This document shows positions 1 to 64,000 of a DNA stretch of 64,000 bases, piece by piece. The position numbers were made by a program, and so were the translations under genes. The stretch is taken from contig VGXV01000010.1 of NCBI GenBank assembly GCA_016873165.1, positions 1-64,000 on the forward strand, read 5' to 3'. Position 1 is the stretch's first letter; every line of letters starts with the position of its first letter. The notes under the pieces are model-generated. The model did no database searches and was not told the origin of the DNA. It saw only the letters and a program-made list of their open reading frames with translations. The DNA is from Planctomycetota bacterium. GTDB taxonomy: Bacteria; Planctomycetota; Brocadiia; Brocadiales; Brocadiaceae.

Positions 1-211
1 TGTCCGCATACTGCGCACTCCAGTACATTATTACCCTCAGTATCTGCAGCGCCAATATGATCACATACGCCGCTATGTTTATATAAAATAACCCTTTTGC
101 TACCGGCGTGAATCCCAACATGTTCGATGCTATTGATATGATCCCCGTTGACATTACAAACGCAAAATATGCAGGGTGCAATGTCTTTATCGCATTCTTT
201 ATCCCGTTCAT
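1..211 (-). CDS. TDT/SLAC1-family membrane transporter, N-terminal fragment
   Basis: The reading frame starts at the ATG at 211 and runs off the window at position 1, so only about 70 residues are seen. The motif HPAYFAFVMSTGIISIAS (about residues 12-29) is typical of the tellurite-resistance/dicarboxylate transporter (TDT, TehA/SLAC1) family, which moves anions or dicarboxylates across the inner membrane. Two hydrophobic stretches are visible. An in-frame stop lies just upstream of this ATG, and a purine-rich stretch precedes it, which fixes the start. The substrate cannot be told from this fragment. Confidence 0.8.
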   Translation of the reverse strand, partial: MNGIKNAIKTLHPAYFAFVMSTGIISIASNMLGFTPVAKGLFYINIAAYVIILALQILRVIMYWSAQYAD

Positions 212-656
212 CTCTCTTTATCTCCCCTTCCTCTTCTTCCTGTTGTTCTCTTTTCCTTCTTCCCTCTCCACTTCTCCACCCTCTCACAAGTTTCTCACTA
301 TAGCATTTCATTTTCCTTTTTGCAATGGTTTGTAATAAACTTAGCAAGAGATATGACGTTTTAAAATAAACATATACAACGTTTCTTTTTTATTTATATA
401 ATAATTATTTATTTAAAGAAAATTAGTATTCTTAATTATAACAATTGTTCAAAATCATATTATATTTTTATAACCACTTATATGTAAATAACTTAATAGT
501 ATAATTTCATTGTAAAATAGATGTTTTTTTGTCTGTAAGAAAACTACCTGATACGTTACAAATAAACAATATTATTAAAGAACGGGGTATATTCATTTTT
601 ATAAACACTTTTATGATTACTTAATGAACAATAAATTTACACGTAATTAATCATTA
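212..656. other. AT-rich intergenic region upstream of the TDT gene
   Basis: About 445 bases without a convincing gene. The part nearest the transporter is CT-rich on the + strand; 360-650 is very AT-rich with many short A and T runs. It must hold the promoter of the leftward TDT gene, but no clear -35/-10 pair or strong hairpin was found. Short + strand reading frames here are antisense to the transporter or low complexity. Confidence 0.5.
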
Positions 657-1550
657 TTAAGAAAGGTATTTTGCTATACCCTCTTCGAAAAAAACAGGTG
701 GTATTTTAAAATGATCAAAAAAAGGTTTTTCGTTACAGGTGTTTCCTTCCAGTAACATAGTGATTTGGTCTTTCGTAACAGGGAAGACCGGTATCCAGTC
801 GAACATTTCCGCTAGGTTACTCATGATCCAGGCAGGAACACAGATTTTATATGGAGGTAAACAGAGGACTTTTCCGATGATATTGATAATTTCGTTAAAT
901 TCAATTTTTTCAGGGCCTCCCACTTCAAACAACTTTCCTATAGTATCTTTTCTTTCCAAAGAATTAACAAATGCAGCAGATACATTTTCAACGGCAACAG
1001 GTTGCATTTTATACTTTCCGTCTCCGATAACAGGTATAAATTGCTGAATTTTTAACATATTTGCAAATATGTTGACAAAGTTATCTTCTTTGCCAAATAT
1101 GATTGAAGGTCGGAAAATAGTGTAATCGAGTCCGCTATTTCTTATAAAATCTTCTGCACGATATTTTGTTTGCTGGTACTGTGTTTTCCCTTCTTTATTC
1201 GCTCCCAGGGAACTCATTTGTATGAACCTGCTGACACCTTGCTTTTTTGCCTCAACTGCCAAATTGCGTGTTCCTTCATAATGAAGTCTTTCAAAAGTTA
1301 TTTTATTCCCCCGTATTTCTCTTATTATGCCGACAATATTAATTACGGCGTCACAACCTTTTATAATATTTTCTAAACAATGAATATTCGTGATATCACC
1401 ATATTCGATTTCTATAGTATTAATATATTTTTCTAATTTATGTTCAGATCCTTTTCTTACCAGACACTTTACTTTATGTCTGTTTTCCATCAGGTCTTTT
1501 AATAGTTGTTTTCCAACAAATCCGGTGCTTCCCGTTAAGAAAACTTTCAT
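657..1550 (-). CDS. NAD(P)-binding atypical SDR, NDUFA9-like
   Basis: A 297-residue Rossmann protein. The N-terminal dinucleotide-binding motif TGSTGFVG (residues 6-13) and a YQQTK match to the Tyr-x3-Lys pair place it in the extended/atypical short-chain dehydrogenase group (complex I NDUFA9-like, NmrA-like). Such proteins bind NAD(P) and often act in quinone, lipid or nucleotide-sugar metabolism or in electron-transport assembly; the substrate is not evident. It lies 6 bases downstream of the dinG stop on the same strand, so the two are probably cotranscribed. Length is normal for the family. Confidence 0.8.
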   Translation of the reverse strand: MKVFLTGSTGFVGKQLLKDLMENRHKVKCLVRKGSEHKLEKYINTIEIEYGDITNIHCLENIIKGCDAVINIVGIIREIRGNKITFERLHYEGTRNLAVEAKKQGVSRFIQMSSLGANKEGKTQYQQTKYRAEDFIRNSGLDYTIFRPSIIFGKEDNFVNIFANMLKIQQFIPVIGDGKYKMQPVAVENVSAAFVNSLERKDTIGKLFEVGGPEKIEFNEIINIIGKVLCLPPYKICVPAWIMSNLAEMFDWIPVFPVTKDQITMLLEGNTCNEKPFFDHFKIPPVFFEEGIAKYLS

Positions 1551-1556
1551 GATTAT

Positions 1557-4097
1557 TTACCCCTTAAAAAAAATTTCCAATTCTTTAAATATTAAATTCC
1601 TTGTTCCTTTTATGCATCTTGCTCTTGGAAGTGATTGTAAAAAAACGCTGCCATATCTCTTTGTTGCAATGCGTTTATCAAATATAAAGACAACGCCTCT
1701 ATCCTCTTTGCTTCTTATAAGCCTTCCAAAACCCTGTTTCAGTTTTAATACCGCCATTGGAAGAGAATAGTCGTAAAAAGAGTTGCCTCCAGCCATTTCA
1801 ATAGCTTCCGTTCGTGCTTCAATTATCGGCTCATTCGGCACTTTAAATGGCAATCTGGTAATAACAACACATACGAGCGCATCGCCTTTTACATCTACAC
1901 CTTCCCAAAAGCTGTCTGTTGCGAATAAAACGGAAGTTTTATCACTTTTAAATGTTTCCAGCAGATTATGCCTGCTGTCTGTACCCTGTCTCAGGCATGT
2001 GTAGCCGTTTTCAGTAATGTACGGTTCGATTCTATTGAATACCTCGTCAAGAAGACGGTAAGATGTAAATAATACAAGGGAACGACCGTCTGTGATAATA
2101 ATCAATTTCCGCAAATTCTCTACTATATCCATTTTATAATGTGCATCATCCGGATCAGAGATGTCGGTAGGTATACATATGACAGATTGTTTTCCGTAAT
2201 CAAAAGGCGACTTAAGAACAAGTTCCGTTGATCTGTTTACCGGAAGCAAATCAAGGCCGACATTCTTTTTGTAGAAGGAAAACGCATTGCCTGTTGTGAG
2301 TGTTGCAGAGGTTAACACAATTGTTTGATAGTTATCGTAAAAACACTCCTTCAAATCTCCGGAAACATTAATTGGAGCTGTATGAAATCTCACTGAAAGA
2401 CTGTTATCATACCTCTCAGTTTCAATCCACTTGCACAGAATCATATCGGGAAGAATAAAAGATTGAATATCGTGTGTTGCTATCTTCAAGCGTATCTTAC
2501 ATGACGTAATATCTATCAACAGGGAAGATAAAACATCCTGTGACTCTTTATCAAGCATTCCCAGATGATCAAGTAAATTATTCAATAATAGTATAAAGCT
2601 ATTTATGCTTGCACATAATCCTTTAAGTTTCTGTACAATAGTTTCTGACCACAGTTGTGTAGAAAGAAAACTATCTGTTATGCGTAGTTTTATCTCCCCG
2701 CCGTTTCCCTTGTTCTCACTACGGAAATAATCTTCTATCGACTTCGAAATATCAGTGAACGTGTCGTTTACATCCTCGTATACACTTGTGCGCACATCAA
2801 TGATGTGGGGATACATGCACTCGGTGATTTCCATTACAATGTCTTCATTGTAAGAAGAAACAATATCTTTCAGCTTATTTCTGAGAAAAGGCAAAAATCC
2901 CTTTTTATTGTCTTTCTGGTTTACAAGTTTTCCCAAAGGTTTTACTATTCTCAGCTTTGAAAAAGAAACGCCCAGATTTGCCGTTGCAACAGATTCCAAA
3001 TTATGCGCTTCATCTACAATAACTCTCCTGAATGGCGGCAGTATTGCTATAGAATCAAATCCCTTTGTTTCTTTTCTGAGAATTAAATCTGCCATCAAAA
3101 GGTGATGATTTATAACGAGAATATCAGCACTCGCCGCATTTCTTCTTGCAGCATAAAAAAAACATGCGTCATAAAAGCTGCATTTTAATCGGGTGCACTG
3201 ATCCGCTTCGGATTGCACCATTTCCCAAAGGTCGCCGCCAGGGACAAAAGTTAAGTCTGTTTTTGTTCCGTCTTTTGTTTTATCAACCCAATAAAATATG
3301 TCGATCAACTGTTTTTTATATTCTTCACTAACAAGAGTATTTCCATCCAGTCGCAGATTCTGTATTTTTCTTAAGCATACATAGTTATTTCTTCCTTTAA
3401 CCAAAACACTTTTGAATTCAGGAACAGGTTCTATTTTCAACATAGGAATATCCTTATGCATCAACTGCTCCTGCAGATTGATTGTATTGGTAGAAACAAC
3501 TACTCTTTCCCGGTTTCTTATGCTCCAGAAAATTGCCGGAAGAAGATATGCCAACGACTTTCCCGTGCCGGTTCCTGCCTCAACAAGCGCAATTTTATTA
3601 TTATTGAAGGCGTTTGAAACAGATATCAACATTTCGACTTGTGATTTCCTGTATTCGTATCCTGCAATATTGTTTGACAGCGTTCCTCCTGGGTGAAAGA
3701 ATTCCGAAAGAACAGTGCAATCGAGTTTTTCACAAACATGTTCTTTTGCAATTTTTGTTACGGGGTACAAATAATCAGCTTCATTACCAATAATATAAAA
3801 TCCCACGCCAAGCGGACCCATCAGAGAAGCAATTTCAATATCTGCCTCTGAAGGTTCGAGATGTCCATTTGGATGGTTATGGATAATCACCTCCCCAAAC
3901 CTCACATCCCTCAGAATAGCCGGAACGGCAGTCTTATTTCCCATCGCATACACTTCAACATCTGCAACCATATAGTCTTTATTTGGTTTTCCCACAAAGA
4001 ATACTTCGTTGCCTCCGGCATTGCGGATTGCATCTCTTATCGAGGATATGGCATCCTGAACAATAAAATCTCTGACAAACCATTTTGTAGTATTCAT
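1557..4097 (-). CDS. dinG: DinG-family DNA helicase with N-terminal JAMM/RadC-like domain
   Basis: An 846-residue superfamily 2 helicase of the XPD/DinG type. Walker A is GTGTGKS (residues 175-181), the DEAH box is VIVDEAHNLE, and four cysteines between them (one in YVCLRK, then the DQCTRLKC and DACFF segments) are placed as the iron-sulfur cluster ligands. The C-terminal helicase motifs include FWEGVD and GFGRLIR. Unusually, residues 1-120 carry a JAMM/MPN metalloprotease signature: H73-x-H75-x7-S83-x2-D86 in the segment HNHPNGHLEPSEADIEIA, with E31 as a possible catalytic Glu. DinG proteins unwind forked DNA and R-loops; the JAMM part may bind DNA (as in RadC) or cleave an isopeptide. It heads a leftward pair with the SDR gene. 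Confidence 0.9.
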   Translation of the reverse strand: MNTTKWFVRDFIVQDAISSIRDAIRNAGGNEVFFVGKPNKDYMVADVEVYAMGNKTAVPAILRDVRFGEVIIHNHPNGHLEPSEADIEIASLMGPLGVGFYIIGNEADYLYPVTKIAKEHVCEKLDCTVLSEFFHPGGTLSNNIAGYEYRKSQVEMLISVSNAFNNNKIALVEAGTGTGKSLAYLLPAIFWSIRNRERVVVSTNTINLQEQLMHKDIPMLKIEPVPEFKSVLVKGRNNYVCLRKIQNLRLDGNTLVSEEYKKQLIDIFYWVDKTKDGTKTDLTFVPGGDLWEMVQSEADQCTRLKCSFYDACFFYAARRNAASADILVINHHLLMADLILRKETKGFDSIAILPPFRRVIVDEAHNLESVATANLGVSFSKLRIVKPLGKLVNQKDNKKGFLPFLRNKLKDIVSSYNEDIVMEITECMYPHIIDVRTSVYEDVNDTFTDISKSIEDYFRSENKGNGGEIKLRITDSFLSTQLWSETIVQKLKGLCASINSFILLLNNLLDHLGMLDKESQDVLSSLLIDITSCKIRLKIATHDIQSFILPDMILCKWIETERYDNSLSVRFHTAPINVSGDLKECFYDNYQTIVLTSATLTTGNAFSFYKKNVGLDLLPVNRSTELVLKSPFDYGKQSVICIPTDISDPDDAHYKMDIVENLRKLIIITDGRSLVLFTSYRLLDEVFNRIEPYITENGYTCLRQGTDSRHNLLETFKSDKTSVLFATDSFWEGVDVKGDALVCVVITRLPFKVPNEPIIEARTEAIEMAGGNSFYDYSLPMAVLKLKQGFGRLIRSKEDRGVVFIFDKRIATKRYGSVFLQSLPRARCIKGTRNLIFKELEIFFKG

Positions 4098-4191
4098 ACT
4101 CTTGAAATATAATTTAAGTATTTAAAAGATACAACGAAAAACAGTACTTTTCTCTGTCATTTACCGCTGAAATATGTGAGTTTTTTCTCCC

Positions 4192-4221
4192 TTGATTCTT
4201 TTCGGTTCTTTTATATATAAT
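4192..4221 (+). promoter_or_regulatory. Predicted sigma70-type promoter of the aminotransferase gene
   Basis: TTGATT (4192-4197) and TATAAT (4216-4221) are separated by 18 bases and point towards the aminotransferase. Transcription would start near 4228, giving a leader of about 130 bases. The -10 box is partly covered by the palindrome at 4219-4241. Confidence 0.55.
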
Positions 4222-4241
4222 ATCACACTTTGTGTGATATT
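4219..4241. promoter_or_regulatory. Perfect 10-bp inverted repeat, probable operator
   Basis: AATATCACAC and GTGTGATATT flank a 3-base centre. The palindrome overlaps the predicted -10 box and start point of the rightward promoter and lies between two divergent genes, so an operator is more likely than a terminator. The half-site is not a standard CRP/FNR site; the regulator is unknown. Confidence 0.5.
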
Positions 4242-4273
4242 TTATTATTTTTAGAAGCAGTATTTGTCAGATT

Positions 4274-4310
4274 TGCCAAAGGCAGGAAGTTCTGCACGAA
4301 CTTCTTTTTA
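4274..4310 (+). terminator. Tandem leader hairpins with T run, possible attenuator
   Basis: A small hairpin (TGCC-AAA-GGCA, 4274-4284) is followed by a 7-bp stem GAAGTTC/GAACTTC (4286-4304) with a 5-base loop and then CTTTTTA-like T-rich sequence. It lies in the transcribed leader of the aminotransferase, 50 bases before its start codon, where a terminator makes sense only as an attenuator. No known riboswitch fold was recognised. Confidence 0.4.
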
Positions 4311-4359
4311 TTGAACCAAAAAGCCTGTGTGCAAATGTTCTGAGAAAGGACATTTTACA

Positions 4360-5505
4360 ATGAAAAAAACCTATCTTTTTACACCAGGGCCAACAATGGT
4401 GCCGCCAGAGGTTTCGCTCTCTGAAGCGCAGCCAATGATACACCACAGAACACCACAATTTTCACAGATATTTTATGAATTGAGTGAAGATTTGAAATAT
4501 CTTTTCCAAACAAAAACGGGAGAGGTATACACGTTAATGTCTTCAGGTACGGGCGCAATGGAAGCGTGCGTTGCCAATGTTTTGTCCAAAGGGGATAAAG
4601 CGCTGGTGATTGCAACCGGTAAATTTGGAGAGCGTTGGGCGGAATTGTGTAAATGTTTCGGCATTGAGGCGGTGGTAGTCAGCGTGGAATACGGAAAGGC
4701 TGCAGAACCTTCAAAAGTGGAAGAAGCCCTTAAGAAAAACAGCGGCATAAAGGTAGTTTTTGCAACGCAAAGCGAGACATCGACAGGCGCGGTGCACGAT
4801 ATAAAAGCGATTTCAGCGGTTGTGAAAAAATACGGCGCGTTATTGGTGGTTGATGCGATTACCGGCATTGGCGTTCATCAGTTTTTAATGGACGAGTGGA
4901 ATATAGACGTCGCAATAACCGGCTCGCAGAAAGGGTGTATGTTGCCGCCCGGATTGGCATTTGTATGCGTGAACAGCGGAGCATGGGGCGCTATCGAAAA
5001 GGGAGATTTGCCCCGGTATTACTGGGATTTCAGAAAAATGCGTAAAAATCTTAAGAACAAGACGACACCTTTTACTCCGGCGGTATCGCTTATCATGGCA
5101 ATGAAAACCGCAATAGATATGATTAAAAAAGAGGGCATTGAAAAAGTATGGGCAAGACATGCCCGTCTCGCGCATGCGACAAGAGAAGGGGTAAAGGCGA
5201 TAGGGTTGGAACTTTTTGCAGGGGCTGACTCAAGCAACGTGTTGACGGCAATCAAAGCGCCGGAAGGCGTTGATGTTGATAAGATTATTAAAAAGCTGAG
5301 AGATGAGACAGGCATTACTTTCACCGGTGGACAGGATTCCCTGAAGGGAAAGATGATTCGTATCGGGCATATGGGGTACGTCAACGATTTTGATATTATT
5401 CTGGCGATTTCCGCACTGGAAAAGGGGCTTTACGAAGCAGGCTACCCTGTTCAACCGGGAAAAGGGCTTTCCAGGGTGCAATCGTTACTGGTGGCGGGGA
5501 AATAA
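4360..5505 (+). CDS. Class V PLP aminotransferase (alanine/serine-glyoxylate type)
   Basis: A 381-residue fold-type I aminotransferase. The N-terminus TPGPTMVPPEV is the family signature. D165 in LLVVDAITG should hold the pyridine nitrogen and K191 in GSQKGCMLPPG the cofactor Schiff base. Family members use serine, alanine or aspartate with glyoxylate or pyruvate, and some act as phosphoserine aminotransferases in serine synthesis, so the exact substrate is open. The ATG at 4360 is chosen because AGAAAGGA lies 10 bases upstream; an in-frame ATG at 4327 has no such site. The gene stands alone, has its own promoter, and may be controlled by the operator and leader hairpins upstream. Confidence 0.85.
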   Translation: MKKTYLFTPGPTMVPPEVSLSEAQPMIHHRTPQFSQIFYELSEDLKYLFQTKTGEVYTLMSSGTGAMEACVANVLSKGDKALVIATGKFGERWAELCKCFGIEAVVVSVEYGKAAEPSKVEEALKKNSGIKVVFATQSETSTGAVHDIKAISAVVKKYGALLVVDAITGIGVHQFLMDEWNIDVAITGSQKGCMLPPGLAFVCVNSGAWGAIEKGDLPRYYWDFRKMRKNLKNKTTPFTPAVSLIMAMKTAIDMIKKEGIEKVWARHARLAHATREGVKAIGLELFAGADSSNVLTAIKAPEGVDVDKIIKKLRDETGITFTGGQDSLKGKMIRIGHMGYVNDFDIILAISALEKGLYEAGYPVQPGKGLSRVQSLLVAGK

Positions 5506-5515
5506 ACCATAGCAG

Positions 5516-6910
5516 TCAGTCTTTAGAATCTTTGTTGATTTGCAGATCCCGTATTTTCTGCTGCAGATTTTGCCGATGCATATCTAATGCTTCTGCTGTA
5601 TGGCTGATATTGCCGCCATATTCTTCCAGTTTCTTTTTAATGAAATCTCTTTCAAAATTTTCTATGAGAATTTTTTTCGCATCGCGGAAAGAGAGATTGT
5701 AGTTTATATTTTTTACGGAAACAAGGGATTCTTCAGGCTGCACAATTTCTTCTGAGAGATCAGATACAGCAAGCACCTCGTTATTAGTAAGAACGACTGC
5801 GCTTTCTATTGTGTTCTTTAACTGACGAATATTCCCCGGCCAGTCGTATGCGAGGAGTTTTTTCATAGCATCATTAGAAATGGAAACGATGTTTTTGTGA
5901 TGTTTTTTATTGAAATGTTGTATAAATCGGTTAACGAGCAAAGGGATATCTTCTTTCCTGTGCCGTAATGGCGGAATTTTTATATTCACAACTTTTATCC
6001 TGTAGTATAAATCTTCTCTGAAACGACCTTCTTCAATTTCTTCCTCAAGATCACGGTGTGTCGCGCTGATAATTCTTACATCGACCGCCAGCGTTTCTGT
6101 ACCGCCTAACCGTTCGAATTTTTGTTCCTGCAATACCCGCAGGAGTTTTGATTGTGTGTTGAGACTCATATCCCCTATTTCATCAAGCAAAATTGTTCCT
6201 TTATTTGCCAGTTCAAACTTGCCCATTCTTCGTTCAGTTGCTCCGGTAAAGGAGCCCTTTTCATGCCCAAAAAGTTCGCTTTCGATAAGTGTTTCGGGAA
6301 CGGCGGCGCAATTCATTACGATAAACGGTCCATTCTTTCTTTTGCTTCGCCGATGAATTTCACTTGCGACAAGTTCCTTGCCGCTGCCGCTTTCACCCTG
6401 AAGCAGCACAGTGACATCCGTGGTAACCACTTTTTCTATTTTGTCAAATACCTCTCGCATTGTTTTGCTTTGTCCGAGAAGTTCACCATATCCTTCAAGC
6501 CGGTCTATCTCCAAACGCAGCCGGGTATTTTCTTCCTGGAGCGCTATTCGTTCAAGAGCGTTTTTCGCGATAAGGCGTAATTCTTCCATTTCATACGGTT
6601 TTGCTATATAGTCGTACGCGCCTTTTTTCATAGCTTCTACGGCAATCTTTTCCGACCCATGTGCCGTAACGATAACAACAAGAGGCGGATGTTTCATTTC
6701 ACAGATTTTTTCCAGTGTTTTTAGTCCGTCAAGCTGTGGCATATTTATATCTAAAAATACCAGCACGGGGCGGAACGTTTGTATTTTTTCCAGGGCATCC
6801 AAGCCGTTCGTCGCTTCGATGGTTGTGTAATGGTCCCTTTGTAATATCTTTTGCATGCCATAACGGGCAGCTTTTTCGTCGTCTACAATTAAAATAGAAT
6901 GTGTGTGCAT
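5516..6910 (-). CDS. NtrC-family sigma54-dependent response regulator
   Basis: A 464-residue regulator in three parts. The receiver (1-120) has D10/D11 and the phosphoacceptor D54 in LVFLDINMP. The AAA+ domain has Walker A GESGSGKE (172-179), Walker B LLDEIGD, and the sigma54 contact loop as GSFTGA (219-224; Ser instead of Ala in the usual GAFTGA). The C-terminal Fis-type helix-turn-helix includes GGNISHTAEALDMHRQNL. When phosphorylated it should activate sigma54 promoters. Its start lies 3 bases after the stop of the upstream kinase gene, a tight two-component operon; targets are not evident. Confidence 0.95.
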   Translation of the reverse strand: MHTHSILIVDDEKAARYGMQKILQRDHYTTIEATNGLDALEKIQTFRPVLVFLDINMPQLDGLKTLEKICEMKHPPLVVIVTAHGSEKIAVEAMKKGAYDYIAKPYEMEELRLIAKNALERIALQEENTRLRLEIDRLEGYGELLGQSKTMREVFDKIEKVVTTDVTVLLQGESGSGKELVASEIHRRSKRKNGPFIVMNCAAVPETLIESELFGHEKGSFTGATERRMGKFELANKGTILLDEIGDMSLNTQSKLLRVLQEQKFERLGGTETLAVDVRIISATHRDLEEEIEEGRFREDLYYRIKVVNIKIPPLRHRKEDIPLLVNRFIQHFNKKHHKNIVSISNDAMKKLLAYDWPGNIRQLKNTIESAVVLTNNEVLAVSDLSEEIVQPEESLVSVKNINYNLSFRDAKKILIENFERDFIKKKLEEYGGNISHTAEALDMHRQNLQQKIRDLQINKDSKD

Positions 6911-6913
6911 AGT

Positions 6914-9031
6914 TTAAGATGTTGTCAGAACAGATTCAAATTTTCTCAAGGGAACATCGATAATAAAAGTGGTTCCTCTTTCATTGCTTTCGACACGGAT
7001 TGTTGCATTCATGTCTTCTAATTTCTTTTTAACAATTGAAAGTCCTAAGCCGGTTCCCGTTTGTTTTGTCGTAAAAAAAGGTTCGAATATTTTTTGGAGA
7101 GAATCTTGCGGTATGCCGTGACCGGTATCGGCAATTTTTATTTGTATGCAATTGTTCATGGGAAGATGGATTGCGTCAATAGAAATTTTTCCGGTGGAAG
7201 GCGTTGCCTGGATGGCATTATGTATAAGATTGAAAAAAACTTCCTTTAAAGCGGCCTTATCTGCTGAAATAAAGGGAAGATATTCTGAGATGTTACATGA
7301 GATTGCTATATTATTCTGCCGGGCTTCATGATTGAGCACGACCAATGTTGAATCAATTACCTCTTTTATTTTCACTTGTTTATGAATATCGCTGCTTGGT
7401 TTGGCATACATGAGCAATTGATTTACTACTTTATTTAAACGGTCAATCTCATCAACAATGATATCGAGATCTTTTTGCAGGGGATTCTCTTTTTTCAAAT
7501 CCTCACGCATGGCCTGAACAATTGCCTTTATGGAGCTGAGGGGATTTTTTACCTCGTGAGCAACACTTGTGGAAAGCCGACCGAGACTGGATAATTTTTC
7601 ATTTTCAAACATTTTTCTTTCAAGAAAAAGTTTTTCCTCTATGATTTTTGATTTTTCCAGCGCGGAACCAATTTCATTCGCAATAATCATTAATTGGTCC
7701 AGATTATCGGAGGCAATGGGCATGCCGCGTTTTGCTCTTCCCAGGCATAAAAGACCCTTCAAATTTCGATTTACGAAGACGGGAAATATAAAAATAGCTT
7801 CCAGTAACCGCATCTCATTGATAATAGCCGCATCCTTTACTTCATACCGGTTTAATTCGACAAGATCTCCCGAGGAAAAAAACGTGGTAATATTTTGCAA
7901 ATTTGAGAGTTCGATAGCGTCATTTTTTTTGTCCCCGATGATTTGAATTGTGTCGTTTCGGAGGAGAATGAGATTTATTGTTCGGATCGCTGTTGCCTTT
8001 TTAATGGAAAGAACAACGTTTTCAAGGAGCGTGGTGAAATGAACAAGAGGGTCTGTGCTTATAACGTGACTCAGTTCATTTAAGAGATATTCCGTATCCG
8101 AGCTTCTGAAAAAAAGCGCTTTCCTGAAAAGTCTTTGCGCTCTTTCTTTAATTGTTGGAAACCAAAAGACGAGATTTATTACAAAGACAGCTTCCAGTGT
8201 TTTGGAATGGATTCCATAGTTTAGTTCCATAAATTTGCTGAATTGTTTTATTCCAAAGTAATAGAGACAGATGATGATGAGGGTAAGGAAAGAATAAAAA
8301 ATGCTTCTTCGGAGAACAAATTCCATATAATTGTAACGATAAACATAGTAGGAAAAAATAATGCTGGGAAAAATGGAGGACAACATTGAGACGAGCACAA
8401 GATAGTCTCCGATGTATGCAATCTTTCTGCCTTCAAAAATTACGGTAAATCCGATAAAAACTGCAATGGTTATCAATACCCAAAAGATAGCCACAAGGAA
8501 TTTTTGTTCTTCTTTTTCTTCTACATTTTTTGCCAGCCATTTGGAAATAAAGGCGGAGATAAGCAGTGATATCATCAACCAGACGATAAATGGTTTTACG
8601 AGCTGGCTGTGGGCAATTATATAAGATTCTTCCAGATGTATGAATTTCTTTATAACGAGCGAAAAGGGAATGACGGGAAAATATATTGCCAGAAGAAGGA
8701 CTTTTTGCAAAGTCCTCGTGATGGTGAAATTGTTTTCATATAAAAACAGAACAGCGGTATGAAGCAATAAACTGGGCATAAACCCTATGCCTGCATATGA
8801 AATGGCATCGGCTACAAAATTCACAAGAAAGATATTTTTACCGAACAAAATGGAACTAAAGAGATATACGGTATTGCCAAAATGCCACATGGCAACACTG
8901 ATAACAAGAAATTGAAAAACGAACTCACTTCTGGTCTTGTGTCTCCGCTGCACAATGAGGATGGACAGTACAATATGAAGAATCGTTCCCAGGATGAAAC
9001 CTATAAGTGAAATAATTTCATAAAGAGGCAT
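6914..9031 (-). CDS. Membrane sensor histidine kinase with GAF domain
   Basis: A 705-residue kinase and the evident partner of the adjacent NtrC-type regulator. Residues 1-260 hold about seven to eight hydrophobic segments. A GAF-like domain follows (about 315-465). The phosphoacceptor H492 lies in the NtrB-like motif VAHEVKNPLSS, and an HATPase domain has the N box NLIHNAIQAT and the G boxes DTGHGIP and GTGLGLS. The architecture resembles the PrsK type of kinase linked to exopolysaccharide/PEP-CTERM control, but that is only a comparison. The ATG used has a weak ribosome site. Confidence 0.92.
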   Translation of the reverse strand: MPLYEIISLIGFILGTILHIVLSILIVQRRHKTRSEFVFQFLVISVAMWHFGNTVYLFSSILFGKNIFLVNFVADAISYAGIGFMPSLLLHTAVLFLYENNFTITRTLQKVLLLAIYFPVIPFSLVIKKFIHLEESYIIAHSQLVKPFIVWLMISLLISAFISKWLAKNVEEKEEQKFLVAIFWVLITIAVFIGFTVIFEGRKIAYIGDYLVLVSMLSSIFPSIIFSYYVYRYNYMEFVLRRSIFYSFLTLIIICLYYFGIKQFSKFMELNYGIHSKTLEAVFVINLVFWFPTIKERAQRLFRKALFFRSSDTEYLLNELSHVISTDPLVHFTTLLENVVLSIKKATAIRTINLILLRNDTIQIIGDKKNDAIELSNLQNITTFFSSGDLVELNRYEVKDAAIINEMRLLEAIFIFPVFVNRNLKGLLCLGRAKRGMPIASDNLDQLMIIANEIGSALEKSKIIEEKLFLERKMFENEKLSSLGRLSTSVAHEVKNPLSSIKAIVQAMREDLKKENPLQKDLDIIVDEIDRLNKVVNQLLMYAKPSSDIHKQVKIKEVIDSTLVVLNHEARQNNIAISCNISEYLPFISADKAALKEVFFNLIHNAIQATPSTGKISIDAIHLPMNNCIQIKIADTGHGIPQDSLQKIFEPFFTTKQTGTGLGLSIVKKKLEDMNATIRVESNERGTTFIIDVPLRKFESVLTTS

Positions 9032-9142
9032 AGATGTATTTTCAGGGATTTTATTCCTGCAAAACCAAAATAAAAAGGGTATAATTTTGTAACTACAAGA
9101 CGGCTATGACCGGATAGTTAATAAGAAGTACTATATACACTA

Positions 9143-9170
9143 TTAATATAGTATCAAAGGGGCATGTCAA
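9143..9170 (-). promoter_or_regulatory. Predicted promoter of the kinase-regulator operon
   Basis: Read on the minus strand, TTGACA (9170-9165) and TATTAA (9148-9143) are 16 bases apart and lie about 110 bases upstream of the kinase start. The -35 box is a perfect consensus match, the -10 fair. Confidence 0.45.
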
Positions 9171-9216
9171 TAGAAAAAACGTGATTTTTGTATGCTGTGG
9201 GAATGGATCGGGAATT

Positions 9217-10284
9217 ATGATGCGAAAAAGAAAGAGTATTAATGCGGACTCTGTGAAGAAAATAATTATCAGATCTCCAAACTGGGTTGGCGATGTGGTC
9301 ATGGCAACGCCTGCGTTTCGGTGTATTCGCGAAAATTTTCCGCATGCAAAAATAAGCATTCTTTTAAAGGCATATGTCAGAAAATTAATTGATAATGCGC
9401 CCTGGTTTGATGAAATTGTGCAGATGGACGCGAACAATTCAAAAGACAAGGCATCTGCTTCTCTTCTTGTGCAATTACGAAAAAACCGGTATGATCTTGG
9501 CTTTTTATTTCCGAATTCATTCAGTTCCGCCGCAATATTCTGGCTGGCAGGGGTGAAACATCGGATCGGTTACAAAAGGGATGCTCGCTCCTTTCTGCTT
9601 ACGAATGGTTTAAGCCGGTTGAAAGAGAATGGGAAATTTTTACCAACGTATATGGCGGATTACTACTTGCGTTTATGTCAGGAGGCAGGATGCAGCGTGC
9701 GTTCAAAGGAATTAGAATTGTTTGTTACCGGGAGGGGACAGGAACGCAGGGATGAAATTTTTAAGAAACACGGGTTCAATAATGGGAAACCACTGGTTCT
9801 TTTAAATCCAGGCGCATCGTACGGGTCTTCAAAATGTTGGACGGCAGAGGGATTTGCCCGGACGGCAGATATTATTCAATCAAAAGAGGCATGTAATATC
9901 GCTGTTGTATGCGCTCCTCATGAGGCTAAATTAGGAGAAGATATTAAACAGAAGGCAAAATCCGGAATAATAAATTTAGCGGACGGAGCGATAGATCTTG
10001 AAGTGCTGAAATCGATCATCCAAAAATGTGATGTGCTCATTTCCGTTGATTCCGGACCGCGGCACATTGCGGTGGCATTTAAAAAACCGGTTATTACATT
10101 GATGGGACCGAATGATCCGCGGTATTCGTATTCTCCCGATGAGATAGGCGAAGTAATACGCGCGGATGTGGATTGTCTTGCCTGCCAATTAAAAGTGTGT
10201 CCGAAAGACCACAGATGTATGATAAATATAAAACCGGAAAAGGTTGCAGGGGTAAGTCTGGAACTTATTCACAGAAAAAAATAA
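9217..10284 (+). CDS. waaF: Glycosyltransferase family 9, LPS heptosyltransferase II-like
   Basis: A 355-residue member of the ADP-heptose:LPS heptosyltransferase family. Diagnostic motifs are IRSPNWVGDVVMATPAFR near the N-terminus, LNPGASYGSSKCW in the middle and SVDSGPRHIAVA near the sugar-nucleotide site. The enzyme would add heptose to the lipid A-core oligosaccharide at the cytoplasmic face of the inner membrane, which implies a Gram-negative envelope. Start at one of two adjacent ATGs (9217 or 9220), preceded by G-rich sequence; a GTG at 9181 would add 12 unlikely residues. The gene is divergent from the kinase gene and converges on the antiporter gene. Confidence 0.85.
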   Translation: MMRKRKSINADSVKKIIIRSPNWVGDVVMATPAFRCIRENFPHAKISILLKAYVRKLIDNAPWFDEIVQMDANNSKDKASASLLVQLRKNRYDLGFLFPNSFSSAAIFWLAGVKHRIGYKRDARSFLLTNGLSRLKENGKFLPTYMADYYLRLCQEAGCSVRSKELELFVTGRGQERRDEIFKKHGFNNGKPLVLLNPGASYGSSKCWTAEGFARTADIIQSKEACNIAVVCAPHEAKLGEDIKQKAKSGIINLADGAIDLEVLKSIIQKCDVLISVDSGPRHIAVAFKKPVITLMGPNDPRYSYSPDEIGEVIRADVDCLACQLKVCPKDHRCMINIKPEKVAGVSLELIHRKK

Positions 10285-10327
10285 TCAGGGGTATTATGTG
10301 AGACAGGATGGTTCTTTGCAAAAACCG

Positions 10328-11284
10328 TCAGGAAAAACATTTTTTGTAAAGAAAAACAATATAAAGGCAATAACCGAACAGTAAAAAAATGCCTTCTCCC
10401 CGGCGGAGGATAAATTTTCTCTTAATCATGGGAATAAGCAGGAGGCTAAAGATTATCATGACAGGCATATCGGATCGCAAAGAAGAAGCATTAATCTTCA
10501 GTGGGTGGATAATCGCAGTAATCCCAAGCACCACAAGAATATTGAAAATATTGCTTCCCAGTACGTTTCCGATGCTGATATCTGCTTCTTTACGGAAGGC
10601 TGCGACCGTTGATATTGCTAATTCCGGCAAAGATGTGCCTACTGCGACAACGGAAAGGCCGATGATTAATTCACTCACGCCAAAACTGCGTGCCAGATAG
10701 ACGGCCGAAGTAACCAGCAGATGCGCTCCACCAACAAGCGTTGCCAGGCCAATAAAGATAAACAAAAGATCGATAACAAACGTGTTTTTTTTGTTAATAA
10801 AAACTAAGTATTCTTCATTAATTATCGTTGATTCTTTATCAGATTGCCGATAGATATAACAGGTATATATGATAATACCTCCTACCAGAAAGCAGCCCTC
10901 CAAACGTCCGAGAGTGCCGTTTCTGCACATCAAATATAGGAGGGCAGAGATTCCCAAGATAATGGGTATTTCCCTGCGGAGAAGTTTCATTTCCACTGTC
11001 AGCGGGAAGAGTGTTGCTGTTATTCCAAGCACCAATCCGATATTAGCGATATTACTTCCGACGACATTTCCGAGTGCGATATCATTTAAATGTTTTATAC
11101 CGGCAATAATTCCTGTGGTGAGTTCGGGGGCAGAGGTGCCGAAGGCGACAATGGTAAGTCCGATAACTACGGGTTTAATATTGAGAAAACAGGCGAATCG
11201 CGAGGCCCCTTTTACGAGCCACTCAGCACCAAAATAAAGGGAGGCTATGCCGGAAAAAAATAAAAAAAGTTGTAAAAAAAGCAT
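10328..11284 (-). CDS. Calcium/sodium antiporter, CaCA family (YrbG-like)
   Basis: A 318-residue inner-membrane exchanger with about ten hydrophobic segments and the two inverted alpha repeats of the family: FGTSAPELTTGI with GNVVGSNIANIG in the first half, and VGTSLPELAIS with GNVLGSNIFNI in the second. The Glu residues of the SAPEL and SLPEL motifs bind the cation. It exchanges Na+ or H+ for Ca2+. It ends 44 bases from waaF (convergent), and its start lies 70 bases from the HPt gene stop on the same strand. Confidence 0.93.
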   Translation of the reverse strand: MLFLQLFLFFSGIASLYFGAEWLVKGASRFACFLNIKPVVIGLTIVAFGTSAPELTTGIIAGIKHLNDIALGNVVGSNIANIGLVLGITATLFPLTVEMKLLRREIPIILGISALLYLMCRNGTLGRLEGCFLVGGIIIYTCYIYRQSDKESTIINEEYLVFINKKNTFVIDLLFIFIGLATLVGGAHLLVTSAVYLARSFGVSELIIGLSVVAVGTSLPELAISTVAAFRKEADISIGNVLGSNIFNILVVLGITAIIHPLKINASSLRSDMPVMIIFSLLLIPMIKRKFILRRGEGIFLLFGYCLYIVFLYKKCFS

Positions 11285-11353
11285 AGGTTAATTCATCGGT
11301 TATTATTGATGTGTATGCACTACCAATAGATTATACTGAAAAATTTGAAGAAA

Positions 11354-11674
11354 CTATTCATAAACAATTTTCACACGGCGAAGGTATGAAGAAAGAGTAT
11401 TTAATTGATGTATGATGTCTTTCGGGGTTTTATTTTTTGCCGCTATTTCTATGATAGCTCCTATGTCGCTTATTGCATCAAACCCGTATCCGCCCCCGGA
11501 ACCTTTCATGCTATGCCCGAGAATACGGATCGTTTCATAATCACTACTCTTTAGCGCTTCATTGATTTTCAATATGTCATTATGGCGGTTTCTTATAAAA
11601 TCGGGAACGATTTCTTTCAGGTCGGGGTCTATGCGGACAATAATGTCTTTTTGTGTGTTATTGTTTTGTTCCAC
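11354..11674 (-). CDS. HPt phosphotransfer protein
   Basis: A 106-residue four-helix histidine phosphotransfer protein. The phosphoacceptor is H54 in the motif GHSMKGSGGGYG. It takes a phosphoryl group from the receiver of a hybrid kinase and passes it to a response regulator. Its first codons overlap the 3' end of the upstream hybrid kinase gene by 17 bases, which implies translational coupling and a shared relay. No free-standing output regulator follows in this group. Confidence 0.88.
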   Translation of the reverse strand: MEQNNNTQKDIIVRIDPDLKEIVPDFIRNRHNDILKINEALKSSDYETIRILGHSMKGSGGGYGFDAISDIGAIIEIAAKNKTPKDIIHQLNTLSSYLRRVKIVYE

Positions 11675-13454
11675 GTTCTTTGCCTCCTGTAAAGTTTTCT
11701 ATAACCTCAATGAGACGCGCCTTCTTTATGGGTTTTGTGATGTGTCCGTTACATCCGGTGGCAAGGCTTTTTTCTCTGTGTTCACTTAGTGCGTGGGCGG
11801 TAAGCGCTATTATCGGAGTCGGGTCTTTCCCATGCGTTTTTTCCCATTCTCTGATTTTTTTTGTAGCAGTATAACCATCCATTACCGGCATTTCAATATC
11901 CATGAGAACGATATCGTAGGCGTTTGAAACAAATTTTTCTATCGCAACCTCCCCGTTTTCTGCTGTATCAATAAAAAGAGGATATTTTTTCAGATACGCG
12001 AGAATCAATATCTGATTGTCATGATTGTCTTCGACGAGTAAAATTTTACGCGGAACATCGAACGAAGTTATCTTTGGCTGTATTTTTTCTTTTTCTACTG
12101 CCGCTTGTGTGCTTTGCTTAAAGGCAGCAGTGAATGAAAAAACGCTTCCCTTATTTGGCTCGCTTTCCACCCAAATAGCTCCCCCCATTAATTCAACCAT
12201 CCGTTTGCAAATAGCCAGCCCGAGTCCGGTGCCGCCGTATTTTCGTGTAGTAGAGGAATCTGCCTGGGCAAAGGCGTCGAATATTTTTTCCTGTTTTTCT
12301 TTCGGAATACCAATGCCGGTATCTGCAACGGAAAAGAGCAGGGTGCAGGGATATGTTTCTTTGTTTTGGGCGCTTACCGCAAGGGAGACTCTTCCTTTGC
12401 CGGTGAATTTTATTGCGTTTCCTATCAGATTAATAATTATCTGTCGCAGACAAATTTGATCTCCCATCAGTACTTCGGGAATATTCTTTTCTATTGAGCA
12501 AACAAGCTCCACCCCTTTTTTATGGGCAGCGGGTTGCATCATTGCGATAATTTCTTCAATAACATGTCTTAAGTGAAAAGGTTCTTCAGAAAGTTCAAAT
12601 TGTCCGGCTTCTATTTTTGAAAGATCGAGGATGTCGTTAATTAAACGTAAAAGGGTTTCACCGGCATTATTTAAAATACGAAGATATTTTTTTTGTTCTG
12701 CTGTTAGTTCTGCCTCTGCAAGAAGCTCTGCGGTTCCCAGGATGGAATTAAGCGGAGTGCGGATTTCATGACTCATACGTGCCAAAAATTCGCTTTTCGC
12801 ATTGTTTGCCTCCTTTGCTTCTTCAGCGAATACTCGCGCCTGTTCTTTTGCTTCCTGCGCGTTCTTTCTTAAATCCTCGGAAATCATCAGGTTTTTCTTC
12901 AATTCACGGGTTGCGTCTTCCGCTATGATTCTTGCTTTTTCGACTTCAGCTTCAGCATTTTTCCGTTCGGTAATATCTGTTATAGTGGCGACATAATTTT
13001 TCTTCTGCGAACTGTTTTTAATGCCCGGAAATATTACGCAAACACCCACACACAACACCCATGAAATACTTCCGTCTGGCCGGACAAGACGAAATTCCGA
13101 ATGAAAGGTGGCAAAGTTTTTTGTCACTTTTTTCCACTCTTCAAGAACTCGTTCTTTGTCATCAGGATGCAAGGCTTTTGTCCAGCCATCTCCCAGGGAT
13201 TCATTTGCCGTCAATCCTGAAATTTCACACCACTGTTCATTTACATAGGAAAAATTTCCATCCGTATCCGCATAAAATATTCCTACGGGCAGGATGTTTG
13301 TAATGGTGCGATAGCGTCTCTCCTTTTCTTCAAGGGCGTCTTTTTCCTGTTTGTATTCGGAAAGCAGCGCTGTTAATTTTGCGCACTGCGCCCGCAGTGA
13401 TTCGATTTCTTTTTCAGGAGCCGGGGTATCCGGAGAGGTTTGTTGAATAGACAT
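11658..13454 (-). CDS. Hybrid sensor histidine kinase (PAS-HisKA-HATPase-REC)
   Basis: A 598-residue soluble hybrid kinase. An N-terminal coiled coil (about 15-48) leads into one PAS domain with PAC tail (about 49-165), a second helical linker (165-220), HisKA with H229 in [12 protein letters not shown], and an HATPase domain with NLIGNAIKFT, DTGIGIP and GTGLGL. The C-terminal receiver has the acceptor Asp in IVLMDIEMPVMDG. No membrane segment is visible, so it should sense a cytoplasmic cue. It lies between another hybrid kinase and the HPt gene, all leftward. Confidence 0.95.
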   Translation of the reverse strand: MSIQQTSPDTPAPEKEIESLRAQCAKLTALLSEYKQEKDALEEKERRYRTITNILPVGIFYADTDGNFSYVNEQWCEISGLTANESLGDGWTKALHPDDKERVLEEWKKVTKNFATFHSEFRLVRPDGSISWVLCVGVCVIFPGIKNSSQKKNYVATITDITERKNAEAEVEKARIIAEDATRELKKNLMISEDLRKNAQEAKEQARVFAEEAKEANNAKSEFLARMSHEIRTPLNSILGTAELLAEAELTAEQKKYLRILNNAGETLLRLINDILDLSKIEAGQFELSEEPFHLRHVIEEIIAMMQPAAHKKGVELVCSIEKNIPEVLMGDQICLRQIIINLIGNAIKFTGKGRVSLAVSAQNKETYPCTLLFSVADTGIGIPKEKQEKIFDAFAQADSSTTRKYGGTGLGLAICKRMVELMGGAIWVESEPNKGSVFSFTAAFKQSTQAAVEKEKIQPKITSFDVPRKILLVEDNHDNQILILAYLKKYPLFIDTAENGEVAIEKFVSNAYDIVLMDIEMPVMDGYTATKKIREWEKTHGKDPTPIIALTAHALSEHREKSLATGCNGHITKPIKKARLIEVIENFTGGKERGTKQ

Positions 13455-13533
13455 GGTTTTTTAATAAAAAAGTATGTTCATTGTGGACAGTAATATTATT
13501 TTGCATGTGGGCCGATATTTGAAAAAAAACAAG

Positions 13534-15471
13534 TTATCCAAGAATCATCCATTTGTGGATTATTTGTAAAAGAGTATTTTTTTTCATTGGTTTTGTAATA
13601 CAATCATCCATCCCGTGCTCCAGACATTTTTCACGAATGCCCTTCAATGCGTGTGCGGTAAGAGCAATTATCGGAATGTGTGTTAAACCCTGATTTTGTT
13701 CCCGGATCCTGATTTCTTTTGCAGCGGAAAACCCGTCCAGTTCCGGCATTTCTATATCCATCAGGATTAAATCATAATGAATTTTTTGCAGCGCTTCAAC
13801 GGCAAGTTTGCCGTTTGCCGCGATATCAACAGCATAACCCGCTTTTTCCAGGATTGTTTTTGCGAGATACTGGTTATCGGTATTATCTTCCACCAGAAGC
13901 AGTTTGACGTGCGATTTTTCAAAATGCGGTGTTTTTTTCGGATCGGAAGAAAAATATTTCGTGTTCTCCCTATTTTTTGGCACGTGAAATGGCACGGTAA
14001 AGTGAAAACATGATCCTTTGTCTTTTTCACTTTCAATCCATATCTTTCCCCCCATCATTTCAACAAGTGACTTTGATATGCTTAAGCCCAAACCCGTGCC
14101 GCCGTATTTTCGGGTAATGGAAGTATCCGCTTGCGAGAATTTTTCAAAAAGGTTTTTTTGATGTGTTTTTGAAATGCCAATGCCGGTATCGGAAACCATA
14201 AAGTGAACTTCAAAAACATGTCCGGGTGAACAACAATCATGGTTAGTATGCGGTTTAATAGAGAGCAAAACAGAACCTTTTTCGGTGAATTTTATCGCGT
14301 TGTCAATCAGATTCATGAGAATCTGGCGTAAACGGTTCGGGTCTCCTATGAGGATGTCCGGCAGGCAATTGTTTTCTATGGCGTATGTTAAGGTTATTCC
14401 TTTTGCGACAGCGCGGAATTTCATTGTTTCAATAATATTTTCAATAATTTTTTTGGGAGAAAAATGGATGAAGTCTATTTCCATAAACCCGGATTCAATC
14501 TTGGAAAGGTCCAGAATATCATTTATAAGCATAAGGAGAGAATCAGAAGACGATTTTATTGTTGTCAAATAACGGCGTTGTTCCTCGGTTAATTCTGTGT
14601 CCAATGCCAGTTCTGTCATTCCTATTATTGCATTCATAGGGGTGCGGATTTCATGGCTCATGCGTGCTAAAAATTCGCTTTTCGCGATAGTTGCCGATTC
14701 TGCCGCCTCCTTTGCTTTCTGCAGTTCCTCTTCTGCATGTTTTCTTAAGGTAATATCTTCGGCAATAGAAGAGAAATAAATTATTTCTCCCGATTGGTTT
14801 TTAATAGGAGAGATAGATGTGGAAATCCAGTATAGTTCGCCATTCTTTTTCTTATTACAGAGATCTCCCATCCAGACATTTCCTGAAGTAATTGCTTTCC
14901 ATAGGTCTTTATATACTTCCGGAGAAGTAAGACCTGATTTCAGTATCCGGGTATGTTTTCCGGATATTTCCGCAGAGGAATAGCCGGTGAGTTGCAGGAA
15001 TTTATGATTGGTATATTCTATTATTCCTGAAGGATTGGTAAGAAATATTGCTGCGGAGCTTTGATTCATTGCATGTGATAATGTTCTGAATCGGGTAGTG
15101 ACATCCCTCACTATGGCAGTAAACGTGTATTGGTTTCCGTTTCTTGTTTCACTTATTGCCAGATCGATAGGGAAAAGAGTTCCGTCTTTACGTTTTCCCG
15201 TAAATTCCCCTCCGGTGGCGAGTACTTTTTTAATGCCTGTTTTTAAGTAATGTGCCAGATATTCATCGTGTTTGCTTCTGTAAGGTTCCGGCATTAAAAT
15301 GTTGATATTCTTGCCAATAACTTCTTTTTTTTGATATCCGAACAGTTTTTCAGAGGCTTTATTAAATATTTCAATGGTTCCGTGATGATTAATGACAATA
15401 ATCCCATCAGCCGCACTATCAATAATGGCAACCATTTTCGAGGGGTTTTTTTCAATTTCTTCTGGAGTCAT
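13534..15471 (-). CDS. Hybrid sensor histidine kinase (PAS-PAS-HisKA-HATPase-REC)
   Basis: A 645-residue cytoplasmic hybrid kinase. Two PAS domains (about 12-125 and 130-243) resemble FixL/redox-type PAS sequences. H273 lies in [12 protein letters not shown], followed by the ATPase boxes [17 protein letters not shown] and GTGLGLS, then a receiver with its Asp in [13 protein letters not shown]. It is the first gene of the leftward kinase-kinase-HPt group, 79 bases before the second kinase. The two kinases are similar through the catalytic core and receiver, suggesting an old duplication. Confidence 0.95.
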
Positions 15472-15520
15472 TTTCCGGTAATATGAAAAAAATTGGTATC
15501 TATTCAGCGAGATTTACCAT

Positions 15521-15609
15521 ATTCCCCCTTAATAAAGGGGGTTAGGGGGTTGTCTTACATTTTAATATTTTATTACAACCCCCTGAGTCCCCCTTTTTTA
15601 AGGGGGATT
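15521..15609. repeat. CCCCCTT-type palindromic element, copy 1
   Basis: A long imperfect inverted repeat. Each arm is itself a hairpin of CCCCCTT..AAGGGGG plus an AGGGGGTTGT/ACAACCCCCT segment. The same design recurs at 56601-56689 and 57078-57163. It could form a strong hairpin at the RNA level. It belongs to the gap 15472-15906, which also holds the repeats at 15617 and 15741 but no gene. Confidence 0.75.
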
Positions 15610-15616
15610 CAGTGTG

Positions 15617-15705
15617 GGTAGGGTGGATAAAGGCGCTGGTTTTTGCGCCGTATCCACCAACGATTATCGCATGAATGGTGGATTCGCTCCGATTAATCCA
15701 CCCTT
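15617..15705. repeat. GGTAGGGTGG-type inverted-repeat element, copy 1
   Basis: Starts with GGTAGGGTGG and ends with CCACCCT; inside are GGCGC..GCGCC and GGTGGATTCG..TAATCCACC arms. Related elements lie at 35716-35803 and 48697-48831. It directly follows the CCCCCTT-type element. Confidence 0.65.
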
Positions 15706-15740
15706 ATAAGTCTGTACGTTTTATTAAAACATGGCAGAAG

Positions 15741-15764
15741 TTACAAAAAATCGGGAATGCTCCC
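15741..15764 (+). repeat. Solitary end of a GGGAGCATTCCC-type element
   Basis: One 24-base terminus (TTACAAAAAATCGGG then AATGCTCCC) matching the ends of the elements at 52258-52415 and 62446-62585. No partner end is visible nearby, so it looks like a remnant. Confidence 0.5.
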
Positions 15765-15906
15765 TTTGCGACGTTTATTTTCCTTTATTAAAAGGAAAAA
15801 TTTTTGAATCAAAAATATTTTATAATTGTGTGTGAAAAAACACAAGAAGTGTTTCCATTCAGAATATATACGGTAATCGCTAACCGGGAACGTACCCGTT
15901 CCAAAC

Positions 15907-16470
15907 TCATTTTCCGTATGCCGGCAAAAGTGTTTCCGGGATATTGTTTAATGTCTGGGATTCCCGGTCTTTTTTTGAGAGAATCGGCGCGGTGACCTGC
16001 CACGATATGTTTATTGAAGGGTCCGACCAGAGTATTCCAAAATCATCATTGGGATAGTAAATGTCTGTGCATTTATAAATGACATCTGCCGTCTCACTTA
16101 ACACCCGAAAACCATGAGCGAATCCTTCCGGGATATATAACTGATGTTTGTTTTCAGAAGATAACCTGACTCCAACCCATTTCCCAAAAGAAGGCGATCC
16201 TCGCCGGATATCTACCGCGACATCAAAAATTTCTCCCGAGACGACATAAACGAGTTTCCCCTGCGGGTGCGAGAGTTGATAGTGCAGACCCCGTATCGTA
16301 TTTTTTACTGAATGGGAGTGGTTGTCCTGTACAAATTGTCCGGGAATTCCCCCTTCCATATATTTTTTTTGATGAAAGGTTTCCAGAAAGAAACCACGTT
16401 CATCCCTGAAAACGTGTGGCTTGATGAGCACAACTTCAGGCAGGGCGGTTTTTATGAATTCACAGGCCAT
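15907..16470 (-). CDS. rfbC: dTDP-4-dehydrorhamnose 3,5-epimerase
   Basis: A 187-residue cupin enzyme of dTDP-L-rhamnose synthesis (RmlC). It epimerises C3 and C5 of the 4-keto sugar. The conserved elements are [12 protein letters not shown], the catalytic His in [22 protein letters not shown] and IPEGFAHGF. Length is normal. Its start overlaps the end of rfbA by 11 bases, a typical rfb operon. rfbB and rfbD are not in the window, so the pathway is completed elsewhere. Rhamnose would go to LPS O-chain or exopolysaccharide. Confidence 0.95.
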
Positions 16471-17350
16471 ACTCTTTTATTTCCTCTTCATTAATAACCG
16501 CCATTATGTAACGGCCATAATCGTTTTTTAGCATATCTAGGGCAAGCTCTTTTAATTGTGTCCGGTTAATATATCCTAAACGATATGCGATTTCTTCGAT
16601 ACAGGCGATTTTTATTCCCTGCCGTTCCTGTATTGCCTGTACGAAGCTGGATGCCTGCTGAAGAGATTCATGTGTCCCGGTGTCAAGCCATGCGAAACCT
16701 CTCCCTAATAATTCTACGCAAAGATCGCCTCTTTTTAAATACGTGATATTTACGTCCGTAATTTCCAGCTCGCCCCTGGCAGAAGGTTTCAGGTTTTCCG
16801 CAATGTTTATCACATCATTGTCATAGAAATAAATGCCGGGAATGGCGTATTTTGATTTCGGTTTGTTTGGTTTTTCTTCAATACTGATCACCTTTCCACT
16901 CTGGTCGAATTCCACGACGCCGTATCGTTCTGGGTCCTGAACATGATATCCAAAGATTAGACCGCCGCGCTTAATTTGTGTCGCTTTTCGTAATATTTCA
17001 CAAAGGCCGTGTCCGTAAAAAATATTATCTCCGAGGATAAGGACTACCGGGTCTTTGCCGATAAAGGATTTTCCGATAATAAAGGCCTGGGCCAAACCTT
17101 CCGGGAAGGGCTGTTCCGCGTAACAGATTGAAATGTTCAAATGCGAACCGTTTCCGAGCAATTCTTTAAATTGCGGCAGATCCCGTGGTGTAGAGATGAT
17201 GAGTATTTCTTTTATCCCCGCCAGCATGAGCACCGACAAGGGATAATAAATCATGGGTTTATCAAAAACGGGCAAAAGCTGTTTGCTTACTGCCTTTGTG
17301 ATGGGATAAAGCCGGGTGCCTGAACCGCCGGCCAGGATTATGCCTTTCAT
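16460..17350 (-). CDS. rfbA: Glucose-1-phosphate thymidylyltransferase
   Basis: A 296-residue nucleotidyltransferase (RmlA) that joins dTTP and glucose 1-phosphate to dTDP-glucose, the first step to dTDP-rhamnose. The nucleotide motif [20 protein letters not shown] is at residues 8-27, with [11 protein letters not shown], the sugar-binding [16 protein letters not shown] and LDTGTHESL further on. Length is that of the housekeeping family. It lies upstream of and overlaps rfbC. The REC-PP2C gene precedes it by 58 bases on the same strand. Confidence 0.96.
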
Positions 17351-17408
17351 AGGAGAGTTTCTTTTTAATAGGTTATCGTCTTGTAAATGTTAAATGTGGA
17401 TCCTGTTT

Positions 17409-18101
17409 TTATCCTTTGAATTCAAACGCAAGAAGGCTGACATCGTCTTTTAAAGGAGTATTGTTTCCAAATTGTAACAGGGAATTCATTACTTCATCAA
17501 GCATTTTATCTACAGGCAAATCTTTTGTGTCATGTAGCAATAAGTGAAAATTTTTCTCGCCGTATATTTCTTCTCTGGCATTTTGGAATTCGGTCACTCC
17601 GTCTGTATACATAATAACACGGTCTCCTGTGTGTAATTTTTTTTGTTCTTCTTCAAAGGAAACAATTCCATTCATTCCTATAATAGTTCCGCCTTTTTCC
17701 ATACGCTCTATATATCCGTCAGGATGCAAAATCAAAGGAGGCGGATGTCCGGCGTTACAGTAAGTAACAGAAGATTCTTTTGAATTAACGACAAGGTAAC
17801 TGATGCTGAAATATTTGTTGAATCTTTCCATGGGATATTCTTTATCCAGCGCTTCAAGTACGTTTTTCGGGGAAATGGAAGCAGTCGGTTGTTCTATTGA
17901 AGAGGAAAGAGATTGCTTTGTTATCAATCCTGTTTTAGTTTGAAGGGATTGATAAACGGCCAGCGATACCATGGCCGCAGGAACACCGTGTCCGCTCACA
18001 TCCAGCATATAAACTATGCACTCATTTGTGTTGGGCTCTAAGATATTAATTAATTCCCTGTTGTCAGCATCGTCATCGACGATCAGAATTTTTTCCTTCA
18101 T
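17409..18101 (-). CDS. PP2C/SpoIIE-type phosphatase with a deleted receiver
   Basis: A 230-residue frame. Residues 1-22 (KEKILIVDDDADNRELINIL) are the first strand and helix of a response-regulator receiver. The text then jumps to the middle of a SpoIIE/PP2C phosphatase (YMLDVSGHGVPAAM, then NAGHPPPL, VIMYTDGVTE and PLKDDVSLLAFEF). The rest of the receiver, including its acceptor Asp, and the first strands of the phosphatase with the usual GGDYYD metal site are missing. The simplest reading is an in-frame internal deletion in a REC-PP2C gene, leaving an open but probably inactive frame. Such proteins normally act as RsbU-like regulators of anti-sigma factor antagonists. Confidence 0.75.
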   Translation of the reverse strand: MKEKILIVDDDADNRELINILEPNTNECIVYMLDVSGHGVPAAMVSLAVYQSLQTKTGLITKQSLSSSIEQPTASISPKNVLEALDKEYPMERFNKYFSISYLVVNSKESSVTYCNAGHPPPLILHPDGYIERMEKGGTIIGMNGIVSFEEEQKKLHTGDRVIMYTDGVTEFQNAREEIYGEKNFHLLLHDTKDLPVDKMLDEVMNSLLQFGNNTPLKDDVSLLAFEFKG

Positions 18102-18533
18102 AGTTGCAGAAGATTTTTACATGTAAAAATTGAATTAAAAACAAAAGACGTTTTTAAAGAATACGAACGTGGAAGAATAAGAATTATAGCTAAAACTGAA
18201 CCATATTTTACAAAAAAGTAAAAAATTTAATAAATTAGATTATTGTGTGGAAATATTATGGAAATAAAAGAAAATATTATATACCGCTGGCGATAGTAAT
18301 TAAAAAAAGTTCATATTTATCGGGAAAATGGCATGACCAAAAGAAAAGCGTATGGTTTTAAATACCCCAATTCTGTAAAAAATACCACAATATGGTATAA
18401 AAGCCATAATTAGTAGGAGCATGAATTTAGGGAAGAAGAGAAGCAATACTTTGGAATATGAGGTGTTAGTGGAGCAATAAAAAACCATGAATACTCTTTT
18501 GATACACAAAGGATTCTGTTAAGATTGAAGTCA
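18102..18533. other. AT-rich divergent intergenic region
   Basis: About 430 bases between the leftward phosphatase gene and rightward folK. A short inverted repeat ATACC..GGTAT near 18394-18410 is followed by AAAAGCC, but no convincing promoter pair was found. A minus-strand frame of 69 residues (18300-18509) has no ribosome site or family features and is not called. Confidence 0.4.
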
Positions 18534-19004
18534 ATGGAAATAGTATATATTGCTTTAGGCGCTAATTTGGGCGATAGAGAGAAAAACATGAGGAATGCTC
18601 ACGGGCATATAATGAGACTTGAAGGGATTCAGCCGGGAAAGATTTCGAAGTTTTATGAAACGGCCCCTTTCGGAGGGCCGGCGCAGCCGATGTTTTTAAA
18701 TGCGGCGCTTGAGATAAAAACATCGATGAGCCCCCATCAATTGCTGGAAGAACTTCAACGGATTGAACTGCATATGGGGAGGATACGCAAGGAAAAATGG
18801 GGGCCGAGAACCATTGATCTTGATATTGTGTTTTTTGGCGACAGAATTGTGGAAGATGCGCAATTAAAGATCCCTCATCCGTTGATGCATGAAAGGATGT
18901 TTGTTCTGGAACCTCTTGCTGAAATCGCGCCGAATGCGGCTCATCCCGTTTTGAAAAAAACGGTATTTCAAATGTATCAGGAACTCAAAACGTTTCATCA
19001 ATAA
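18534..19004 (+). CDS. folK: 2-amino-4-hydroxy-6-hydroxymethyldihydropteridine pyrophosphokinase
   Basis: A 156-residue HPPK of folate synthesis. It transfers pyrophosphate from ATP to the pterin alcohol before dihydropteroate synthase. Family motifs are YIALGANLGDREKN, FYETAPFGGPAQPMFLNAA, GPRTIDLDIVFFGD and IPHPLMHERMFVLEPL. The ATG at 18534 gives the normal N-terminus; a TTG at 18525 is better spaced from the upstream AAAGGA and cannot be excluded. It opens a rightward run with lptF/G and comF. Confidence 0.93.
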   Translation: MEIVYIALGANLGDREKNMRNAHGHIMRLEGIQPGKISKFYETAPFGGPAQPMFLNAALEIKTSMSPHQLLEELQRIELHMGRIRKEKWGPRTIDLDIVFFGDRIVEDAQLKIPHPLMHERMFVLEPLAEIAPNAAHPVLKKTVFQMYQELKTFHQ

Positions 19005-19019
19005 GGATTGCAAAAGTAA

Positions 19020-20093
19020 ATGTTTTCACGGCTGGACAAATATATTTTAAAAGCATTTTTCCCGACGTTTTTTTTGTGTCTCCTCATTATTTCCGGCACA
19101 TATGTTATTATTGATCTTCTTCAAAAGCTTGAAGAATTTCTGGAAATGGGGTTAAACGCCTTTGGGCTGGCATTCCGTTACTATGCATACCTTTTTCCGG
19201 TCATAATCACGCAGTTTTTCCCTGCGATTACGTTAGTCGCAGTGGGCATTGTTCTGGTCAGGATGTCCCGGAATCGGGAGATATTGGCGATGCAGGTTGC
19301 AGGTATTTCAATGTACAGGATACTGTTGCCTCTTTTTATTGTCACGGTGTTTATGGCGTTTGCCTCGTTTGGGGACCAGGAATGGATTGTTCCGCGGGTG
19401 GCGGAAAAACTGGAAACTATGCAGCAGAATACCTTTGATAGTGATGTTCAACGGAATCTGCTGGTACATGATAGTGATAATAATGCATTGATCCGTATAT
19501 GGAAATATAATAATAAAATGCAGAAAATGGATTCTGTATTCATTCTTTCACGGTATGAAAATGGCAGGAAAAAATTTACTATTAATGCGAAAAAGGGGGA
19601 ATGGATTGGAGATAACAAGTGGTTGTTGAGCGAAATTATACAGCATAATTATGATGAGCAGGGGAGATGGGTCGCTCCGGTTCACCAATTGGAACGTTTG
19701 GAGTTTGAATCTTCTGTGACTCCTTTAGAACTTGGGAAGAAAAAATTGGATGCCAGCCTGTTAAACTTTGAACAGTTAAAGGAATTATGCGAAAAGGAAC
19801 CTGATAATCCGAAGAATAAGGTGTTGTTTCATTCGAGGATTGCCTATACACTCACGCATTTTGTCCTGCTTCTTCTGGGGGTGCCTCTGGTGGTCGGTTT
19901 TGAAAGAATGAGTAAAAATATTTTTTTGCGGGTAGGCTTATGTATTCTTGCCTGCGGGGTGTTTTATTCTTTATCGTTTCTCTGTTCCAATCTTGGCAAT
20001 ACCGGAATGGTTCATCCTATATTAGCGGCCTGGCTGCCGATAATAATTTTCGGGTCGGTGGGGATATTATTTTTTGATATGATGAATGCGTAG
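19020..20093 (+). CDS. LptF/LptG-family LPS export permease
   Basis: A 357-residue YjgP/YjgQ family protein. Three N-terminal membrane segments, a periplasmic beta-jellyroll part (about 130-260) and three C-terminal membrane segments match LptF/LptG. With LptB this permease extracts LPS from the inner membrane and feeds the Lpt bridge. The N-terminal LDKYILKAFFPTFF and the segment FPAITLVAVGIVLVRMSRNRE are typical. Only one of the two permeases is encoded here. comF begins inside its last codons (8-base overlap). Confidence 0.9.
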   Translation: MFSRLDKYILKAFFPTFFLCLLIISGTYVIIDLLQKLEEFLEMGLNAFGLAFRYYAYLFPVIITQFFPAITLVAVGIVLVRMSRNREILAMQVAGISMYRILLPLFIVTVFMAFASFGDQEWIVPRVAEKLETMQQNTFDSDVQRNLLVHDSDNNALIRIWKYNNKMQKMDSVFILSRYENGRKKFTINAKKGEWIGDNKWLLSEIIQHNYDEQGRWVAPVHQLERLEFESSVTPLELGKKKLDASLLNFEQLKELCEKEPDNPKNKVLFHSRIAYTLTHFVLLLLGVPLVVGFERMSKNIFLRVGLCILACGVFYSLSFLCSNLGNTGMVHPILAAWLPIIIFGSVGILFFDMMNA

Positions 20094-20835
20094 CTTTATA
20101 AATAATTACGTGCATGCGTTTTTGGATGTATTTTATCCGAGAATATGCCTGCATTGCCGTGGAAATATAAATTATTCCCGCGAACAGTATATTTGCGGTG
20201 CATGCAGGGAAAATATCGCATTCATCAATGAGAATTATTGCTCCCGCTGTGGAAGTATTTCAGGGCCGTATTCTGTTTCGTTTGATGAAAAGGGATGCGG
20301 TTTCTGCCGGACACAGCATTTTTACCACGATTCATTAACGGCAATTGCTCATTATGACGGTGCGATTAAGGTTTTAGTGCATAAATATAAGTATGAAAAG
20401 CAGCGGTTTTTATACAAGGCGGTAAATGATGTATTGCTGGCAAACAGGAAACTTAACGAACGTATTCAGGAAGTGGATATCATTATACCCGTCCCCCTTT
20501 ATTGGAGGAAAAAATTACAAAGAGGCTTTAATCAATCAGAACTGATTGCGCGGGAAATTCACCGGGTTTTTTCGAAACCTTTGTCGGTAAATAACCTTAT
20601 ACGAATAAAAAATACTGCGTCGCAAACAAGATTATCAAAAACAAAAAGATATGCGAATATTCAAAAGGCATTTTTTGTTAAAAACCCGGCAATCATAAAA
20701 GGGAAAAGAGTATTGTTAGTGGACGATGTTTTGACCACGGGATTAACAATGCAGGAATGCGCAAAAAAATTGAAAGAAGGGGGAGTTAAATCAGTTCATT
20801 TGCTGGTTTTAGCAATTGCAGACTATAAGAGCTAG
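20086..20835 (+). CDS. comF: ComF-family amidophosphoribosyltransferase-like protein
   Basis: A 249-residue protein with an N-terminal zinc ribbon (CLHCRG, CGAC, CSRCGS and CGFC pairs within the first 75 residues) and a C-terminal phosphoribosyltransferase domain with the PRPP loop VLLVDDVLTTGLTMQEC. The segment RGFNQSELIAREI is diagnostic. Family members (ComFC/GntX) take part in DNA uptake or the fate of incoming DNA. It overlaps the end of the Lpt permease gene by 8 bases, which implies coupling. Confidence 0.9.
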   Translation: MRSFINNYVHAFLDVFYPRICLHCRGNINYSREQYICGACRENIAFINENYCSRCGSISGPYSVSFDEKGCGFCRTQHFYHDSLTAIAHYDGAIKVLVHKYKYEKQRFLYKAVNDVLLANRKLNERIQEVDIIIPVPLYWRKKLQRGFNQSELIAREIHRVFSKPLSVNNLIRIKNTASQTRLSKTKRYANIQKAFFVKNPAIIKGKRVLLVDDVLTTGLTMQECAKKLKEGGVKSVHLLVLAIADYKS

Positions 20836-20929
20836 GTACGCTGTTTAATTTCCTTGACTGAAGGTGTTATATAAGTAAAATAAAAAGATTTAGAGACATT
20901 ATTTTTATTTAAAGAAAGGATTTTGTAGG

Positions 20930-21280
20930 TTGGATAATATAACAGTAGTTGCCAGGCATTTGGATATTACTGAAGCAATTAAAAATTATGCCTTGCAAAA
21001 AGCAGAAAAAATAAAAAAATTCTTTGAGTGGATTTTGCATGTACAGGTAACATTGGATATCGGAGGAGATAGCAGCCATCTGGTAGAAATGGTTGTTTCT
21101 GTTTCAAGGGGACCCACGATTGTAGCAGAGGCGGCAGATGCAGATATGTACCGCTCAATAGATATGGTTGTGGATAAAGTGATTGCCCAATTGAAAAAAC
21201 ACAAGGGGAAAATAGAATCTAAAACCGTTCGCAAAAAAAAACGTTTTGAAGGAGAGACAGAGGAATCTGAACGCAAATAA
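20930..21280 (+). CDS. hpf: Ribosome hibernation promoting factor (short HPF/YfiA)
   Basis: A 116-residue RaiA/HPF family protein. The beta-alpha-beta core runs from ITVVARHLDITEAIKNYA to DMYRSIDMVVDKVIAQLKKH, with a charged tail. It binds the 30S subunit and helps store ribosomes in stationary phase. It starts with TTG at 20930, supported by AAAGAAAGGA 9 bases upstream. Gene order hpf-ptsN-PTS genes is the widespread rpoN-cluster arrangement, although rpoN is not present here. Confidence 0.92.
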   Translation: MDNITVVARHLDITEAIKNYALQKAEKIKKFFEWILHVQVTLDIGGDSSHLVEMVVSVSRGPTIVAEAADADMYRSIDMVVDKVIAQLKKHKGKIESKTVRKKKRFEGETEESERK

Positions 21281-21318
21281 GGGGCGTAAACAGGATAATT
21301 ATTGGAGGTGTAGAATTG

Positions 21319-21789
21319 ATGAAGTTAACCGATTTTATTGTGTCTGCGGCGATTATAACCGATGTAAAAGCCACTGAAAAAGAAGCTGTCATCAGAGAGA
21401 TGGTGTGCGCTCTCCGGGACGCAAAAAAGCTCAGTGATGCGGATGTTGGAAAAGTTATGGAAGCCCTTATGAAAAGGGAAGAATTGGGAAGCACAGGCAT
21501 AGGCAAGGGAGTGGCCGTGCCCCATACAAAGCATGAAAGTATTAAAAATGTTATAGGTTCTGTTGCCCGTTCCCAAAAAGGGGTAGATTTTAATGCATTG
21601 GACGGCGAACCTGTGTATTTGTTTTTTCTGCTCCTTTCCCCGCTTGATTCCACAGGGACACATCTTGCCGCTTTGGAAAAAATATCTACTGCCATCAGAG
21701 ATAATGATTTCCGTCGCTTTATGCGTGAGGCAGCAGATAAAGAGGGCATGATAGATACATTGAAAGAAGTTGACGGTATTCAGGTGTAA
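21319..21789 (+). CDS. ptsN: PTS IIA-like nitrogen-regulatory protein
   Basis: A 156-residue EIIA-Fru/Ntr domain. The phosphorylated His is H69 in GVAVPHTKHE. It accepts phosphate from an HPr-type protein, here most likely the fusion encoded next door, and acts as a regulator rather than a sugar carrier. The ATG at 21319 lies 8 bases after GGAGGTG; a TTG codon sits just before it. No EIIB or EIIC gene is in the window. Confidence 0.9.
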   Translation: MKLTDFIVSAAIITDVKATEKEAVIREMVCALRDAKKLSDADVGKVMEALMKREELGSTGIGKGVAVPHTKHESIKNVIGSVARSQKGVDFNALDGEPVYLFFLLLSPLDSTGTHLAALEKISTAIRDNDFRRFMREAADKEGMIDTLKEVDGIQV

Positions 21790-21817
21790 CATCAGCAAAT
21801 TTGTAGAGAATGTAAAC

Positions 21818-23854
21818 ATGGATTTTTTTGTTGTAAATTCAAAATTATCTGAGCGAAACGTAAAGATTTCGAATTCAAATGGCCTGCACGCACGGCCGGC
21901 AACCAAATTTTCTGAAATTGCCAATAAATATGATTCCGAAATACGCGTGGAAGCGAAGGGCAAAAATGTAGATGGGAAAAGCATAATCGAGCTTTTAACA
22001 CTTGGCGCGGAGAATGGCACGGAGATAAAAATCAGTGCGAAGGGAGTCGATTCTGCGGAAGCGCTGGATGCTCTGGAAGAATTGGTGAAGAGCAAGTTTG
22101 AAGAGGAGTTTATGGAAATCCGGAAGGGAATTGCCGTTTCCCCGGGGGTAGTGATTCGTCAGGCTTTTCTGTTTGAGAGCGAAGGTTTCCGGATACCACG
22201 CCATGTCATAAAAAATAATGAAGTTGAACAAGAAGTTTACAGGCTTGAAAGGGCAATCGAAGCGTCGAAAAAAGAAATACGGGATTTGGAGATAAAGGTA
22301 TCCGATAATTTGGGTTCTGAAATAGGGGCGATCTTTGGCACGCACAGAATGGTTTTGCAGGATGTGCGGTTAAAAAGTGAAATTATAGAACGTATACGGA
22401 AAACCAACTTTACACCGGAATTTGCCGTTTCTCTTGCCTTGCGCGTTTATATCAGAAAATTTCAGGATGTTAAGGATTCATACCTGGCGGAAAGGGTAAC
22501 GGACATCTTTGATGTTGAACGCCGTCTTTTAAGAAATCTGTTGGGTGAAAAGAGAGAAGAGCTGAAAAATCTCGCGGAAGAAGTCGTTTTGGTGGCGCAT
22601 GACCTTACTCCTTCCCAAACAGCAATGCTCGATACGGAAAAAGTGAAAGGTTTTGCCACTGATGGCGGCGGGAGGACTTCTCATACGGCGATAGTTGCCC
22701 GCGCATTAGGGATTCCTGCGGTTGTGGGGCTTGGTACGGTTACCTCTGACGTCTTTGGAGGAGATATTGTAATTGTTGATGGAAACCGGGGGCTGGTAAT
22801 TGTTCGGCCTGATGCGGAAACATTGGCAACGTACCAGAATAAAGTAAAGAGCATACATGTTTTTGAAAGAAAACTGGCAACGGAACTGAAAGGTCAACCC
22901 TCGACTACGGCGGATGGAAAGCATATTTCCATCTTCGGCAATATTGAATTTCCGAGGGAGATAGGCATAAATGTTGATTATGGCGCTGAAGGGATAGGCC
23001 TGTACAGAACGGAGTTTCTCTATTTAAATTCTCCTACGCCTCCGACAGAAGAGCAGCATTTGGAGGCATATACTACCGTTGTGCGGGAGTTAAAAGGAAA
23101 ACCCGTTATTATAAGGACGCTTGATTTGGGCGCTGATAAGTTGCCATATCTGGAGCATAGAAAAGAGGGAAATCCTTTTCTCGGATGCCGTTCAATACGG
23201 TATTGTTTTGAAAACCCTTCCATATTTAAGGTTCAGCTCAGGGCCTTATTGAGGGCGTCTGCACTTGGAAAGGTGAAAATACTGTTTCCGTTAATTTCCT
23301 CCATTCAGGAACTGAGACGGGCAAAACAGATGGTGTATGAGACAATGGAGGATCTGGATAAAGAAAAAATTTCCTTTGATAAAGATGTTAAAATAGGATC
23401 TATGCTGGAAGTTCCCTCTTCTATTATGATTTCAGACATGCTGGCAAAGGAGTGTGATTTTTTCAGCATAGGCACGAATGATCTTATTCAATATTCTCTG
23501 GCAGTAGATAGGAATAATGAACGGGTGGCCTATTTATATTGTCCCGTTCATCCGGCTATTTTGAGATTTCTGAAGATGGCGATAAAAGCCGCGCAGGAAC
23601 ATAATATTTCCATTGGGATTTGCGGAGAGATGGGTGGGGAACTGGAATATACTATTCCTCTTATAGGATTGGGATTAAAAGAGTTTAGTGTTGCTCCGGC
23701 AACAATTATACCTGAAATGAAAAAGATTATCAGGTCCGTTACATTTGATGAAGCAAAAGAAGTTGCAGAAACAATTTTCAAATTTGATAATCCGGAAAAA
23801 ACGAAAAATTATCTCAGCAATTTTGTTAGTAAGATTTTGCCGGAAGTGTTTTAG
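21818..23854 (+). CDS. HPr-Enzyme I fusion phosphotransferase
   Basis: A 678-residue fusion of the two general PTS proteins. Residues 12-98 are HPr, with the phospho-His H24 in NGLHARPATKF and S55 in GKSIIELLTLG at the position of the regulatory Ser46. Residues 99-678 are Enzyme I: phospho-His H289 in GGRTSHTAIVARALG, the PEP-binding GAEGIGLYRTEFLY, and the catalytic Cys in GICGEMGGE. It passes phosphate from PEP to its own HPr and on to PtsN. The ATG at 21818 gives a clean HPr start; an ATG at 21770 would add 16 residues and overlap ptsN. Confidence 0.9.
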   Translation: MDFFVVNSKLSERNVKISNSNGLHARPATKFSEIANKYDSEIRVEAKGKNVDGKSIIELLTLGAENGTEIKISAKGVDSAEALDALEELVKSKFEEEFMEIRKGIAVSPGVVIRQAFLFESEGFRIPRHVIKNNEVEQEVYRLERAIEASKKEIRDLEIKVSDNLGSEIGAIFGTHRMVLQDVRLKSEIIERIRKTNFTPEFAVSLALRVYIRKFQDVKDSYLAERVTDIFDVERRLLRNLLGEKREELKNLAEEVVLVAHDLTPSQTAMLDTEKVKGFATDGGGRTSHTAIVARALGIPAVVGLGTVTSDVFGGDIVIVDGNRGLVIVRPDAETLATYQNKVKSIHVFERKLATELKGQPSTTADGKHISIFGNIEFPREIGINVDYGAEGIGLYRTEFLYLNSPTPPTEEQHLEAYTTVVRELKGKPVIIRTLDLGADKLPYLEHRKEGNPFLGCRSIRYCFENPSIFKVQLRALLRASALGKVKILFPLISSIQELRRAKQMVYETMEDLDKEKISFDKDVKIGSMLEVPSSIMISDMLAKECDFFSIGTNDLIQYSLAVDRNNERVAYLYCPVHPAILRFLKMAIKAAQEHNISIGICGEMGGELEYTIPLIGLGLKEFSVAPATIIPEMKKIIRSVTFDEAKEVAETIFKFDNPEKTKNYLSNFVSKILPEVF

Positions 23855-23909
23855 ATAAAATATTTTATGCTGAAAAAGCTTTTTTTGGTATTATAAAGGT
23901 TGGTTCGCC

Positions 23910-24536
23910 ATAGTAGAAAAGATACGAATTCGGTTTTCCAAATCAGGGGATATTCGGTTTATTTCTCATAACGATTTAATGAGAACCATCGAACGGACAA
24001 TAAGAAGGGCAAATATGCCTATTGCAATGTCCAAAGGGTTTAATCCTCACCCAAAAATATCCATGCCGTTGGCGCTTGGCGTTGGCATCTGCGGAGAAGA
24101 GGAAGTTTTAGAACTGGAGTTGTTTCGCCATGAACCGTTGGATTTGCTTGTGGAGCGGTTTCGCAGGCAATTGCCGGAAGGGATTAATATTATTTCCGCC
24201 CGGCCAATATCGCCTTCAGAAAAAGGCGCCGTTCATGATGTCACATACAAGATTATTTTTAAAAATAAAAGCCTTTTGCAAACGTTAAGGATAGAAGATT
24301 TTTGGAAAGAAGATTCTATTGTTATAAAACGTGTAAAAAAGACGGGGCAAAAATCCGTTGATATCCGATCTTCTGTTGGAAAGATTTGGAAAGATGACAA
24401 TGCCCTGTTTTTGACTTTCAGATTGACGCCGGAAGGTATGCCACGGCCGGAAGAGGTGGTTGATGCCCTTGGCGTTGATCCGAAGAAAGAGCTCTTTGAA
24501 ATTGTTAGGACGGAAGTGAACTTAACTTCTGTGTAA
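23910..24536 (+). CDS. DUF2344 (TIGR03936-type) protein with apparent non-AUG start
   Basis: The family N-terminus (RIRFSKSGDIRFISHNDLMR) is fully encoded, but it lies upstream of the first ATG (23979). The frame back to its in-frame stop near 23870 has no ATG, GTG or TTG. An ATA at 23910, 10 bases after AAAGG, would give a protein of about 208 residues; ATT at 23928 is another choice. The protein is a partner of a radical SAM protein (TIGR03960) in many bacteria and usually precedes rng, as here, but the radical SAM gene is absent. A base error in the sequence is also possible. Function is unknown; a link to rRNA/tRNA modification has been assumed. Confidence 0.8.
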   Translation: MVEKIRIRFSKSGDIRFISHNDLMRTIERTIRRANMPIAMSKGFNPHPKISMPLALGVGICGEEEVLELELFRHEPLDLLVERFRRQLPEGINIISARPISPSEKGAVHDVTYKIIFKNKSLLQTLRIEDFWKEDSIVIKRVKKTGQKSVDIRSSVGKIWKDDNALFLTFRLTPEGMPRPEEVVDALGVDPKKELFEIVRTEVNLTSV

Positions 24537-24540
24537 ATAT

Positions 24541-26061
24541 ATGGAAAACATGAAGAAAAAGAAGATGCTTATAAACGCGATCGAACCCGAGGAGTGTCGT
24601 ATTGCGATATTAGAAAACAATATTCTGGAAGAATTGTATATTGAAAGAACTTCCCGGGAACAAATTGCGGGGAATATTTATAAGGGAAGGGTCGTTAATA
24701 TAGAACCAAGCCTGGAAGCGGCATTTGTTGATATCGGACTCAAAAAAAACGGATTTCTTCATGTTTCTGATATTTTGGTTCCCGGAGAAAGCAAGGGACA
24801 GGGAGAAGAAACAGAACCCGTGGTAAAACAGTATAAAATCCGCGACGTATTGCAGCAGGGAAAAGAAATACTGGTGCAGGTAACAAAAGAAAGCATAGGG
24901 GCAAAAGGCCCCAGCCTGACTACTTACATAAGTTTGCCGGGCAGATATTTGGTATTAATGCCGGAAGTAAAGCGTTACGGGGTTTCTAAAAAAATAACGG
25001 CGGAAGATGAACGTCAGAGACTGAAAAAAATCCTTGAAAGTTTAAATCCTCCGAAGAATATCGGTTTTATCGTTCGGACTGCCGGTATACAGCAAACAAA
25101 AAAAGAACTCCAGAAAGATTTCCATTATCTGTTGAGGCTATGGAAGAATATATATAAAAAGTCAAAAGACATTGATACCCTTGGTGTGATATATCAGGAA
25201 AGCGACCTGGTGATTCGTGTTATTCGTGATATATTTAGTCAGGATATAGATGAGATTATCGTGGACTCGGAATCTGTTTATAAGAGAACCAGAGAGTTTC
25301 TGCGAATAATAATGCCGAAATATGAAAAACATCTGAAGTTTTACGATAAAGAAAAACCATTATTTCATAATTATGGCATAGAAGAAGAAATTGAAGGGAT
25401 AAATTCCAGAAAAATTCCGTTGCCGCACGGCGGCTCAATCATTCTTGAGCAAACAGAAGCATTGGTTGCGATTGATGTAAACAGCGGGAAATATAAAGGA
25501 AAATGCGACCCTGAAGATACGGCGTTTAGGACGAATGTCATTGCGGCAAAAGAAATTGCGCGCCAGATAAGGTTGAGAGATTTAGGGGGCGTAATTGTCA
25601 TTGATTTTATCGATATGCGGGAGGAAAAGCATATCCAGGCGGTTGAAAAAGCGCTGGCGGATTCATTGAAAAGCCACCGGGCAAAAACAAAGATGTTGAA
25701 AATGTCGAAATTTGGCACAATTGAGCTCACCCGTCAAAGAGTTCGGCCAAGTCTTCGGGATGTTTTGTTTGAAGAATGTAAATTTTGTCGTGGAACAGGA
25801 TACGCAAAAACGGTAGAATCGCTCTGTTTAAATATTATGAGAGACGTAAAATTTGCTTTACATCTGCCGCAAATAGCAAGGATTGAAATAATCTCAAATA
25901 ATGAAGTTGTCAATTATTTGCAGAATCAGAAAAGGAAACAGATGGCAGAGATAGAAGAAACGTATAATAAAAAAATAATTATTTTTAATGATACTAATAA
26001 TGAATATGGTAAAATAGAAATCCGTTATTTTGATAATAAAGGCGAACCCGTTGTAATATAG
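24541..26061 (+). CDS. rng: Ribonuclease E/G family endoribonuclease
   Basis: A 506-residue RNase G-type enzyme without the long RNase E scaffold tail. An S1 domain is near the N-terminus (GNIYKGRVVNIEPSLEAAFVDIG). The catalytic part has the metal-binding aspartates in VAIDVNSGKY and VIVIDFIDM, and the zinc-link cysteines in CKFCRGTGY. It processes rRNA and mRNA at AU-rich single strands. Starts 4 bases after the DUF2344 stop and precedes rplU-rpmA, a common order. Confidence 0.95.
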   Translation: MENMKKKKMLINAIEPEECRIAILENNILEELYIERTSREQIAGNIYKGRVVNIEPSLEAAFVDIGLKKNGFLHVSDILVPGESKGQGEETEPVVKQYKIRDVLQQGKEILVQVTKESIGAKGPSLTTYISLPGRYLVLMPEVKRYGVSKKITAEDERQRLKKILESLNPPKNIGFIVRTAGIQQTKKELQKDFHYLLRLWKNIYKKSKDIDTLGVIYQESDLVIRVIRDIFSQDIDEIIVDSESVYKRTREFLRIIMPKYEKHLKFYDKEKPLFHNYGIEEEIEGINSRKIPLPHGGSIILEQTEALVAIDVNSGKYKGKCDPEDTAFRTNVIAAKEIARQIRLRDLGGVIVIDFIDMREEKHIQAVEKALADSLKSHRAKTKMLKMSKFGTIELTRQRVRPSLRDVLFEECKFCRGTGYAKTVESLCLNIMRDVKFALHLPQIARIEIISNNEVVNYLQNQKRKQMAEIEETYNKKIIIFNDTNNEYGKIEIRYFDNKGEPVVI

Positions 26062-26099
26062 TTTTATTTAGTCAGAAGGTAAGAAGGAGAAAGAAAAAG

Positions 26100-26414
26100 A
26101 TGTATGCCATTATAAGTGACAGGGGTAAACAATATAAGGTGAAAGCCGGAGAACAGCTTTGTATTGATTTAAAGGCAGATGCCAAAGTGGGAGATACTCT
26201 GGAGTTTGATAAGGTATTGGTTTGTTCCGACGAAGCGGGAAATATCTCTTTTGGAAGCAATGCGAACGCAAAGGTTGTTACAGAAGTAAAAGGGGTAATA
26301 AAAAGCAAAAAGTGCATAACGATAAAGTTTAGAAGAAGAAAAAAATCCATGAGGACCCGTGGACATCGCGAAAAATACACAAAAATTAAAGTAAAAGAGA
26401 TAATTGTAAGTTAA
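26100..26414 (+). CDS. rplU: 50S ribosomal protein L21
   Basis: A 104-residue L21. It begins [20 protein letters not shown] and ends with the RNA-binding basic block [20 protein letters not shown] typical of the family. An AAGAAGGAGAAAG ribosome site lies just upstream. It is followed by rpmA, the near-universal order. Confidence 0.97.
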
Positions 26415-26461
26415 AGATCATTAAGTAGATAGTACAGATATTATTTTGAGAGGAGAAGAAA

Positions 26462-26710
26462 ATGGCACATAAAAAAGGACAAGGTTCTTCCAAAAACGGC
26501 AGGGACAGTAATCCCCAAATGAGGGGCGTGAAAAAATTTGGCGGCGAATTTGTGGGAACAGGCGCAATCCTTGTTCGACAATGCGGCACAAAATTCAAAC
26601 CGGGGAAAAATGTAGGATTGGGCAGGGATTATACGATTTATTCCATGATAGACGGTGTGGTAAAATTTGATACCGGACGCCGTGTAAGTGTTTATCCTGC
26701 ATCTAATTAA
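26462..26710 (+). CDS. rpmA: 50S ribosomal protein L27
   Basis: An 82-residue L27. Its N-terminus [17 protein letters not shown] is the mature-type start that reaches the peptidyl-transferase centre, and it has no Firmicutes-type cleavable extension. [19 protein letters not shown] is the core. A GAGAGGAG site lies upstream. A weak hairpin (CGGA-TAT-TCCG) follows the stop at about 26722, without a T run. Confidence 0.97.
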
Positions 26711-26863
26711 ATAAATAAAAAGCGGATATTCCGTTAGATGATAAGAATTAAATTTATTTGATTTTTAATGTATATCTTAGGTGTATATCGTGGCAAAGAA
26801 AGAATAATTAAGAACTTTAAATTACTTGTTCTTTTAGCTTAACCGAAGCATTAAGGCTTATGA

Positions 26864-27676
26864 ATGTTAAGACAAGAACTTTCTGAAAAAGTAAATTATT
26901 TCCTACAAAAAGTTAAGTATATATCTGGAGGTATTGTCTTATTTATAAGTGCTCTGCTAAAAGCAAATGTGCCGGACATACCTTTCATATCTTTTTTCGT
27001 CAATATTTGTCAACATAATGCGTGGTGGATTATTATCTCCTTTACTTGCGTTGGGGGATTGTCACAACTATTAAACAATCGTATAGGTTCTCCGGATATT
27101 TGGAGGATAGTGCAGCATATTCTTGATCAGTACCGAGAAGAGGTTTTTGGCAAAGATGAAAGTACGAGAAAAGATGCGGAGCATTTTCATCGTATAACGC
27201 TTTTTAAACACTGTAAGTGGCGTTGGGCATTAATAAGATGGCCTTGTTCTGGATGGCTAATACCGGCTGCACGATCTGGTTCAAGAACTAAAACAAAAAT
27301 TCAATGTTTTCTTGCGTCAAAGGAACATCCTGACGAAGCCGAAGGTGTTGCAGGGCAAACATGGGCACGTAATCGCGAAGTAAAAGTTTTTAATTTACCA
27401 GATTTGAGTGTAAACAGTGCACCAGAAGATAATATTATAGAATATGCGAAGAAGGCATTTGTATCGAAAGAATGGATATCTAATCGAATGAAAAGGAACA
27501 GGAGAGGATTACAATGTCGCTCGTTACTTGGCATTTGTATTGAGGTAAAAGGTATTCCGTGGGGTGCTTTGGTAATAGATAGTCGAAATCCAGAACCATC
27601 TCAGCTTAAAAAGATAAGAAGTTCTAAATTAAAAGCGTATGAGAGTATTTTAAGCAGGCTTCTTGAAAGGTTATAA
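26864..27676 (+). CDS. Membrane protein with GAF-like sensor domain, function unknown
   Basis: A 270-residue protein. Two hydrophobic segments (about 19-36 and 52-68) anchor it in the membrane. Residues 105-270 are cytoplasmic and look like a GAF domain: a middle block WLIPAARSGSRTK, then EGVAGQTWARN, and the late strand pair LLGICIEVKGIPWGALVIDSR. No enzymatic domain is visible, so it may sense a small molecule for its partner. The ATG at 26864 has AAGG 7 bases upstream. It is 29 bases before a small gene on the same strand, and the pair looks like a self-contained cassette between rpmA and ogg. Not recognised as a named family. Confidence 0.65.
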   Translation: MLRQELSEKVNYFLQKVKYISGGIVLFISALLKANVPDIPFISFFVNICQHNAWWIIISFTCVGGLSQLLNNRIGSPDIWRIVQHILDQYREEVFGKDESTRKDAEHFHRITLFKHCKWRWALIRWPCSGWLIPAARSGSRTKTKIQCFLASKEHPDEAEGVAGQTWARNREVKVFNLPDLSVNSAPEDNIIEYAKKAFVSKEWISNRMKRNRRGLQCRSLLGICIEVKGIPWGALVIDSRNPEPSQLKKIRSSKLKAYESILSRLLERL

Positions 27677-27705
27677 ATTAAGAGGAGAGAAGAGGGGATA
27701 TAACA

Positions 27706-28182
27706 ATGTGGTTTCCCGTAAATCCTAAAAACGTTGAAGAATTAACGCAGCGTCTACCGACAGAAGGCTCTAAAGTTAAAGTTGAATTTATGGTGTCATC
27801 ATATGATATACCAGAGGCAGTTCGCGGTTTTTATAGTGAAGAAAAGGATCGATTTATTATTGAATTTAAATATATTGGTAATGAACCAGCTAAACCGCAA
27901 CTTCAAGATGATTATGTCACATTTATGGTGGGTAAAAATAGTGGCCGGTTATATGGAATTGAAATTGACGTGAAAACTTTAGGTGTAGAAGAGGTTGAGT
28001 TACGAATGCAAATAAGCAAAATAAAAGATGAAGTCAGAAAAACACTCGACAACCTCATACAGAAACCAATAAATAGGCTTAGGCAGGATAATTATCGACT
28101 CACCCAGAAGGCTTTATCTGAAATAGAAGATAAGCTTTACTCTCCTTTGTCAGAGCGCGGCGTAGTTACATCCAAAAAATAA
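27706..28182 (+). CDS. Conserved-looking protein of unknown function, partner of the GAF gene
   Basis: A 158-residue soluble protein, not recognised. Residues 1-95 are predicted beta-rich with charged loops (FMVSSYDIPEAVRGFYSEE), and 95-150 are helical and likely coiled (QISKIKDEVRKTLDNLIQ). There is no membrane segment or signal peptide. A strong AGAGGGGA ribosome site precedes the ATG. It is very probably cotranscribed with the upstream membrane-GAF gene. Codon use is AT-rich like its neighbour. Confidence 0.7.
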   Translation: MWFPVNPKNVEELTQRLPTEGSKVKVEFMVSSYDIPEAVRGFYSEEKDRFIIEFKYIGNEPAKPQLQDDYVTFMVGKNSGRLYGIEIDVKTLGVEEVELRMQISKIKDEVRKTLDNLIQKPINRLRQDNYRLTQKALSEIEDKLYSPLSERGVVTSKK

Positions 28183-28276
28183 CCGGCGAAAAGATCATCT
28201 ACCAGATGCGAAATGGGAGTAAGGATTTATAAAAATAATTACGAGCAAAGAAGTTTTTACAGAAGAATAATCGCGT

Positions 28277-28295
28277 ATAAGTATATCATACTTAT
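28277..28295. terminator. Hairpin between convergent genes, probable bidirectional terminator
   Basis: A perfect 8-bp stem ATAAGTAT/ATACTTAT with loop ATC, followed on the + strand by CTTTATT. It lies between the ends of the rightward 158-residue gene and leftward ogg. The stem is AT-rich, so it would be weak. Confidence 0.4.
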
Positions 28296-28348
28296 CTTTA
28301 TTGGATAATTATATTCTTAAGATAAACATTTTTAATAAATAACGTAAC

Positions 28349-29185
28349 TTATTTCTTTTCCCTTGCAAGCATGTAGAGAAACTGCTGGGCATATCCGGCA
28401 TATTTCCCAAAATAATTCCTGCCAAATGCGTGTAATTCTCCATTTGATATCGTCTTGTTTTTGAAATACAGTTCCTGGAGAATTTTTTTTATCCAGGTGT
28501 CAATCGGAAATGCCTCTGAAAATCCAAGAGAAAATAAGAGAACGCAGTCTGCTATCTTGCTTCCTACGCCGGGAAGTTGCGTTAGGGCTTTTTTTGCCTC
28601 AGGATAGGGAAGTTTATTTAAAAAACTGAGAAAGCTATGGTCAACGGTATCGTTTACCGCTTTAATGTGTTTCGCACGAAAACCTGTCTTTGCCATTACA
28701 ATTCGTTTGTAATTATTCAATTGCCCTGGACCAGGGAAAATGTGCCATTCGAGGCCATGCAGTTTCACTTTTTCCCCGAAATATTCTGAGAGGTTTTCAA
28801 GGTTAAGTTGTATCTTTGGAATGTTTGCCGCGGCAGAGCATATGAAAGATATCAAACATTCCCATGGATCCTGCCGTACGATACGTAAACCATGGAATTT
28901 TTTTATGGCGCGAGTCATATGTGAGTCTTTATCTATGTGCGCGATGATATCATCATACGGTTCATCAAGGGCAAAAAAATCAATCAGGAATCTTTTGTCG
29001 GCGCCGTGATATTCTAAGGTTTCTGGTGAGGATTGTCTGACTTTTAAAATACGGTTTTTTACGATAACATAAAACCATGCGTCGATTTTTTTCACCCTGA
29101 ATAACTGGCCGCACAGGAGGGTATGACAGAGATTAAAATCTTTTACCAATAGCTTTGGCAAGGTTTTCGATGAATAAAAAGACAT
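28349..29185 (-). CDS. ogg: 8-oxoguanine DNA glycosylase, OGG1 type
   Basis: A 278-residue HhH-GPD glycosylase/lyase. The helix-hairpin-helix LPGVGSKIADCVLLF carries the nucleophile K210, and D229 in AFPIDTWIKK is the catalytic Asp. The N-terminal OGG_N-like domain covers about residues 10-105, and the segment DPWECLISFICSAAANIPKI is typical of eukaryote-like OGG1. It excises 8-oxoguanine opposite C and nicks the strand. This OGG1 form occurs in scattered bacteria instead of, or besides, MutM. Confidence 0.92.
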   Translation of the reverse strand: MSFYSSKTLPKLLVKDFNLCHTLLCGQLFRVKKIDAWFYVIVKNRILKVRQSSPETLEYHGADKRFLIDFFALDEPYDDIIAHIDKDSHMTRAIKKFHGLRIVRQDPWECLISFICSAAANIPKIQLNLENLSEYFGEKVKLHGLEWHIFPGPGQLNNYKRIVMAKTGFRAKHIKAVNDTVDHSFLSFLNKLPYPEAKKALTQLPGVGSKIADCVLLFSLGFSEAFPIDTWIKKILQELYFKNKTISNGELHAFGRNYFGKYAGYAQQFLYMLAREKK

Positions 29186-29283
29186 GAAAAATCAAACCCG
29201 GACATTTATGACACTTCTTTTACAAAGTGTACCAAATAAGTCGGTTTTTACTCAAAGAAATCTTTTGTTACAGTTTTCACCCG

Positions 29284-31881
29284 TTATTTCTTTTTTAGCT
29301 CAATCGTAAATTCTAACTCTTCCCCGCTTTCGTATTGTATAGTTGTTTTATATTTCTTATATCCCTTTTTATTTGCAGTGAGTTTATATGTGTCTGTGGC
29401 TAATTCCGAAAATGAGAAAAACCCCTCATTATCCGAAGTGGTTTCTGTTTTTGCGCCAGTTGATGTCGCCTTCAATGTTATTTTCACCGATTCGAGCAGA
29501 TTGCCGGTTTTTTTGTTTGTTACCGTGCCATAAATGCTTCTGTTTTCCGCTGGAGTGGCAATTGGCGTTGGTTCTGTAGTTGTTGATGGTGTTACGACGG
29601 GAGTTACAGTGAGTGTTGGTGTTGGAGCAGGAGATGTTGTTGGCGAGGGTGAAGGTGTAAGGGAAGATACGGGGGTCGTGCCGGGCGTTTGGGAAGGTAA
29701 AGGGGTTTCGTCAGAGCCGATTCCCGGAGTTGATGAAAGGCCGTGATCAAGCAAAGAGATAAACACGTCGCTGTCTCCGCATTGGAATGAAGTTTCATAA
29801 GCGTCCTCCGAAAGAGGAAAGTCTGAGGAAGAGGTATAACCGGCAACATACACGTTTCCTTCGTTGTCAAATACCAGAGAATACCCCCGGTCTTCTTTGC
29901 TTCCGCCTAAAAATGTGGAACTGTTTAATTTCTTCAAAGTATCCCTTAGTTTCGATACAAAGACGTCTCCCCTTGCCGTATCTTCTTCGTTACCGGCGTC
30001 ATTATAAGAGCTGTCGTAGCACGTATTTGTTGTGGGAAAGTCGGAGGATTCGGAATATCCTGTTATGTATATTTTATTTTCCTGATCAATGGCAATATGA
30101 TAACTGCGTTCCGACCGGGAACCTCCGAGAAATGTTGAAGCGCTGAGCGTTTCCAGGTTTCCGTCCAGCCTGGATACAAAGACGTCCGATTCTCCCTGTA
30201 TTTCCGGCTGGTACGAGTCGCTCATTGTGGGGAAATCAGAGGAATCCGTCCATCCGGTAACGTAAATATTGCCCTCCGGATTGATGGTGATGGAATCTCC
30301 GTATTGCAGAACATATTCGTTGCCGGACCCGCCAAAATAGGTTGAGGCAAGCAATCCGCTCAAGTCTCCTTGCAGTTTTGCGATAAATGCGTCAGAACCG
30401 CCGTTGTGAGAAGTATCGTATGCATCGGATGTTGTTGGCAAGTTCGTTGATTCCGTATATCCGGCGATATAGACATTTCCTTCCGGATCGATGGTAATGG
30501 AACCTCCATAATCATTGGATGATCCTCCCAGGTACGTTGAGGCGATAAGGCCTGATAAATCATTTTGAAACTTTGAAAGAAAGGTGTCATAGTCGCCACC
30601 GCGGAATTTTGAAGTATAGGTGTCAGTAGTGACGGGAAAATCTTCCGATGCCGTGTATCCTGTGGCAAAGATGTTTCCCTCCAAATCGATGTCAATGGAA
30701 TACCCGATATCATCTTCAGAGCCGCCAAAATATGTGGAAGCTATCAGGCTTGATAAATTACTGCTCAGTTTTGAAACGAATGCGTCATAATTGCCCCCCG
30801 TGTAATCGGTGTTGTATGCATCTTTTGTTGTTGGAAAATCAGTGGAACCGGTGCGTCCTGAAACAAAAATAGTATCATCTGAATCTATTACCAGAGAAAA
30901 TCCCAAATCACTGCCGCTTCCTCCCAGATAGGTGCTTGCGATAAGAGTGGTCAAGTCAGCGCTGAGTTTCGATATGAATACATCACTATTGCCTTGAACG
31001 GTTGTTTCATACGCGCCTGTGGTTGCCGGAAACTCAACTGATTCCGTATATCCGGCGACATATACTTCTCCAGTGGAATTGAGTGCGATAGCTCTCCCGT
31101 AGTCTGCCCCGGTTCCCCCTAAAAATGTCGATGCAAGGAGCGGATCTATGATAAGTTCCTTTGAACGGTCATATTTCTGAACATCAAAACCATAAATAAA
31201 CGCTTGCCCTGATGCGGATGTGTGATAATTATTTTCATGCATCTTATATGCAATGGCAATATATTTCCTTTCTCCGTTTGTTTCCTGATAGGCGACAGGT
31301 TTCGTAAATATGACAGGTCCCAGTTCCGTATCCAATTCTAATTGTCCTGACGTATTTACGGATGCCGCTCTTGCGCCGTCAAACGTCATCTTGATAGCAG
31401 AGGTCTTTGCCCCGGGGTGTACACGATATATTTTTTCTATGGTTTTTCCATTGTTGTTAAGAGAGAGTTCTATTCCTTCGTAAATCTCTCCAAACGTAAT
31501 GGAATCATAAGCAGGGATGTTGCTTTTCCACGAGGACTGGTTTTTTCCTCTGAAAAAATTAAACGTTGCGAATGAGCGCGCCTTTCCTTTAACAGAAGGT
31601 TTTTCGGCATTTATTATGTGCTCTTTTAATGCGATAGACTTTTTGTCGCCCTTAGACATGGCATAGACAATCTCCCCTTCTTTTGTCACAAAAACAGCGC
31701 CGAGCGGGTTTTTTGAATAAAATGCAATGCGATCGTTAACCTGTCCTTTGTTTTCAATAAAAGGAGTATGGAGATGTATTTCCTTTTGAGAAACAGGTTT
31801 TTGTGGAGTTTTCTCCGCAAAGGATTGTTCAATGAATAGAAAGGGAGTAAAAAATAGTATGAAGGAAAGAATTAATGACAT
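29284..31881 (-). CDS. Secreted SBBP beta-propeller protein with carboxypeptidase-like C-terminal domain
   Basis: An 865-residue exported protein. After a hydrophobic leader (cleavage probably after SFA near residue 22) comes the N-terminal domain FIENKGQVNDRIAFYSK found in SBBP-repeat proteins. Seven repeats of about 65 residues follow, each with STFLGGS..D..G, a GNIYVAGYT strand and an SSDFPTT turn, likely a seven-bladed propeller. A Pro/Thr/Ser-rich linker leads to a CarboxypepD-reg-like beta-sandwich (SIYGTVTNKKTGNLLESV). It is probably surface-exposed and may bind ligands or matrix. The ATG lacks a ribosome site; upstream in-frame codons (KNIFLRNFIKNF) would supply the missing basic N-region. 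Confidence 0.85.
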   Translation of the reverse strand: MSLILSFILFFTPFLFIEQSFAEKTPQKPVSQKEIHLHTPFIENKGQVNDRIAFYSKNPLGAVFVTKEGEIVYAMSKGDKKSIALKEHIINAEKPSVKGKARSFATFNFFRGKNQSSWKSNIPAYDSITFGEIYEGIELSLNNNGKTIEKIYRVHPGAKTSAIKMTFDGARAASVNTSGQLELDTELGPVIFTKPVAYQETNGERKYIAIAYKMHENNYHTSASGQAFIYGFDVQKYDRSKELIIDPLLASTFLGGTGADYGRAIALNSTGEVYVAGYTESVEFPATTGAYETTVQGNSDVFISKLSADLTTLIASTYLGGSGSDLGFSLVIDSDDTIFVSGRTGSTDFPTTKDAYNTDYTGGNYDAFVSKLSSNLSSLIASTYFGGSEDDIGYSIDIDLEGNIFATGYTASEDFPVTTDTYTSKFRGGDYDTFLSKFQNDLSGLIASTYLGGSSNDYGGSITIDPEGNVYIAGYTESTNLPTTSDAYDTSHNGGSDAFIAKLQGDLSGLLASTYFGGSGNEYVLQYGDSITINPEGNIYVTGWTDSSDFPTMSDSYQPEIQGESDVFVSRLDGNLETLSASTFLGGSRSERSYHIAIDQENKIYITGYSESSDFPTTNTCYDSSYNDAGNEEDTARGDVFVSKLRDTLKKLNSSTFLGGSKEDRGYSLVFDNEGNVYVAGYTSSSDFPLSEDAYETSFQCGDSDVFISLLDHGLSSTPGIGSDETPLPSQTPGTTPVSSLTPSPSPTTSPAPTPTLTVTPVVTPSTTTEPTPIATPAENRSIYGTVTNKKTGNLLESVKITLKATSTGAKTETTSDNEGFFSFSELATDTYKLTANKKGYKKYKTTIQYESGEELEFTIELKKK

Positions 31882-31925
31882 GGTAAAGTTTTTAATGAAA
31901 TTTCTTAAAAAGATATTTTTGATAC

Positions 31926-32687
31926 TTAACTCTGGAGTTCTCTTTCAAAATACTTTTTTCCGTTTTCCTTAAAATCATCAAAGGAAGGAAATTCTTTATC
32001 TGAGACAGACATGAGCCTTGCAAGATCTTTCTTCCCAAGAATGTCTATATTTTCTAATATTATGACACTTCTAAAATTTATATTTTCATTCACAAATTTT
32101 AAGCAGGAAATCGTGGCAAGTTTTGCTCTGGAAGAACTATTTACACCCAATAGAAAAATTGGCTTTGGTCGGCTATTAAAACAATAATCGACTTCATATT
32201 CTTCGTGCTCTGGTACGGGATAATATTTCTTTATTGGTTTGTATTTCTGGAGTTCTGTTTCAATAAATTCTTCTAGCATTTCGAAAAAGAGGCTATGGAT
32301 TACTTCTCTTTTATAAAGACGCATATTAGATATTTTGCCAATAACTTGTGCAAAATGCATTAAGGCTGGATACAATGAATCTATACTTGTATCTATGTAT
32401 AGATTTCCATTTTCTTCTGAAACATGGTTTTCTTTTAGTATTCTATTAAATATTTTTTCTTTGTTTGGTGTATCAATATCAAAAGAATACGATAACCGCA
32501 TCAAAGTCATACCTTGATCAGAAATTCTTACGTTGCGACCCTCACCGTCAGTCAATTCCAAAAATATATCAATCATATCCCCATCTTCATGATATATGGG
32601 AGCCAGAAGCTGATATATCTTAGGCCTTTTTTCCTGAAAGGAGACTCGATTATTAAATTGTATTTTTAATTCATCAAATAATTTCAT
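31926..32687 (-). CDS. DUF1828-containing protein
   Basis: A 253-residue soluble protein. Residues 30-70 (DIFLELTDGEGRNVRISDQG) match the DUF1828 pattern of beta strands ending in a V-x-I-x-D-x-G turn; a second half resembles the DUF1829 type with a Rossmann-like rhythm (PIFLLGVNSSSRAKLATISC). Function is unknown. The ATG at 32687 is preferred; an ATG at 32750 would add 21 residues and lengthen the overlap with the gene upstream. The 14-base overlap with that gene implies coupled expression. Such two-gene sets lie in accessory DNA, so a toxin or defence role is possible but unproven. Confidence 0.7.
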   Translation of the reverse strand: MKLFDELKIQFNNRVSFQEKRPKIYQLLAPIYHEDGDMIDIFLELTDGEGRNVRISDQGMTLMRLSYSFDIDTPNKEKIFNRILKENHVSEENGNLYIDTSIDSLYPALMHFAQVIGKISNMRLYKREVIHSLFFEMLEEFIETELQKYKPIKKYYPVPEHEEYEVDYCFNSRPKPIFLLGVNSSSRAKLATISCLKFVNENINFRSVIILENIDILGKKDLARLMSVSDKEFPSFDDFKENGKKYFERELQS

Positions 32688-33168
32688 TATTAAATAATTT
32701 CTTTTTAAAAATATGTCTAAAATGCTTGTATGCATCCGTAATATTAACAAAATTAAAGAAATATTTTAGAGCTTCTTTAAATGAAGCATATTCACTTGTT
32801 GAGACAATTAATTTTGGTTCAAAAAAACCATTGTTCAAGTCATCTGAGGTTGTTTTATGAATATGATATCCAAAGTGAGGATTTGGTTTTATAGGATCTT
32901 CGACAACTTGTCCGTGATTACCGTTAAATCTTAGAAGGATATTTTTTGGACCTTCTAAAGATTGATGGAGCAGACCTATTGAAAAATTTTCCTGAAAATC
33001 TATATGTATTCTCATAAAAACATAAAATTGATCATCCATATCTAAAGATTTTAATTTCATATCGTTTCTTTTGTGCTTTTTCTCAAGTTTCATTTCTTTT
33101 GTTGGAGGTTCAACGATGGCCTTGCGGCACTTGATTAAGGATTCAATATAGGCTTCTGTGTAATCCAT
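32674..33168 (-). CDS. Hypothetical protein paired with the DUF1828 gene
   Basis: A 164-residue protein with no recognised fold. It has an N-terminal basic region (KKHKRNDMKLKSL), a beta-rich middle (FYVFMRIHIDFQENFSIGLL) with a histidine-rich turn HFGYHIHK, and a helical C-terminus. The alternation RFNGNHG..NPHFGYHIHK could suggest a nucleic-acid or metal site. It lies upstream of and overlaps the DUF1828 gene on the minus strand, so the two form one cassette. The start has AAGAG about 10 bases upstream. Confidence 0.65.
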   Translation of the reverse strand: MDYTEAYIESLIKCRKAIVEPPTKEMKLEKKHKRNDMKLKSLDMDDQFYVFMRIHIDFQENFSIGLLHQSLEGPKNILLRFNGNHGQVVEDPIKPNPHFGYHIHKTTSDDLNNGFFEPKLIVSTSEYASFKEALKYFFNFVNITDAYKHFRHIFKKKLFNNEII

Positions 33169-33615
33169 AAATAAACTCTTAAACGACAGATATTATATGA
33201 TACGTTTTAATTGTTCGGTTTAAATTTTATTCGAAAGAAAACGTTTGATATTGTTATTTTAGTAAAAAAAAGATATTCAGAATCAGCGACTATTTTAAGA
33301 TTTTTTTCACGCGGTTACTTATAGACCTTAACTTTTTCCAAAAATATCATACTATGTGACACTATTTTCATTTAGTGGGCTTAGATTGATAAAATTGATA
33401 AAAAATGCCCGTTCGATACTCTTATGGTAAAAAAGATAACGAACTGGCACAACACAGAAGTGGTTAATGGTGAGAGTATAATAACAAGGCCAATTTTTAA
33501 GTCAATTGAAATTTTGTATGATAGCGGAATACCCCTTTTATGTTTTTATCATCATATGTTAGAATATGGCAATATGTATGAAAATATGTTTTTTTAATCA
33601 TTAGAAAAGGAATTG
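33169..33615. other. AT-rich intergenic region upstream of hutU
   Basis: About 445 bases between divergent units. It must contain promoters for the leftward DUF1828 cassette and rightward hutU. A TATAAT-like sequence is present on the minus strand near 33190, but no -35 partner is clear. No tRNA, hairpin terminator or open frame with a ribosome site was found. Confidence 0.4.
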
Positions 33616-35307
33616 ATGCTTATGACCCGACCGATGTTTTATGAATTCAGGCCGGAAGGCCCGATTAAGGCTCCCACAGGAACAAGCCTCAACTGTGACA
33701 ATTGGGATAGCGAGGCTGCATTACGTATGCTAATGAATAATCTGAACCCCGATGTTGCCGTTCAGCCGGAAGAGCTTATTGTGTATGGCGGAAATGGACG
33801 CGCCGCAAGGAACTGGAAGGAATATCAGAGAATTATTGCGGCATTGAAAACATTAAAAAAAGATGAAACGCTCTGCGTCCAGTCGGGGAAACCGGTGTAC
33901 GTTGCAAAAACACACGAATGGGCGCCGAGGGTGATTATCGCAAATGCGAACCTTGTGCCCGGATGGGCAAATCAGGATGTATTTGATAATTATGATCGTA
34001 TGGGGCTTACCATGTATGGCCAAATGACGGCGGGAAGCTGGATTTATATTGGGACGCAGGGGATTCTGCAGGGCACCTATGAAACCTTTGCGGCATTGGC
34101 AAAGAAGGCATTGAATACCGATTCTTTAAGGGGAAAGTTCGTACTTACCGCGGGTATGGGAGGCATGAGCGGCGCCCAGCCTCTTGCCGTGACAATGAAT
34201 GACGGCGTTGTCCTTTGTGTGGAAGTGCGGAAGGAACGTATAGAGAAAAAAGTAAGGGAAGGGTATTGTGACAGGATAACAGAGAATCCGGATGAAGCGT
34301 TACAGTGGATATCTGACGCAAAATCCCGGCAAATACCTCTTTCTGTAGGATTGGTGGGGAATGCCGCCGCGGTTCATCCGGAACTGGTGAAACGTGGAAT
34401 TACCCCGGATATTGTAACGGATCAGACCCCTGCCCATGATCTGATGTCTTACATGCCGGTGGGCGATGTGAAGGAATTGGAGAAATTGAGGGAGAGAAAC
34501 AAACGCGTTTATAAGGAAAAGGTGTTTGATGCGATTATTGATCACATGAAGGCAATATTACAGATGCAGAGAAACGGGGCGACCTGCTTTGACTACGGCA
34601 ACAATTTGCGTTCGCAGGCGGAGTTTGCAGGGGTATCCATGCGCGACCCAAACGGAAATTACTGGTATCCCGGATTTGTTCCTGCGTTTATTCGTCCGTT
34701 GTTCTGTGAGGGGAAAGGGCCGTTTCGCTGGGCTGCCCTGTCGGGAGACGCTGCGGATATTGAAAAAATAGATAAAGCAATTATTGATAATTTTCCCAAA
34801 GATGCCGCTCTTGTGCGATGGATACATCTTGCGAAACAAAAGGCGCCTCAAACAGGACTGCCCGCGAGAATTTGCTGGCTGGGATATGGTGAACGCGCAA
34901 AGATGGGACTCATTATTAATGATATGGTAAGGAAAGGCATTGTCAAGGCTCCGGTGGTCATAGGAAGGGATCACCTTGACTGCGGCTCTGTAGCTTCTCC
35001 TTACAGAGAAACGGAGGGCATGAAGGACGGGAGCGATGCGATTGCCGACTGGCCGTTATTGAATTTTGCTTTGAATGCGGTGAATGGTGCAAGCTGGGTA
35101 AGTTTTCATCATGGCGGCGGCGTGGGGATCGGAAATTCCCTTCACGCGGGAATGGTGATTGTTGCTGACGGAACCGCGGAGAAAGATAAGAGACTTGAAA
35201 GGGTATTAACGGCAGATCCCGGCATCGGAATTGCCCGGCATGTTGATGCCGGATACGAAGAAGCGGTCGGAATTGCGAAGGAAAAAGGGATAAAAATACC
35301 GGAATAG
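33616..35307 (+). CDS. hutU: Urocanate hydratase
   Basis: A 563-residue urocanase, normal length. It hydrates urocanate to imidazolone propionate with tightly bound NAD+, the second step of histidine breakdown. Characteristic segments are [45 protein letters not shown] (NAD site) and the C-terminal [17 protein letters not shown] with the catalytic-site cysteine. The ATG at 33616 follows AAAAGGA at 5 bases; another ATG at 33622 is possible. No hutH, hutI or hutG is nearby, so the role in this organism is unclear. A pterin dehydratase gene follows after 32 bases. Confidence 0.95.
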
Positions 35308-35339
35308 TTTTTTCTTGTTACTTTTTGGAGGGCAATCAA

Positions 35340-35666
35340 ATGTCAGAGCTTGCTTCGAAAACATGTGTGCCATGCAAGGGGGGAATACCTCCTTTAAAGG
35401 GAAAAGAACTCAAGGAGTTGCAGAAGCATGTCAGCGGTTGGGATGTTATAGAAGAACATCATTTGTATAAATTGTTTAAATTTCCCAATTTCAGAACAGC
35501 GCTCGATTTTACGAACAAAGTGGGAGGGATTGCCGAAGAACAGGGACATCATCCCCAGATATGTTTAACGTGGGGAAAGGTAGAAATCAAAATTTTTACC
35601 CATAAAATCAATGGACTGACCGAAAGCGATTTTATTCTTGCCGCAAAGATAGATACCATCAAATAA
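35340..35666 (+). CDS. Pterin-4a-carbinolamine dehydratase
   Basis: A 108-residue PCD/DCoH/PhhB family protein. The active-site motif EEQGHHPQICLTWGKVEI with paired histidines, and the later THKINGLTESDF, are complete. It dehydrates 4a-hydroxytetrahydropterin in the cycle that recycles the cofactor of aromatic amino-acid hydroxylases, or acts in molybdopterin-related chemistry. The start is the ATG at 35340 behind GGAGGG. It forms a pair with hutU. No phenylalanine hydroxylase gene is in the window. Confidence 0.92.
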   Translation: MSELASKTCVPCKGGIPPLKGKELKELQKHVSGWDVIEEHHLYKLFKFPNFRTALDFTNKVGGIAEEQGHHPQICLTWGKVEIKIFTHKINGLTESDFILAAKIDTIK

Positions 35667-35715
35667 TAATATCTTGATTGTGTAGGAATTTTGATTCTAT
35701 TTAAGCGGGTTTCGC

Positions 35716-35803
35716 GGTAGGGGGGATTAAGCGACAGCGAATCCGCCTGTCCCGTAAATATTATTGGTGGATTCAGCGTAAAAACAACGCCTTAATCCAC
35801 CCT
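35716..35803. repeat. GGTAGGGTGG-type inverted-repeat element, copy 2
   Basis: Starts GGTAGGGGGGATTAAGCG and ends TTAATCCACCCT, with an inner ATTGGTGGATTCAGCG arm. Related to 15617-15705 and to the inside of 48697-48831. It ends only 9 bases before the presumed recG start codon. Confidence 0.6.
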
Positions 35804-35812
35804 GCTAATAAC

Positions 35813-37879
35813 TTGAACCAACTATTCAACCAACCAATTCAATACCTGAAAGGGGTAGGGCCGAAACGGAGTGAAATTCTCGAACGATTAGGCATTAAAA
35901 CCATTCTCGATTTACTCTATTACTTTCCCCGCGACTATAATGATTTTTCAAAAATACAGAAAATTTCCGAATCGAAGATCGGAGCGAAGATTACCATTCG
36001 GGGTACAATTGCCGGTATACAAAACAGGGTCGCCAGAGGGGGAAAACCCATACTCGAAGTTTTTGTGAGCGATGAAACGGGCACAATTGCCGCAACATGG
36101 TTCAACCAGCCGTTTCTTGTCAATAAGTTTCATGTAGGAGACCGTTTGTTTTTGCATGGAAAGGTAAATTCGTATAAATATCTCCAGTTGCTCAGCCCGG
36201 AATATGAGATGCTTGGCGATGAAGTGTCGGGCTTTACTACATGGGGCATTATTCCCGTTTATCCTCTCACAGAGCACATAAGCCAAACCCAATTAAGAAA
36301 AATTATTCATTCCGCGATACAATGCTGCGCAGATTTGCTGGACGACACTCTCCCTGAAGCGCTTGTTAAAAAATATAATTTTTCTCACGCGGCAGAAGCC
36401 ATAAAACATATTCATTTCCCTCCTTCTCCGGAACAATTGTCCCGCGCGAAAAACCGGCTTGTTTACGAGGAGCTGTTTATCCTTGAAGTGGCAATGGCCC
36501 TCAGGCGGCGCAGTATTAAAAGCGAGCAGGGGATTTCCTTTAAGGCAGGAGCGAATGTAGACGGCCATATTCGGAAAATTATCCCCTTTCCCCTTACCGG
36601 TGCGCAGGAACGGGTAGTTCATGAAATTAAGGAGGATATGAAAAACACAAAGCCAATGAACAGATTGCTTCAGGGAGACGTTGGTTCCGGGAAAACGGTT
36701 GTTGCCCTGTATGCCGCTTTAATTGCAGTTGCAAACGGCTATCAGGTTGCCTTTATGGCGCCTACGGAAATATTAGCGCAGCAGCATTTTCACACACTGC
36801 AAAAGTTCTTGCACGCATCACAAGTCAGACTCTGCCTGTTAACAGGCAGTAGTGATGCGAAGTACAAAAAAGAAACACTGTCTCAATTAAGCAATGGAAC
36901 GATAGATCTGATTGTCGGGACACATGCCCTCATAGAAGAAACCATTTCATTCAAAAATCTGGGTTTCGTGGTGATAGACGAACAACACAAATTCGGCGTA
37001 TTGCAACGTCTCAAACTCAGGAAAAAAGGAGTAAGTCCTGATGTGCTCATCATGACGGCAACGCCGATTCCCCGAACACTGGCAATTACTTTGTTTGGAG
37101 ATATGGATATTTCCTTTCTTGATGAAATGCCTCCGGGACGTATTCCGGCAAAGACATACTGGATATCAAAAAATAAAGAAACCGCCGCGTACGAATTTAT
37201 TCGTGGGGAAATAAAAAAGGGAAGACAGGTATTTGTTATTTATCCGCTTGTAGAGCAGTCGGAAAAACTGGATCTGAAATCTGCCGTTACGGAAGCAGAA
37301 AGGCTGCAGAAGGAAATATTTCCGGAATGCAAGGTGGGCCTGCTTCACGGCAAAATGAAATCTTCAGAAAAAGAGCAGGTGATGAAAGATTTCAAAGAAA
37401 AGAGGTATGACATCCTGGTTTCCACGATTATTATTGAAGTGGGAATTGACATTCCTAATGCCACGGTGATGGTTATTGAACATGCGGAACGGTTTGGTTT
37501 GGCGCAGTTGCACCAATTGCGCGGGAGAATCGGAAGGGGCTGTGAACAGTCGTATTGCCTGCTTTTTGGCATTCCGAAAACCGCAATATCGCGTGAACGG
37601 CTCAGAACAATGGTAAAAACGCATGACGGATTTAAAATAGCGGAAATGGATTTTAAACTCAGAGGCCCCGGAGAATTTTTTGGCACACGCCAGCATGGTT
37701 TGCCGGAATTGAAGATAAGCAATCTTTTTCACGATTTTCCAATCCTGCAAAAGGCCAGAAAAGACGCCTTTGAAATAGTGAACAACGACCCGCATCTTTC
37801 TTCCGAAGAGTATCAAAAAATAAAACAACGGGTTACGGAGATGTTTAAAGACAGGCTGGAACTTTTTACGATTGGGTAA
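35813..37879 (+). CDS. recG: ATP-dependent DNA helicase RecG
   Basis: A 688-residue RecG, full length. The wedge/OB-fold domain (about 60-150) precedes the superfamily 2 motor with Walker A GDVGSGKTVVA, the Walker B box VIDEQHKFG, ATPIPRTLAIT, and the RecG-specific TRG-like end GRIGRGCEQSYCLLF. It drives fork regression and branch migration of stalled replication forks. The proposed start is a TTG at 35813, since the conserved N-terminus (QPIQYLKGVGPKR) begins a few codons later. There is no evident ribosome site, and a repeat element lies directly upstream, so the native promoter may have been displaced. Confidence 0.95.
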   Translation: MNQLFNQPIQYLKGVGPKRSEILERLGIKTILDLLYYFPRDYNDFSKIQKISESKIGAKITIRGTIAGIQNRVARGGKPILEVFVSDETGTIAATWFNQPFLVNKFHVGDRLFLHGKVNSYKYLQLLSPEYEMLGDEVSGFTTWGIIPVYPLTEHISQTQLRKIIHSAIQCCADLLDDTLPEALVKKYNFSHAAEAIKHIHFPPSPEQLSRAKNRLVYEELFILEVAMALRRRSIKSEQGISFKAGANVDGHIRKIIPFPLTGAQERVVHEIKEDMKNTKPMNRLLQGDVGSGKTVVALYAALIAVANGYQVAFMAPTEILAQQHFHTLQKFLHASQVRLCLLTGSSDAKYKKETLSQLSNGTIDLIVGTHALIEETISFKNLGFVVIDEQHKFGVLQRLKLRKKGVSPDVLIMTATPIPRTLAITLFGDMDISFLDEMPPGRIPAKTYWISKNKETAAYEFIRGEIKKGRQVFVIYPLVEQSEKLDLKSAVTEAERLQKEIFPECKVGLLHGKMKSSEKEQVMKDFKEKRYDILVSTIIIEVGIDIPNATVMVIEHAERFGLAQLHQLRGRIGRGCEQSYCLLFGIPKTAISRERLRTMVKTHDGFKIAEMDFKLRGPGEFFGTRQHGLPELKISNLFHDFPILQKARKDAFEIVNNDPHLSSEEYQKIKQRVTEMFKDRLELFTIG

Positions 37880-37947
37880 TGATTACTGGAAGAGATTAAA
37901 TCTTTCATAATTATCAATCATGATTCCGCTTCCCGTAATTTTTGAAG

Positions 37948-38169
37948 TCAATCCCTTTCCCTCATTTTGCGTACGATAGCAACAATATCTTTTGTCGTAA
38001 CTTTTAAATTGATACCTTTTACGTCTAATGGTGATTTTGTAACTTTAAGGGGTGTAATAATAAATTTTTTACCATCACGCCTCTTAATTTGAACTTCTCC
38101 TTCTTTGTTCGCACGTTCCAAAAGATGTGCTAATTTTTGTCGCGCCTCTGAAAAAGTATATACGTTCAT
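37948..38169 (-). CDS. Antitoxin, Phd/YefM-like
   Basis: A 73-residue protein. The N-terminal MNVYTFSEARQKLAHLLERA is the dimer/DNA-binding fold of Phd/YefM antitoxins, and KRRDGKKFIITPL is the following strand. The C-terminal 25 residues, rich in K, R and D, should wrap the toxin. It lies 3 bases downstream of the PIN toxin gene, so the toxin is first in this operon, the reverse of the usual order. Confidence 0.85.
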   Translation of the reverse strand: MNVYTFSEARQKLAHLLERANKEGEVQIKRRDGKKFIITPLKVTKSPLDVKGINLKVTTKDIVAIVRKMRERD

Positions 38170-38172
38170 AAA

Positions 38173-38565
38173 CTATACCTCCATAACATTCACTCCTGCT
38201 TGCTTTGATACGTCTGATAAGGTTCTATCCAAAGAGACTACAGGACATTTATGTTTTAATGCACATGATATTATATAAGCATCATACGCATAGATATTAA
38301 ATTTTTTTGAAAGTTCTATGGAGTGGATTAAATCGACATCTAATAGCCTGATTGGTATTTGACGATAAATGTTAATTGCTTTACGTACTTGGGCCAGAGT
38401 TGCTTGCTTCCTTTTGAACATCGCTGAAAAGGCATTTCCAACTTCCCAATGAACGGATTGCGGGGCAATAATATCAACACCACTTGTGAGTTCAATAAGT
38501 CTTTGCTTTTCCGGCTCATTAGCGATAACAGCAATAACTGCTGAAGTATCAATGACGATATTCAT
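38173..38565 (-). CDS. PIN-domain toxin, VapC-like RNase
   Basis: A 130-residue PIN domain. The four acidic residues of the metal site are visible: D6 in IDTSAVIAV, the Glu in VHWEVGNAF (about 42), the Asp in YAYDAYIISCA and the Asp in VSLDRTL. VapC toxins cleave tRNA or rRNA when freed from the antitoxin. It is the first gene of the leftward pair and is followed by the Phd-type antitoxin gene. A palindrome just upstream (38582-38593) may be the autoregulatory operator. Confidence 0.9.
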   Translation of the reverse strand: MNIVIDTSAVIAVIANEPEKQRLIELTSGVDIIAPQSVHWEVGNAFSAMFKRKQATLAQVRKAINIYRQIPIRLLDVDLIHSIELSKKFNIYAYDAYIISCALKHKCPVVSLDRTLSDVSKQAGVNVMEV

Positions 38566-38581
38566 AAAGTGAATTTAACAT

Positions 38582-38593
38582 GTACAATTGTAC
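38582..38593. promoter_or_regulatory. Perfect 12-bp palindrome, candidate toxin-antitoxin operator
   Basis: GTACAATTGTAC lies 16 bases upstream of the toxin start. A second hairpin-like palindrome (ATTCTTT..AAAGAAT, about 38605-38621) and an ATTATTA repeat follow farther upstream. Autoregulation by the toxin-antitoxin complex at such sites is the rule for this class. Confidence 0.45.
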
Positions 38594-38723
38594 TCGTCAA
38601 TACTATTCTTTAGAAAAGAATGGTTGCCGTATTATTATTTAATAATAATGTAATGTATCATTTCAAAAACACATAAGACATTTTTAACACTTCACAATCG
38701 CCTACTGTATTTATCCGATAGTA

Positions 38724-38752
38724 TTGCAAAAAAGGAATATTCCTTATACAAT
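38724..38752 (+). promoter_or_regulatory. Strong predicted promoter of the channel/vWA operon
   Basis: TTGCAA (38724-38729) and TACAAT (38747-38752) are 17 bases apart, each one mismatch from consensus. Transcription should start near 38759, giving a leader of about 90 bases before the ATG at 38848. An ATG at 38755 would lie at or before the start point and is therefore rejected. Confidence 0.6.
38732..38745. promoter_or_regulatory. 14-bp palindrome inside the promoter spacer, probable operator
   Basis: AAGGAATATTCCTT is a perfect palindrome lying wholly between the -35 and -10 boxes of the operon promoter. A dimeric regulator bound here would either block RNA polymerase or, if MerR-like, twist the spacer. 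The regulator is not encoded next door. Confidence 0.5.
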
Positions 38753-38847
38753 CTATGTATAAAACAATGATGATAAACGGTATTAACCATTATAAATACC
38801 TGTTTGAAAATAGGTTAGGGCAAAAGATTATTGAATCGGTATCAACT

Positions 38848-39705
38848 ATGAATAGATTTTTAAAAAGTACAATGATTGTCCCTTTCGGACTTCTTATTTT
38901 TGTAGTGGTTTTGTCGGTAAATTGTGCGTCGCAAAAGAAGGTTGATTCAAAAGAGGCACATAAAGACAAAAAAACAGTGGAAGAAACAGAACCTGCGAAT
39001 ACGAAGACGGTACAAACAGAAAATGCCATACGGGAAGATGTTGAACCATCCGAAGAAATGGCGCCAACGAATGAAAAAAGCGCCTTAGAGGGTATAAAAA
39101 AGGAACTGGACGAATCTCTGGCAGGATTTAATGAAGCATTGCTGAAAAAAGAAGCAAGCACAAAACAGGAAGGATCCGGTTCTTTTACAGGAAATGCCCC
39201 TGCCGGTGTGACGCAGGATGAATTGGGTAATTTAACGAAAGAATTAGACAAATCTCTGATAGAATTTGACGATATGCTGCTCAAAGAAAAGAATGAAATC
39301 CAGGAAAGAAAACAGAGCAAGATAAATGGCACGGGAGAAAATGGAGCGGCGGCATCACAAAAAACAGGAGACAAAGGAACAAGCGCCGGAAGTTCCTCCG
39401 GCAAAACAAATTCCGGAGGGAATGCCCGGAGGGAAACAGCAGGAGAAGGTCATGAAGGTGAAGTATCTCATGAAGAGGGGCATGGAACATCATCAGGCGC
39501 CGGCAGCCAGGGGGATATGGCAGGAACAGGCGGCAGTTCAGCTTCCGGCACACAAGGGAGACCGACATACGGAAGCGCACAGGATGATGATGTTGTTGCA
39601 CGCCAGATTCGTGAAGCGGCGGAAAAGGAAACCGATCCTGTCCTGAAGGAAAAACTCTGGAAAGAATATGAAGAGTATAAAAAAGGAAAAAGCGGGAATG
39701 AGTGA
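38848..39705 (+). CDS. Putative lipoprotein with duplicated helical motif and disordered tail
   Basis: A 285-residue exported protein, not recognised. A signal segment (about 8-24) is followed by LSVNCAS; the Cys suggests a lipoprotein, although Asn before it is unusual. A charged region then holds two copies of an approximately 18-residue motif, KKELDESLAGFNEALLKKE and TKELDKSLIEFDDMLLKEK, likely amphipathic helices. The last third is Gly/Ser/Thr-rich and disordered, with a short charged helix at the end. It is the first gene of the nine-gene operon and its stop overlaps the start region of the next gene. Confidence 0.7.
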   Translation: MNRFLKSTMIVPFGLLIFVVVLSVNCASQKKVDSKEAHKDKKTVEETEPANTKTVQTENAIREDVEPSEEMAPTNEKSALEGIKKELDESLAGFNEALLKKEASTKQEGSGSFTGNAPAGVTQDELGNLTKELDKSLIEFDDMLLKEKNEIQERKQSKINGTGENGAAASQKTGDKGTSAGSSSGKTNSGGNARRETAGEGHEGEVSHEEGHGTSSGAGSQGDMAGTGGSSASGTQGRPTYGSAQDDDVVARQIREAAEKETDPVLKEKLWKEYEEYKKGKSGNE

Positions 39706-39707
39706 CT

Positions 39708-40922
39708 ATGACTATTTCTATTCGTAAGTATCATATAATTTTTTTTGCCCTTCTCTTTCTCACCTCATGTGCCGGTTTAAATTCCCGAAAGATAGCGCAA
39801 ACGGAGATTCAGCAGGCACAGCAGCAGGTTCCCGAGGAAGAGTTGCTGGATATTGGCATAATGGTTTTTGAAAGTGAAGAAATTACGGAAAAGCAATCGA
39901 AAAAAGAAGGCACCAATCCGGAGGTAAGGAAGGCGGAGAATCATTTTGTTTCCTACCATTTGAAAAATACGCTGGAACGAAGCGGCCACTGGGGTATGGT
40001 TCGTGTTACCCCGCTGGAATCCGAATCTGCAGACGTTCTGATAAAAGGCGGGATCGTCGAGTCAAATGGAGAGAATCTCGTCGTTGCTATTACCGTGAGC
40101 GATTCTGCCGGCAATGTCTGGCTGAAGGAAAAATATAAGGCCACTGTCACGGAAGGCGCTTATAAAGATAATGTTTCCGGAGAAAAAGACATTTTTCAGG
40201 GGCTCTATAATGCCATTGCCAATGATATGACAAATTACAGGAAAAAGATGAATCCTGAAAAAATTAAAGAAATACGCGCCGTAACACAACTAAAATTTGC
40301 CAGATACTTTGCGCCGCATGCGTTTGAGGGGTATTTGGAAGAAAGTAAGAAAAATACATTCACCTTGAAACGTCTTCCTGCTGATAATGATACCATGATG
40401 GCGCGTATCCTGGAGAGCAGGGAACGGGTGTACATGTTTGAGGATACCATTAATGAATATTATGAAGGATTTTACAATGAAATGTGGGCTCCTTATGAAG
40501 AATGGCGGAAGCTGAACCTGACGGAACGCATCGCGTTAAATGCGCAAAAACGGTCTGCCTTTTTAAGGCAGGCAGGCGGCGCCATGCTGGTTGCGCTGGG
40601 TGTTATGATGGAAGTACAGGATGTGCATGATTCAGCCATATTAACCGGCGGGTTGGTAATCATTGGGGGACAGGTGTTTTTAAGCGGATTGAATATTTCA
40701 AAGCAGGCACAAATGCATTACGAAACACTTGAAGAACTTGGCGAATCTTTTGGAAGCGAAATGAAACCTGTTGTGCTGGAGTTTGAAGGCAAAAAATACG
40801 AATTAACAGGTACTGCCGAAGAACAGTATAAACGGTGGAAAGAGATACTCCATCAGATGTATTACGTTGAAACCGGCTTTTTACCCCCCGAATCCCCTGA
40901 ACAGAATGATTCTCAGGAATAA
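39708..40922 (+). CDS. Lipoprotein with beta-rich domain and hydrophobic helices
   Basis: A 404-residue lipoprotein. The signal peptide ends in the lipobox LTSC (Cys near residue 21). Residues 40-180 form a beta-alpha domain (DIGIMVFESEE, then ADVLIKGGIVESNGENLVV, then VWLKEKYKATV) resembling LpoB/CsgG-type periplasmic domains; this is a weak comparison. A helical middle follows, then two hydrophobic helices (about 280-320) that might enter a membrane, and a charged C-terminus. ATG at 39708, or GTG at 39702 which overlaps the previous stop. Second gene of the operon. Confidence 0.7.
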   Translation: MTISIRKYHIIFFALLFLTSCAGLNSRKIAQTEIQQAQQQVPEEELLDIGIMVFESEEITEKQSKKEGTNPEVRKAENHFVSYHLKNTLERSGHWGMVRVTPLESESADVLIKGGIVESNGENLVVAITVSDSAGNVWLKEKYKATVTEGAYKDNVSGEKDIFQGLYNAIANDMTNYRKKMNPEKIKEIRAVTQLKFARYFAPHAFEGYLEESKKNTFTLKRLPADNDTMMARILESRERVYMFEDTINEYYEGFYNEMWAPYEEWRKLNLTERIALNAQKRSAFLRQAGGAMLVALGVMMEVQDVHDSAILTGGLVIIGGQVFLSGLNISKQAQMHYETLEELGESFGSEMKPVVLEFEGKKYELTGTAEEQYKRWKEILHQMYYVETGFLPPESPEQNDSQE

Positions 40923-40932
40923 CCGGAAGTGT

Positions 40933-42519
40933 ATGGTGAACGACAACAGAGATCAGACAAAACAACCCGAAGAAACCTACGTGGTATCATCTGGCGAACC
41001 GTCTTCAGGCAACCGGGATAAATTCATAACCCCCCTCAAAATTACGGCAGATGAAAAAAAAGTCATTCACTCCGCAGTCAAAAAAAACGTTGTTTTGAAG
41101 CGTGCAATGCTGGCCTCCGGCATAATAGGCGTCATTGTTGCCGTTTTCTGGTTATTCATGTATTTATCGCAAAAGCCCGCTCCTTCTGTGACGGCTTCAC
41201 AGGAGAAAAGAATGCCGGACGGAGCGTCACAGGAACAAACATCAGCCGTTCCGGTTTCAAAACCGGATACGGGCAAAAAGAATGTCCGTAGCACAGAGCA
41301 GAAGAATACGGCAGTGCAAAAGCTTTCCGGCTATTTGTTGTTAAAAAAAGAATTGGATAAAAAAGGGGCGTCAGAGTGGGGAGGTGAATTGTATGAGGAG
41401 GCAATCAGGTTCAGTAAAATAGCAGATGATTCTTTTATCAGAAAGGAATTCGATGGTGCGTCGGAAAACTATGCCGCCGCAACCGCACTATTGACAGAAA
41501 TGAACGATGGCATCAATGATGCCTTAAGCCGCGTTCTCGATGAAGGACAGCAGGCGCTTGTTGAAGGGAATGGCGCTCTGGCGCAGAAGAGGTTTCAGGT
41601 TGCGTTGATGATTGACCCTGAAAACGGCTTTGCCCGGCAGAATCTTGAAAGGGCTAAAAATATTGAAAAAGTTATGGCTTTTATCGCTTCGGGGGAAAAA
41701 CATGAAAAAAATAATGAGCTTTCTGCCGCGTATGATAAATATCAGGAGGCGGCAAATCTTGATCCCGAATGTGTAGAAGCACAAGCGGCATTGAAGAGAG
41801 TAGAAAAACTGATCGCAGACGAAATGTTTCAGCAGCTCATGTCAGAAGGGTTTCTCGCGTTGAACGGCAATAATTATGAGGATGCCCGAACATTTTTTCT
41901 GAAAGCCGGGTCCCTGAAACCGGGTTCTCATGAGGCGAAAGATGCGCTGACACAGGCAGAGATAGCTATCCGATTGGCGCATATTGAAGAACTGAAGAAA
42001 AAGGCATTAGCCGCTGAAGAGTCCGAAGATTGGGAGGGGGCTCTTTCTTCGTACCAGGAGATATTAAACGTAGATGGCGCCATTCAGTTTGCCATTCAGG
42101 GGAAAGAACGCACTGCGCAGCGTAGTGAACTGGAAAAGCTCATGCGTCAATATCTGGAGACGCCGGGTCTTTTAGAATCAGACCAGAACATTGAAAAGGC
42201 AACAAAACTGATGTACGAAGCGAAACAGATAGAACCAAAAAGCCTCCGTTTTAAGCAGTTGTTAAAAGAATTTGATGAATTGATAACATTGGTTCAGACA
42301 CCGGCGCCGGTAATTATAGAATCAGATGGCATGACGGAAGTAATCGTATATAAAGTGGGAAAATTAGGACTCTTTAATACACGGGAGATGAAACTGAGGC
42401 CGGGGAAATATACCATTGTGGGCGCCAGAGACGGGTATAAGGATGTGAGGCTGAACATTTTGGTCAAACCGGAACAGGAACCCATACGTATTACGGTAAA
42501 ATGCACTGAAAAAATATGA
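40933..42519 (+). CDS. Membrane-anchored TPR-repeat protein with PEGA-like end
   Basis: A 528-residue protein with about 57 cytoplasmic residues, one membrane helix (58-78, GIIGVIVAVFWLFMYL), a Pro/Ser/Thr linker, and a periplasmic part of about eight helical repeats of TPR type (for example AYDKYQEAANLDPECVEAQ). The last 60 residues (LRPGKYTIVGARDGYKDVRL) are a PEGA-like beta domain, also found in the next protein. TPR arrays bind partner proteins, so it may be a scaffold of the complex. The start is the ATG at 40933 with GGAAG upstream; an upstream in-frame ATG overlaps the lipoprotein gene. Confidence 0.78.
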   Translation: MVNDNRDQTKQPEETYVVSSGEPSSGNRDKFITPLKITADEKKVIHSAVKKNVVLKRAMLASGIIGVIVAVFWLFMYLSQKPAPSVTASQEKRMPDGASQEQTSAVPVSKPDTGKKNVRSTEQKNTAVQKLSGYLLLKKELDKKGASEWGGELYEEAIRFSKIADDSFIRKEFDGASENYAAATALLTEMNDGINDALSRVLDEGQQALVEGNGALAQKRFQVALMIDPENGFARQNLERAKNIEKVMAFIASGEKHEKNNELSAAYDKYQEAANLDPECVEAQAALKRVEKLIADEMFQQLMSEGFLALNGNNYEDARTFFLKAGSLKPGSHEAKDALTQAEIAIRLAHIEELKKKALAAEESEDWEGALSSYQEILNVDGAIQFAIQGKERTAQRSELEKLMRQYLETPGLLESDQNIEKATKLMYEAKQIEPKSLRFKQLLKEFDELITLVQTPAPVIIESDGMTEVIVYKVGKLGLFNTREMKLRPGKYTIVGARDGYKDVRLNILVKPEQEPIRITVKCTEKI

Positions 42520-42552
42520 AAAAATCATGGAGAAACAAAGGCAGGCACAGGT

Positions 42553-44655
42553 ATGGAATACATTCCGAAGGATAAAATAATTGAACCGGTGCCGTTCCGG
42601 CATGGCCCCGGCCTTAAAAAGCCGGGATTATCTTCCCTGTTTAAACACCCTGTGTGGATTTTTCCGGGGATAGTGCTAATTTGCCTTTCATTCTTTGCCT
42701 GGATTATCTTTACTGCAAAACAGATTGAGATACAGGTCGATCCCCGGCCTGACCGGGTTTCCATCAAGGGGAGTCTTATAACACCCCGGTTTGGCAAGTA
42801 TTACCTTCTTCGTCCGGGAAACTATATTCTGAAGATATCAAAAAAAGGGTATCGCCAGGTTGAGGAACCTTTGACAGTTTCGGAGGAAAAAAACCAAAAA
42901 AGTAATTTTGTATTGGAAAAACTTTCCGGCTTTTTAACCCTCACAGCGCATCAGGAGGGTCAGCCATCGATAATTATTGAAGGCGCTGCTGTTTACCTCG
43001 ACGGTGAAGAAATTGGCACGACTCCTCTTTCCGGCATTGAGGTGAAACCGGGACTCCGGAAACTGGTCATTGATGCGGAAGACTATAAAGAATTTGAAAC
43101 GCAACTGGAGATCGAAGGAATGGGTAGCCGGCAATCGGTTGCTTTTGCATTGATACCCGGATGGGCTGAGGTAAAGATACAAACGCTTCCCCAGGCGGCG
43201 GAAGTTTTTATTGATGGCGCCAATAGGGGAGAAAGCCCTTTAATCCTTAAGCTTGCAGAGGGCGCTTACCAGCTTGAAATTCGCGCGGAGCATTTCAAGA
43301 CATGGAGGTCTCAATTAGATGTTCAGGCAGGGCAACCACTGGTTTTTGATTCTGTTCAATTACAACCGGCGGATGGAATCCTTTCTCTGAGAACCGAACC
43401 TTCAGGGGCAAATGTTATGGTTGACGGAACTTTTGCAGGGCAGACACCGGTAAATATTAACCTTTCACCGGAAGCCGAACATCTTATACAAATATCAAAA
43501 GCAGGCTATGAAAATATTGAACAAAACGTAACAGTCGTTTCGGAAGAAACAAAGGAACTCGATCTGGAATTGACGGCAAATACAGGAGTGGTTAATTTCA
43601 GGGTTGCCCCTTCTGATGCGGAACTGTTTATTAACGGAACATCATATGGGATCGTTCCGGAAAGTGTAAACCTTGTTGCAGTTGTACAAAGTGTTGAAAT
43701 AAAGAAAAAAGGGTATGAATCATATCAGACGGAGATTACTCCTCTTCCCGGCTTTCCTCAGGAAATAATTGTTACTCTGGAAAAAACGGTTCATCCAGCA
43801 GGGGTTCCTTCAGGCACAGTCAGGGCCATGAATGGTTCTTTGCTTGTTTTAGTTCATCCCGCTTCATTTGTCATGGGATCATCACGCCGGGAACAGGGGA
43901 GAAGATCAAATGAGACGTTGCGGAATATTGTTTTGAAACGGCCTTTCTATATGGGGGTGCGTGAAGTTACCAATGAAGAATTCAGGCAGTATCTGAAAGA
44001 GCATAATTCCGGTTCATTCAGGGAGCACAGCTTGAATCATAAAGAGCAGCCGGCGGTGCAGGTAAGCTGGGAACAGGCGGCGTTGTATTGCAACTGGTTA
44101 AGTGAAAAGGAAAAACTGCCGGAAGTATATATGAAACAGGGAGAAAAACTGGTGGCCAGGTATCCGCTTCCCGATGGATATCGGCTGCCTACGGAGGCGG
44201 AGTGGGAATATTGCGCCCGTTTTGGCGGCAATAAGGAAGTGTTGATGTATCCCTGGGGAGATACCTTTCCGCCTCCTGCGAAAACCGTCAATATTGCCGA
44301 CCGTTCCGCTAAGGATGTGGTATTTCCCATCCTGGATGATTACAATGATGACTATCCGGTGGCAGCTCCGTCTGCCTCATTTAAGGCAAATACACTGGGC
44401 ATCTATGATCTCGGCGGCAATGTTGCCGAATGGTGCCACGACTATTATACTATATATCCCTACTCTCCGGAAGAGCGGTATCAGGACCCTGCAGGGCCGG
44501 AGGAGGGCAAGCATCATATTGTGAAAGGCTCAGGCTGGAGCCATGCCAGCATTAGTGTATTGAGATCGGCATACAGAGATTACAGCGATGACAAGCGTAT
44601 CGATGTGGGATTTCGCATCTGCCGGTATGCGGGGCGTAATAACAAAAAGGAATAG
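42553..44655 (+). CDS. Membrane PEGA-repeat protein with SUMF1/FGE-like domain lacking catalytic cysteines
   Basis: A 700-residue protein. One membrane helix (about 35-55) is followed by four PEGA-type beta domains (VYLDGEEIGTTPL, VFIDGANRGESPL, VMVDGTFAGQTPV, LFINGTSYGIVPE). Residues 425-695 are a formylglycine-generating-enzyme fold: GSSRREQGRRSNE, the FYMGVREVTNEEF motif, RLPTEAEWEYCAR, LGGNVAEWCHDYY and VGFRICR. The segment where true FGEs carry the catalytic Cys pair reads GSGWSHASISVLRSAYR, so the domain is probably structural, as in GldJ/GldK of type IX secretion. It lies just after the TPR gene in the operon. Confidence 0.85.
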   Translation: MEYIPKDKIIEPVPFRHGPGLKKPGLSSLFKHPVWIFPGIVLICLSFFAWIIFTAKQIEIQVDPRPDRVSIKGSLITPRFGKYYLLRPGNYILKISKKGYRQVEEPLTVSEEKNQKSNFVLEKLSGFLTLTAHQEGQPSIIIEGAAVYLDGEEIGTTPLSGIEVKPGLRKLVIDAEDYKEFETQLEIEGMGSRQSVAFALIPGWAEVKIQTLPQAAEVFIDGANRGESPLILKLAEGAYQLEIRAEHFKTWRSQLDVQAGQPLVFDSVQLQPADGILSLRTEPSGANVMVDGTFAGQTPVNINLSPEAEHLIQISKAGYENIEQNVTVVSEETKELDLELTANTGVVNFRVAPSDAELFINGTSYGIVPESVNLVAVVQSVEIKKKGYESYQTEITPLPGFPQEIIVTLEKTVHPAGVPSGTVRAMNGSLLVLVHPASFVMGSSRREQGRRSNETLRNIVLKRPFYMGVREVTNEEFRQYLKEHNSGSFREHSLNHKEQPAVQVSWEQAALYCNWLSEKEKLPEVYMKQGEKLVARYPLPDGYRLPTEAEWEYCARFGGNKEVLMYPWGDTFPPPAKTVNIADRSAKDVVFPILDDYNDDYPVAAPSASFKANTLGIYDLGGNVAEWCHDYYTIYPYSPEERYQDPAGPEEGKHHIVKGSGWSHASISVLRSAYRDYSDDKRIDVGFRICRYAGRNNKKE

Positions 44656-44657
44656 TC

Positions 44658-44999
44658 ATGCGAATAATAACAATAATTGGAATGATTCTTTTCCTTGCAA
44701 ATATTTCTTATGCAGTGGCTGTCCGGGAAGATGACCGGCCAGGGGCGCAAGGGATGAAAAGCGAGAAAGTTCAGACCATGTGGTGTCCTCTGGCGGATAT
44801 CATCGTGCTTGCACAGAATGACCATGCGGATGCCGCCGAACCGGGACAGCCTGTGCATGCAGAGGAAGAGGGGCAGGAAAAGATACAGCAGGAAAATGAT
44901 TCTCCGGAGCAGGATAAAAAAAAGCCGGAGGTAAAGGATTTTGAGCCATCGGAAAAAATTGATGCGGAAAAAGCGGTGGATTTCCCCGCGGATATATGA
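44658..44999 (+). CDS. Small exported acidic protein
   Basis: A 113-residue protein with a signal peptide (hydrophobic core 4-18, likely cut after AVA) and a mature part that is acidic and lacks predicted structure, rich in Glu, Asp, Gln and Pro. Two residues after the start of the mature protein have little similarity to known folds. An AAAAGGA site and a 2-base gap to the PEGA/SUMF1 gene show it is in the same operon. It is not recognised and may be fast-evolving. Confidence 0.6.
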   Translation: MRIITIIGMILFLANISYAVAVREDDRPGAQGMKSEKVQTMWCPLADIIVLAQNDHADAAEPGQPVHAEEEGQEKIQQENDSPEQDKKKPEVKDFEPSEKIDAEKAVDFPADI

Positions 45000-45012
45000 A
45001 AAACTTTGTAAC

Positions 45013-45125
45013 AGTTCACCCATTTTGGATTTTTCCAGTACTTGAAAAAGACACACCCCTGGCCCCTCTCAAGAGGGGAATACAAAAGTCCCCTCTTGGG
45101 AGGGGATTTAAGGGGTGGGTGAACT
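45013..45125. repeat. Palindromic element with AGTTCACCC ends
   Basis: A 113-base element bounded by perfect 9-bp inverted repeats AGTTCACCC/GGGTGAACT. Inside are ACACCCCTGG/CCTCTCAAGAGGGG and TCCCCTCTTGGGAGGGG arms, which pair across the middle. With the MITE just downstream it fills the 331-base gap inside the operon. Confidence 0.65.
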
Positions 45126-45143
45126 TTAAAGAATAAAATAAAT

Positions 45144-45284
45144 GTAACACTTTAGTTTTTTGAAAAAACATAATTTCTCAGCTATTTTGCAACCCTGACA
45201 GGGTTTTAGAACCCTGTCAGGGTTAAACCGGGAAGCAGGATTTGCCTTATGTTATTACAATTTTTCAAAAAACTAAAGTGTTAC
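45144..45284. mobile_element. IS66-type MITE, copy 1
   Basis: A 141-base non-coding element. Its ends are perfect 24-bp inverted repeats beginning GTAACACTTTAGTTTTTTGA, and it is flanked by an 8-bp direct repeat AAATAAAT (45136-45143 and 45285-45292). GTAA ends and an 8-bp duplication are the marks of IS66-family transposition. The core holds two small palindromes, AACCCTGACAGGGTT and AACCCTGTCAGGGTT. It needs a transposase encoded elsewhere. It sits between the small exported protein gene and the channel gene. Confidence 0.8.
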
Positions 45285-45330
45285 AAATAAATACGTTTCA
45301 GGAAATATTCCTAACTATAAAGAGGTTGCC

Positions 45331-46134
45331 ATGAAAAAAAGATTCCCACTGTCGTCGGAATTTGTCTATCAGTTGTTTTCATTATTTATCAGCGTAATTT
45401 TGTTGCATGCAATCTATGCGGCAGTAATTCGTCCTAAAGCGGATGCATTTTTAGCCGGGGAAGCAGCATTGATGAAGGATGACCCGGCACATGTAACACG
45501 GAGTTCTATCCTTGTAATAATCAGCGATTACGAACAGGAGGCATGTTTTATACTGATGGTATGGGCATTGTCCATAATGGGCTATAAGGCCGTCTCAACC
45601 CATAAACACCGAAGATTATTGGAATCAGACCTGGTGCCGCTGGCGGAAGGGGTGCGCATTCTTCCTGAAGATACGAAAGACCTTTCCCGGCAGATTCAGG
45701 GCTTGCCGCCTGATCAAAGGAGAGCGCTTCTTTCCCGTGTGTTGCTGGCTGCCCTGCAGCGCTTCAGCTCGACACACAATATCCAGGATGTTTCCGACGT
45801 TGCGCACTCGTATTGTTCCGCAGAGGGAGAGAGGCTGGACGCGGAATTGTCCATGGTCAGATATATTGCATGGGCTATTCCTTCCATAGGATTTATTGGA
45901 ACGGTGCGGGGCATAGGTTTAGCCCTCGGACAGGCTCATAAGGCTGTGCAGGGAGATATATTTGATGTTACCAAGAGCCTGGGGATAGCCTTTAATTCTA
46001 CCCTGATTGCTCTTTTAATCAGCATCGTTCTTATGTTTGTCCTGCATCAGTTGCAACTGATGCAGGAGCGCTATGTGCTTGATTGCGAAGCATACTGCGA
46101 AGAGAAACTCACATGTCGTCTGCACAAACGCTAA
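45331..46134 (+). CDS. MotA/TolQ/ExbB-family proton channel subunit
   Basis: A 267-residue membrane protein. It has hydrophobic segments at about 12-30 and 62-88, a cytoplasmic helical part, and two C-terminal membrane helices in the order of the family (VRYIAWAIPSIGFIGTVRGIGLAL at about 177-200, SLGIAFNSTLIALLISIVLM at about 216-236). The core motif PSIGFIGTVRGIGLAL and the Thr/Ser in the last helix line the proton path in ExbB/TolQ/MotA. It should form the stator ring of an ion-driven machine with the two vWA proteins encoded downstream as ExbD/MotB counterparts. AAAGAGG precedes the ATG. Confidence 0.88.
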   Translation: MKKRFPLSSEFVYQLFSLFISVILLHAIYAAVIRPKADAFLAGEAALMKDDPAHVTRSSILVIISDYEQEACFILMVWALSIMGYKAVSTHKHRRLLESDLVPLAEGVRILPEDTKDLSRQIQGLPPDQRRALLSRVLLAALQRFSSTHNIQDVSDVAHSYCSAEGERLDAELSMVRYIAWAIPSIGFIGTVRGIGLALGQAHKAVQGDIFDVTKSLGIAFNSTLIALLISIVLMFVLHQLQLMQERYVLDCEAYCEEKLTCRLHKR

Positions 46135-46145
46135 GGGAATAAAGT

Positions 46146-47561
46146 ATGTCATTGCTCGGTCTGGAATTAAGTGATGCCGGAATTATAGCGGCTGGTGGAG
46201 AACCTGCGCGACTTTTGGAAGTTGAGGGAAGAGAAAAAGAAAGTCCTGGTTTCGCAATCTCCCTGGATGGACAGTTGATTGTTGGCAAAGACGCCCAAAA
46301 TATGGCGCGGATCAATCCGCGCTCATATACTGATCATTTTTGGGAGGAGTTAAGCACAGAGCCGTTAAAACAAAGGGGACTGGAAGGAAAAAATAATGCG
46401 GAGCTTGCTTACCACCATCTGTCAAAAATCTGGAATACCGTTAAAGGGCTGGGAAATGAGCTTGTCATTGCGGTTCCGGGATATTTTACCCAGCAACAGA
46501 TGGGGCTTGTTCTGGGTGTTGCCAGGGAATTATCCATCCCTGTAAAAGGTTTTGCTGCAGCGGCAGTCGCCGCGTCATCAATGCCCTATCCCGGACAGCT
46601 TTTGTTTCATCTGGATATTCATCTGCATCGCATAGAGATAACATTTCTTGAGCAGAACGAATTTCTGCTTCATAAAGATATGGAAACTCTCACGGGAAAA
46701 GGCCTCAGCTATCTCTATGCGGAATGGGTAAAAGCCGTTGCGGATGAATTTGTCAGGACAACACGTTTTGATCCTTTTGACAAGGCTGTTTATGAGCAGG
46801 AATTATATAGCCGTCTGCCACAGGTGTTGAATGACCTGCAGAGGAATTCATCCGTATTGTTTACGATGAAAACAGGATCACACAGCTATAACGTAACCTT
46901 AACCTATGATCTTTTTGCAAAGATCGGCCAATTGGTTTTTCGTGAGGTGTTCCGCGTCATTGAGATGATGGCAGGGAAATACAAGACTACAGAAAAGCCT
47001 TTCGTTGTGGAGGCAACGCATCGTGTTAGTCTGCTGCCGGGATATAAGGAAGTGGCGGATACGATGTCAAATATACAGCTTGTTGAGCTTGTGCCGGGAG
47101 CGGGGGCTTTGGGTCTTCTTCAGTTAAAAGAGAGATTTTCCTGCCAGAAACCAGGCCATGGGGTAACATTTATTACCAGTCGGTCGTGGAAAATGCCTCA
47201 GCAGCCTTCCAACATAATTACCGGAGCTTCTGACTCAGATATTTTACCTCCCACCCATATCCTTTACGGCGCCCTTGCGTATCCTGTCACTGCTCAGCCG
47301 CTCATAATCAGGCAGGGAAATAGCGGTGGTATTCATATCGGTACGAACGACAGGGGAACCGAAAGTTCTTTGCGGTATTGCGCTATTCAGCGCAGCGATG
47401 AAGGTGTTTTGCTTATTGATTATGGATGCGCCGGCAGTGTATTTGTTGACGGCAAAAAGATTCAGGGCGGGACTATTGTAAAACGCGGACAGACAATCCG
47501 TATAGGAAATTCCGGGGAAGAAATTCAACTTATTGCCTGCGTGGAACCCGATGAAGCGTAG
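46146..47561 (+). CDS. Hsp70/actin-fold (ASKHA) protein with FHA-like C-terminal domain
   Basis: A 471-residue soluble protein. Residues 1-330 have the order of an Hsp70-like nucleotide-binding domain: an N-terminal GLELSDAG strand pair, ELVIAVPGYFT, a GFAAAAVAAS helix, LFHLDIHLHRIEI at the phosphate-2 position, and a late VPGAGALGLL. The phosphate loops are degenerate (Glu for Asp, missing glycines), so ATP hydrolysis is doubtful. Residues 395-465 resemble an FHA domain (LLIDYGCAGSVFVDGKK, then RGQTIRIG). It starts 11 bases after the channel gene and overlaps the first vWA gene by 11 bases. A chaperone-like or gating role in the machine is inferred. Confidence 0.75.
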   Translation: MSLLGLELSDAGIIAAGGEPARLLEVEGREKESPGFAISLDGQLIVGKDAQNMARINPRSYTDHFWEELSTEPLKQRGLEGKNNAELAYHHLSKIWNTVKGLGNELVIAVPGYFTQQQMGLVLGVARELSIPVKGFAAAAVAASSMPYPGQLLFHLDIHLHRIEITFLEQNEFLLHKDMETLTGKGLSYLYAEWVKAVADEFVRTTRFDPFDKAVYEQELYSRLPQVLNDLQRNSSVLFTMKTGSHSYNVTLTYDLFAKIGQLVFREVFRVIEMMAGKYKTTEKPFVVEATHRVSLLPGYKEVADTMSNIQLVELVPGAGALGLLQLKERFSCQKPGHGVTFITSRSWKMPQQPSNIITGASDSDILPPTHILYGALAYPVTAQPLIIRQGNSGGIHIGTNDRGTESSLRYCAIQRSDEGVLLIDYGCAGSVFVDGKKIQGGTIVKRGQTIRIGNSGEEIQLIACVEPDEA

Positions 47562-48642
47562 AACGACCAATGTATTCAGCCTTTCTTTTATTGACGCCCT
47601 TACCTGCGGACTGGGGGCGATTATTCTGTTATACGTAATTGTTAACGCGAGGGGAACTGCGTCCAGGAACGAAGTCACGAGCGAGCTTCGCGGAGAGGTT
47701 GACCGGATGGAAAGAGAAGCGCTTCAGGGCAGAAAGAATTTGATAGAAGCGCGGAACACATACGAGCAGGTTGTTGAAGAATTGGCAAAAGCACAGGGAC
47801 TTTCACGCCAGTTGATAAAGGCCATTGAAGAAAAACAGGCGGAGCTTGCCGGTTATGAAAACGATACCCTTGCTTCCAAAGAACATATCAACAAGTTAAA
47901 GGCGGATATAAAATCGCTGGAAGAGGGTATGAAGCGTCTTGAAGGAGGAAGCACATCCCGCGATGATTACGGATCGAAAATAAGACGGTTTCCCGGGGAG
48001 GGGGACCGTCAGTATCTGACCGGTCTTAAAATGGGGGGTGAACGAATATTTATTCTGGTGGATGCTTCTGCCAGCATGCTGGACGATACGGTCATTGGAA
48101 TTATCAGGAGAAGAAACCTGGACGATGAACAAAAAATACGTTCAGCCAAATGGCAGCATCTGGTTTCATCCGTCGATTGGCTGACTACCCAGCTTCCCCT
48201 GACCAGTAAATTTCAGATTTACACCTTTAACGAAACGGCAATGCCGCTGATTGAGGGTACGGAGGGAAAATGGCTGGAGGTGAATAATGCCCCGCAACTC
48301 AATGAAATGGTTTCCCGGCTTCGTAAGGTAGTTCCGCAAAAAGGGACGAGCCTGGTAAATGCTTTTCTCGCTGCGCGCAGGATATCGCCCCAGCCGGATA
48401 ATATCTTTTTGCTTACGGACGGCTTGCCGACTATGGGTGAGGAAAAATCCCGGGAAAACAAGGTTTCCGGGAAAAAACGTTTAAACCTGTTTTCCGGGGC
48501 GGTGAAAGCGCTTCCTCCGAACGTTCCGGTAAATATTATTTTATATCACATGGAAGGCGATCCTGCCGCGGCCAGCTCTTACTGGCAACTGGCGATGGTG
48601 ACCGATGGATCGTTTTTTTCTCCTTCCCATGACTGGCCGTAA
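47551..48642 (+). CDS. ExbD/MotB-like helix fused to coiled coil and vWA domain (first paralogue)
   Basis: A 363-residue protein. A basic N-terminus leads to one membrane helix, VFSLSFIDALTCGLGAIILL, with Asp15 near its start, like the proton-carrying Asp of ExbD/MotB. Residues 40-132 form a charged coiled coil. A von Willebrand A domain follows with a full MIDAS: D171-x-S173-x-S175 in ILVDASASM, T266 in KGTSL and D290 in LLTDG. Family knowledge predicts metal-dependent protein binding in the periplasm. The ATG at 47551 overlaps the preceding gene. An upstream TTG would add only six residues. Confidence 0.85.
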   Translation: MKRRTTNVFSLSFIDALTCGLGAIILLYVIVNARGTASRNEVTSELRGEVDRMEREALQGRKNLIEARNTYEQVVEELAKAQGLSRQLIKAIEEKQAELAGYENDTLASKEHINKLKADIKSLEEGMKRLEGGSTSRDDYGSKIRRFPGEGDRQYLTGLKMGGERIFILVDASASMLDDTVIGIIRRRNLDDEQKIRSAKWQHLVSSVDWLTTQLPLTSKFQIYTFNETAMPLIEGTEGKWLEVNNAPQLNEMVSRLRKVVPQKGTSLVNAFLAARRISPQPDNIFLLTDGLPTMGEEKSRENKVSGKKRLNLFSGAVKALPPNVPVNIILYHMEGDPAAASSYWQLAMVTDGSFFSPSHDWP

Positions 48643-48696
48643 TTACCATCATAGGGAATTCAGCGAATTATTTTAACGTTTAGGAATTTCAATCTT

Positions 48697-48831
48697 GGTA
48701 GGGTGGGCATTGCCCACCAATGTCATTAAGTTAAGAAGGTAGATTAAGGCGTTGTATTTTACGCCGAATCCACCAATAATATGCTTTTGTCAGGATTGCT
48801 TAACTTAATGACATTGCATTGCCACCCTACC
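48697..48831. repeat. Inverted-repeat element between the two vWA genes
   Basis: A 135-base element with outer arms GGTAGGGTGG/CCACCCTACC and inner arms TGTCATTAAGTTAAG/CTTAACTTAATGACA (48721-48735 and 48799-48813). Its core (ATTAAGGCG..CGCCGAATCCACC) is shared with the elements at 15617 and 35716. It splits the operon between the two vWA genes. The rest of the 224-base gap holds nothing recognised. Confidence 0.7.
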
Positions 48832-48866
48832 CTGTTAAAGTTGACGAAGTCCTAATTGTCTATAGC

Positions 48867-49868
48867 ATGAAGAGAAACCGTAAAGATATTCAGGTATTCA
48901 GTTTGTCCTTTCTTGACGCTATCTGCTGTGCCTTTGGCGCCATTATTCTCTTATTTGTCCTGTCAAAATTTGCCGAACCTCTCATTATTGAAGAAATGAG
49001 CGAGGAGCTTCAAGGGATGATTGAAAAACTTGAGAAGGAAATTTTTGAGATTCGCGGCGAGACACATGTGCTCAATCGTGAGATTGAGGGAAAAAAAGAA
49101 CAGCTTTTCGCTGAAAAAGAGGGGATTGCACGGTTACAGGGAGATATTTCAAGAATTGAGGGTGAATTTTCAGCATCAAAACAAAATGCCGGTGTTCAGA
49201 ATATCCTTGAAGGAAAACTGGCAATGGCGAAACAGAAGCTTACCGAAGAGATGGAACGGCTTCTGAAAAACAAGCCGCGGCAAACCGACGGTTCTGTCGG
49301 AGGCATCCCGGTGGACAGTGAATATATTATTTTTATTATTGATACCTCCGGCAGCATGCAGCGGAATGCCTGGAATCTGGTACAGAAAAAAATTCAGGAA
49401 ACGCTGGATGTATATCCTAAAGTAAAGGGCATTCAGGTAATGAACGATATGGGGGACTACATGTTTCCTCAATACAGCGGTAAATGGATACCCGATACCC
49501 CCGGCCGCCGGAAAGTAATTATTGATACACTGAGCGCCTGGAGACCTTTCAGCAACAGCAGTCCCGTCGAAGGGATTACTGCCGCGATCAATGCCTATTA
49601 TGATCCGGATAAAAACATCAGTTTGTATGTCTTTGGTGATGAATTCAGCGGCAGAGACACGCAAAGCGTAATCACTACGGTAGACCGCATTAACAAAGCC
49701 GGTAAAGAAGGCAAGCGCAGGGTGCGGATACATGCAGTGGGATTTCCTGTTATGCTCAGTCAACGTCTGAGTGATGACAACACCGGCGTGCGATTTGCCA
49801 ACCTTATGCGCATTCTTTGCCAGAAAAACGGAGGCACCTTCGTTGGGCTTAATTCTACCAGGCCCTGA
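48867..49868 (+). CDS. ExbD/MotB-like helix fused to coiled coil and vWA domain (second paralogue)
   Basis: A 333-residue protein with the same plan as the preceding vWA protein. The membrane helix VFSLSFLDAICCAFGAIILL has Asp17 at the matching position. A long coiled coil (about 42-135) follows, then a vWA domain with D159-x-S161-x-S163 in IIDTSGSMQ and an Asp in VFGDEFSG; the MIDAS Thr position is Ser. The paralogues diverge in the vWA part, so they may form a heteromer with different partners. The ATG at 48867 is used because the helix motif starts ten residues later; it lies just past the repeat element. Confidence 0.85.
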   Translation: MKRNRKDIQVFSLSFLDAICCAFGAIILLFVLSKFAEPLIIEEMSEELQGMIEKLEKEIFEIRGETHVLNREIEGKKEQLFAEKEGIARLQGDISRIEGEFSASKQNAGVQNILEGKLAMAKQKLTEEMERLLKNKPRQTDGSVGGIPVDSEYIIFIIDTSGSMQRNAWNLVQKKIQETLDVYPKVKGIQVMNDMGDYMFPQYSGKWIPDTPGRRKVIIDTLSAWRPFSNSSPVEGITAAINAYYDPDKNISLYVFGDEFSGRDTQSVITTVDRINKAGKEGKRRVRIHAVGFPVMLSQRLSDDNTGVRFANLMRILCQKNGGTFVGLNSTRP

Positions 49869-49916
49869 GAGATTATAATTGCCATCATTGGTAAATTTTA
49901 TTATCTTTAGACAGAT

Positions 49917-51125
49917 ATGAAAAAATATATCCTTATTGGTATTCCATGCATAATTGTTATCATAATAACCTTAATATATCTGTTTAATAGAAAGGAAACT
50001 GTCCGGTTCGAGACGGCAAAAATTGATAAAGGCGATATACAAAAATACGTAGTGGCAACCGGCGTAATAAACCCTGTCAGAACGGTAATAATCGGAAGTC
50101 AGGTTTCAGGGCTCATTTCACAACTCTTCGCGGATTTTAATTCCGAGGTAAAAAAGGGGCAGGTCGTGGCGCAGATCGACCCTGTGCCCTTCGAGCATCA
50201 GGTCAACAAAGCGGAAGCTTCCCTTGCGACAGCGCTTGCAACTCTGAAAAAATCAAATACTACCTTAAGAAACAATAAAAGAAAATATTATCGCGCAAAA
50301 AAACTGTACGCAAAAAAAGTAATTTCCATCGATGAATTTGATGAAGCGAGGACCGCTTACGAAATAAGCCTTGCGGATGTTGAACTGGCAAAAGCAGGAA
50401 TATTGCAGGCAAAGGCATCTCTTGAAATAGCAAAGACAGATCTGAAACATACGGTAATTGTTTCTCCTTTTGACGGTATAGTTATTTCACGGGTAGTGGA
50501 CGTCGGCCAGACGGTAGCCTCCAGTTTTCAAACTCCCACGCTGTTTACCATCGCGAAAGACCTTGTAAACATGCAGGTAAATACCAACGTTGACGAGGCG
50601 GATATCGGGATGGTAAGAGTGGGGCAATGTGCAAAGTTTAATGTCGATGCCTTCCCGGAGGACATTTTTGAAGGGAAGGTTGCCGAGATCCACATGTCAC
50701 CCGTTATTTTTCAAAATGTGGTGACCTACGACACGATCATCAGCGTCGATAATTCATCGCTGAAGCTGAAACCGGGAATGACGGCGAACACTTCTATTCT
50801 GACGGCGGAAGCGAAAAATGTTCTGAGGGTTCCCAACGCGGCTTTGCGCTACACCCCATCATCAGCAAAAACAACCAGGATGAAAGAGGAGAAAGCGATT
50901 GAAGGCGCGCAGAGAGATAAAAACTATGTTCCTGTCTGGATAATGAGGCAAGGGGAACCGGTAGAAGTTATGATTAAGACGGGGATAAGCGATTACGATT
51001 TTACAGAGATAATGGAAGGCGAGGTAAAAGAAGGGGAGGAAGTTCTCATTGCGGAAATGACTGCAAAGCCAACCGCAAAAGATTCCCAGAGGATTCCCTG
51101 GACGAGGATCGGGGGAGGGCGTTAA
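49917..51125 (+). CDS. Periplasmic adaptor of a MacA/HlyD-type exporter
   Basis: A 402-residue membrane-fusion protein. One N-terminal helix (4-24) anchors it. The lipoyl-like motif ISQLFADFNSEVKKGQVVAQID and its second half VVSPFDGIVISRVVDVGQTV are separated by a helical hairpin (about 85-165). A beta-barrel part follows. It links an inner-membrane ABC transporter to an outer-membrane channel for efflux of macrolides, peptides or lipids. It is the first gene of an exporter operon, 5 bases before the ATPase gene. Confidence 0.92.
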   Translation: MKKYILIGIPCIIVIIITLIYLFNRKETVRFETAKIDKGDIQKYVVATGVINPVRTVIIGSQVSGLISQLFADFNSEVKKGQVVAQIDPVPFEHQVNKAEASLATALATLKKSNTTLRNNKRKYYRAKKLYAKKVISIDEFDEARTAYEISLADVELAKAGILQAKASLEIAKTDLKHTVIVSPFDGIVISRVVDVGQTVASSFQTPTLFTIAKDLVNMQVNTNVDEADIGMVRVGQCAKFNVDAFPEDIFEGKVAEIHMSPVIFQNVVTYDTIISVDNSSLKLKPGMTANTSILTAEAKNVLRVPNAALRYTPSSAKTTRMKEEKAIEGAQRDKNYVPVWIMRQGEPVEVMIKTGISDYDFTEIMEGEVKEGEEVLIAEMTAKPTAKDSQRIPWTRIGGGR

Positions 51126-51130
51126 GACAC

Positions 51131-51850
51131 GTGCAGGAAATAATTCAGTTAGAATCCATTTATAAAATTTACGAGATGGGAGACGTTTCCTTTACCGCAT
51201 TGAGAGACGTGTCTCTTTCTATTACAAAGGGAGAGTTTATTGCCATTATGGGCGCTTCAGGTTCGGGGAAATCCACGTTAATGAATATACTCGGTTGTTT
51301 GGACAGACCCTCGAAAGGGAAATATTGCCTTGAAGGGGTAGACGTTTCGTGTTTCTCAAAGAATGAACTGGCGGAGATCCGGAACAAAAAACTTGGTTTT
51401 GTATTTCAGAATTTCAATCTCCTGGGGAGAACCACGGTAGTGGAAAATATTGAACTTCCGCTTATTTACGCGAAGAAATTGACAAGGCAATCATCCGACA
51501 GGATATATCAGATAATGCGGCTTTTGGGTCTGGAAGGGTTTCGCGGGAATTATCCCAGCCAGCTTTCCGGCGGACAGCAGCAGCGGGTGGCGATAGCGCG
51601 GGCGATTATCAATAATCCTTCCCTCCTCCTCGCGGACGAACCGACGGGCAATCTCGACAGCGCTACCAGCAAAGAAGTAATGAGCGTTCTGTGTAATCTG
51701 AACCGTGAGATGAATATCACTATAGTTCTTGTAACCCATGAGGAAGACATTGCGAAAAACGCACGCAGGATAATTGTCCTTAAGGACGGCAAGGTTTTGA
51801 GCGATTCCGCCCCGCATTCCGGAACCCCGGTTCCATCCCGGGTGTTTTAG
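51131..51850 (+). CDS. ABC transporter ATPase, MacB/LolD/YbbA type
   Basis: A 239-residue nucleotide-binding subunit. Walker A is GASGSGKST, the signature LSGGQQQRVAIARA, Walker B LLLADEPTGNLDS, with the switch His in VTHEED. The MacB/LolD-like pattern suits a mechanotransmission transporter with the FtsX-type permease encoded downstream. It starts with GTG at 51131, 5 bases after the adaptor gene. The permease gene is 655 bases away because repeat elements lie between. Confidence 0.95.
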   Translation: MQEIIQLESIYKIYEMGDVSFTALRDVSLSITKGEFIAIMGASGSGKSTLMNILGCLDRPSKGKYCLEGVDVSCFSKNELAEIRNKKLGFVFQNFNLLGRTTVVENIELPLIYAKKLTRQSSDRIYQIMRLLGLEGFRGNYPSQLSGGQQQRVAIARAIINNPSLLLADEPTGNLDSATSKEVMSVLCNLNREMNITIVLVTHEEDIAKNARRIIVLKDGKVLSDSAPHSGTPVPSRVF

Positions 51851-51917
51851 TGGCAAAGGCAGAAAAATATCAGCACGCCGGGGAACGGAGGTTATAAGGG
51901 TGAACTCAAATGCCTGA

Positions 51918-52100
51918 GGGCACATTTCCAAATTTTTGCAAATCCATCATTCTTGTTCCCATGGGAACACAATTGTGAAGGAAGCTTATGCTTCCTGTTA
52001 TGAGAAGCAAAGCTTCTGAAACAATTACGTTCCAAAGCCGGAGCTTTGGAACGAGCCATGGTCTCTTTATGGAATTTTGCAAAAATTTGGGAATGCTCCC
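51918..52100. mobile_element. Palindromic MITE with GGGAGCATTCCCAAA-type ends, copy A
   Basis: A 183-base element whose ends (GGGCACATTTCCAAATTTTT and its counterpart AAAAATTTGGGAATGCTCCC) are imperfect inverted repeats. Inside are several perfect hairpins: GTTCCCATGGGAAC, GGAAGCTTATGCTTCC, GAAGCAAAGCTTC and GTTCCAAAGC..GCTTTGGAAC. An inverted copy lies at 62365-62710, where it is interrupted by another element. It belongs to the 51851-52505 gap. Confidence 0.7.
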
Positions 52101-52185
52101 AATTCCGCGGGTGGCATGGACAAATGTAGAGACGCATTGCCATGCGTCTCTGTAGCCATGCCTCCCGAATACAAGCATTCCTCTC

Positions 52186-52256
52186 AGGGTGACAGCTTCG
52201 TCATGCTGAGCGTAGTCGAAGCATTAAGAGACTAATCGAAAACCAGATTTGTTTGA
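52186..52256. repeat. Dispersed repeat (GGTGACAGCTTCGTCATGCT type), copy 1
   Basis: About 71 bases including CATGCTGAGCGTAGTCGAAG. A near-identical inverted copy is at 62293-62363, and shorter pieces (CTGAGCGGAGTCGAAGCAT and CTGAGCGTAGTCGAAG) are at about 62739 and 62801. The stretch GACAGCTTCGTCATGCTGAG is shared by both long copies. Confidence 0.7.
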
Positions 52257-52257
52257 C

Positions 52258-52415
52258 GGGTGCATTCCCGATTTTTTGTAAAAAACGTATTATTTATGTG
52301 GATGGGCCAAGCGAAGCAGACCCATCAATCATATTCTCCTTTTTCTCCTTTATTTTGATGGGTGCGCTGGCGCTTCGCCCATCCTCTGAATGTTACAAAA
52401 AATCGGGAATGCGCC
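52258..52415. mobile_element. MITE with GGGTGCATTCCC-type ends
   Basis: A 158-base element with near-perfect 24-bp inverted ends (GGGTGCATTCCCGATTTTTT; one mismatch). Its core contains GATGGGCC..AGACCCATC and GATGGGTGCG..CGCCCATC arms that pair with each other. The ends are related to those of the element at 62446-62585. No clear target duplication was found. The 210-nucleotide open frame across it is not a gene. Confidence 0.65.
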
Positions 52416-52428
52416 CTCCCTCTTTCTG

Positions 52429-52446
52429 TCCCCCTCCGGAGGGGGA
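52429..52446. repeat. 18-bp GC-rich palindrome
   Basis: TCCCCCTCCGGAGGGGGA is a perfect palindrome 59 bases before the permease start codon. It may be part of another degenerate palindromic element or a strong RNA hairpin in the transcript. Confidence 0.5.
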
Positions 52447-52505
52447 TCAAGGGGGAGGATAAAAGTTTAATCTTCAAAACGATTCATTGAAAGGCCTTTT
52501 GCGAC

Positions 52506-53714
52506 ATGCCGCCTCTGTTAAAAATAGCATTACGCGCGATTTTACGAAACAAATTGAGGTCTTCCCTTACCATACTCGGCATCGTTATCGGCGTAGGAGC
52601 GGTAATTGCCATGGTGGGCATAGGGCAGGGGGCAAAGGACTTGATTGAAAAACAAATAGAGAGCCTGGGAACAAACGTGCTCATCATCATTCCCATCAGC
52701 ACTACCCACACCGCCGCAAGGGGAACGGAAGGCACCATTACCCTTACTGCGGAGGACGTTACTGCGATACAAAAAGAATGCAGGGCAGTGAGTTATGTAT
52801 CGGCGAACATACGATCTTCTTCTCAGGTAGTGTTTGGAAACCAGAACTGGTCAACAAGCATTACCGGCATCCATCCTGATTACGAAATCATACGAAACTG
52901 GCAGTTGGAGGCAGGCAGGTTTATCAGACCGCAGGATGTCAAGACAATGGCAAAAGTATGCGTATTGGGGAAAACGGTTGTTGATAATCTGTTCGGAGCG
53001 CTTGATCCGGTGGGGAAGTGGATACGCGTAAACAATATTCCTTTTAAGGTAATAGGGGTATTGCAGGCGAAGGGACAGTCTCCGATGGGAACAGATCAGG
53101 ACGATACCGTGCTCATGCCCTACACTACGGTGCAGAGAAAGATTATGGGGATAACATACGTAAGCGCGATACTTGCCTCATCACATACCGCCGAAGGGCG
53201 CCATGAGGCGATGGAGCAGATTACCGCTTTATTGCGTGAACGCCACCGGCTGCGTCCCGGCGAAGAAGACGATTTTAGGATCATCAGTCAGGTTGAATAT
53301 GCGTCTACTATGACGGAAACCAGCCGCACAATGACCATCCTGCTGGGGAGCATTGCATCCGTCTCCCTGATTGTGGGCGGCATAGGGATAATGAATATCA
53401 TGCTGGTTTCCACTACGGAAAGAACACGGGAGATAGGCATCAGGATGGCAGTAGGGGCAAAGGAGAGGGATATCCTCCTCCAGTTTCTGATAGAGGCGAC
53501 GGTGCTGAGTTCCATAGGGGGGATTATCGGCGTGATATTCGGGATTGTTTTTTCAAAGGTCATATCGGCATACGGGGGCTGGCCTTCCATGCTTACCCCC
53601 TTGCCTGTTGTCGTGGCATTTCTCTTCTCAAACATGGTGGGTATTTTCTTTGGATACTACCCTGCGCGAAAGGCGTCCAGGCTCAACCCTATTGAAGCGC
53701 TCAGGTATGAATAA
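52506..53714 (+). CDS. ABC transporter permease, MacB/FtsX family
   Basis: A 402-residue permease. A first membrane helix (about 20-40) is followed by a MacB-type periplasmic domain (45-265) and three C-terminal helices with the conserved GGIGIMNIMLVSTTERTREI motif and the closing KASRLNPIEALRYE. It completes the adaptor-ATPase-permease set and would use ATP to move substrates in the periplasm. The start has GAAAGG 12 bases upstream. It ends 2 bases before the MsbA-like gene. Confidence 0.94.
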   Translation: MPPLLKIALRAILRNKLRSSLTILGIVIGVGAVIAMVGIGQGAKDLIEKQIESLGTNVLIIIPISTTHTAARGTEGTITLTAEDVTAIQKECRAVSYVSANIRSSSQVVFGNQNWSTSITGIHPDYEIIRNWQLEAGRFIRPQDVKTMAKVCVLGKTVVDNLFGALDPVGKWIRVNNIPFKVIGVLQAKGQSPMGTDQDDTVLMPYTTVQRKIMGITYVSAILASSHTAEGRHEAMEQITALLRERHRLRPGEEDDFRIISQVEYASTMTETSRTMTILLGSIASVSLIVGGIGIMNIMLVSTTERTREIGIRMAVGAKERDILLQFLIEATVLSSIGGIIGVIFGIVFSKVISAYGGWPSMLTPLPVVVAFLFSNMVGIFFGYYPARKASRLNPIEALRYE

Positions 53715-53716
53715 AT

Positions 53717-55711
53717 ATGAAAACAGAGATGCAATCAAAAGGCACATACATTAGATTATTAGGGTATCTGAAACCATACTGGCGCAGGGTGGCGGTTGTT
53801 TTGCTGCTTTCCGTGGTCAGCGCGTATGTTGCGGTGTTGCCCACTCAAATACTGGGGGTAGCGGTTGACGAAATAAGGAAGTTTGATCGGTATGCGAATA
53901 ACAGCGCTTCGTCCGGGAGGGAAGTGAGAATGGCAGCCGATGAATCGGCTCCGGGAAGGAAAAATCCTATACCCATAGCAAAATCGTTGCTGGGCGTTTC
54001 TGAATCCATTCATGGCCGTTGGTTTGCGGAACGTAACCCTGTTATTGTCACACTTATTTTTCTCGCAGCGAGTTTTATCATATTGCATGCCATGAGCAGT
54101 GTTATTTCCCTTGCGCATGGATACATTACCTCTGAGCTGGGACAACGGCTCGTGTATGATATGAGGAATCAGCTTTACGGCCATATTCAGCAATTCTCCC
54201 TGAGCTATTTCGAGAATCATAAGACCGGCGATATTATGAGCCGCATTATGAACGATGTGAATTCGCTGGAACAGGCGATTGTGGGGCCGGTGATCACGTT
54301 CATTACCGATATGTTCAAGTTTTTCTGGATCCTCTACTTTTGCATGAAGCTTGACTGGCAGCTTACCTGCATCGCGTTGTTTGTGTGCCCCTTTATTTCG
54401 CTCTGCACCTACAATTTCGGGAAAAGAATCAGAAAGGTCTTTCGTTTGTTGCGGGAAAGAACGGCAGATCTCAATGCCCTTATTCAGGATAATATTTCAG
54501 GGATTCGCGTTATTGCAGGCTTTGCAAAGGAGACGGAAGAACTGGACCGGTTCAAACACAAGAATTACGAGAACTACTTCCTGCACGTGCGGATTCTGAG
54601 GCTTGTAAATACCCTGAGGCCGGCGGTTGATTTCATAACGGAAATCGGTGCGGTGGTGGTTATCTGCCTGGGAGGATACAAGGTCTTGCAGGGACAGCTC
54701 TCTGCGGGAACGTTTGTTATTTTCTTTCCCTACCTGCAGATGATGTACGGCCCGATTACCGGTTTGACACGGTTTTACAATCAGGTGCAGCGTGCCATTG
54801 CCTCGACCGAACGCGTTTTTGAAATACTTGATACTCCGGTGGAACTGAAGGATGCGCCGGACGCTTGTGCGTTGCCGGTGGTAAAGGGATTTGTGGAATT
54901 CAGGCATGTGCACTTCCGGTATGGAGCGGAGAAGGAAGTGTTAACGGACATCAGCATAAAGGTGAAGCCAGGGCAGATGATCGCATTTGTCGGGCCGAGC
55001 GGGAGCGGGAAAACCACGCTTACAAAACTCCTGCCCCGGTTTTATGATCCGACAAAGGGAAATATCCTTATTGACGGATATGATGTGAAGGATGTTACCC
55101 TGCATTCACTGAGAAAACAGATGGCGATGGTGCTTCAGGAAACATTTCTTTTCAATGATACGGTGAAGATAAACATCGCGTATGCGAGGTCTGACGCTTC
55201 GGAACATGATATTATGGAAGCGGCAAAAGCGGCGAATGCCCATGAGTTTATCATGCAGCTTCCGAACGGATACGATTCTATCATCGGGGAACGGGGGGTA
55301 AAACTCTCTGGGGGACAGAAACAGCGTGTGGCAATCGCGCGCGCCATTCTTGCGAATCCGAGGATACTGATACTGGACGAAGCCACTTCGTCCGTGGACA
55401 CGGAAACGGAGCAGCTCATCCAGAATGCAATCTACCGGCTGGTAAAAAACAGAACTACATTTGTAATAGCTCACAGACTATCAACGATTCTCCATGCGGA
55501 TATGATTGTCGTCCTTGAAAACGGAAGGATTATCGAGACAGGACTGCATCATGAACTCCTCGCAAATGGCGGATTATACAAGAAGTTATTTGAAATGCAG
55601 TTCGATGCTCAGGAAAAAACAAAGGCGGAAGCAGAAACCAGTGAAAGCGTGAAAATCCCCGAACCGGTTGTCGATATCGGGGATGAATCCCCGCAAACGA
55701 TGAAATGGTAG
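53717..55711 (+). CDS. MsbA-like ABC exporter (TMD-NBD fusion)
   Basis: A 664-residue half-transporter. Six membrane helices lie within 1-350; between helices 1 and 2 there is a polar insert of about 60 residues (RYANNSASSGREVRMAADES). The ATPase domain has Walker A GPSGSGKTT, signature LSGGQKQRVAIARA, Walker B ILILDEATSSVD and the H-loop IAHRLS. It works as a dimer to flip lipids, lipid A or drugs. A charged C-terminal tail of about 40 residues follows. It is probably cotranscribed with the MacB-type permease. Confidence 0.95.
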   Translation: MKTEMQSKGTYIRLLGYLKPYWRRVAVVLLLSVVSAYVAVLPTQILGVAVDEIRKFDRYANNSASSGREVRMAADESAPGRKNPIPIAKSLLGVSESIHGRWFAERNPVIVTLIFLAASFIILHAMSSVISLAHGYITSELGQRLVYDMRNQLYGHIQQFSLSYFENHKTGDIMSRIMNDVNSLEQAIVGPVITFITDMFKFFWILYFCMKLDWQLTCIALFVCPFISLCTYNFGKRIRKVFRLLRERTADLNALIQDNISGIRVIAGFAKETEELDRFKHKNYENYFLHVRILRLVNTLRPAVDFITEIGAVVVICLGGYKVLQGQLSAGTFVIFFPYLQMMYGPITGLTRFYNQVQRAIASTERVFEILDTPVELKDAPDACALPVVKGFVEFRHVHFRYGAEKEVLTDISIKVKPGQMIAFVGPSGSGKTTLTKLLPRFYDPTKGNILIDGYDVKDVTLHSLRKQMAMVLQETFLFNDTVKINIAYARSDASEHDIMEAAKAANAHEFIMQLPNGYDSIIGERGVKLSGGQKQRVAIARAILANPRILILDEATSSVDTETEQLIQNAIYRLVKNRTTFVIAHRLSTILHADMIVVLENGRIIETGLHHELLANGGLYKKLFEMQFDAQEKTKAEAETSESVKIPEPVVDIGDESPQTMKW

Positions 55712-55765
55712 AAAAAGGGACAAATGATAAAACATATATAAAAAATGGCAAATCAGAAACTTTTC

Positions 55766-55905
55766 GTAACACTTTAGCTTTTTGAAAAACCGTATATTTC
55801 TATGCAATAAGCATGAAAAGAAATACGTAGCGCGGGTGGTTTATCCCCCGCACAGGCCGACCACAAGGGTTCGGCGCTACGTTTTTCAAAAAGCTAAAGT
55901 GTTAC
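55766..55905. mobile_element. IS66-type MITE, copy 2
   Basis: A 140-base element with perfect 25-bp inverted ends beginning GTAACACTTTAGCTTTTTGA, flanked by the 8-bp direct repeat AACTTTTC (55758-55765 and 55906-55913). The ends match copy 1 at 45144-45284 except for one position, but the cores differ. Its core is a large hairpin module, ACGTAGCGCGGGTGG..CGGCGCTACGT, also present at 62480-62545 inside a different element. The surrounding gap 55712-56183 holds no other recognised gene. Confidence 0.8.
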
Positions 55906-56183
55906 AACTTTTCAAAAACGAAAGAGGGGTTCCGGGTTGCGGGAAGAATTAAAAACTTGTTATCTTTAACTTTTTTGATTTAATATTGCCCACACGAAAA
56001 GCAATTTTCTGTCATTTATTCCGGATATAAATTCCTTGCCAAAAATTTTTGATAACATCGAAAACCATCTAATTCAGGGATTGCAAAATACCCTGGAGGT
56101 ATCTTACAGGGGCGACTTTTGTGTAAGGTATTCCAACTTGAGTGGATGGAGAGCAGGTTTCACCATAGGTTAAAGAATTACAT

Positions 56184-56592
56184 TTGCAAACAAAGGCTTA
56201 TGCACCAGTTGTAGTAGCAATACTTAACAATTCTCTTTTTTGCTGGTGGTTTATCATCCTTTCTGAATGCCGTCACTCAAACTTAAGAGAAATTGAAAAT
56301 TTTCCAGTTAAACCTGAAAAAATACCAGGCAACACAAAACAAAAATTAGCAGAATTGTTAAAAACATTGATGAATGATTTACAAAGACATACACAACGCA
56401 AAGAATATATGTATAAAGCAACTGGCAAGGTTATTTATGATTGAGTTTTATCCCAAATACTCAAAACCCATCATAGACGAAATCGACAAGGTATTAGCCC
56501 AGCATTACGGTTTCACCGATGAGGAATTAGATTTCATCATCAACTGCGACATTAAATACCGTATGGGCAAAGAATTGGACACCGAGGATTGA
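56184..56592 (+). pseudogene. C-terminal fragment of an Eco57I-like/N6 adenine methylase, frameshifted
   Basis: Two overlapping frames make one degraded C-terminus. Frame one (56184-56444) reads LNNSLFCWWFIILSECRHSN, NLREIENFPV and YKATGKVIYD. Frame two, from 56437, goes on with EFYPKYSKPIIDEIDKVLAQ and HYGFTDEELDFIIN. The expected joined text is IYD-EFYP, so one extra T near 56441-56442 in TATGATTGAG explains the break. Only the tail of the usual 500-1000 residue methylase or type IIG enzyme is left. No catalytic NPPY motif remains. Confidence 0.75.
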
Positions 56593-56600
56593 ACTCGCTA

Positions 56601-56689
56601 GATCCCCCTTAAAAAAGGGGGCAAGGGGGTTGTTTTCCTTAAGAGAAAAAAACACAACCCCCTCAATCCCCCTTTGCTAAGGGGGACTA
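56601..56689. repeat. CCCCCTT-type palindromic element, copy 2
   Basis: Reads GATCCCCCTTAAAAAAGGGG at the left and ATCCCCCTTTGCTAAGGGGG at the right around an AAGGGGGTTGT..ACAACCCCCT core. Same plan as 15521-15609. With copy 3 it brackets the DUF559 gene. Confidence 0.75.
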
Positions 56690-56701
56690 AGGTGGAATAA
56701 T

Positions 56702-57076
56702 ATGAAGATTTTCTATAACAAAAAACTCAAAGCACTTTCCAGGGAACACAGAAAAAAGGGTACCTTATCCGAGGTCTTATTATGGAATGTGTTGAAAGGC
56801 AGGAAAATAAAAGGCTATCAGTTCATGAGGCAAAAACCTCTCGGTGATTACATTGTTGATTTCTTTTGTAGTAAATTAAAATTGGTAATTGAGATTGACG
56901 GCATCAGTCACAATGATAAGGGAGAAAGTGACAGGATAAGGCAGAAAAAACTGGAATCGCTTGGTTTATCTGTGTTACGGTTCTATGAGTGGGATGTAAA
57001 AAAAGATATACGTGCGGTGGTACAATCAATCGAAAACTGGATTGCGGAATATGAGAAAAAAAGCTCAACCTCATGA
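56702..57076 (+). CDS. DUF559 (Vsr-like PD-(D/E)XK) endonuclease domain protein
   Basis: A 124-residue single-domain protein. RKKGTLSEVLLWNVLKGR, FMRQKPLGDYIVDFFC and LVIEIDGISH give the DUF559 pattern, with the likely metal-binding Asp/Glu residues in YIVDF and IEIDG. DUF559 proteins are related to very-short-patch repair and restriction nucleases and are often found next to mobile elements. It stands alone between two copies of the same palindromic element (56601-56689 and 57078-57163), close to decayed methylase and HsdS-like fragments. Confidence 0.88.
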   Translation: MKIFYNKKLKALSREHRKKGTLSEVLLWNVLKGRKIKGYQFMRQKPLGDYIVDFFCSKLKLVIEIDGISHNDKGESDRIRQKKLESLGLSVLRFYEWDVKKDIRAVVQSIENWIAEYEKKSSTS

Positions 57077-57077
57077 A

Positions 57078-57163
57078 CCTCCCTTTGAAAATGGGAGTAA
57101 AGAGGGTTGTTTTACGTAAGGATAAAACACAACCCCCTTAATCCCCCTTTGCTAAGGGGGACT
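57078..57163. repeat. CCCCCTT-type palindromic element, copy 3
   Basis: A more diverged left arm (CCTCCCTTTGAAAATGGGAG) and a well-kept right arm (ATCCCCCTTTGCTAAGGGGG) around AGAGGGTTGT..ACAACCCCCT. Its right arm is identical to that of copy 2, which suggests recent copying or gene conversion. Confidence 0.75.
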
Positions 57164-57167
57164 CAAG

Positions 57168-57278
57168 GTGCATTACGATTTTACCGATGAGGGATTGGGT
57201 TTTATTAGCAACTACGATATCAAATATCGCACGGCTTTAATCAGCAAAGTGGTAACTGGAAAAATAAAGGTAATATAA
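57168..57278 (+). pseudogene. Short tail fragment resembling methylase/HsdS C-termini
   Basis: A 36-residue frame: HYDFTDEGLGFISNYDIKYR followed by TALISKVVTGKIKVI. The first half matches the end of the methylase fragment at 56500-56590 (HYGFTDEELDFII..DIKYR). The second half is like the end of type I specificity subunits (LIS..VTGK). It therefore looks like a recombined scrap of restriction genes. It ends 3 bases before the next gene. Confidence 0.6.
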
Positions 57279-57281
57279 CGC

Positions 57282-58946
57282 ATGACGGAAAAAGAATTAC
57301 ATGCATATTTGCAGCTTCATTACCCCAGGGAAAATGAGCGTTGTGAGTGGAAAGCGTTCAGTAACCTTACGCATGATGTGTCAGGACATAAAGGTGAGGA
57401 TGTAATATCTTATGTTTCGGCTATTGCCAATATGCAAGGCGGTCAACTGGTAATCGGAGTGGAAGATAACACGCTGAACATAATGGGTATTCGGAATTTT
57501 CATGATTACACCCCTGAAAACTTACCTGCCCGTTTGGCCGGAAATTGTACACATCTTATAACGGAAGGATTGTATGTAGAAAACATTACAACTACTGATA
57601 CGAATAAAACAGTCTGGATAATTCATATTCCCAAGCATGCTCCCCGCAAGCCGGTGATTGCGCACAAACAGCCATGGCAGCGATTGGGGGATAATTTAGC
57701 AAAGCTGACACAAGAAAGGGAGGCGGCAATTTTGAGTGAGCCGTTAAGTAATATTGAGGATTGGAGCGCCGCCATTGTGCCGGATGTCGCAATTAATGAC
57801 CTTGACACTGCGGCTATCGCAAAAGCCCGTGAAAATTACAAGAACAAGTTTCCCGGACAAGCAAAGGACGTTGATCAATGGGATGATATTACTTTTTTGA
57901 ATAAGGCCAAAGTAACCATTAAAGGGAAGATTACCCGTACAGCAATAATTCTATTAGGCAAACCGGAATCGGAGCATTTTATTAGTCCGGCAGAGGCAAA
58001 GATACGCTGGCTCTTGAAAGATGCCAAGGAAAATGACAAGGACTATCACATTGAGAGTTGTCCTTTACTGCTGGCTGTTGATAAGATATATGCAAAAATC
58101 CGTAACCTGAAATACCGCTATATCAAAGAGGGCACTTTATTCCCTGATGAGGTTGATCAATACGAGCCGTTTGTAATCCGTGAAGCAATAAACAATTGCA
58201 TTGCACATCAGGATTACACAAAGGGCGGCCGGATTAATGTTGTTGAAATGGAAGATCAATTGATATTTACCAATCTCGGCAGCTTCATTCCTGGTTCCGT
58301 GGAGAAAGTAGTGAAAGAAGATGCGCCGGAAGAACACTACCGCAACAGATTTCTCGCAACCGCCATGTTTAATCTGAAGATGGTAGACACCGCAGGAGGC
58401 GGCATAAGAAAGATGTTTCATTATCAACGTGAAAGATTTTTCCCTATGCCGGAATATGACTTATCACAAGAAAGAGTAAAAGTGACGGTTATCGGCAAGG
58501 TGTTCGATATGGATTTTGCGCGTGTACTCGCACGAAATCCGAGGTTGTTTTTAGAGCAAATTGTCATGTTAGATAAGGTACAAAAACGGAAACCACTTTC
58601 AGATGAGGAGATCAAATATCTGAAAGGGGTTGGTTTGATAGAGGGGAGAAAACCCAATTACGTTATCTCTGCCAAAATTACTGCGTCGCTGTCCAATGAT
58701 GAATTAAAGGCGCATTATATTAAGCAGAGGGGGCTTGATGATGAACATTACAAAAATCTCATCGTTGAATATCTAAAAAGGTTCGGGGAATCACCAAGAA
58801 AAAACATTGAGAAGTTCCTTCGGGACAAATTGCCGGACATATTAACTGAATCCCAAAAGAAGAACAAAATTACTAACTTGCTCTCTGCATTAAGAATCAA
58901 GGGGGCAATACGTAACAACGGGTATTCGAAATGGACTCTTGTTTAA
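57282..58946 (+). CDS. AlbA_2/Schlafen-type DNA-binding ATPase-like regulator
   Basis: A 554-residue protein of the COG2865 type. The N-terminal AlbA_2 domain (about 15-135) includes GEDVISYVSAIANMQGG. An HATPase_c_4-type ATP-binding region follows (about 300-400) with the helix REAINNCIAHQDY (N box) and GGRINVVEMEDQLIFTNLG; a DTAGGGIRKMF glycine motif is present. Winged-helix segments end the protein. Such proteins are often annotated as transcriptional regulators or as putative helicases and are common in accessory and defence islands. The role here is not known. An 11-bp tandem repeat starts in its stop codon. Confidence 0.82.
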   Translation: MTEKELHAYLQLHYPRENERCEWKAFSNLTHDVSGHKGEDVISYVSAIANMQGGQLVIGVEDNTLNIMGIRNFHDYTPENLPARLAGNCTHLITEGLYVENITTTDTNKTVWIIHIPKHAPRKPVIAHKQPWQRLGDNLAKLTQEREAAILSEPLSNIEDWSAAIVPDVAINDLDTAAIAKARENYKNKFPGQAKDVDQWDDITFLNKAKVTIKGKITRTAIILLGKPESEHFISPAEAKIRWLLKDAKENDKDYHIESCPLLLAVDKIYAKIRNLKYRYIKEGTLFPDEVDQYEPFVIREAINNCIAHQDYTKGGRINVVEMEDQLIFTNLGSFIPGSVEKVVKEDAPEEHYRNRFLATAMFNLKMVDTAGGGIRKMFHYQRERFFPMPEYDLSQERVKVTVIGKVFDMDFARVLARNPRLFLEQIVMLDKVQKRKPLSDEEIKYLKGVGLIEGRKPNYVISAKITASLSNDELKAHYIKQRGLDDEHYKNLIVEYLKRFGESPRKNIEKFLRDKLPDILTESQKKNKITNLLSALRIKGAIRNNGYSKWTLV

Positions 58947-58999
58947 AAGAGTTTTAAAAGAGTTTTAAAAGAGTTTTAAAAGAGTTTTAAAAGAGTTTT
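58945..58999 (+). repeat. 11-bp tandem repeat, five perfect copies
   Basis: AAAAGAGTTTT is repeated five times without change. The first copy begins inside the TAA stop of the preceding gene. Such a run is prone to slippage; gain or loss of units here would not alter the upstream protein. Confidence 0.9.
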
Positions 59000-59124
59000 A
59001 TTCTTTAGGCTTGATATTTCAGGCATTTACGACAGAGTGTTATGAGAATAATTATTACATTAAATTGTTTCCGGGCATTGTTATGGAAAGAGTTTTGCCA
59101 CCGCAGCACGACAATATAAATTAT

Positions 59125-59295
59125 ATGGGGAATAAGGAGATACTTAAAAGCCACAAAATTGCCTTCTTATGTTCCCGCAAATGCCCGGCGGATGTCATTC
59201 TTAAATCCTATGATTGGGCAATTGAGCAAAGGGAGAAAGGCGTCTGCGTCATATCAGGTTTTCATTCCAAAATAGAGAAAGATGTTTTGCATTGA
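59125..59295 (+). pseudogene. Truncated DprA/SMF-like Rossmann protein
   Basis: Fifty-six residues from the ATG at 59125: KSHKIAFLCSRKCPADVILK, SYDWAIEQREKGVCVISGFH and SKIEKDVLH. This matches the start of DprA/SMF-related (YpsA/TIGR00725-type) proteins, in which the first strand is followed by an S-G-x-x-S/H motif and about 100 further residues. The rest is missing because a stop follows. The frame can be extended upstream to 59011, but that part lacks similarity. Probably a decayed remnant in a region of decayed genes. Confidence 0.6.
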
Positions 59296-59395
59296 CAATA
59301 AATCAATAAATAAATAGTGAAATGTTGGTTTCGTACTCAACCCAACAGTATTGCTTTTCAAACAATACCATTTCCAAGCCGGAGCTTGCGCATCC
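59296..59395. other. Intergenic region with hairpins 3' of hpnN
   Basis: Contains GTATTG..CAATAC (about 59349-59369) and CAAGCCGGAGCTTG, both short hairpins. Seen from the leftward hpnN gene they are just past the stop and may act in termination, although no T run follows. CCAAGCCGGAGCTTG resembles a core hairpin of the 51918-52100 element. Confidence 0.35.
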
Positions 59396-62143
59396 TTATA
59401 TAGCTTTTTTACCGTAAAGGCGGCGTGTGCGTTTTTCCCTGTAATCCTGTATAAGCGAAATGGTTGAAGGCAGGACGAATAATGACGTCATAAGGCTGCA
59501 GGAGAGGCTGATAACGAGGATTAATCCGAGGCTTGCTATGCCTCTGTGCGATGCCAATGCCAAAGATCCGAAGCCTAATATTGTTGTAAGCGCGGACACC
59601 ACAATAGCCTTTCCCGTGCTTGTCTGATAGACCCAAAGGTCTTCTTTTTCGCTTACCCTCAGCATGGTATGGATGCTGTTGTCAATGCCTATTCCCAAAA
59701 TTAATGGAAAGGCAATAACGTTTGCCGGGTTGGGGTGGATACCAAAGAGCTTCATACACCCGATGGTCCATAAAATGGTCAGAATCAGGGGATAAATTGT
59801 GCTGAAGGTCAGCACAATTTTTCTGTACGAGAAGAGAAGGATTACAAAGATAATAGCCATGGTATAGTAGCCTGCGGTTAAGAATCCTTTTTTAATTATC
59901 CGGTTTGTGTCATAAATCTGAAAAGGCGCGCCAGTGGCTTCCGGCTGTATACTTCGTATTTCCGATACGAACGTATCCAGTTTGCCCTCCGCCCAGATAT
60001 CTTCTTTCGGAAAGAGATAGATCATATTTTTTCCCGTCTTGCCGATAAACCGATCTTTTAGTCCGTAGGGCAAATCGTCCGGGGTCATAGGTTCGGAATC
60101 TATTGCATTCTTCAGGAAATCGAGGTGGCGGTGAATATCCCTTTGTCCTTTTGATAATCTTTCCACAACTTCTGTTTCCGGCAACGTGCCTGCACGCTGT
60201 AAAAATGCGGCGATTTCATTATTAAGAAAAAGAAATTGGTCGATCAGGGGATGCATTCCCTTTTTCAGCAGCCCTATATGTTTGCCAAAATCAAGCCGGA
60301 ATTGTATCTTTTTGAGGGTATTTTCCAATTCCCGGTATTGTACTGCGGCGCCGATATTTTCAGGAAGGGATATCGAACGGGCGATGGCGTTTAACTCTTT
60401 AATAATTTCCGTCTTTTTTTCCTGATCGCCGGGGAGGATGGAAGATATGCTTTCCACCTTTCCGATGCTGCTCAGTCTTCTGATCCTTTCCGATACCTTT
60501 TCCGATTCTTCGGGTGTATTGGCGACAATTGCGCCAAACCAGGTGGCAATCCCTGTTGATTGGACAATCTTTGCCGCATATCTGGTCGATTCCAGATTCG
60601 GGGGCAGGAGGTTCAGAAGATTGTCATCGAATTTTATGTGTTTTACAAAGAAGCATGAGCCTATTGCGAACAACAGGGAAATAATCGTCAGGGGAAGTCT
60701 GCATGAAATCACGATGCGATGAAAAATGTTTTTCAATAAAGTATATTTTGAGACGTCCGGAAGCGTTTTTTTCCGTGCGGTGAGTGATTTGTCGAACACA
60801 ATCATAAGAGAGGAAAGAAAAAATAACGAAGCAATCAGAGAGAATAAAATTCCCGTGCCCGCGATTAATCCCAGCTCGCTTAACCCTTTAAAATCGATAA
60901 ATAAAGTTGAGTAAAACGATATCGCCGTGGTGACCGCTCCCAGAATAATGCCTTTTCCCGTATTTTCCATGCATTTGCATAGGGCGTCTTGTTTCTCCAT
61001 GCCCAGGTTTCTGTATTCCGAATAGCGCAAAATAAGATGGATGCTGAAATCTATCCCCAGTCCGATCAACACAACGGCAAATACGATGGAAAAGAGGTTC
61101 AGGTAGCCGATCGTGAGTGTGGTAAAACCAAACGTCCAGCTTATTGAAATCAGAAGGGTGAGCATCCCGAGGAGCGGCATCACAATGGAATTAAATGAAA
61201 CAATAAAGAGTATCGCGACTCCCACAAGGGCTCCGATGGAAATGTACAGCATCTCTTTCTGGGAAATTTCCATTTCGTCTGCCTCCATGGCAACGGTTCC
61301 GGTAAGCCCGATATCAACGCCCTGAAACATTTTCTTTGTTTCTGCGATATGCTCCCGGATAAAATTGGTGGAATCCGTTGCCGTCAGCAATCCTTCAATA
61401 TCATTCACTTCCACTTCCATCAGAAGGATGTGTCCGTTATTAAAGATATTGTAATATGCGGTATTGGAAGAATTGCCGAGCGCCATAGCGGGGGAAAAGT
61501 TTATTCCCTCCGGCGCTTGCATTCCGGTTTGGGATTGCGTTTCCGGCGGGGCATTGTTTTCCTGAAGGCTTTTGGTCATGTCCTGAACAAGGGCAGTGAG
61601 GAGTTTCATATTTTCTATGATATTTCCGCCGTACCCTGCGCCGATATGGGCTCCCTGTGCAAACGAATTTTCGAACCGGGCAAAAATATCTTCGTAGTTA
61701 CAGGAATTGGCGAGTTGCGTTCCGTTTTCCCGCGTATGCAGCAAATCTTTTTTTATTTTGTGAAGTTCTTCGACATTAAGATAAAAAAGCCCCTTTTTTT
61801 CAAAATCTGTCCTGTTTATTTTATAGAAGATATCTTTGATAAGGCGCGGATTGCTTTTCAGCCTTTTTGCAATTTCTTCCGCTGCGTTAATCAGCGTGTC
61901 GGTATTCTTTGATTCCAGGACGATGATATGGTTGTCGAGTTGTCCAAATTCGTCCATGAGCTTTAGAAATCTTTTATTGTATTCCTTTTCTTCCGATATC
62001 AGGGCATTGCGGTCGGGGTTAAATTTCAGATATTGTACCGAATACACCGAGGAAATGATCGTAAGTATAAAGGTAATGATGATTACTATTTTCGGGCGGG
62101 AGCACGCAATAGCAGCGATTTTTCCGGCAATGAATTCAAACAT
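59396..62143 (-). CDS. hpnN: MMPL/RND-family transporter, HpnN-like
   Basis: A 915-residue RND protein with two halves, each with one membrane helix, a large periplasmic loop and five helices. The segment VLIGLGIDFSIHLILRYSEY in the first half and ILGIGIDNSIHTMLRVSE in the second are the MMPL/HpnN pattern. HpnN carries hopanoids to the outer membrane in bacteria that make them. A function in hopanoid or other lipid traffic is supported by hpnK nearby, but hpnN is divergent and separated by 900 bases from it. The full length matches the family. Confidence 0.85.
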   Translation of the reverse strand: MFEFIAGKIAAIACSRPKIVIIITFILTIISSVYSVQYLKFNPDRNALISEEKEYNKRFLKLMDEFGQLDNHIIVLESKNTDTLINAAEEIAKRLKSNPRLIKDIFYKINRTDFEKKGLFYLNVEELHKIKKDLLHTRENGTQLANSCNYEDIFARFENSFAQGAHIGAGYGGNIIENMKLLTALVQDMTKSLQENNAPPETQSQTGMQAPEGINFSPAMALGNSSNTAYYNIFNNGHILLMEVEVNDIEGLLTATDSTNFIREHIAETKKMFQGVDIGLTGTVAMEADEMEISQKEMLYISIGALVGVAILFIVSFNSIVMPLLGMLTLLISISWTFGFTTLTIGYLNLFSIVFAVVLIGLGIDFSIHLILRYSEYRNLGMEKQDALCKCMENTGKGIILGAVTTAISFYSTLFIDFKGLSELGLIAGTGILFSLIASLFFLSSLMIVFDKSLTARKKTLPDVSKYTLLKNIFHRIVISCRLPLTIISLLFAIGSCFFVKHIKFDDNLLNLLPPNLESTRYAAKIVQSTGIATWFGAIVANTPEESEKVSERIRRLSSIGKVESISSILPGDQEKKTEIIKELNAIARSISLPENIGAAVQYRELENTLKKIQFRLDFGKHIGLLKKGMHPLIDQFLFLNNEIAAFLQRAGTLPETEVVERLSKGQRDIHRHLDFLKNAIDSEPMTPDDLPYGLKDRFIGKTGKNMIYLFPKEDIWAEGKLDTFVSEIRSIQPEATGAPFQIYDTNRIIKKGFLTAGYYTMAIIFVILLFSYRKIVLTFSTIYPLILTILWTIGCMKLFGIHPNPANVIAFPLILGIGIDNSIHTMLRVSEKEDLWVYQTSTGKAIVVSALTTILGFGSLALASHRGIASLGLILVISLSCSLMTSLFVLPSTISLIQDYREKRTRRLYGKKAI

Positions 62144-62292
62144 GTCGCACTCTCAGTATTTTTAGTATCGATAACGTAACAGCAAATCTATCAGTGAAAG
62201 GGGATTAGAGAGAATTTTTTCTATGCTTCAATTATTCATTATAATTACGGGAAGAGAAAACACGAAGAAATATCCGATTTTTGAAAATATAG

Positions 62293-62363
62293 TCAAACAA
62301 ATCTGGTTTTCGATTCGTCTTTTAATGCTTCGACTCCGCTCAGCATGACGAAGCTGTCACCCT
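62293..62363. repeat. Dispersed repeat (GGTGACAGCTTCGTCATGCT type), inverted copy 2
   Basis: Inverted near-identical copy of 52186-52256 (only a few mismatches). In both places it directly adjoins a GGG-ended MITE. Confidence 0.7.
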
Positions 62364-62364
62364 G

Positions 62365-62710
62365 GGGAGTATTCCCAAATTTTTGTAAAATTCCAAAAGA
62401 AACCAAAATCATGGCTCGTTCCAAAGCTCCAGCTTTGGAACGTAAGGGAGCATTCCCAATTTTTTGTAAATCAAAATAAAGCCGACCATAAAGGATCGGC
62501 GCTACCATGCAATATGTGTCGTAGCGCGGGTGGTTTATCCCCCGCATAATACCTCCACATTTTACAAAAAATTGGGAATGCTCCCTTACGTAATTGCTTT
62601 AGAAGCTTCGCTTCTCATAACTGGAAGCATGAGCTTCCTTCACAATTGTGTTCCCAAGCAGGAACTTGGGAACAAGAATGATGGATTTGCAAAAATTTGG
62701 GAATGCTCCC
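62365..62710. mobile_element. Interrupted inverted copy B of the 51918-52100 MITE
   Basis: Read on the minus strand from 62710, it starts GGGAGCATTCCCAAATTTTT and has the same inner hairpins (GGAAGC..GCTTCC, GAAGCGAAGCTTC, TTCCAAAGC..GCTTTGGAA) as copy A. It is split by an inserted 140-base element at 62446-62585. Removing that insert and one 4-bp ACGT restores continuity (GGAACGTAATTGC), which matches copy A near 52022-52035. Confidence 0.7.
62446..62585. mobile_element. Nested MITE with perfect 25-bp ends
   Basis: Ends are perfect 25-bp inverted repeats beginning GGGAGCATTCCCAATTTTTT (62446-62470 and 62561-62585); pairing goes a few bases farther into the flanks. The sequence ACGT is found on both sides and may be a target duplication. 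Its core has GCCGACCA..GATCGGCGCTAC and GTAGCGCGGGTGGTTTATCC, the same hairpin module as IS66-type MITE copy 2. Confidence 0.7.
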
Positions 62711-63047
62711 GTCGCCCTGAGCCCTTCACTTATGTCATGCTGAGCGGAGTCGAAGCATCTTTTACCGCTCAGGATAAACTCCGTCGAAGGGAATATCACC
62801 CTGAGCGTAGTCGAAGGGTTGTGTTCCCGATCAAAAACTTATTTGATATTTCGAAAACCGGATGTATTTGATTATATATTAACGTATTTTTGCATAATAT
62901 GGTAGGGAATATACTATGTAAAGTTTGCCAATTAATTCCCGGAGTGTCTTATATATGACAAGGGCAATATATTACTATGCGATTGTAATAGATAACTTCA
63001 ACAAAATAATTGTAAGACGAGGGCATTTATAGTATCTTTATCCCGTT
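62711..63047. other. Repeat-rich intergenic region upstream of hpnK
   Basis: Contains partial CATGCTGAGCGGAGTCGAAG pieces (62734-62820) and then AT-rich sequence to the hpnK start. TTGTAA at 63013 with TATCTT 17 bases later is a weak promoter candidate for hpnK. No gene is seen; open frames over the repeats are spurious. Confidence 0.4.
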
Positions 63048-63869
63048 ATGAAAAAGTGCGTTATCAATGCCGATGATTTCGGGAAATCTGATTCCGTAAA
63101 CGCATGTGTGGAAAAGGCGTTTCAAGAAGGGATTTTATCCAGCGCAAGCATAATGGCGGGAGGTGAATCGTTTTCCGGAGCGTGCACTATTATTAAAGAA
63201 AACCCTGAACTTGGCATAGGCATTCATCTTACGTTGCTCAACGGGAGATCGGTGTTACAACATAAAGATATACCCGGCCTTGTTAATGATAAAGGGATTT
63301 TTTATGAAAATCCTTTTTTTGCGGGGATGAACCTTTTCTTGAGAAGGGGCATTTCCGGGCAGATACGACGTGAAATCAAAGCGCAGATAGAAAAGGCATT
63401 GGAGGCAGGGATATCGTTGGGTCATCTGGACGGGCACCTGAATATACATCTCCATCCCTCGGTGCTATGGCATGCGGTGGATTTATGCAGGGAATATGAC
63501 ATTCCTTACATAAGAATAACCCGTGAGCCGTTTTTCATGAATGTGCTCGTATCCGGAAAGAATTTGCTGTATAAAGTAAGCCATAAAATTATCTTTGATG
63601 TACTTGCATACAGGGCAAAACCGTTGTTGAGGGAATGCGGAATTGGCCATATTCCTCTGGTAATCGGCCTTCTGGAATCGGGAAATATTACGAATGATTA
63701 CCTGATGAAAACTATTCCCCGTATCAAGGAAGAGATTTTTGAAATATATTGTCATCCGGAGCGGAATAATGGTGATTTTCGTGCGTTGACGGATACGAAT
63801 GTGAAAAAATGTTTTGAGGAAAATGATATTAGGATTATTACCTATGGAGAAATAAAGGAGCAGTTATGA
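63048..63869 (+). CDS. hpnK: HpnK/YdjC-like deacetylase
   Basis: A 273-residue YdjC/ChbG-family polysaccharide-deacetylase-like protein. The metal site appears as NADDFG (D9, D10), the His in GIGIHLTLL (about 60) and DGHLNIHLHPSV (about 125-136). The hopanoid-associated HpnK subfamily has this length. It is thought to act on the glycosylated side-chain precursors of bacteriohopanepolyols. The next gene starts within its stop codon (ATGA), implying an operon with the EamA-type gene. Confidence 0.88.
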   Translation: MKKCVINADDFGKSDSVNACVEKAFQEGILSSASIMAGGESFSGACTIIKENPELGIGIHLTLLNGRSVLQHKDIPGLVNDKGIFYENPFFAGMNLFLRRGISGQIRREIKAQIEKALEAGISLGHLDGHLNIHLHPSVLWHAVDLCREYDIPYIRITREPFFMNVLVSGKNLLYKVSHKIIFDVLAYRAKPLLRECGIGHIPLVIGLLESGNITNDYLMKTIPRIKEEIFEIYCHPERNNGDFRALTDTNVKKCFEENDIRIITYGEIKEQL

Positions 63870-64000
63870 TAAAAACATTTGTTTTCCTGTTTTTCATGTT
63901 GATAGCGCAGGCCTTCGGGCATGCTTTTTTAAGTAAGGGAATGACGGGGATCGGAGAACTTACCGCGTACGGAATAAGGGAAATACTTTATTATGCCCTA
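63866..64000 (+). CDS. EamA/DMT-type transporter, N-terminal fragment
   Basis: Starts at ATG 63866 in an ATGA overlap with hpnK and runs off the window after 45 residues. The text MIKTFVFLFFMLIAQAFGHA followed by FLSKGMTGIGE is like the first helix of EamA/DMT-family carriers (a small polar LSKGM motif after helix 1). Such genes can lie in hopanoid or glycolipid operons, where they flip lipid-linked sugars. Too short to be certain. Confidence 0.55.
   Translation, partial: MIKTFVFLFFMLIAQAFGHAFLSKGMTGIGELTAYGIREILYYAL

Follow-up and report, generated by a model that had tools for sequence, protein, structure and literature searches.

The question raised by this locus is whether nine neighbouring genes build one envelope machine, and what such a machine would do. 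Flagella, Tol, Ton, T9SS, gliding and Zorya all run on PMF-driven 5:2 motors. The window, a stretch of 64,000 nucleotides from a contig of Candidatus Kuenenia (an anammox bacterium), carries nine plus-strand genes at 38755-49868, and the ORF list places them, all co-directional, where the initial annotation had read a nine-gene machine. Its domain calls (MotA/ExbB, PEGA-SUMF1, TPR, vWA and ASKHA-FHA) were borne out by profile or fold matches, and we count these domains as observed. The features are as follows.

37880..49871, no strand: segment of about 12 kb lying between recG and hlyD, missing at the same site of the congeneric genome G001 (blastn)
38755..39705, plus strand: lipo1, lipoprotein-like or low-complexity secreted protein, first in the conserved order (ORF, homologues in the slot)
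39702..40922, plus strand: lipo2, outer-membrane-type lipoprotein with a putative TolB-N-like N-terminal domain, then long helices (alignment, AlphaFold)
40936..42519, plus strand: TPR protein with one TM helix and a PEGA-like C-terminus, the N-terminal kinase of relatives missing here (TPR, 6e-7)
42553..44655, plus strand: protein anchored in the membrane, five PEGA repeats with a SUMF1/FGE domain at the C-terminus (PEGA E = 7.7e-51, FGE E = 3.8e-44)
43846..44622, plus strand: SUMF1/FGE-fold domain, the two catalytic FGE cysteines absent (GSGWSHASISVLRSAYR; alignment to human FGE and PorK)
44658..44999, plus strand: small exported protein, 113 aa, fast-evolving (ORF, signal sequence)
45143..45285, no strand: MITE-like inverted-repeat element within the operon, 32-nt arms
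45331..46134, plus strand: MotA/TolQ/ExbB-family channel subunit, proposed pentamer (PF01618 MotA_ExbB, E = 8.9e-14)
46146..47561, plus strand: cytoplasmic Hsp70-NBD-fold (ASKHA) protein with a C-terminal FHA domain (fold search, FHA profile)
47256..47558, plus strand: FHA domain, the phosphothreonine-binding S-x-x-H motif lost here (SSLRYC)
47551..48642, plus strand: vWA1, Asp-bearing transpore-like helix, coiled coil and periplasmic vWA domain, MIDAS DxSxS (VWA_2 7.6e-6, alignment A2)
47593..47595, plus strand: invariant TM Asp15 of vWA1 (VFSLSFID; alignment A2)
48718..48816, no strand: MITE-like inverted-repeat element in the vWA1/vWA2 gap, 18-nt perfect arms
48867..49868, plus strand: vWA2, Asp-bearing transpore-like helix, coiled coil and periplasmic vWA domain, MIDAS DTSGS (alignment A3)
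48915..48917, plus strand: invariant TM Asp17 of vWA2 (VFSLSFLD; alignment A3)

We scanned contigs with the channel protein as the query and kept 80 loci, which belong to Desulfobacterota, Gammaproteobacteria, Nitrospinota and Planctomycetota. Every neighbouring pair at 80/80 loci follows the order lipoprotein, lipoprotein, TPR, PEGA-SUMF1, ExbB, ASKHA-FHA, vWA1, vWA2 without a break. The initial annotation had made its single machine depend on co-location of the homologues in other genomes, and this is what was found, in the same order throughout. In addition, a search with lipo2, which is independent of the channel, matched 25 of 291 genomes, and 23 among these belong to the 25 genomes that carry vWA1 (hypergeometric P ~1e-29). 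We take the order and the co-inheritance as observed; the eight or nine conserved genes are one system. Its expression in this genome is a separate matter. What had been placed at 38724 as a "strong promoter" matches at 9 of 12 positions, which is ordinary: the region holds 32 such matches vs 21 +/- 4 expected. The genes had also been described as mostly overlapping or closely spaced, which is true for part of the string, but it is interrupted by a 331-bp gap (45000-45330) and a 224-bp gap (48643-48866). Since both gaps contain MITE-like inverted repeats, one transcript across all nine genes is doubtful in this genome.

The family profile of the channel subunit also matches TolQ structures (E = 0.004), in agreement with the ExbB/MotA-type channel first annotated. 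T191 (45901-45903), T214 and T224 (46000-46002) are invariant (alignment A1), and besides these threonines the channel motifs are conserved in the alignment of orthologues. There is no ExbD gene within the cluster, and the only ExbD of the genome is located on contig C22, adjoining its own ExbB gene. The MotB/ExbD-like helices noticed earlier in both vWA proteins do carry the expected residue: 20/20 diverse orthologues keep D15 in vWA1, and 20/20 keep D17 in vWA2. The MIDAS DxSxS is likewise invariant (20/20 in vWA1, 20/20 in vWA2), and in a visual alignment Asp15 of vWA1 matches the Asp in the genome's own ExbD/TolR (INLTPLVD). We count the invariant Asp and Thr residues as observed. The TonB/TolA-type SHLS motif with its His is absent, and both helices read FSLSF[IL]DA, without His. 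The Pfam vWA match of vWA2 is weak (0.022), but its MIDAS and alignment are clear; by orthologue alignment, the better start codons are at 47551 for vWA1 and at 48867 for vWA2.

On the envelope side, the proposed assembly of lipoproteins, TPR and PEGA-SUMF1 proteins held up as well, with its domains confirmed and its slots conserved among the 80 loci. Homologues of lipo1 occupy the same slot at 56/80 loci (49/52 where the contig has room), the PEGA-SUMF1 gene is present at 70/70 loci with room on the contig, and a small ORF similar to the 113-aa exported protein occupies its slot at ~30 loci. The lipobox Cys of lipo2 is invariant in an alignment of 39. Among the top 17 PDB fold matches of its AlphaFold model (pLDDT 84), 15 are TolB (best E = 1.7e-3), at a low whole-chain TM of 0.21, which is suggestive of an N-terminal domain folding like the N-domain of TolB. 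The relatives inspected have no Cys in the catalytic segment of SUMF1 either, and we count this loss of the FGE cysteines as observed. An FGE-type modification enzyme was ruled out by the missing catalytic cysteines. Considering that both are absent, the SUMF1 domain is probably a docking domain.

The protein annotated as Hsp70-FHA is placed between the channel gene and the vWA (rotor) genes, and it was confirmed at the level of fold and profile. Its AlphaFold model (pLDDT 91) resembles Hsp70 NBDs, including DnaK, at TM 0.79-0.80 over ~350 columns (E = 2.8e-19), and its family profile matches FHA domains (6e-6) and Hsp70s (~0.006); the FHA match of the Kuenenia copy alone is 0.008. In this protein, the FHA domain follows the NBD, and the Hsp70 substrate-binding domain is absent. 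The DxGG(G)T phosphate motif is missing in 52/53 of these proteins, and an ATP-driven Hsp70 chaperone is therefore disfavoured.

In many relatives, the orthologous TPR protein starts with the cytoplasmic domain of a TM Ser/Thr kinase (Pkinase E = 3.4e-43 in the L026 orthologue). Such a kinase, active or degenerate, is found on the TPR protein at ~20 loci, and it occurs in both Desulfobacterota and Gammaproteobacteria. Judged by its orthologues, the Kuenenia TPR protein is what remains of a transmembrane Ser/Thr kinase, which gives the FHA domain a meaning. The S-x-x-H of the FHA domain is canonical in relatives whose kinase has catalytic motifs, and the loci without an ASKHA-FHA gene (L127-L130, L072, L080) lack the kinase too. 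At distant planctomycete loci with ExbB and vWA genes, a kinase lies nearby in 7/8 and FHA in 5/8, vs 0/8 and 0/8 at ordinary ExbB loci, these controls coming from Brocadiales, which possibly have fewer kinases than the test genomes. We count the association of kinase and FHA as observed; only 3-4 independent branches of the tree show a joint change of the two states, and the correlation is therefore not statistically established. The presence of a kinase and a phosphothreonine reader in relatives suggests that the motor may be switched by signalling. Phospho-gating cannot apply to the Kuenenia copy because neither the kinase nor a canonical FHA is there. With the kinase gone and the FHA degenerate, this copy is probably an unregulated remnant, either constitutive or controlled otherwise.

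From these parts we infer a pentamer, its rotation, force on the outer membrane and phospho-gating: that is, a PMF-driven trans-envelope motor acting on an assembly of outer-membrane lipoproteins and SUMF1, ancestrally gated by threonine phosphorylation, which we consider fairly probable. The ExbB/TolQ-type protein would form a pentameric channel in the inner membrane, and the N-terminal helices of vWA1 and vWA2, each with its Asp, would lie in its pore as a heterodimeric rotor replacing ExbD/TolR/MotB. Proton flow would turn these helices, and the coiled coils and vWA heads of the rotor would transmit the force to the periplasm. There, the heads would act on PEGA-SUMF1 (a dead FGE fold serving as docking hub), the TPR protein and the outer-membrane lipoproteins, one of them TolB-N-like. 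In the ancestral state, the TM Ser/Thr kinase at the N-terminus of the TPR protein would sense the periplasmic side and phosphorylate a partner, and the Hsp70-fold FHA protein would read the phosphothreonine at the cytoplasmic face, by which the motor would be switched or assembled. More tentatively, and with doubt on our part, these loci may represent an undescribed class of proton-driven 5:2 rotary motors in Planctomycetota, Desulfobacterota and Gammaproteobacteria, having a heterodimeric vWA rotor turned on and off by TM-kinase Ser/Thr phosphorylation through a channel-bound pseudo-Hsp70-FHA clutch, with the switch repeatedly lost, including in Kuenenia.

The same parts could instead be mainly a sensor, in which the lipoprotein, SUMF1 and vWA proteins would feel envelope stress or contact and signal to the kinase and FHA, like TagQ, TagR, PpkA and Fha for the H1-T6SS, while ExbB would give a tension or proton signal rather than outer-membrane work. 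The parts are indeed near those of the threonine phosphorylation pathway (an outer-membrane lipoprotein, periplasmic TagR, a TM kinase and FHA), and kinase-SUMF1 fusions occur in the distant locus L136. However, most loci have lost the kinase or carry a dead one, while retaining the motor, vWA, SUMF1 and lipoproteins; were sensing the purpose, one would not expect its output to be lost first. Also, the strict conservation of Asp and Thr points to proton-driven work. Accordingly, we regard a sensor as unlikely.

A gliding or surface-adhesin machine like Agl-Glt or T9SS/Gld, whose motor would move vWA- or SUMF1-bound adhesins along the envelope, is more improbable still. Gliding has been suggested for vWA transducers with reference to Myxococcus work (PMC12204202). 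The SUMF1 domain is nearest to PorK/GldK among the NCBIfam models, with a GldK score of 118 bits vs a cut-off of 350, and it matches PorK structures at 4.7e-19. However, the conserved set comes without GldM, GldN, GldL, Glt or adhesin genes. Many hosts, for example Microbulbifer and Kuenenia, are not known to glide.

The genomic setting bears on a Zorya-like antiphage motor. In blastn against G001, homology stops at 37855 and restarts at 49872, and the flanks lie ~280 bp apart in G001, so that closely related genomes differ in whether this site holds the cluster; the channel subunit also has weak ZorA matches (E ~1.5e-3). On the other hand, there is no ZorB-type PG-binding rotor and no ZorC/D/E nuclease or helicase, the PADLOC scan gave no family above noise for the other cluster genes, and the chromosomal context is stable over the Microbulbifer loci. 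The defence option of the initial annotation was dropped on the PADLOC scan and this stable context, and we hold a Zorya-like motor to be very improbable. No RNA elements or tRNAs were found at the borders, and a search for plasmid-borne relatives gave one weak Rhizobium match only. The Kuenenia clade has one of few planctomycete copies of the full set, and since it is placed among desulfobacterial sequences in the tree, horizontal acquisition is probable. A TagST analogue was considered in the HlyD-MacB genes downstream; they do not adjoin the cluster in loci of other phyla and persist in the cluster-less G001, and they are therefore not counted as parts. That the channel, chaperone-like and envelope genes are unrelated and merely side by side in Kuenenia, as the two repeat elements interrupting the string might hint, is refuted by the co-occurrence and the order across phyla and has a negligible probability.

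Returning to the PMF-driven motor, it can be placed among known systems. It shares with Zorya a MotA/ExbB-like channel, but has another rotor and no ZorB, ZorC, ZorD or ZorE. With the T6SS threonine phosphorylation pathway (TagQRST-PpkA-PppA-Fha), it shares a TM Ser/Thr kinase, an FHA reader, an outer-membrane lipoprotein and a periplasmic SUMF1-like protein, TagR being SUMF1-like. In the Kuenenia copy the kinase is absent and the FHA S-x-x-H is lost, and both are found in relatives. Unlike that pathway, the cluster would drive a motor operon, its FHA is fused to an Hsp70 fold and no PP2C phosphatase was seen in it. In T9SS/Gld, too, a PMF motor works on a complex at the outer-membrane side that includes an FGE fold without the cysteines: PorK, which the motor turns and which serves as a docking hub. 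However, the cluster lacks PorL/GldL, the PorM/GldM arches, PorN/GldN and Sov, so that only SUMF1 matches; its rotor would be a vWA heterodimer, and its SUMF1 is carried by a PEGA stalk with an inner-membrane anchor. Tol-Pal has in common a TolQ-type channel, an Asp-helix rotor, a TolB-N-like lipoprotein domain and a TPR partner, whereas the nine genes come without TolR, TolA, the TolB propeller and the PG-binding domain of Pal, with vWA heads instead.

Closest is the TPH-vWA/TolQ-like family, in which TolQ-like channels are paired with two Asp-helix vWA proteins, and published AF3 models of the vWA pairs place the helix Asp inside a TolQ-like pentamer (Williams-Jones et al. 2025, Mol Biol Evol msaf138; PMC12204202). 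The system had been annotated as not described, but its core of a channel and paired Asp-helix vWA proteins is in that paper; as a principle, the motor core had therefore already been described. The likeness, judged by gene arrangement and helix features (the paper's seed is from Idiomarina, a genus absent from our 80 loci), consists in a TolQ/ExbB-family gene adjoining vWA genes with no tolR/exbD beside, and in two different vWA proteins with an N-terminal helix bearing a proton-binding Asp and no SHLS His. For this vWA-rotor branch, proposed in 2025, function and regulation were not known, and the paper's text is silent on kinase, FHA/forkhead, Hsp70, PEGA, formylglycine and Desulfobacterota (PMC12204202). 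Deletion tests are practical because the cluster genes occur in cultivable Microbulbifer. What is added here is the full conserved envelope set and the signalling arm: the lipoproteins, PEGA-SUMF1 and TPR proteins, with the kinase-FHA-Hsp70 arm, give the branch a definite inventory of parts and a mechanism of control that can be put to the test.

We found all nine genes on the + strand, as the initial annotation had claimed, with the expected domains present. The close packing described for them holds in part: most neighbours overlap or lie a short distance apart, but exbB and vWA2 are preceded by gaps of 331 bp and 224 bp. The supposed strong promoter gave only an ordinary match.

38755-49868 (+), nine-gene cluster: lipo1, lipo2, TPR, PEGA-SUMF1, small exported protein, exbB (channel), ASKHA-FHA (Hsp70-FHA), vWA1, vWA2
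45143-45285, MITE-like inverted-repeat element, 32-nt arms, in the intergenic gap of the operon before exbB
48718-48816, MITE-like inverted-repeat element, 18-nt arms, in the intergenic gap of the operon before vWA2
38173-38565 (-), gene for a PIN-domain (VapC-like) protein, immediately upstream of the cluster and within the segment missing from congener G001
57282-58946, Schlafen/AlbA_2 + HATPase_c_4 protein with no relation to the cluster

Scanning the channel protein against 84,980 genomes gave 229 related loci. We retained the best 80, which came mostly from Desulfobacterales and Gammaproteobacteria, with one each from Nitrospinia, Phycisphaerales and Ca. Kuenenia hertensis. Among these best 80 of 229 loci, every adjacent pair of the eight large genes kept its order and strand if both were present (56/56, 61/61, 69/69, 76/76, 76/76, 69/69 and 64/64 for successive pairs), which supports the proposal that co-located homologues form one system. 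Since this set was selected via the channel protein, co-occurrence was tested independently across 291 genomes from the class that includes Desulfosarcina, where vWA1 and lipo2 were each present in 25 genomes, 23 being common to both (P about 1e-29). In the order of Microbulbifer, vWA1 occurred in 68/294 genomes, and strong full-length matches were present in only 4 of 392 Planctomycetota genomes. We have demonstrated the co-inheritance, gene order, residues and folds of this cluster.

The source of the window is Candidatus Kuenenia, and its channel, vWA1 and vWA2 share 87-88% identity with those of Ca. Kuenenia hertensis. In congener G001, the flanking recG and hlyD lie about 280 bp apart and the cluster is absent; in congener G002, it is in place, between the same genes as in the window. 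The related genome G010 has the whole gene set at a different site, and a vWA + Ig-like domain protein stands beside this complete cluster (L120:2433-4526). In a channel, vWA1 and vWA2 tree built by a quick method, the Kuenenia clade (with G010) is nested, fully supported, within the desulfobacterial clade, so Brocadiaceae probably gained the cluster horizontally.

Relatives have a longer TPR protein, made up of an N-terminal Ser/Thr kinase, a membrane helix, the TPR and a PEGA-like end. This form occurs in about 20 loci among the best 80 of 229 (kinase domain by Pfam, 3.4e-43 in locus L026 and 6e-8 in L036); kinase motifs are near-complete (HRD or HGD + DFG/DFA) in ten loci, and the kinase is degenerate in about ten gammaproteobacterial loci. 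Where the kinase was counted active, the FHA motif was canonical (SxxH) in 10/10 scored loci, a count that takes in fragment L029, whose catalytic motifs lie outside its covered part. The FHA was degenerate in 9/9 scored loci with degenerate kinases, and in loci without a kinase it was canonical in 9 and not canonical in 24. Because just 3-4 independent changes lie beneath this match, we consider it a pattern, not proof. Loci without the ASKHA-FHA gene (L127-L130, L072, L080) show no kinase either. Of the distant planctomycete loci with ExbB + vWA, 7/8 had a kinase nearby and 5/8 an FHA protein, compared with 0/8 for both in eight ordinary ExbB loci. From these distant neighbours, we infer that the kinase-FHA-motor association predates the exact proteins. 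Kuenenia has lost the kinase, and its FHA motif reads SSLRYC, which indicates loss of the putative switch. Ancestrally, the kinase and the FHA-Hsp70 protein may have provided phospho-gating.

Proteins with joined domains were also observed. In L136, one of the distant planctomycete loci just described, two Ser/Thr kinases joined to a SUMF1/PEGA region (2595-4994 and 11910-14294) flank a cluster of ExbB, ASKHA-FHA, FHA and vWA. One protein of locus L132 (10384-12411) combines FHA and trypsin-like domains, adjoining a kinase, ExbB and a vWA protein. At L024:4113-7124, a TPR frame has an N-terminal iron-containing alcohol dehydrogenase domain, either an assembly chimera or a true fusion.

The AlphaFold model of the Hsp70-FHA protein (pLDDT 91, 53 sequences) has an Hsp70 nucleotide-binding fold and then FHA. 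Because 52/53 of these sequences lack the DxGG(G)T motif, the protein is probably not an ordinary ATPase. The core cluster of compared genome G027 has a divergent homologue at the equivalent position (E=2e-27).

In the envelope arm, the lipobox Cys of lipo2 is invariant, and the best fold matches of its model, to TolB (E=1.7e-3, low TM), are suggestive of a TolB-like fold. Gammaproteobacterial loci have extra genes for two further lipoproteins and a TPR protein that ends in a TonB_C-like part, and an M48 protease is added in Microbulbifer and relatives; the arrangement of these four differs between loci (L036 1-2673, L068 14264-17219). The SUMF1 domain matches PorK structures (4.7e-19) and has neither FGE cysteine. 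PorK of the T9SS likewise has no FGE cysteines, and it is a docking hub in the ring that the PorLM motor turns. The SUMF1/lipoprotein assembly would be the load of a motor in which the channel would be pentameric, a vWA heterodimer would act as the rotor, and proton-driven force would pass into the periplasm.

The channel subunit belongs to the MotA/TolQ/ExbB family; its profile matches TolQ structures, and its T191, T214 and T224 are invariant. Both vWA1 and vWA2 retain the MIDAS DxSxS and begin with a short cytoplasmic tail, then a helix [VF]-x-x-S-[FL]-[IL]-D. Its Asp is invariant (20/20 for each), in agreement with the claimed MotB/ExbD-like helices, and aligns by eye with the Asp in the ExbD/TolR of the same genome (INLTPLVD). 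The sole ExbD gene of the genome is on a different contig, adjoining its own ExbB gene, and therefore the channel has no ExbD partner in the cluster. A 2025 paper reported heterologous vWA pairs alongside TolQ homologues, with tolR absent and an Asp in the transpore helix, and in its AF3 models this Asp faces the Thr ring (PMC12204202). The text of that paper makes no mention of kinase, forkhead, Hsp70, PEGA or formylglycine. Because it reports the same arrangement, the motor core is already known. The cluster and the published motors are exactly alike in having a channel and an Asp-helix vWA pair with no tolR/exbD alongside.
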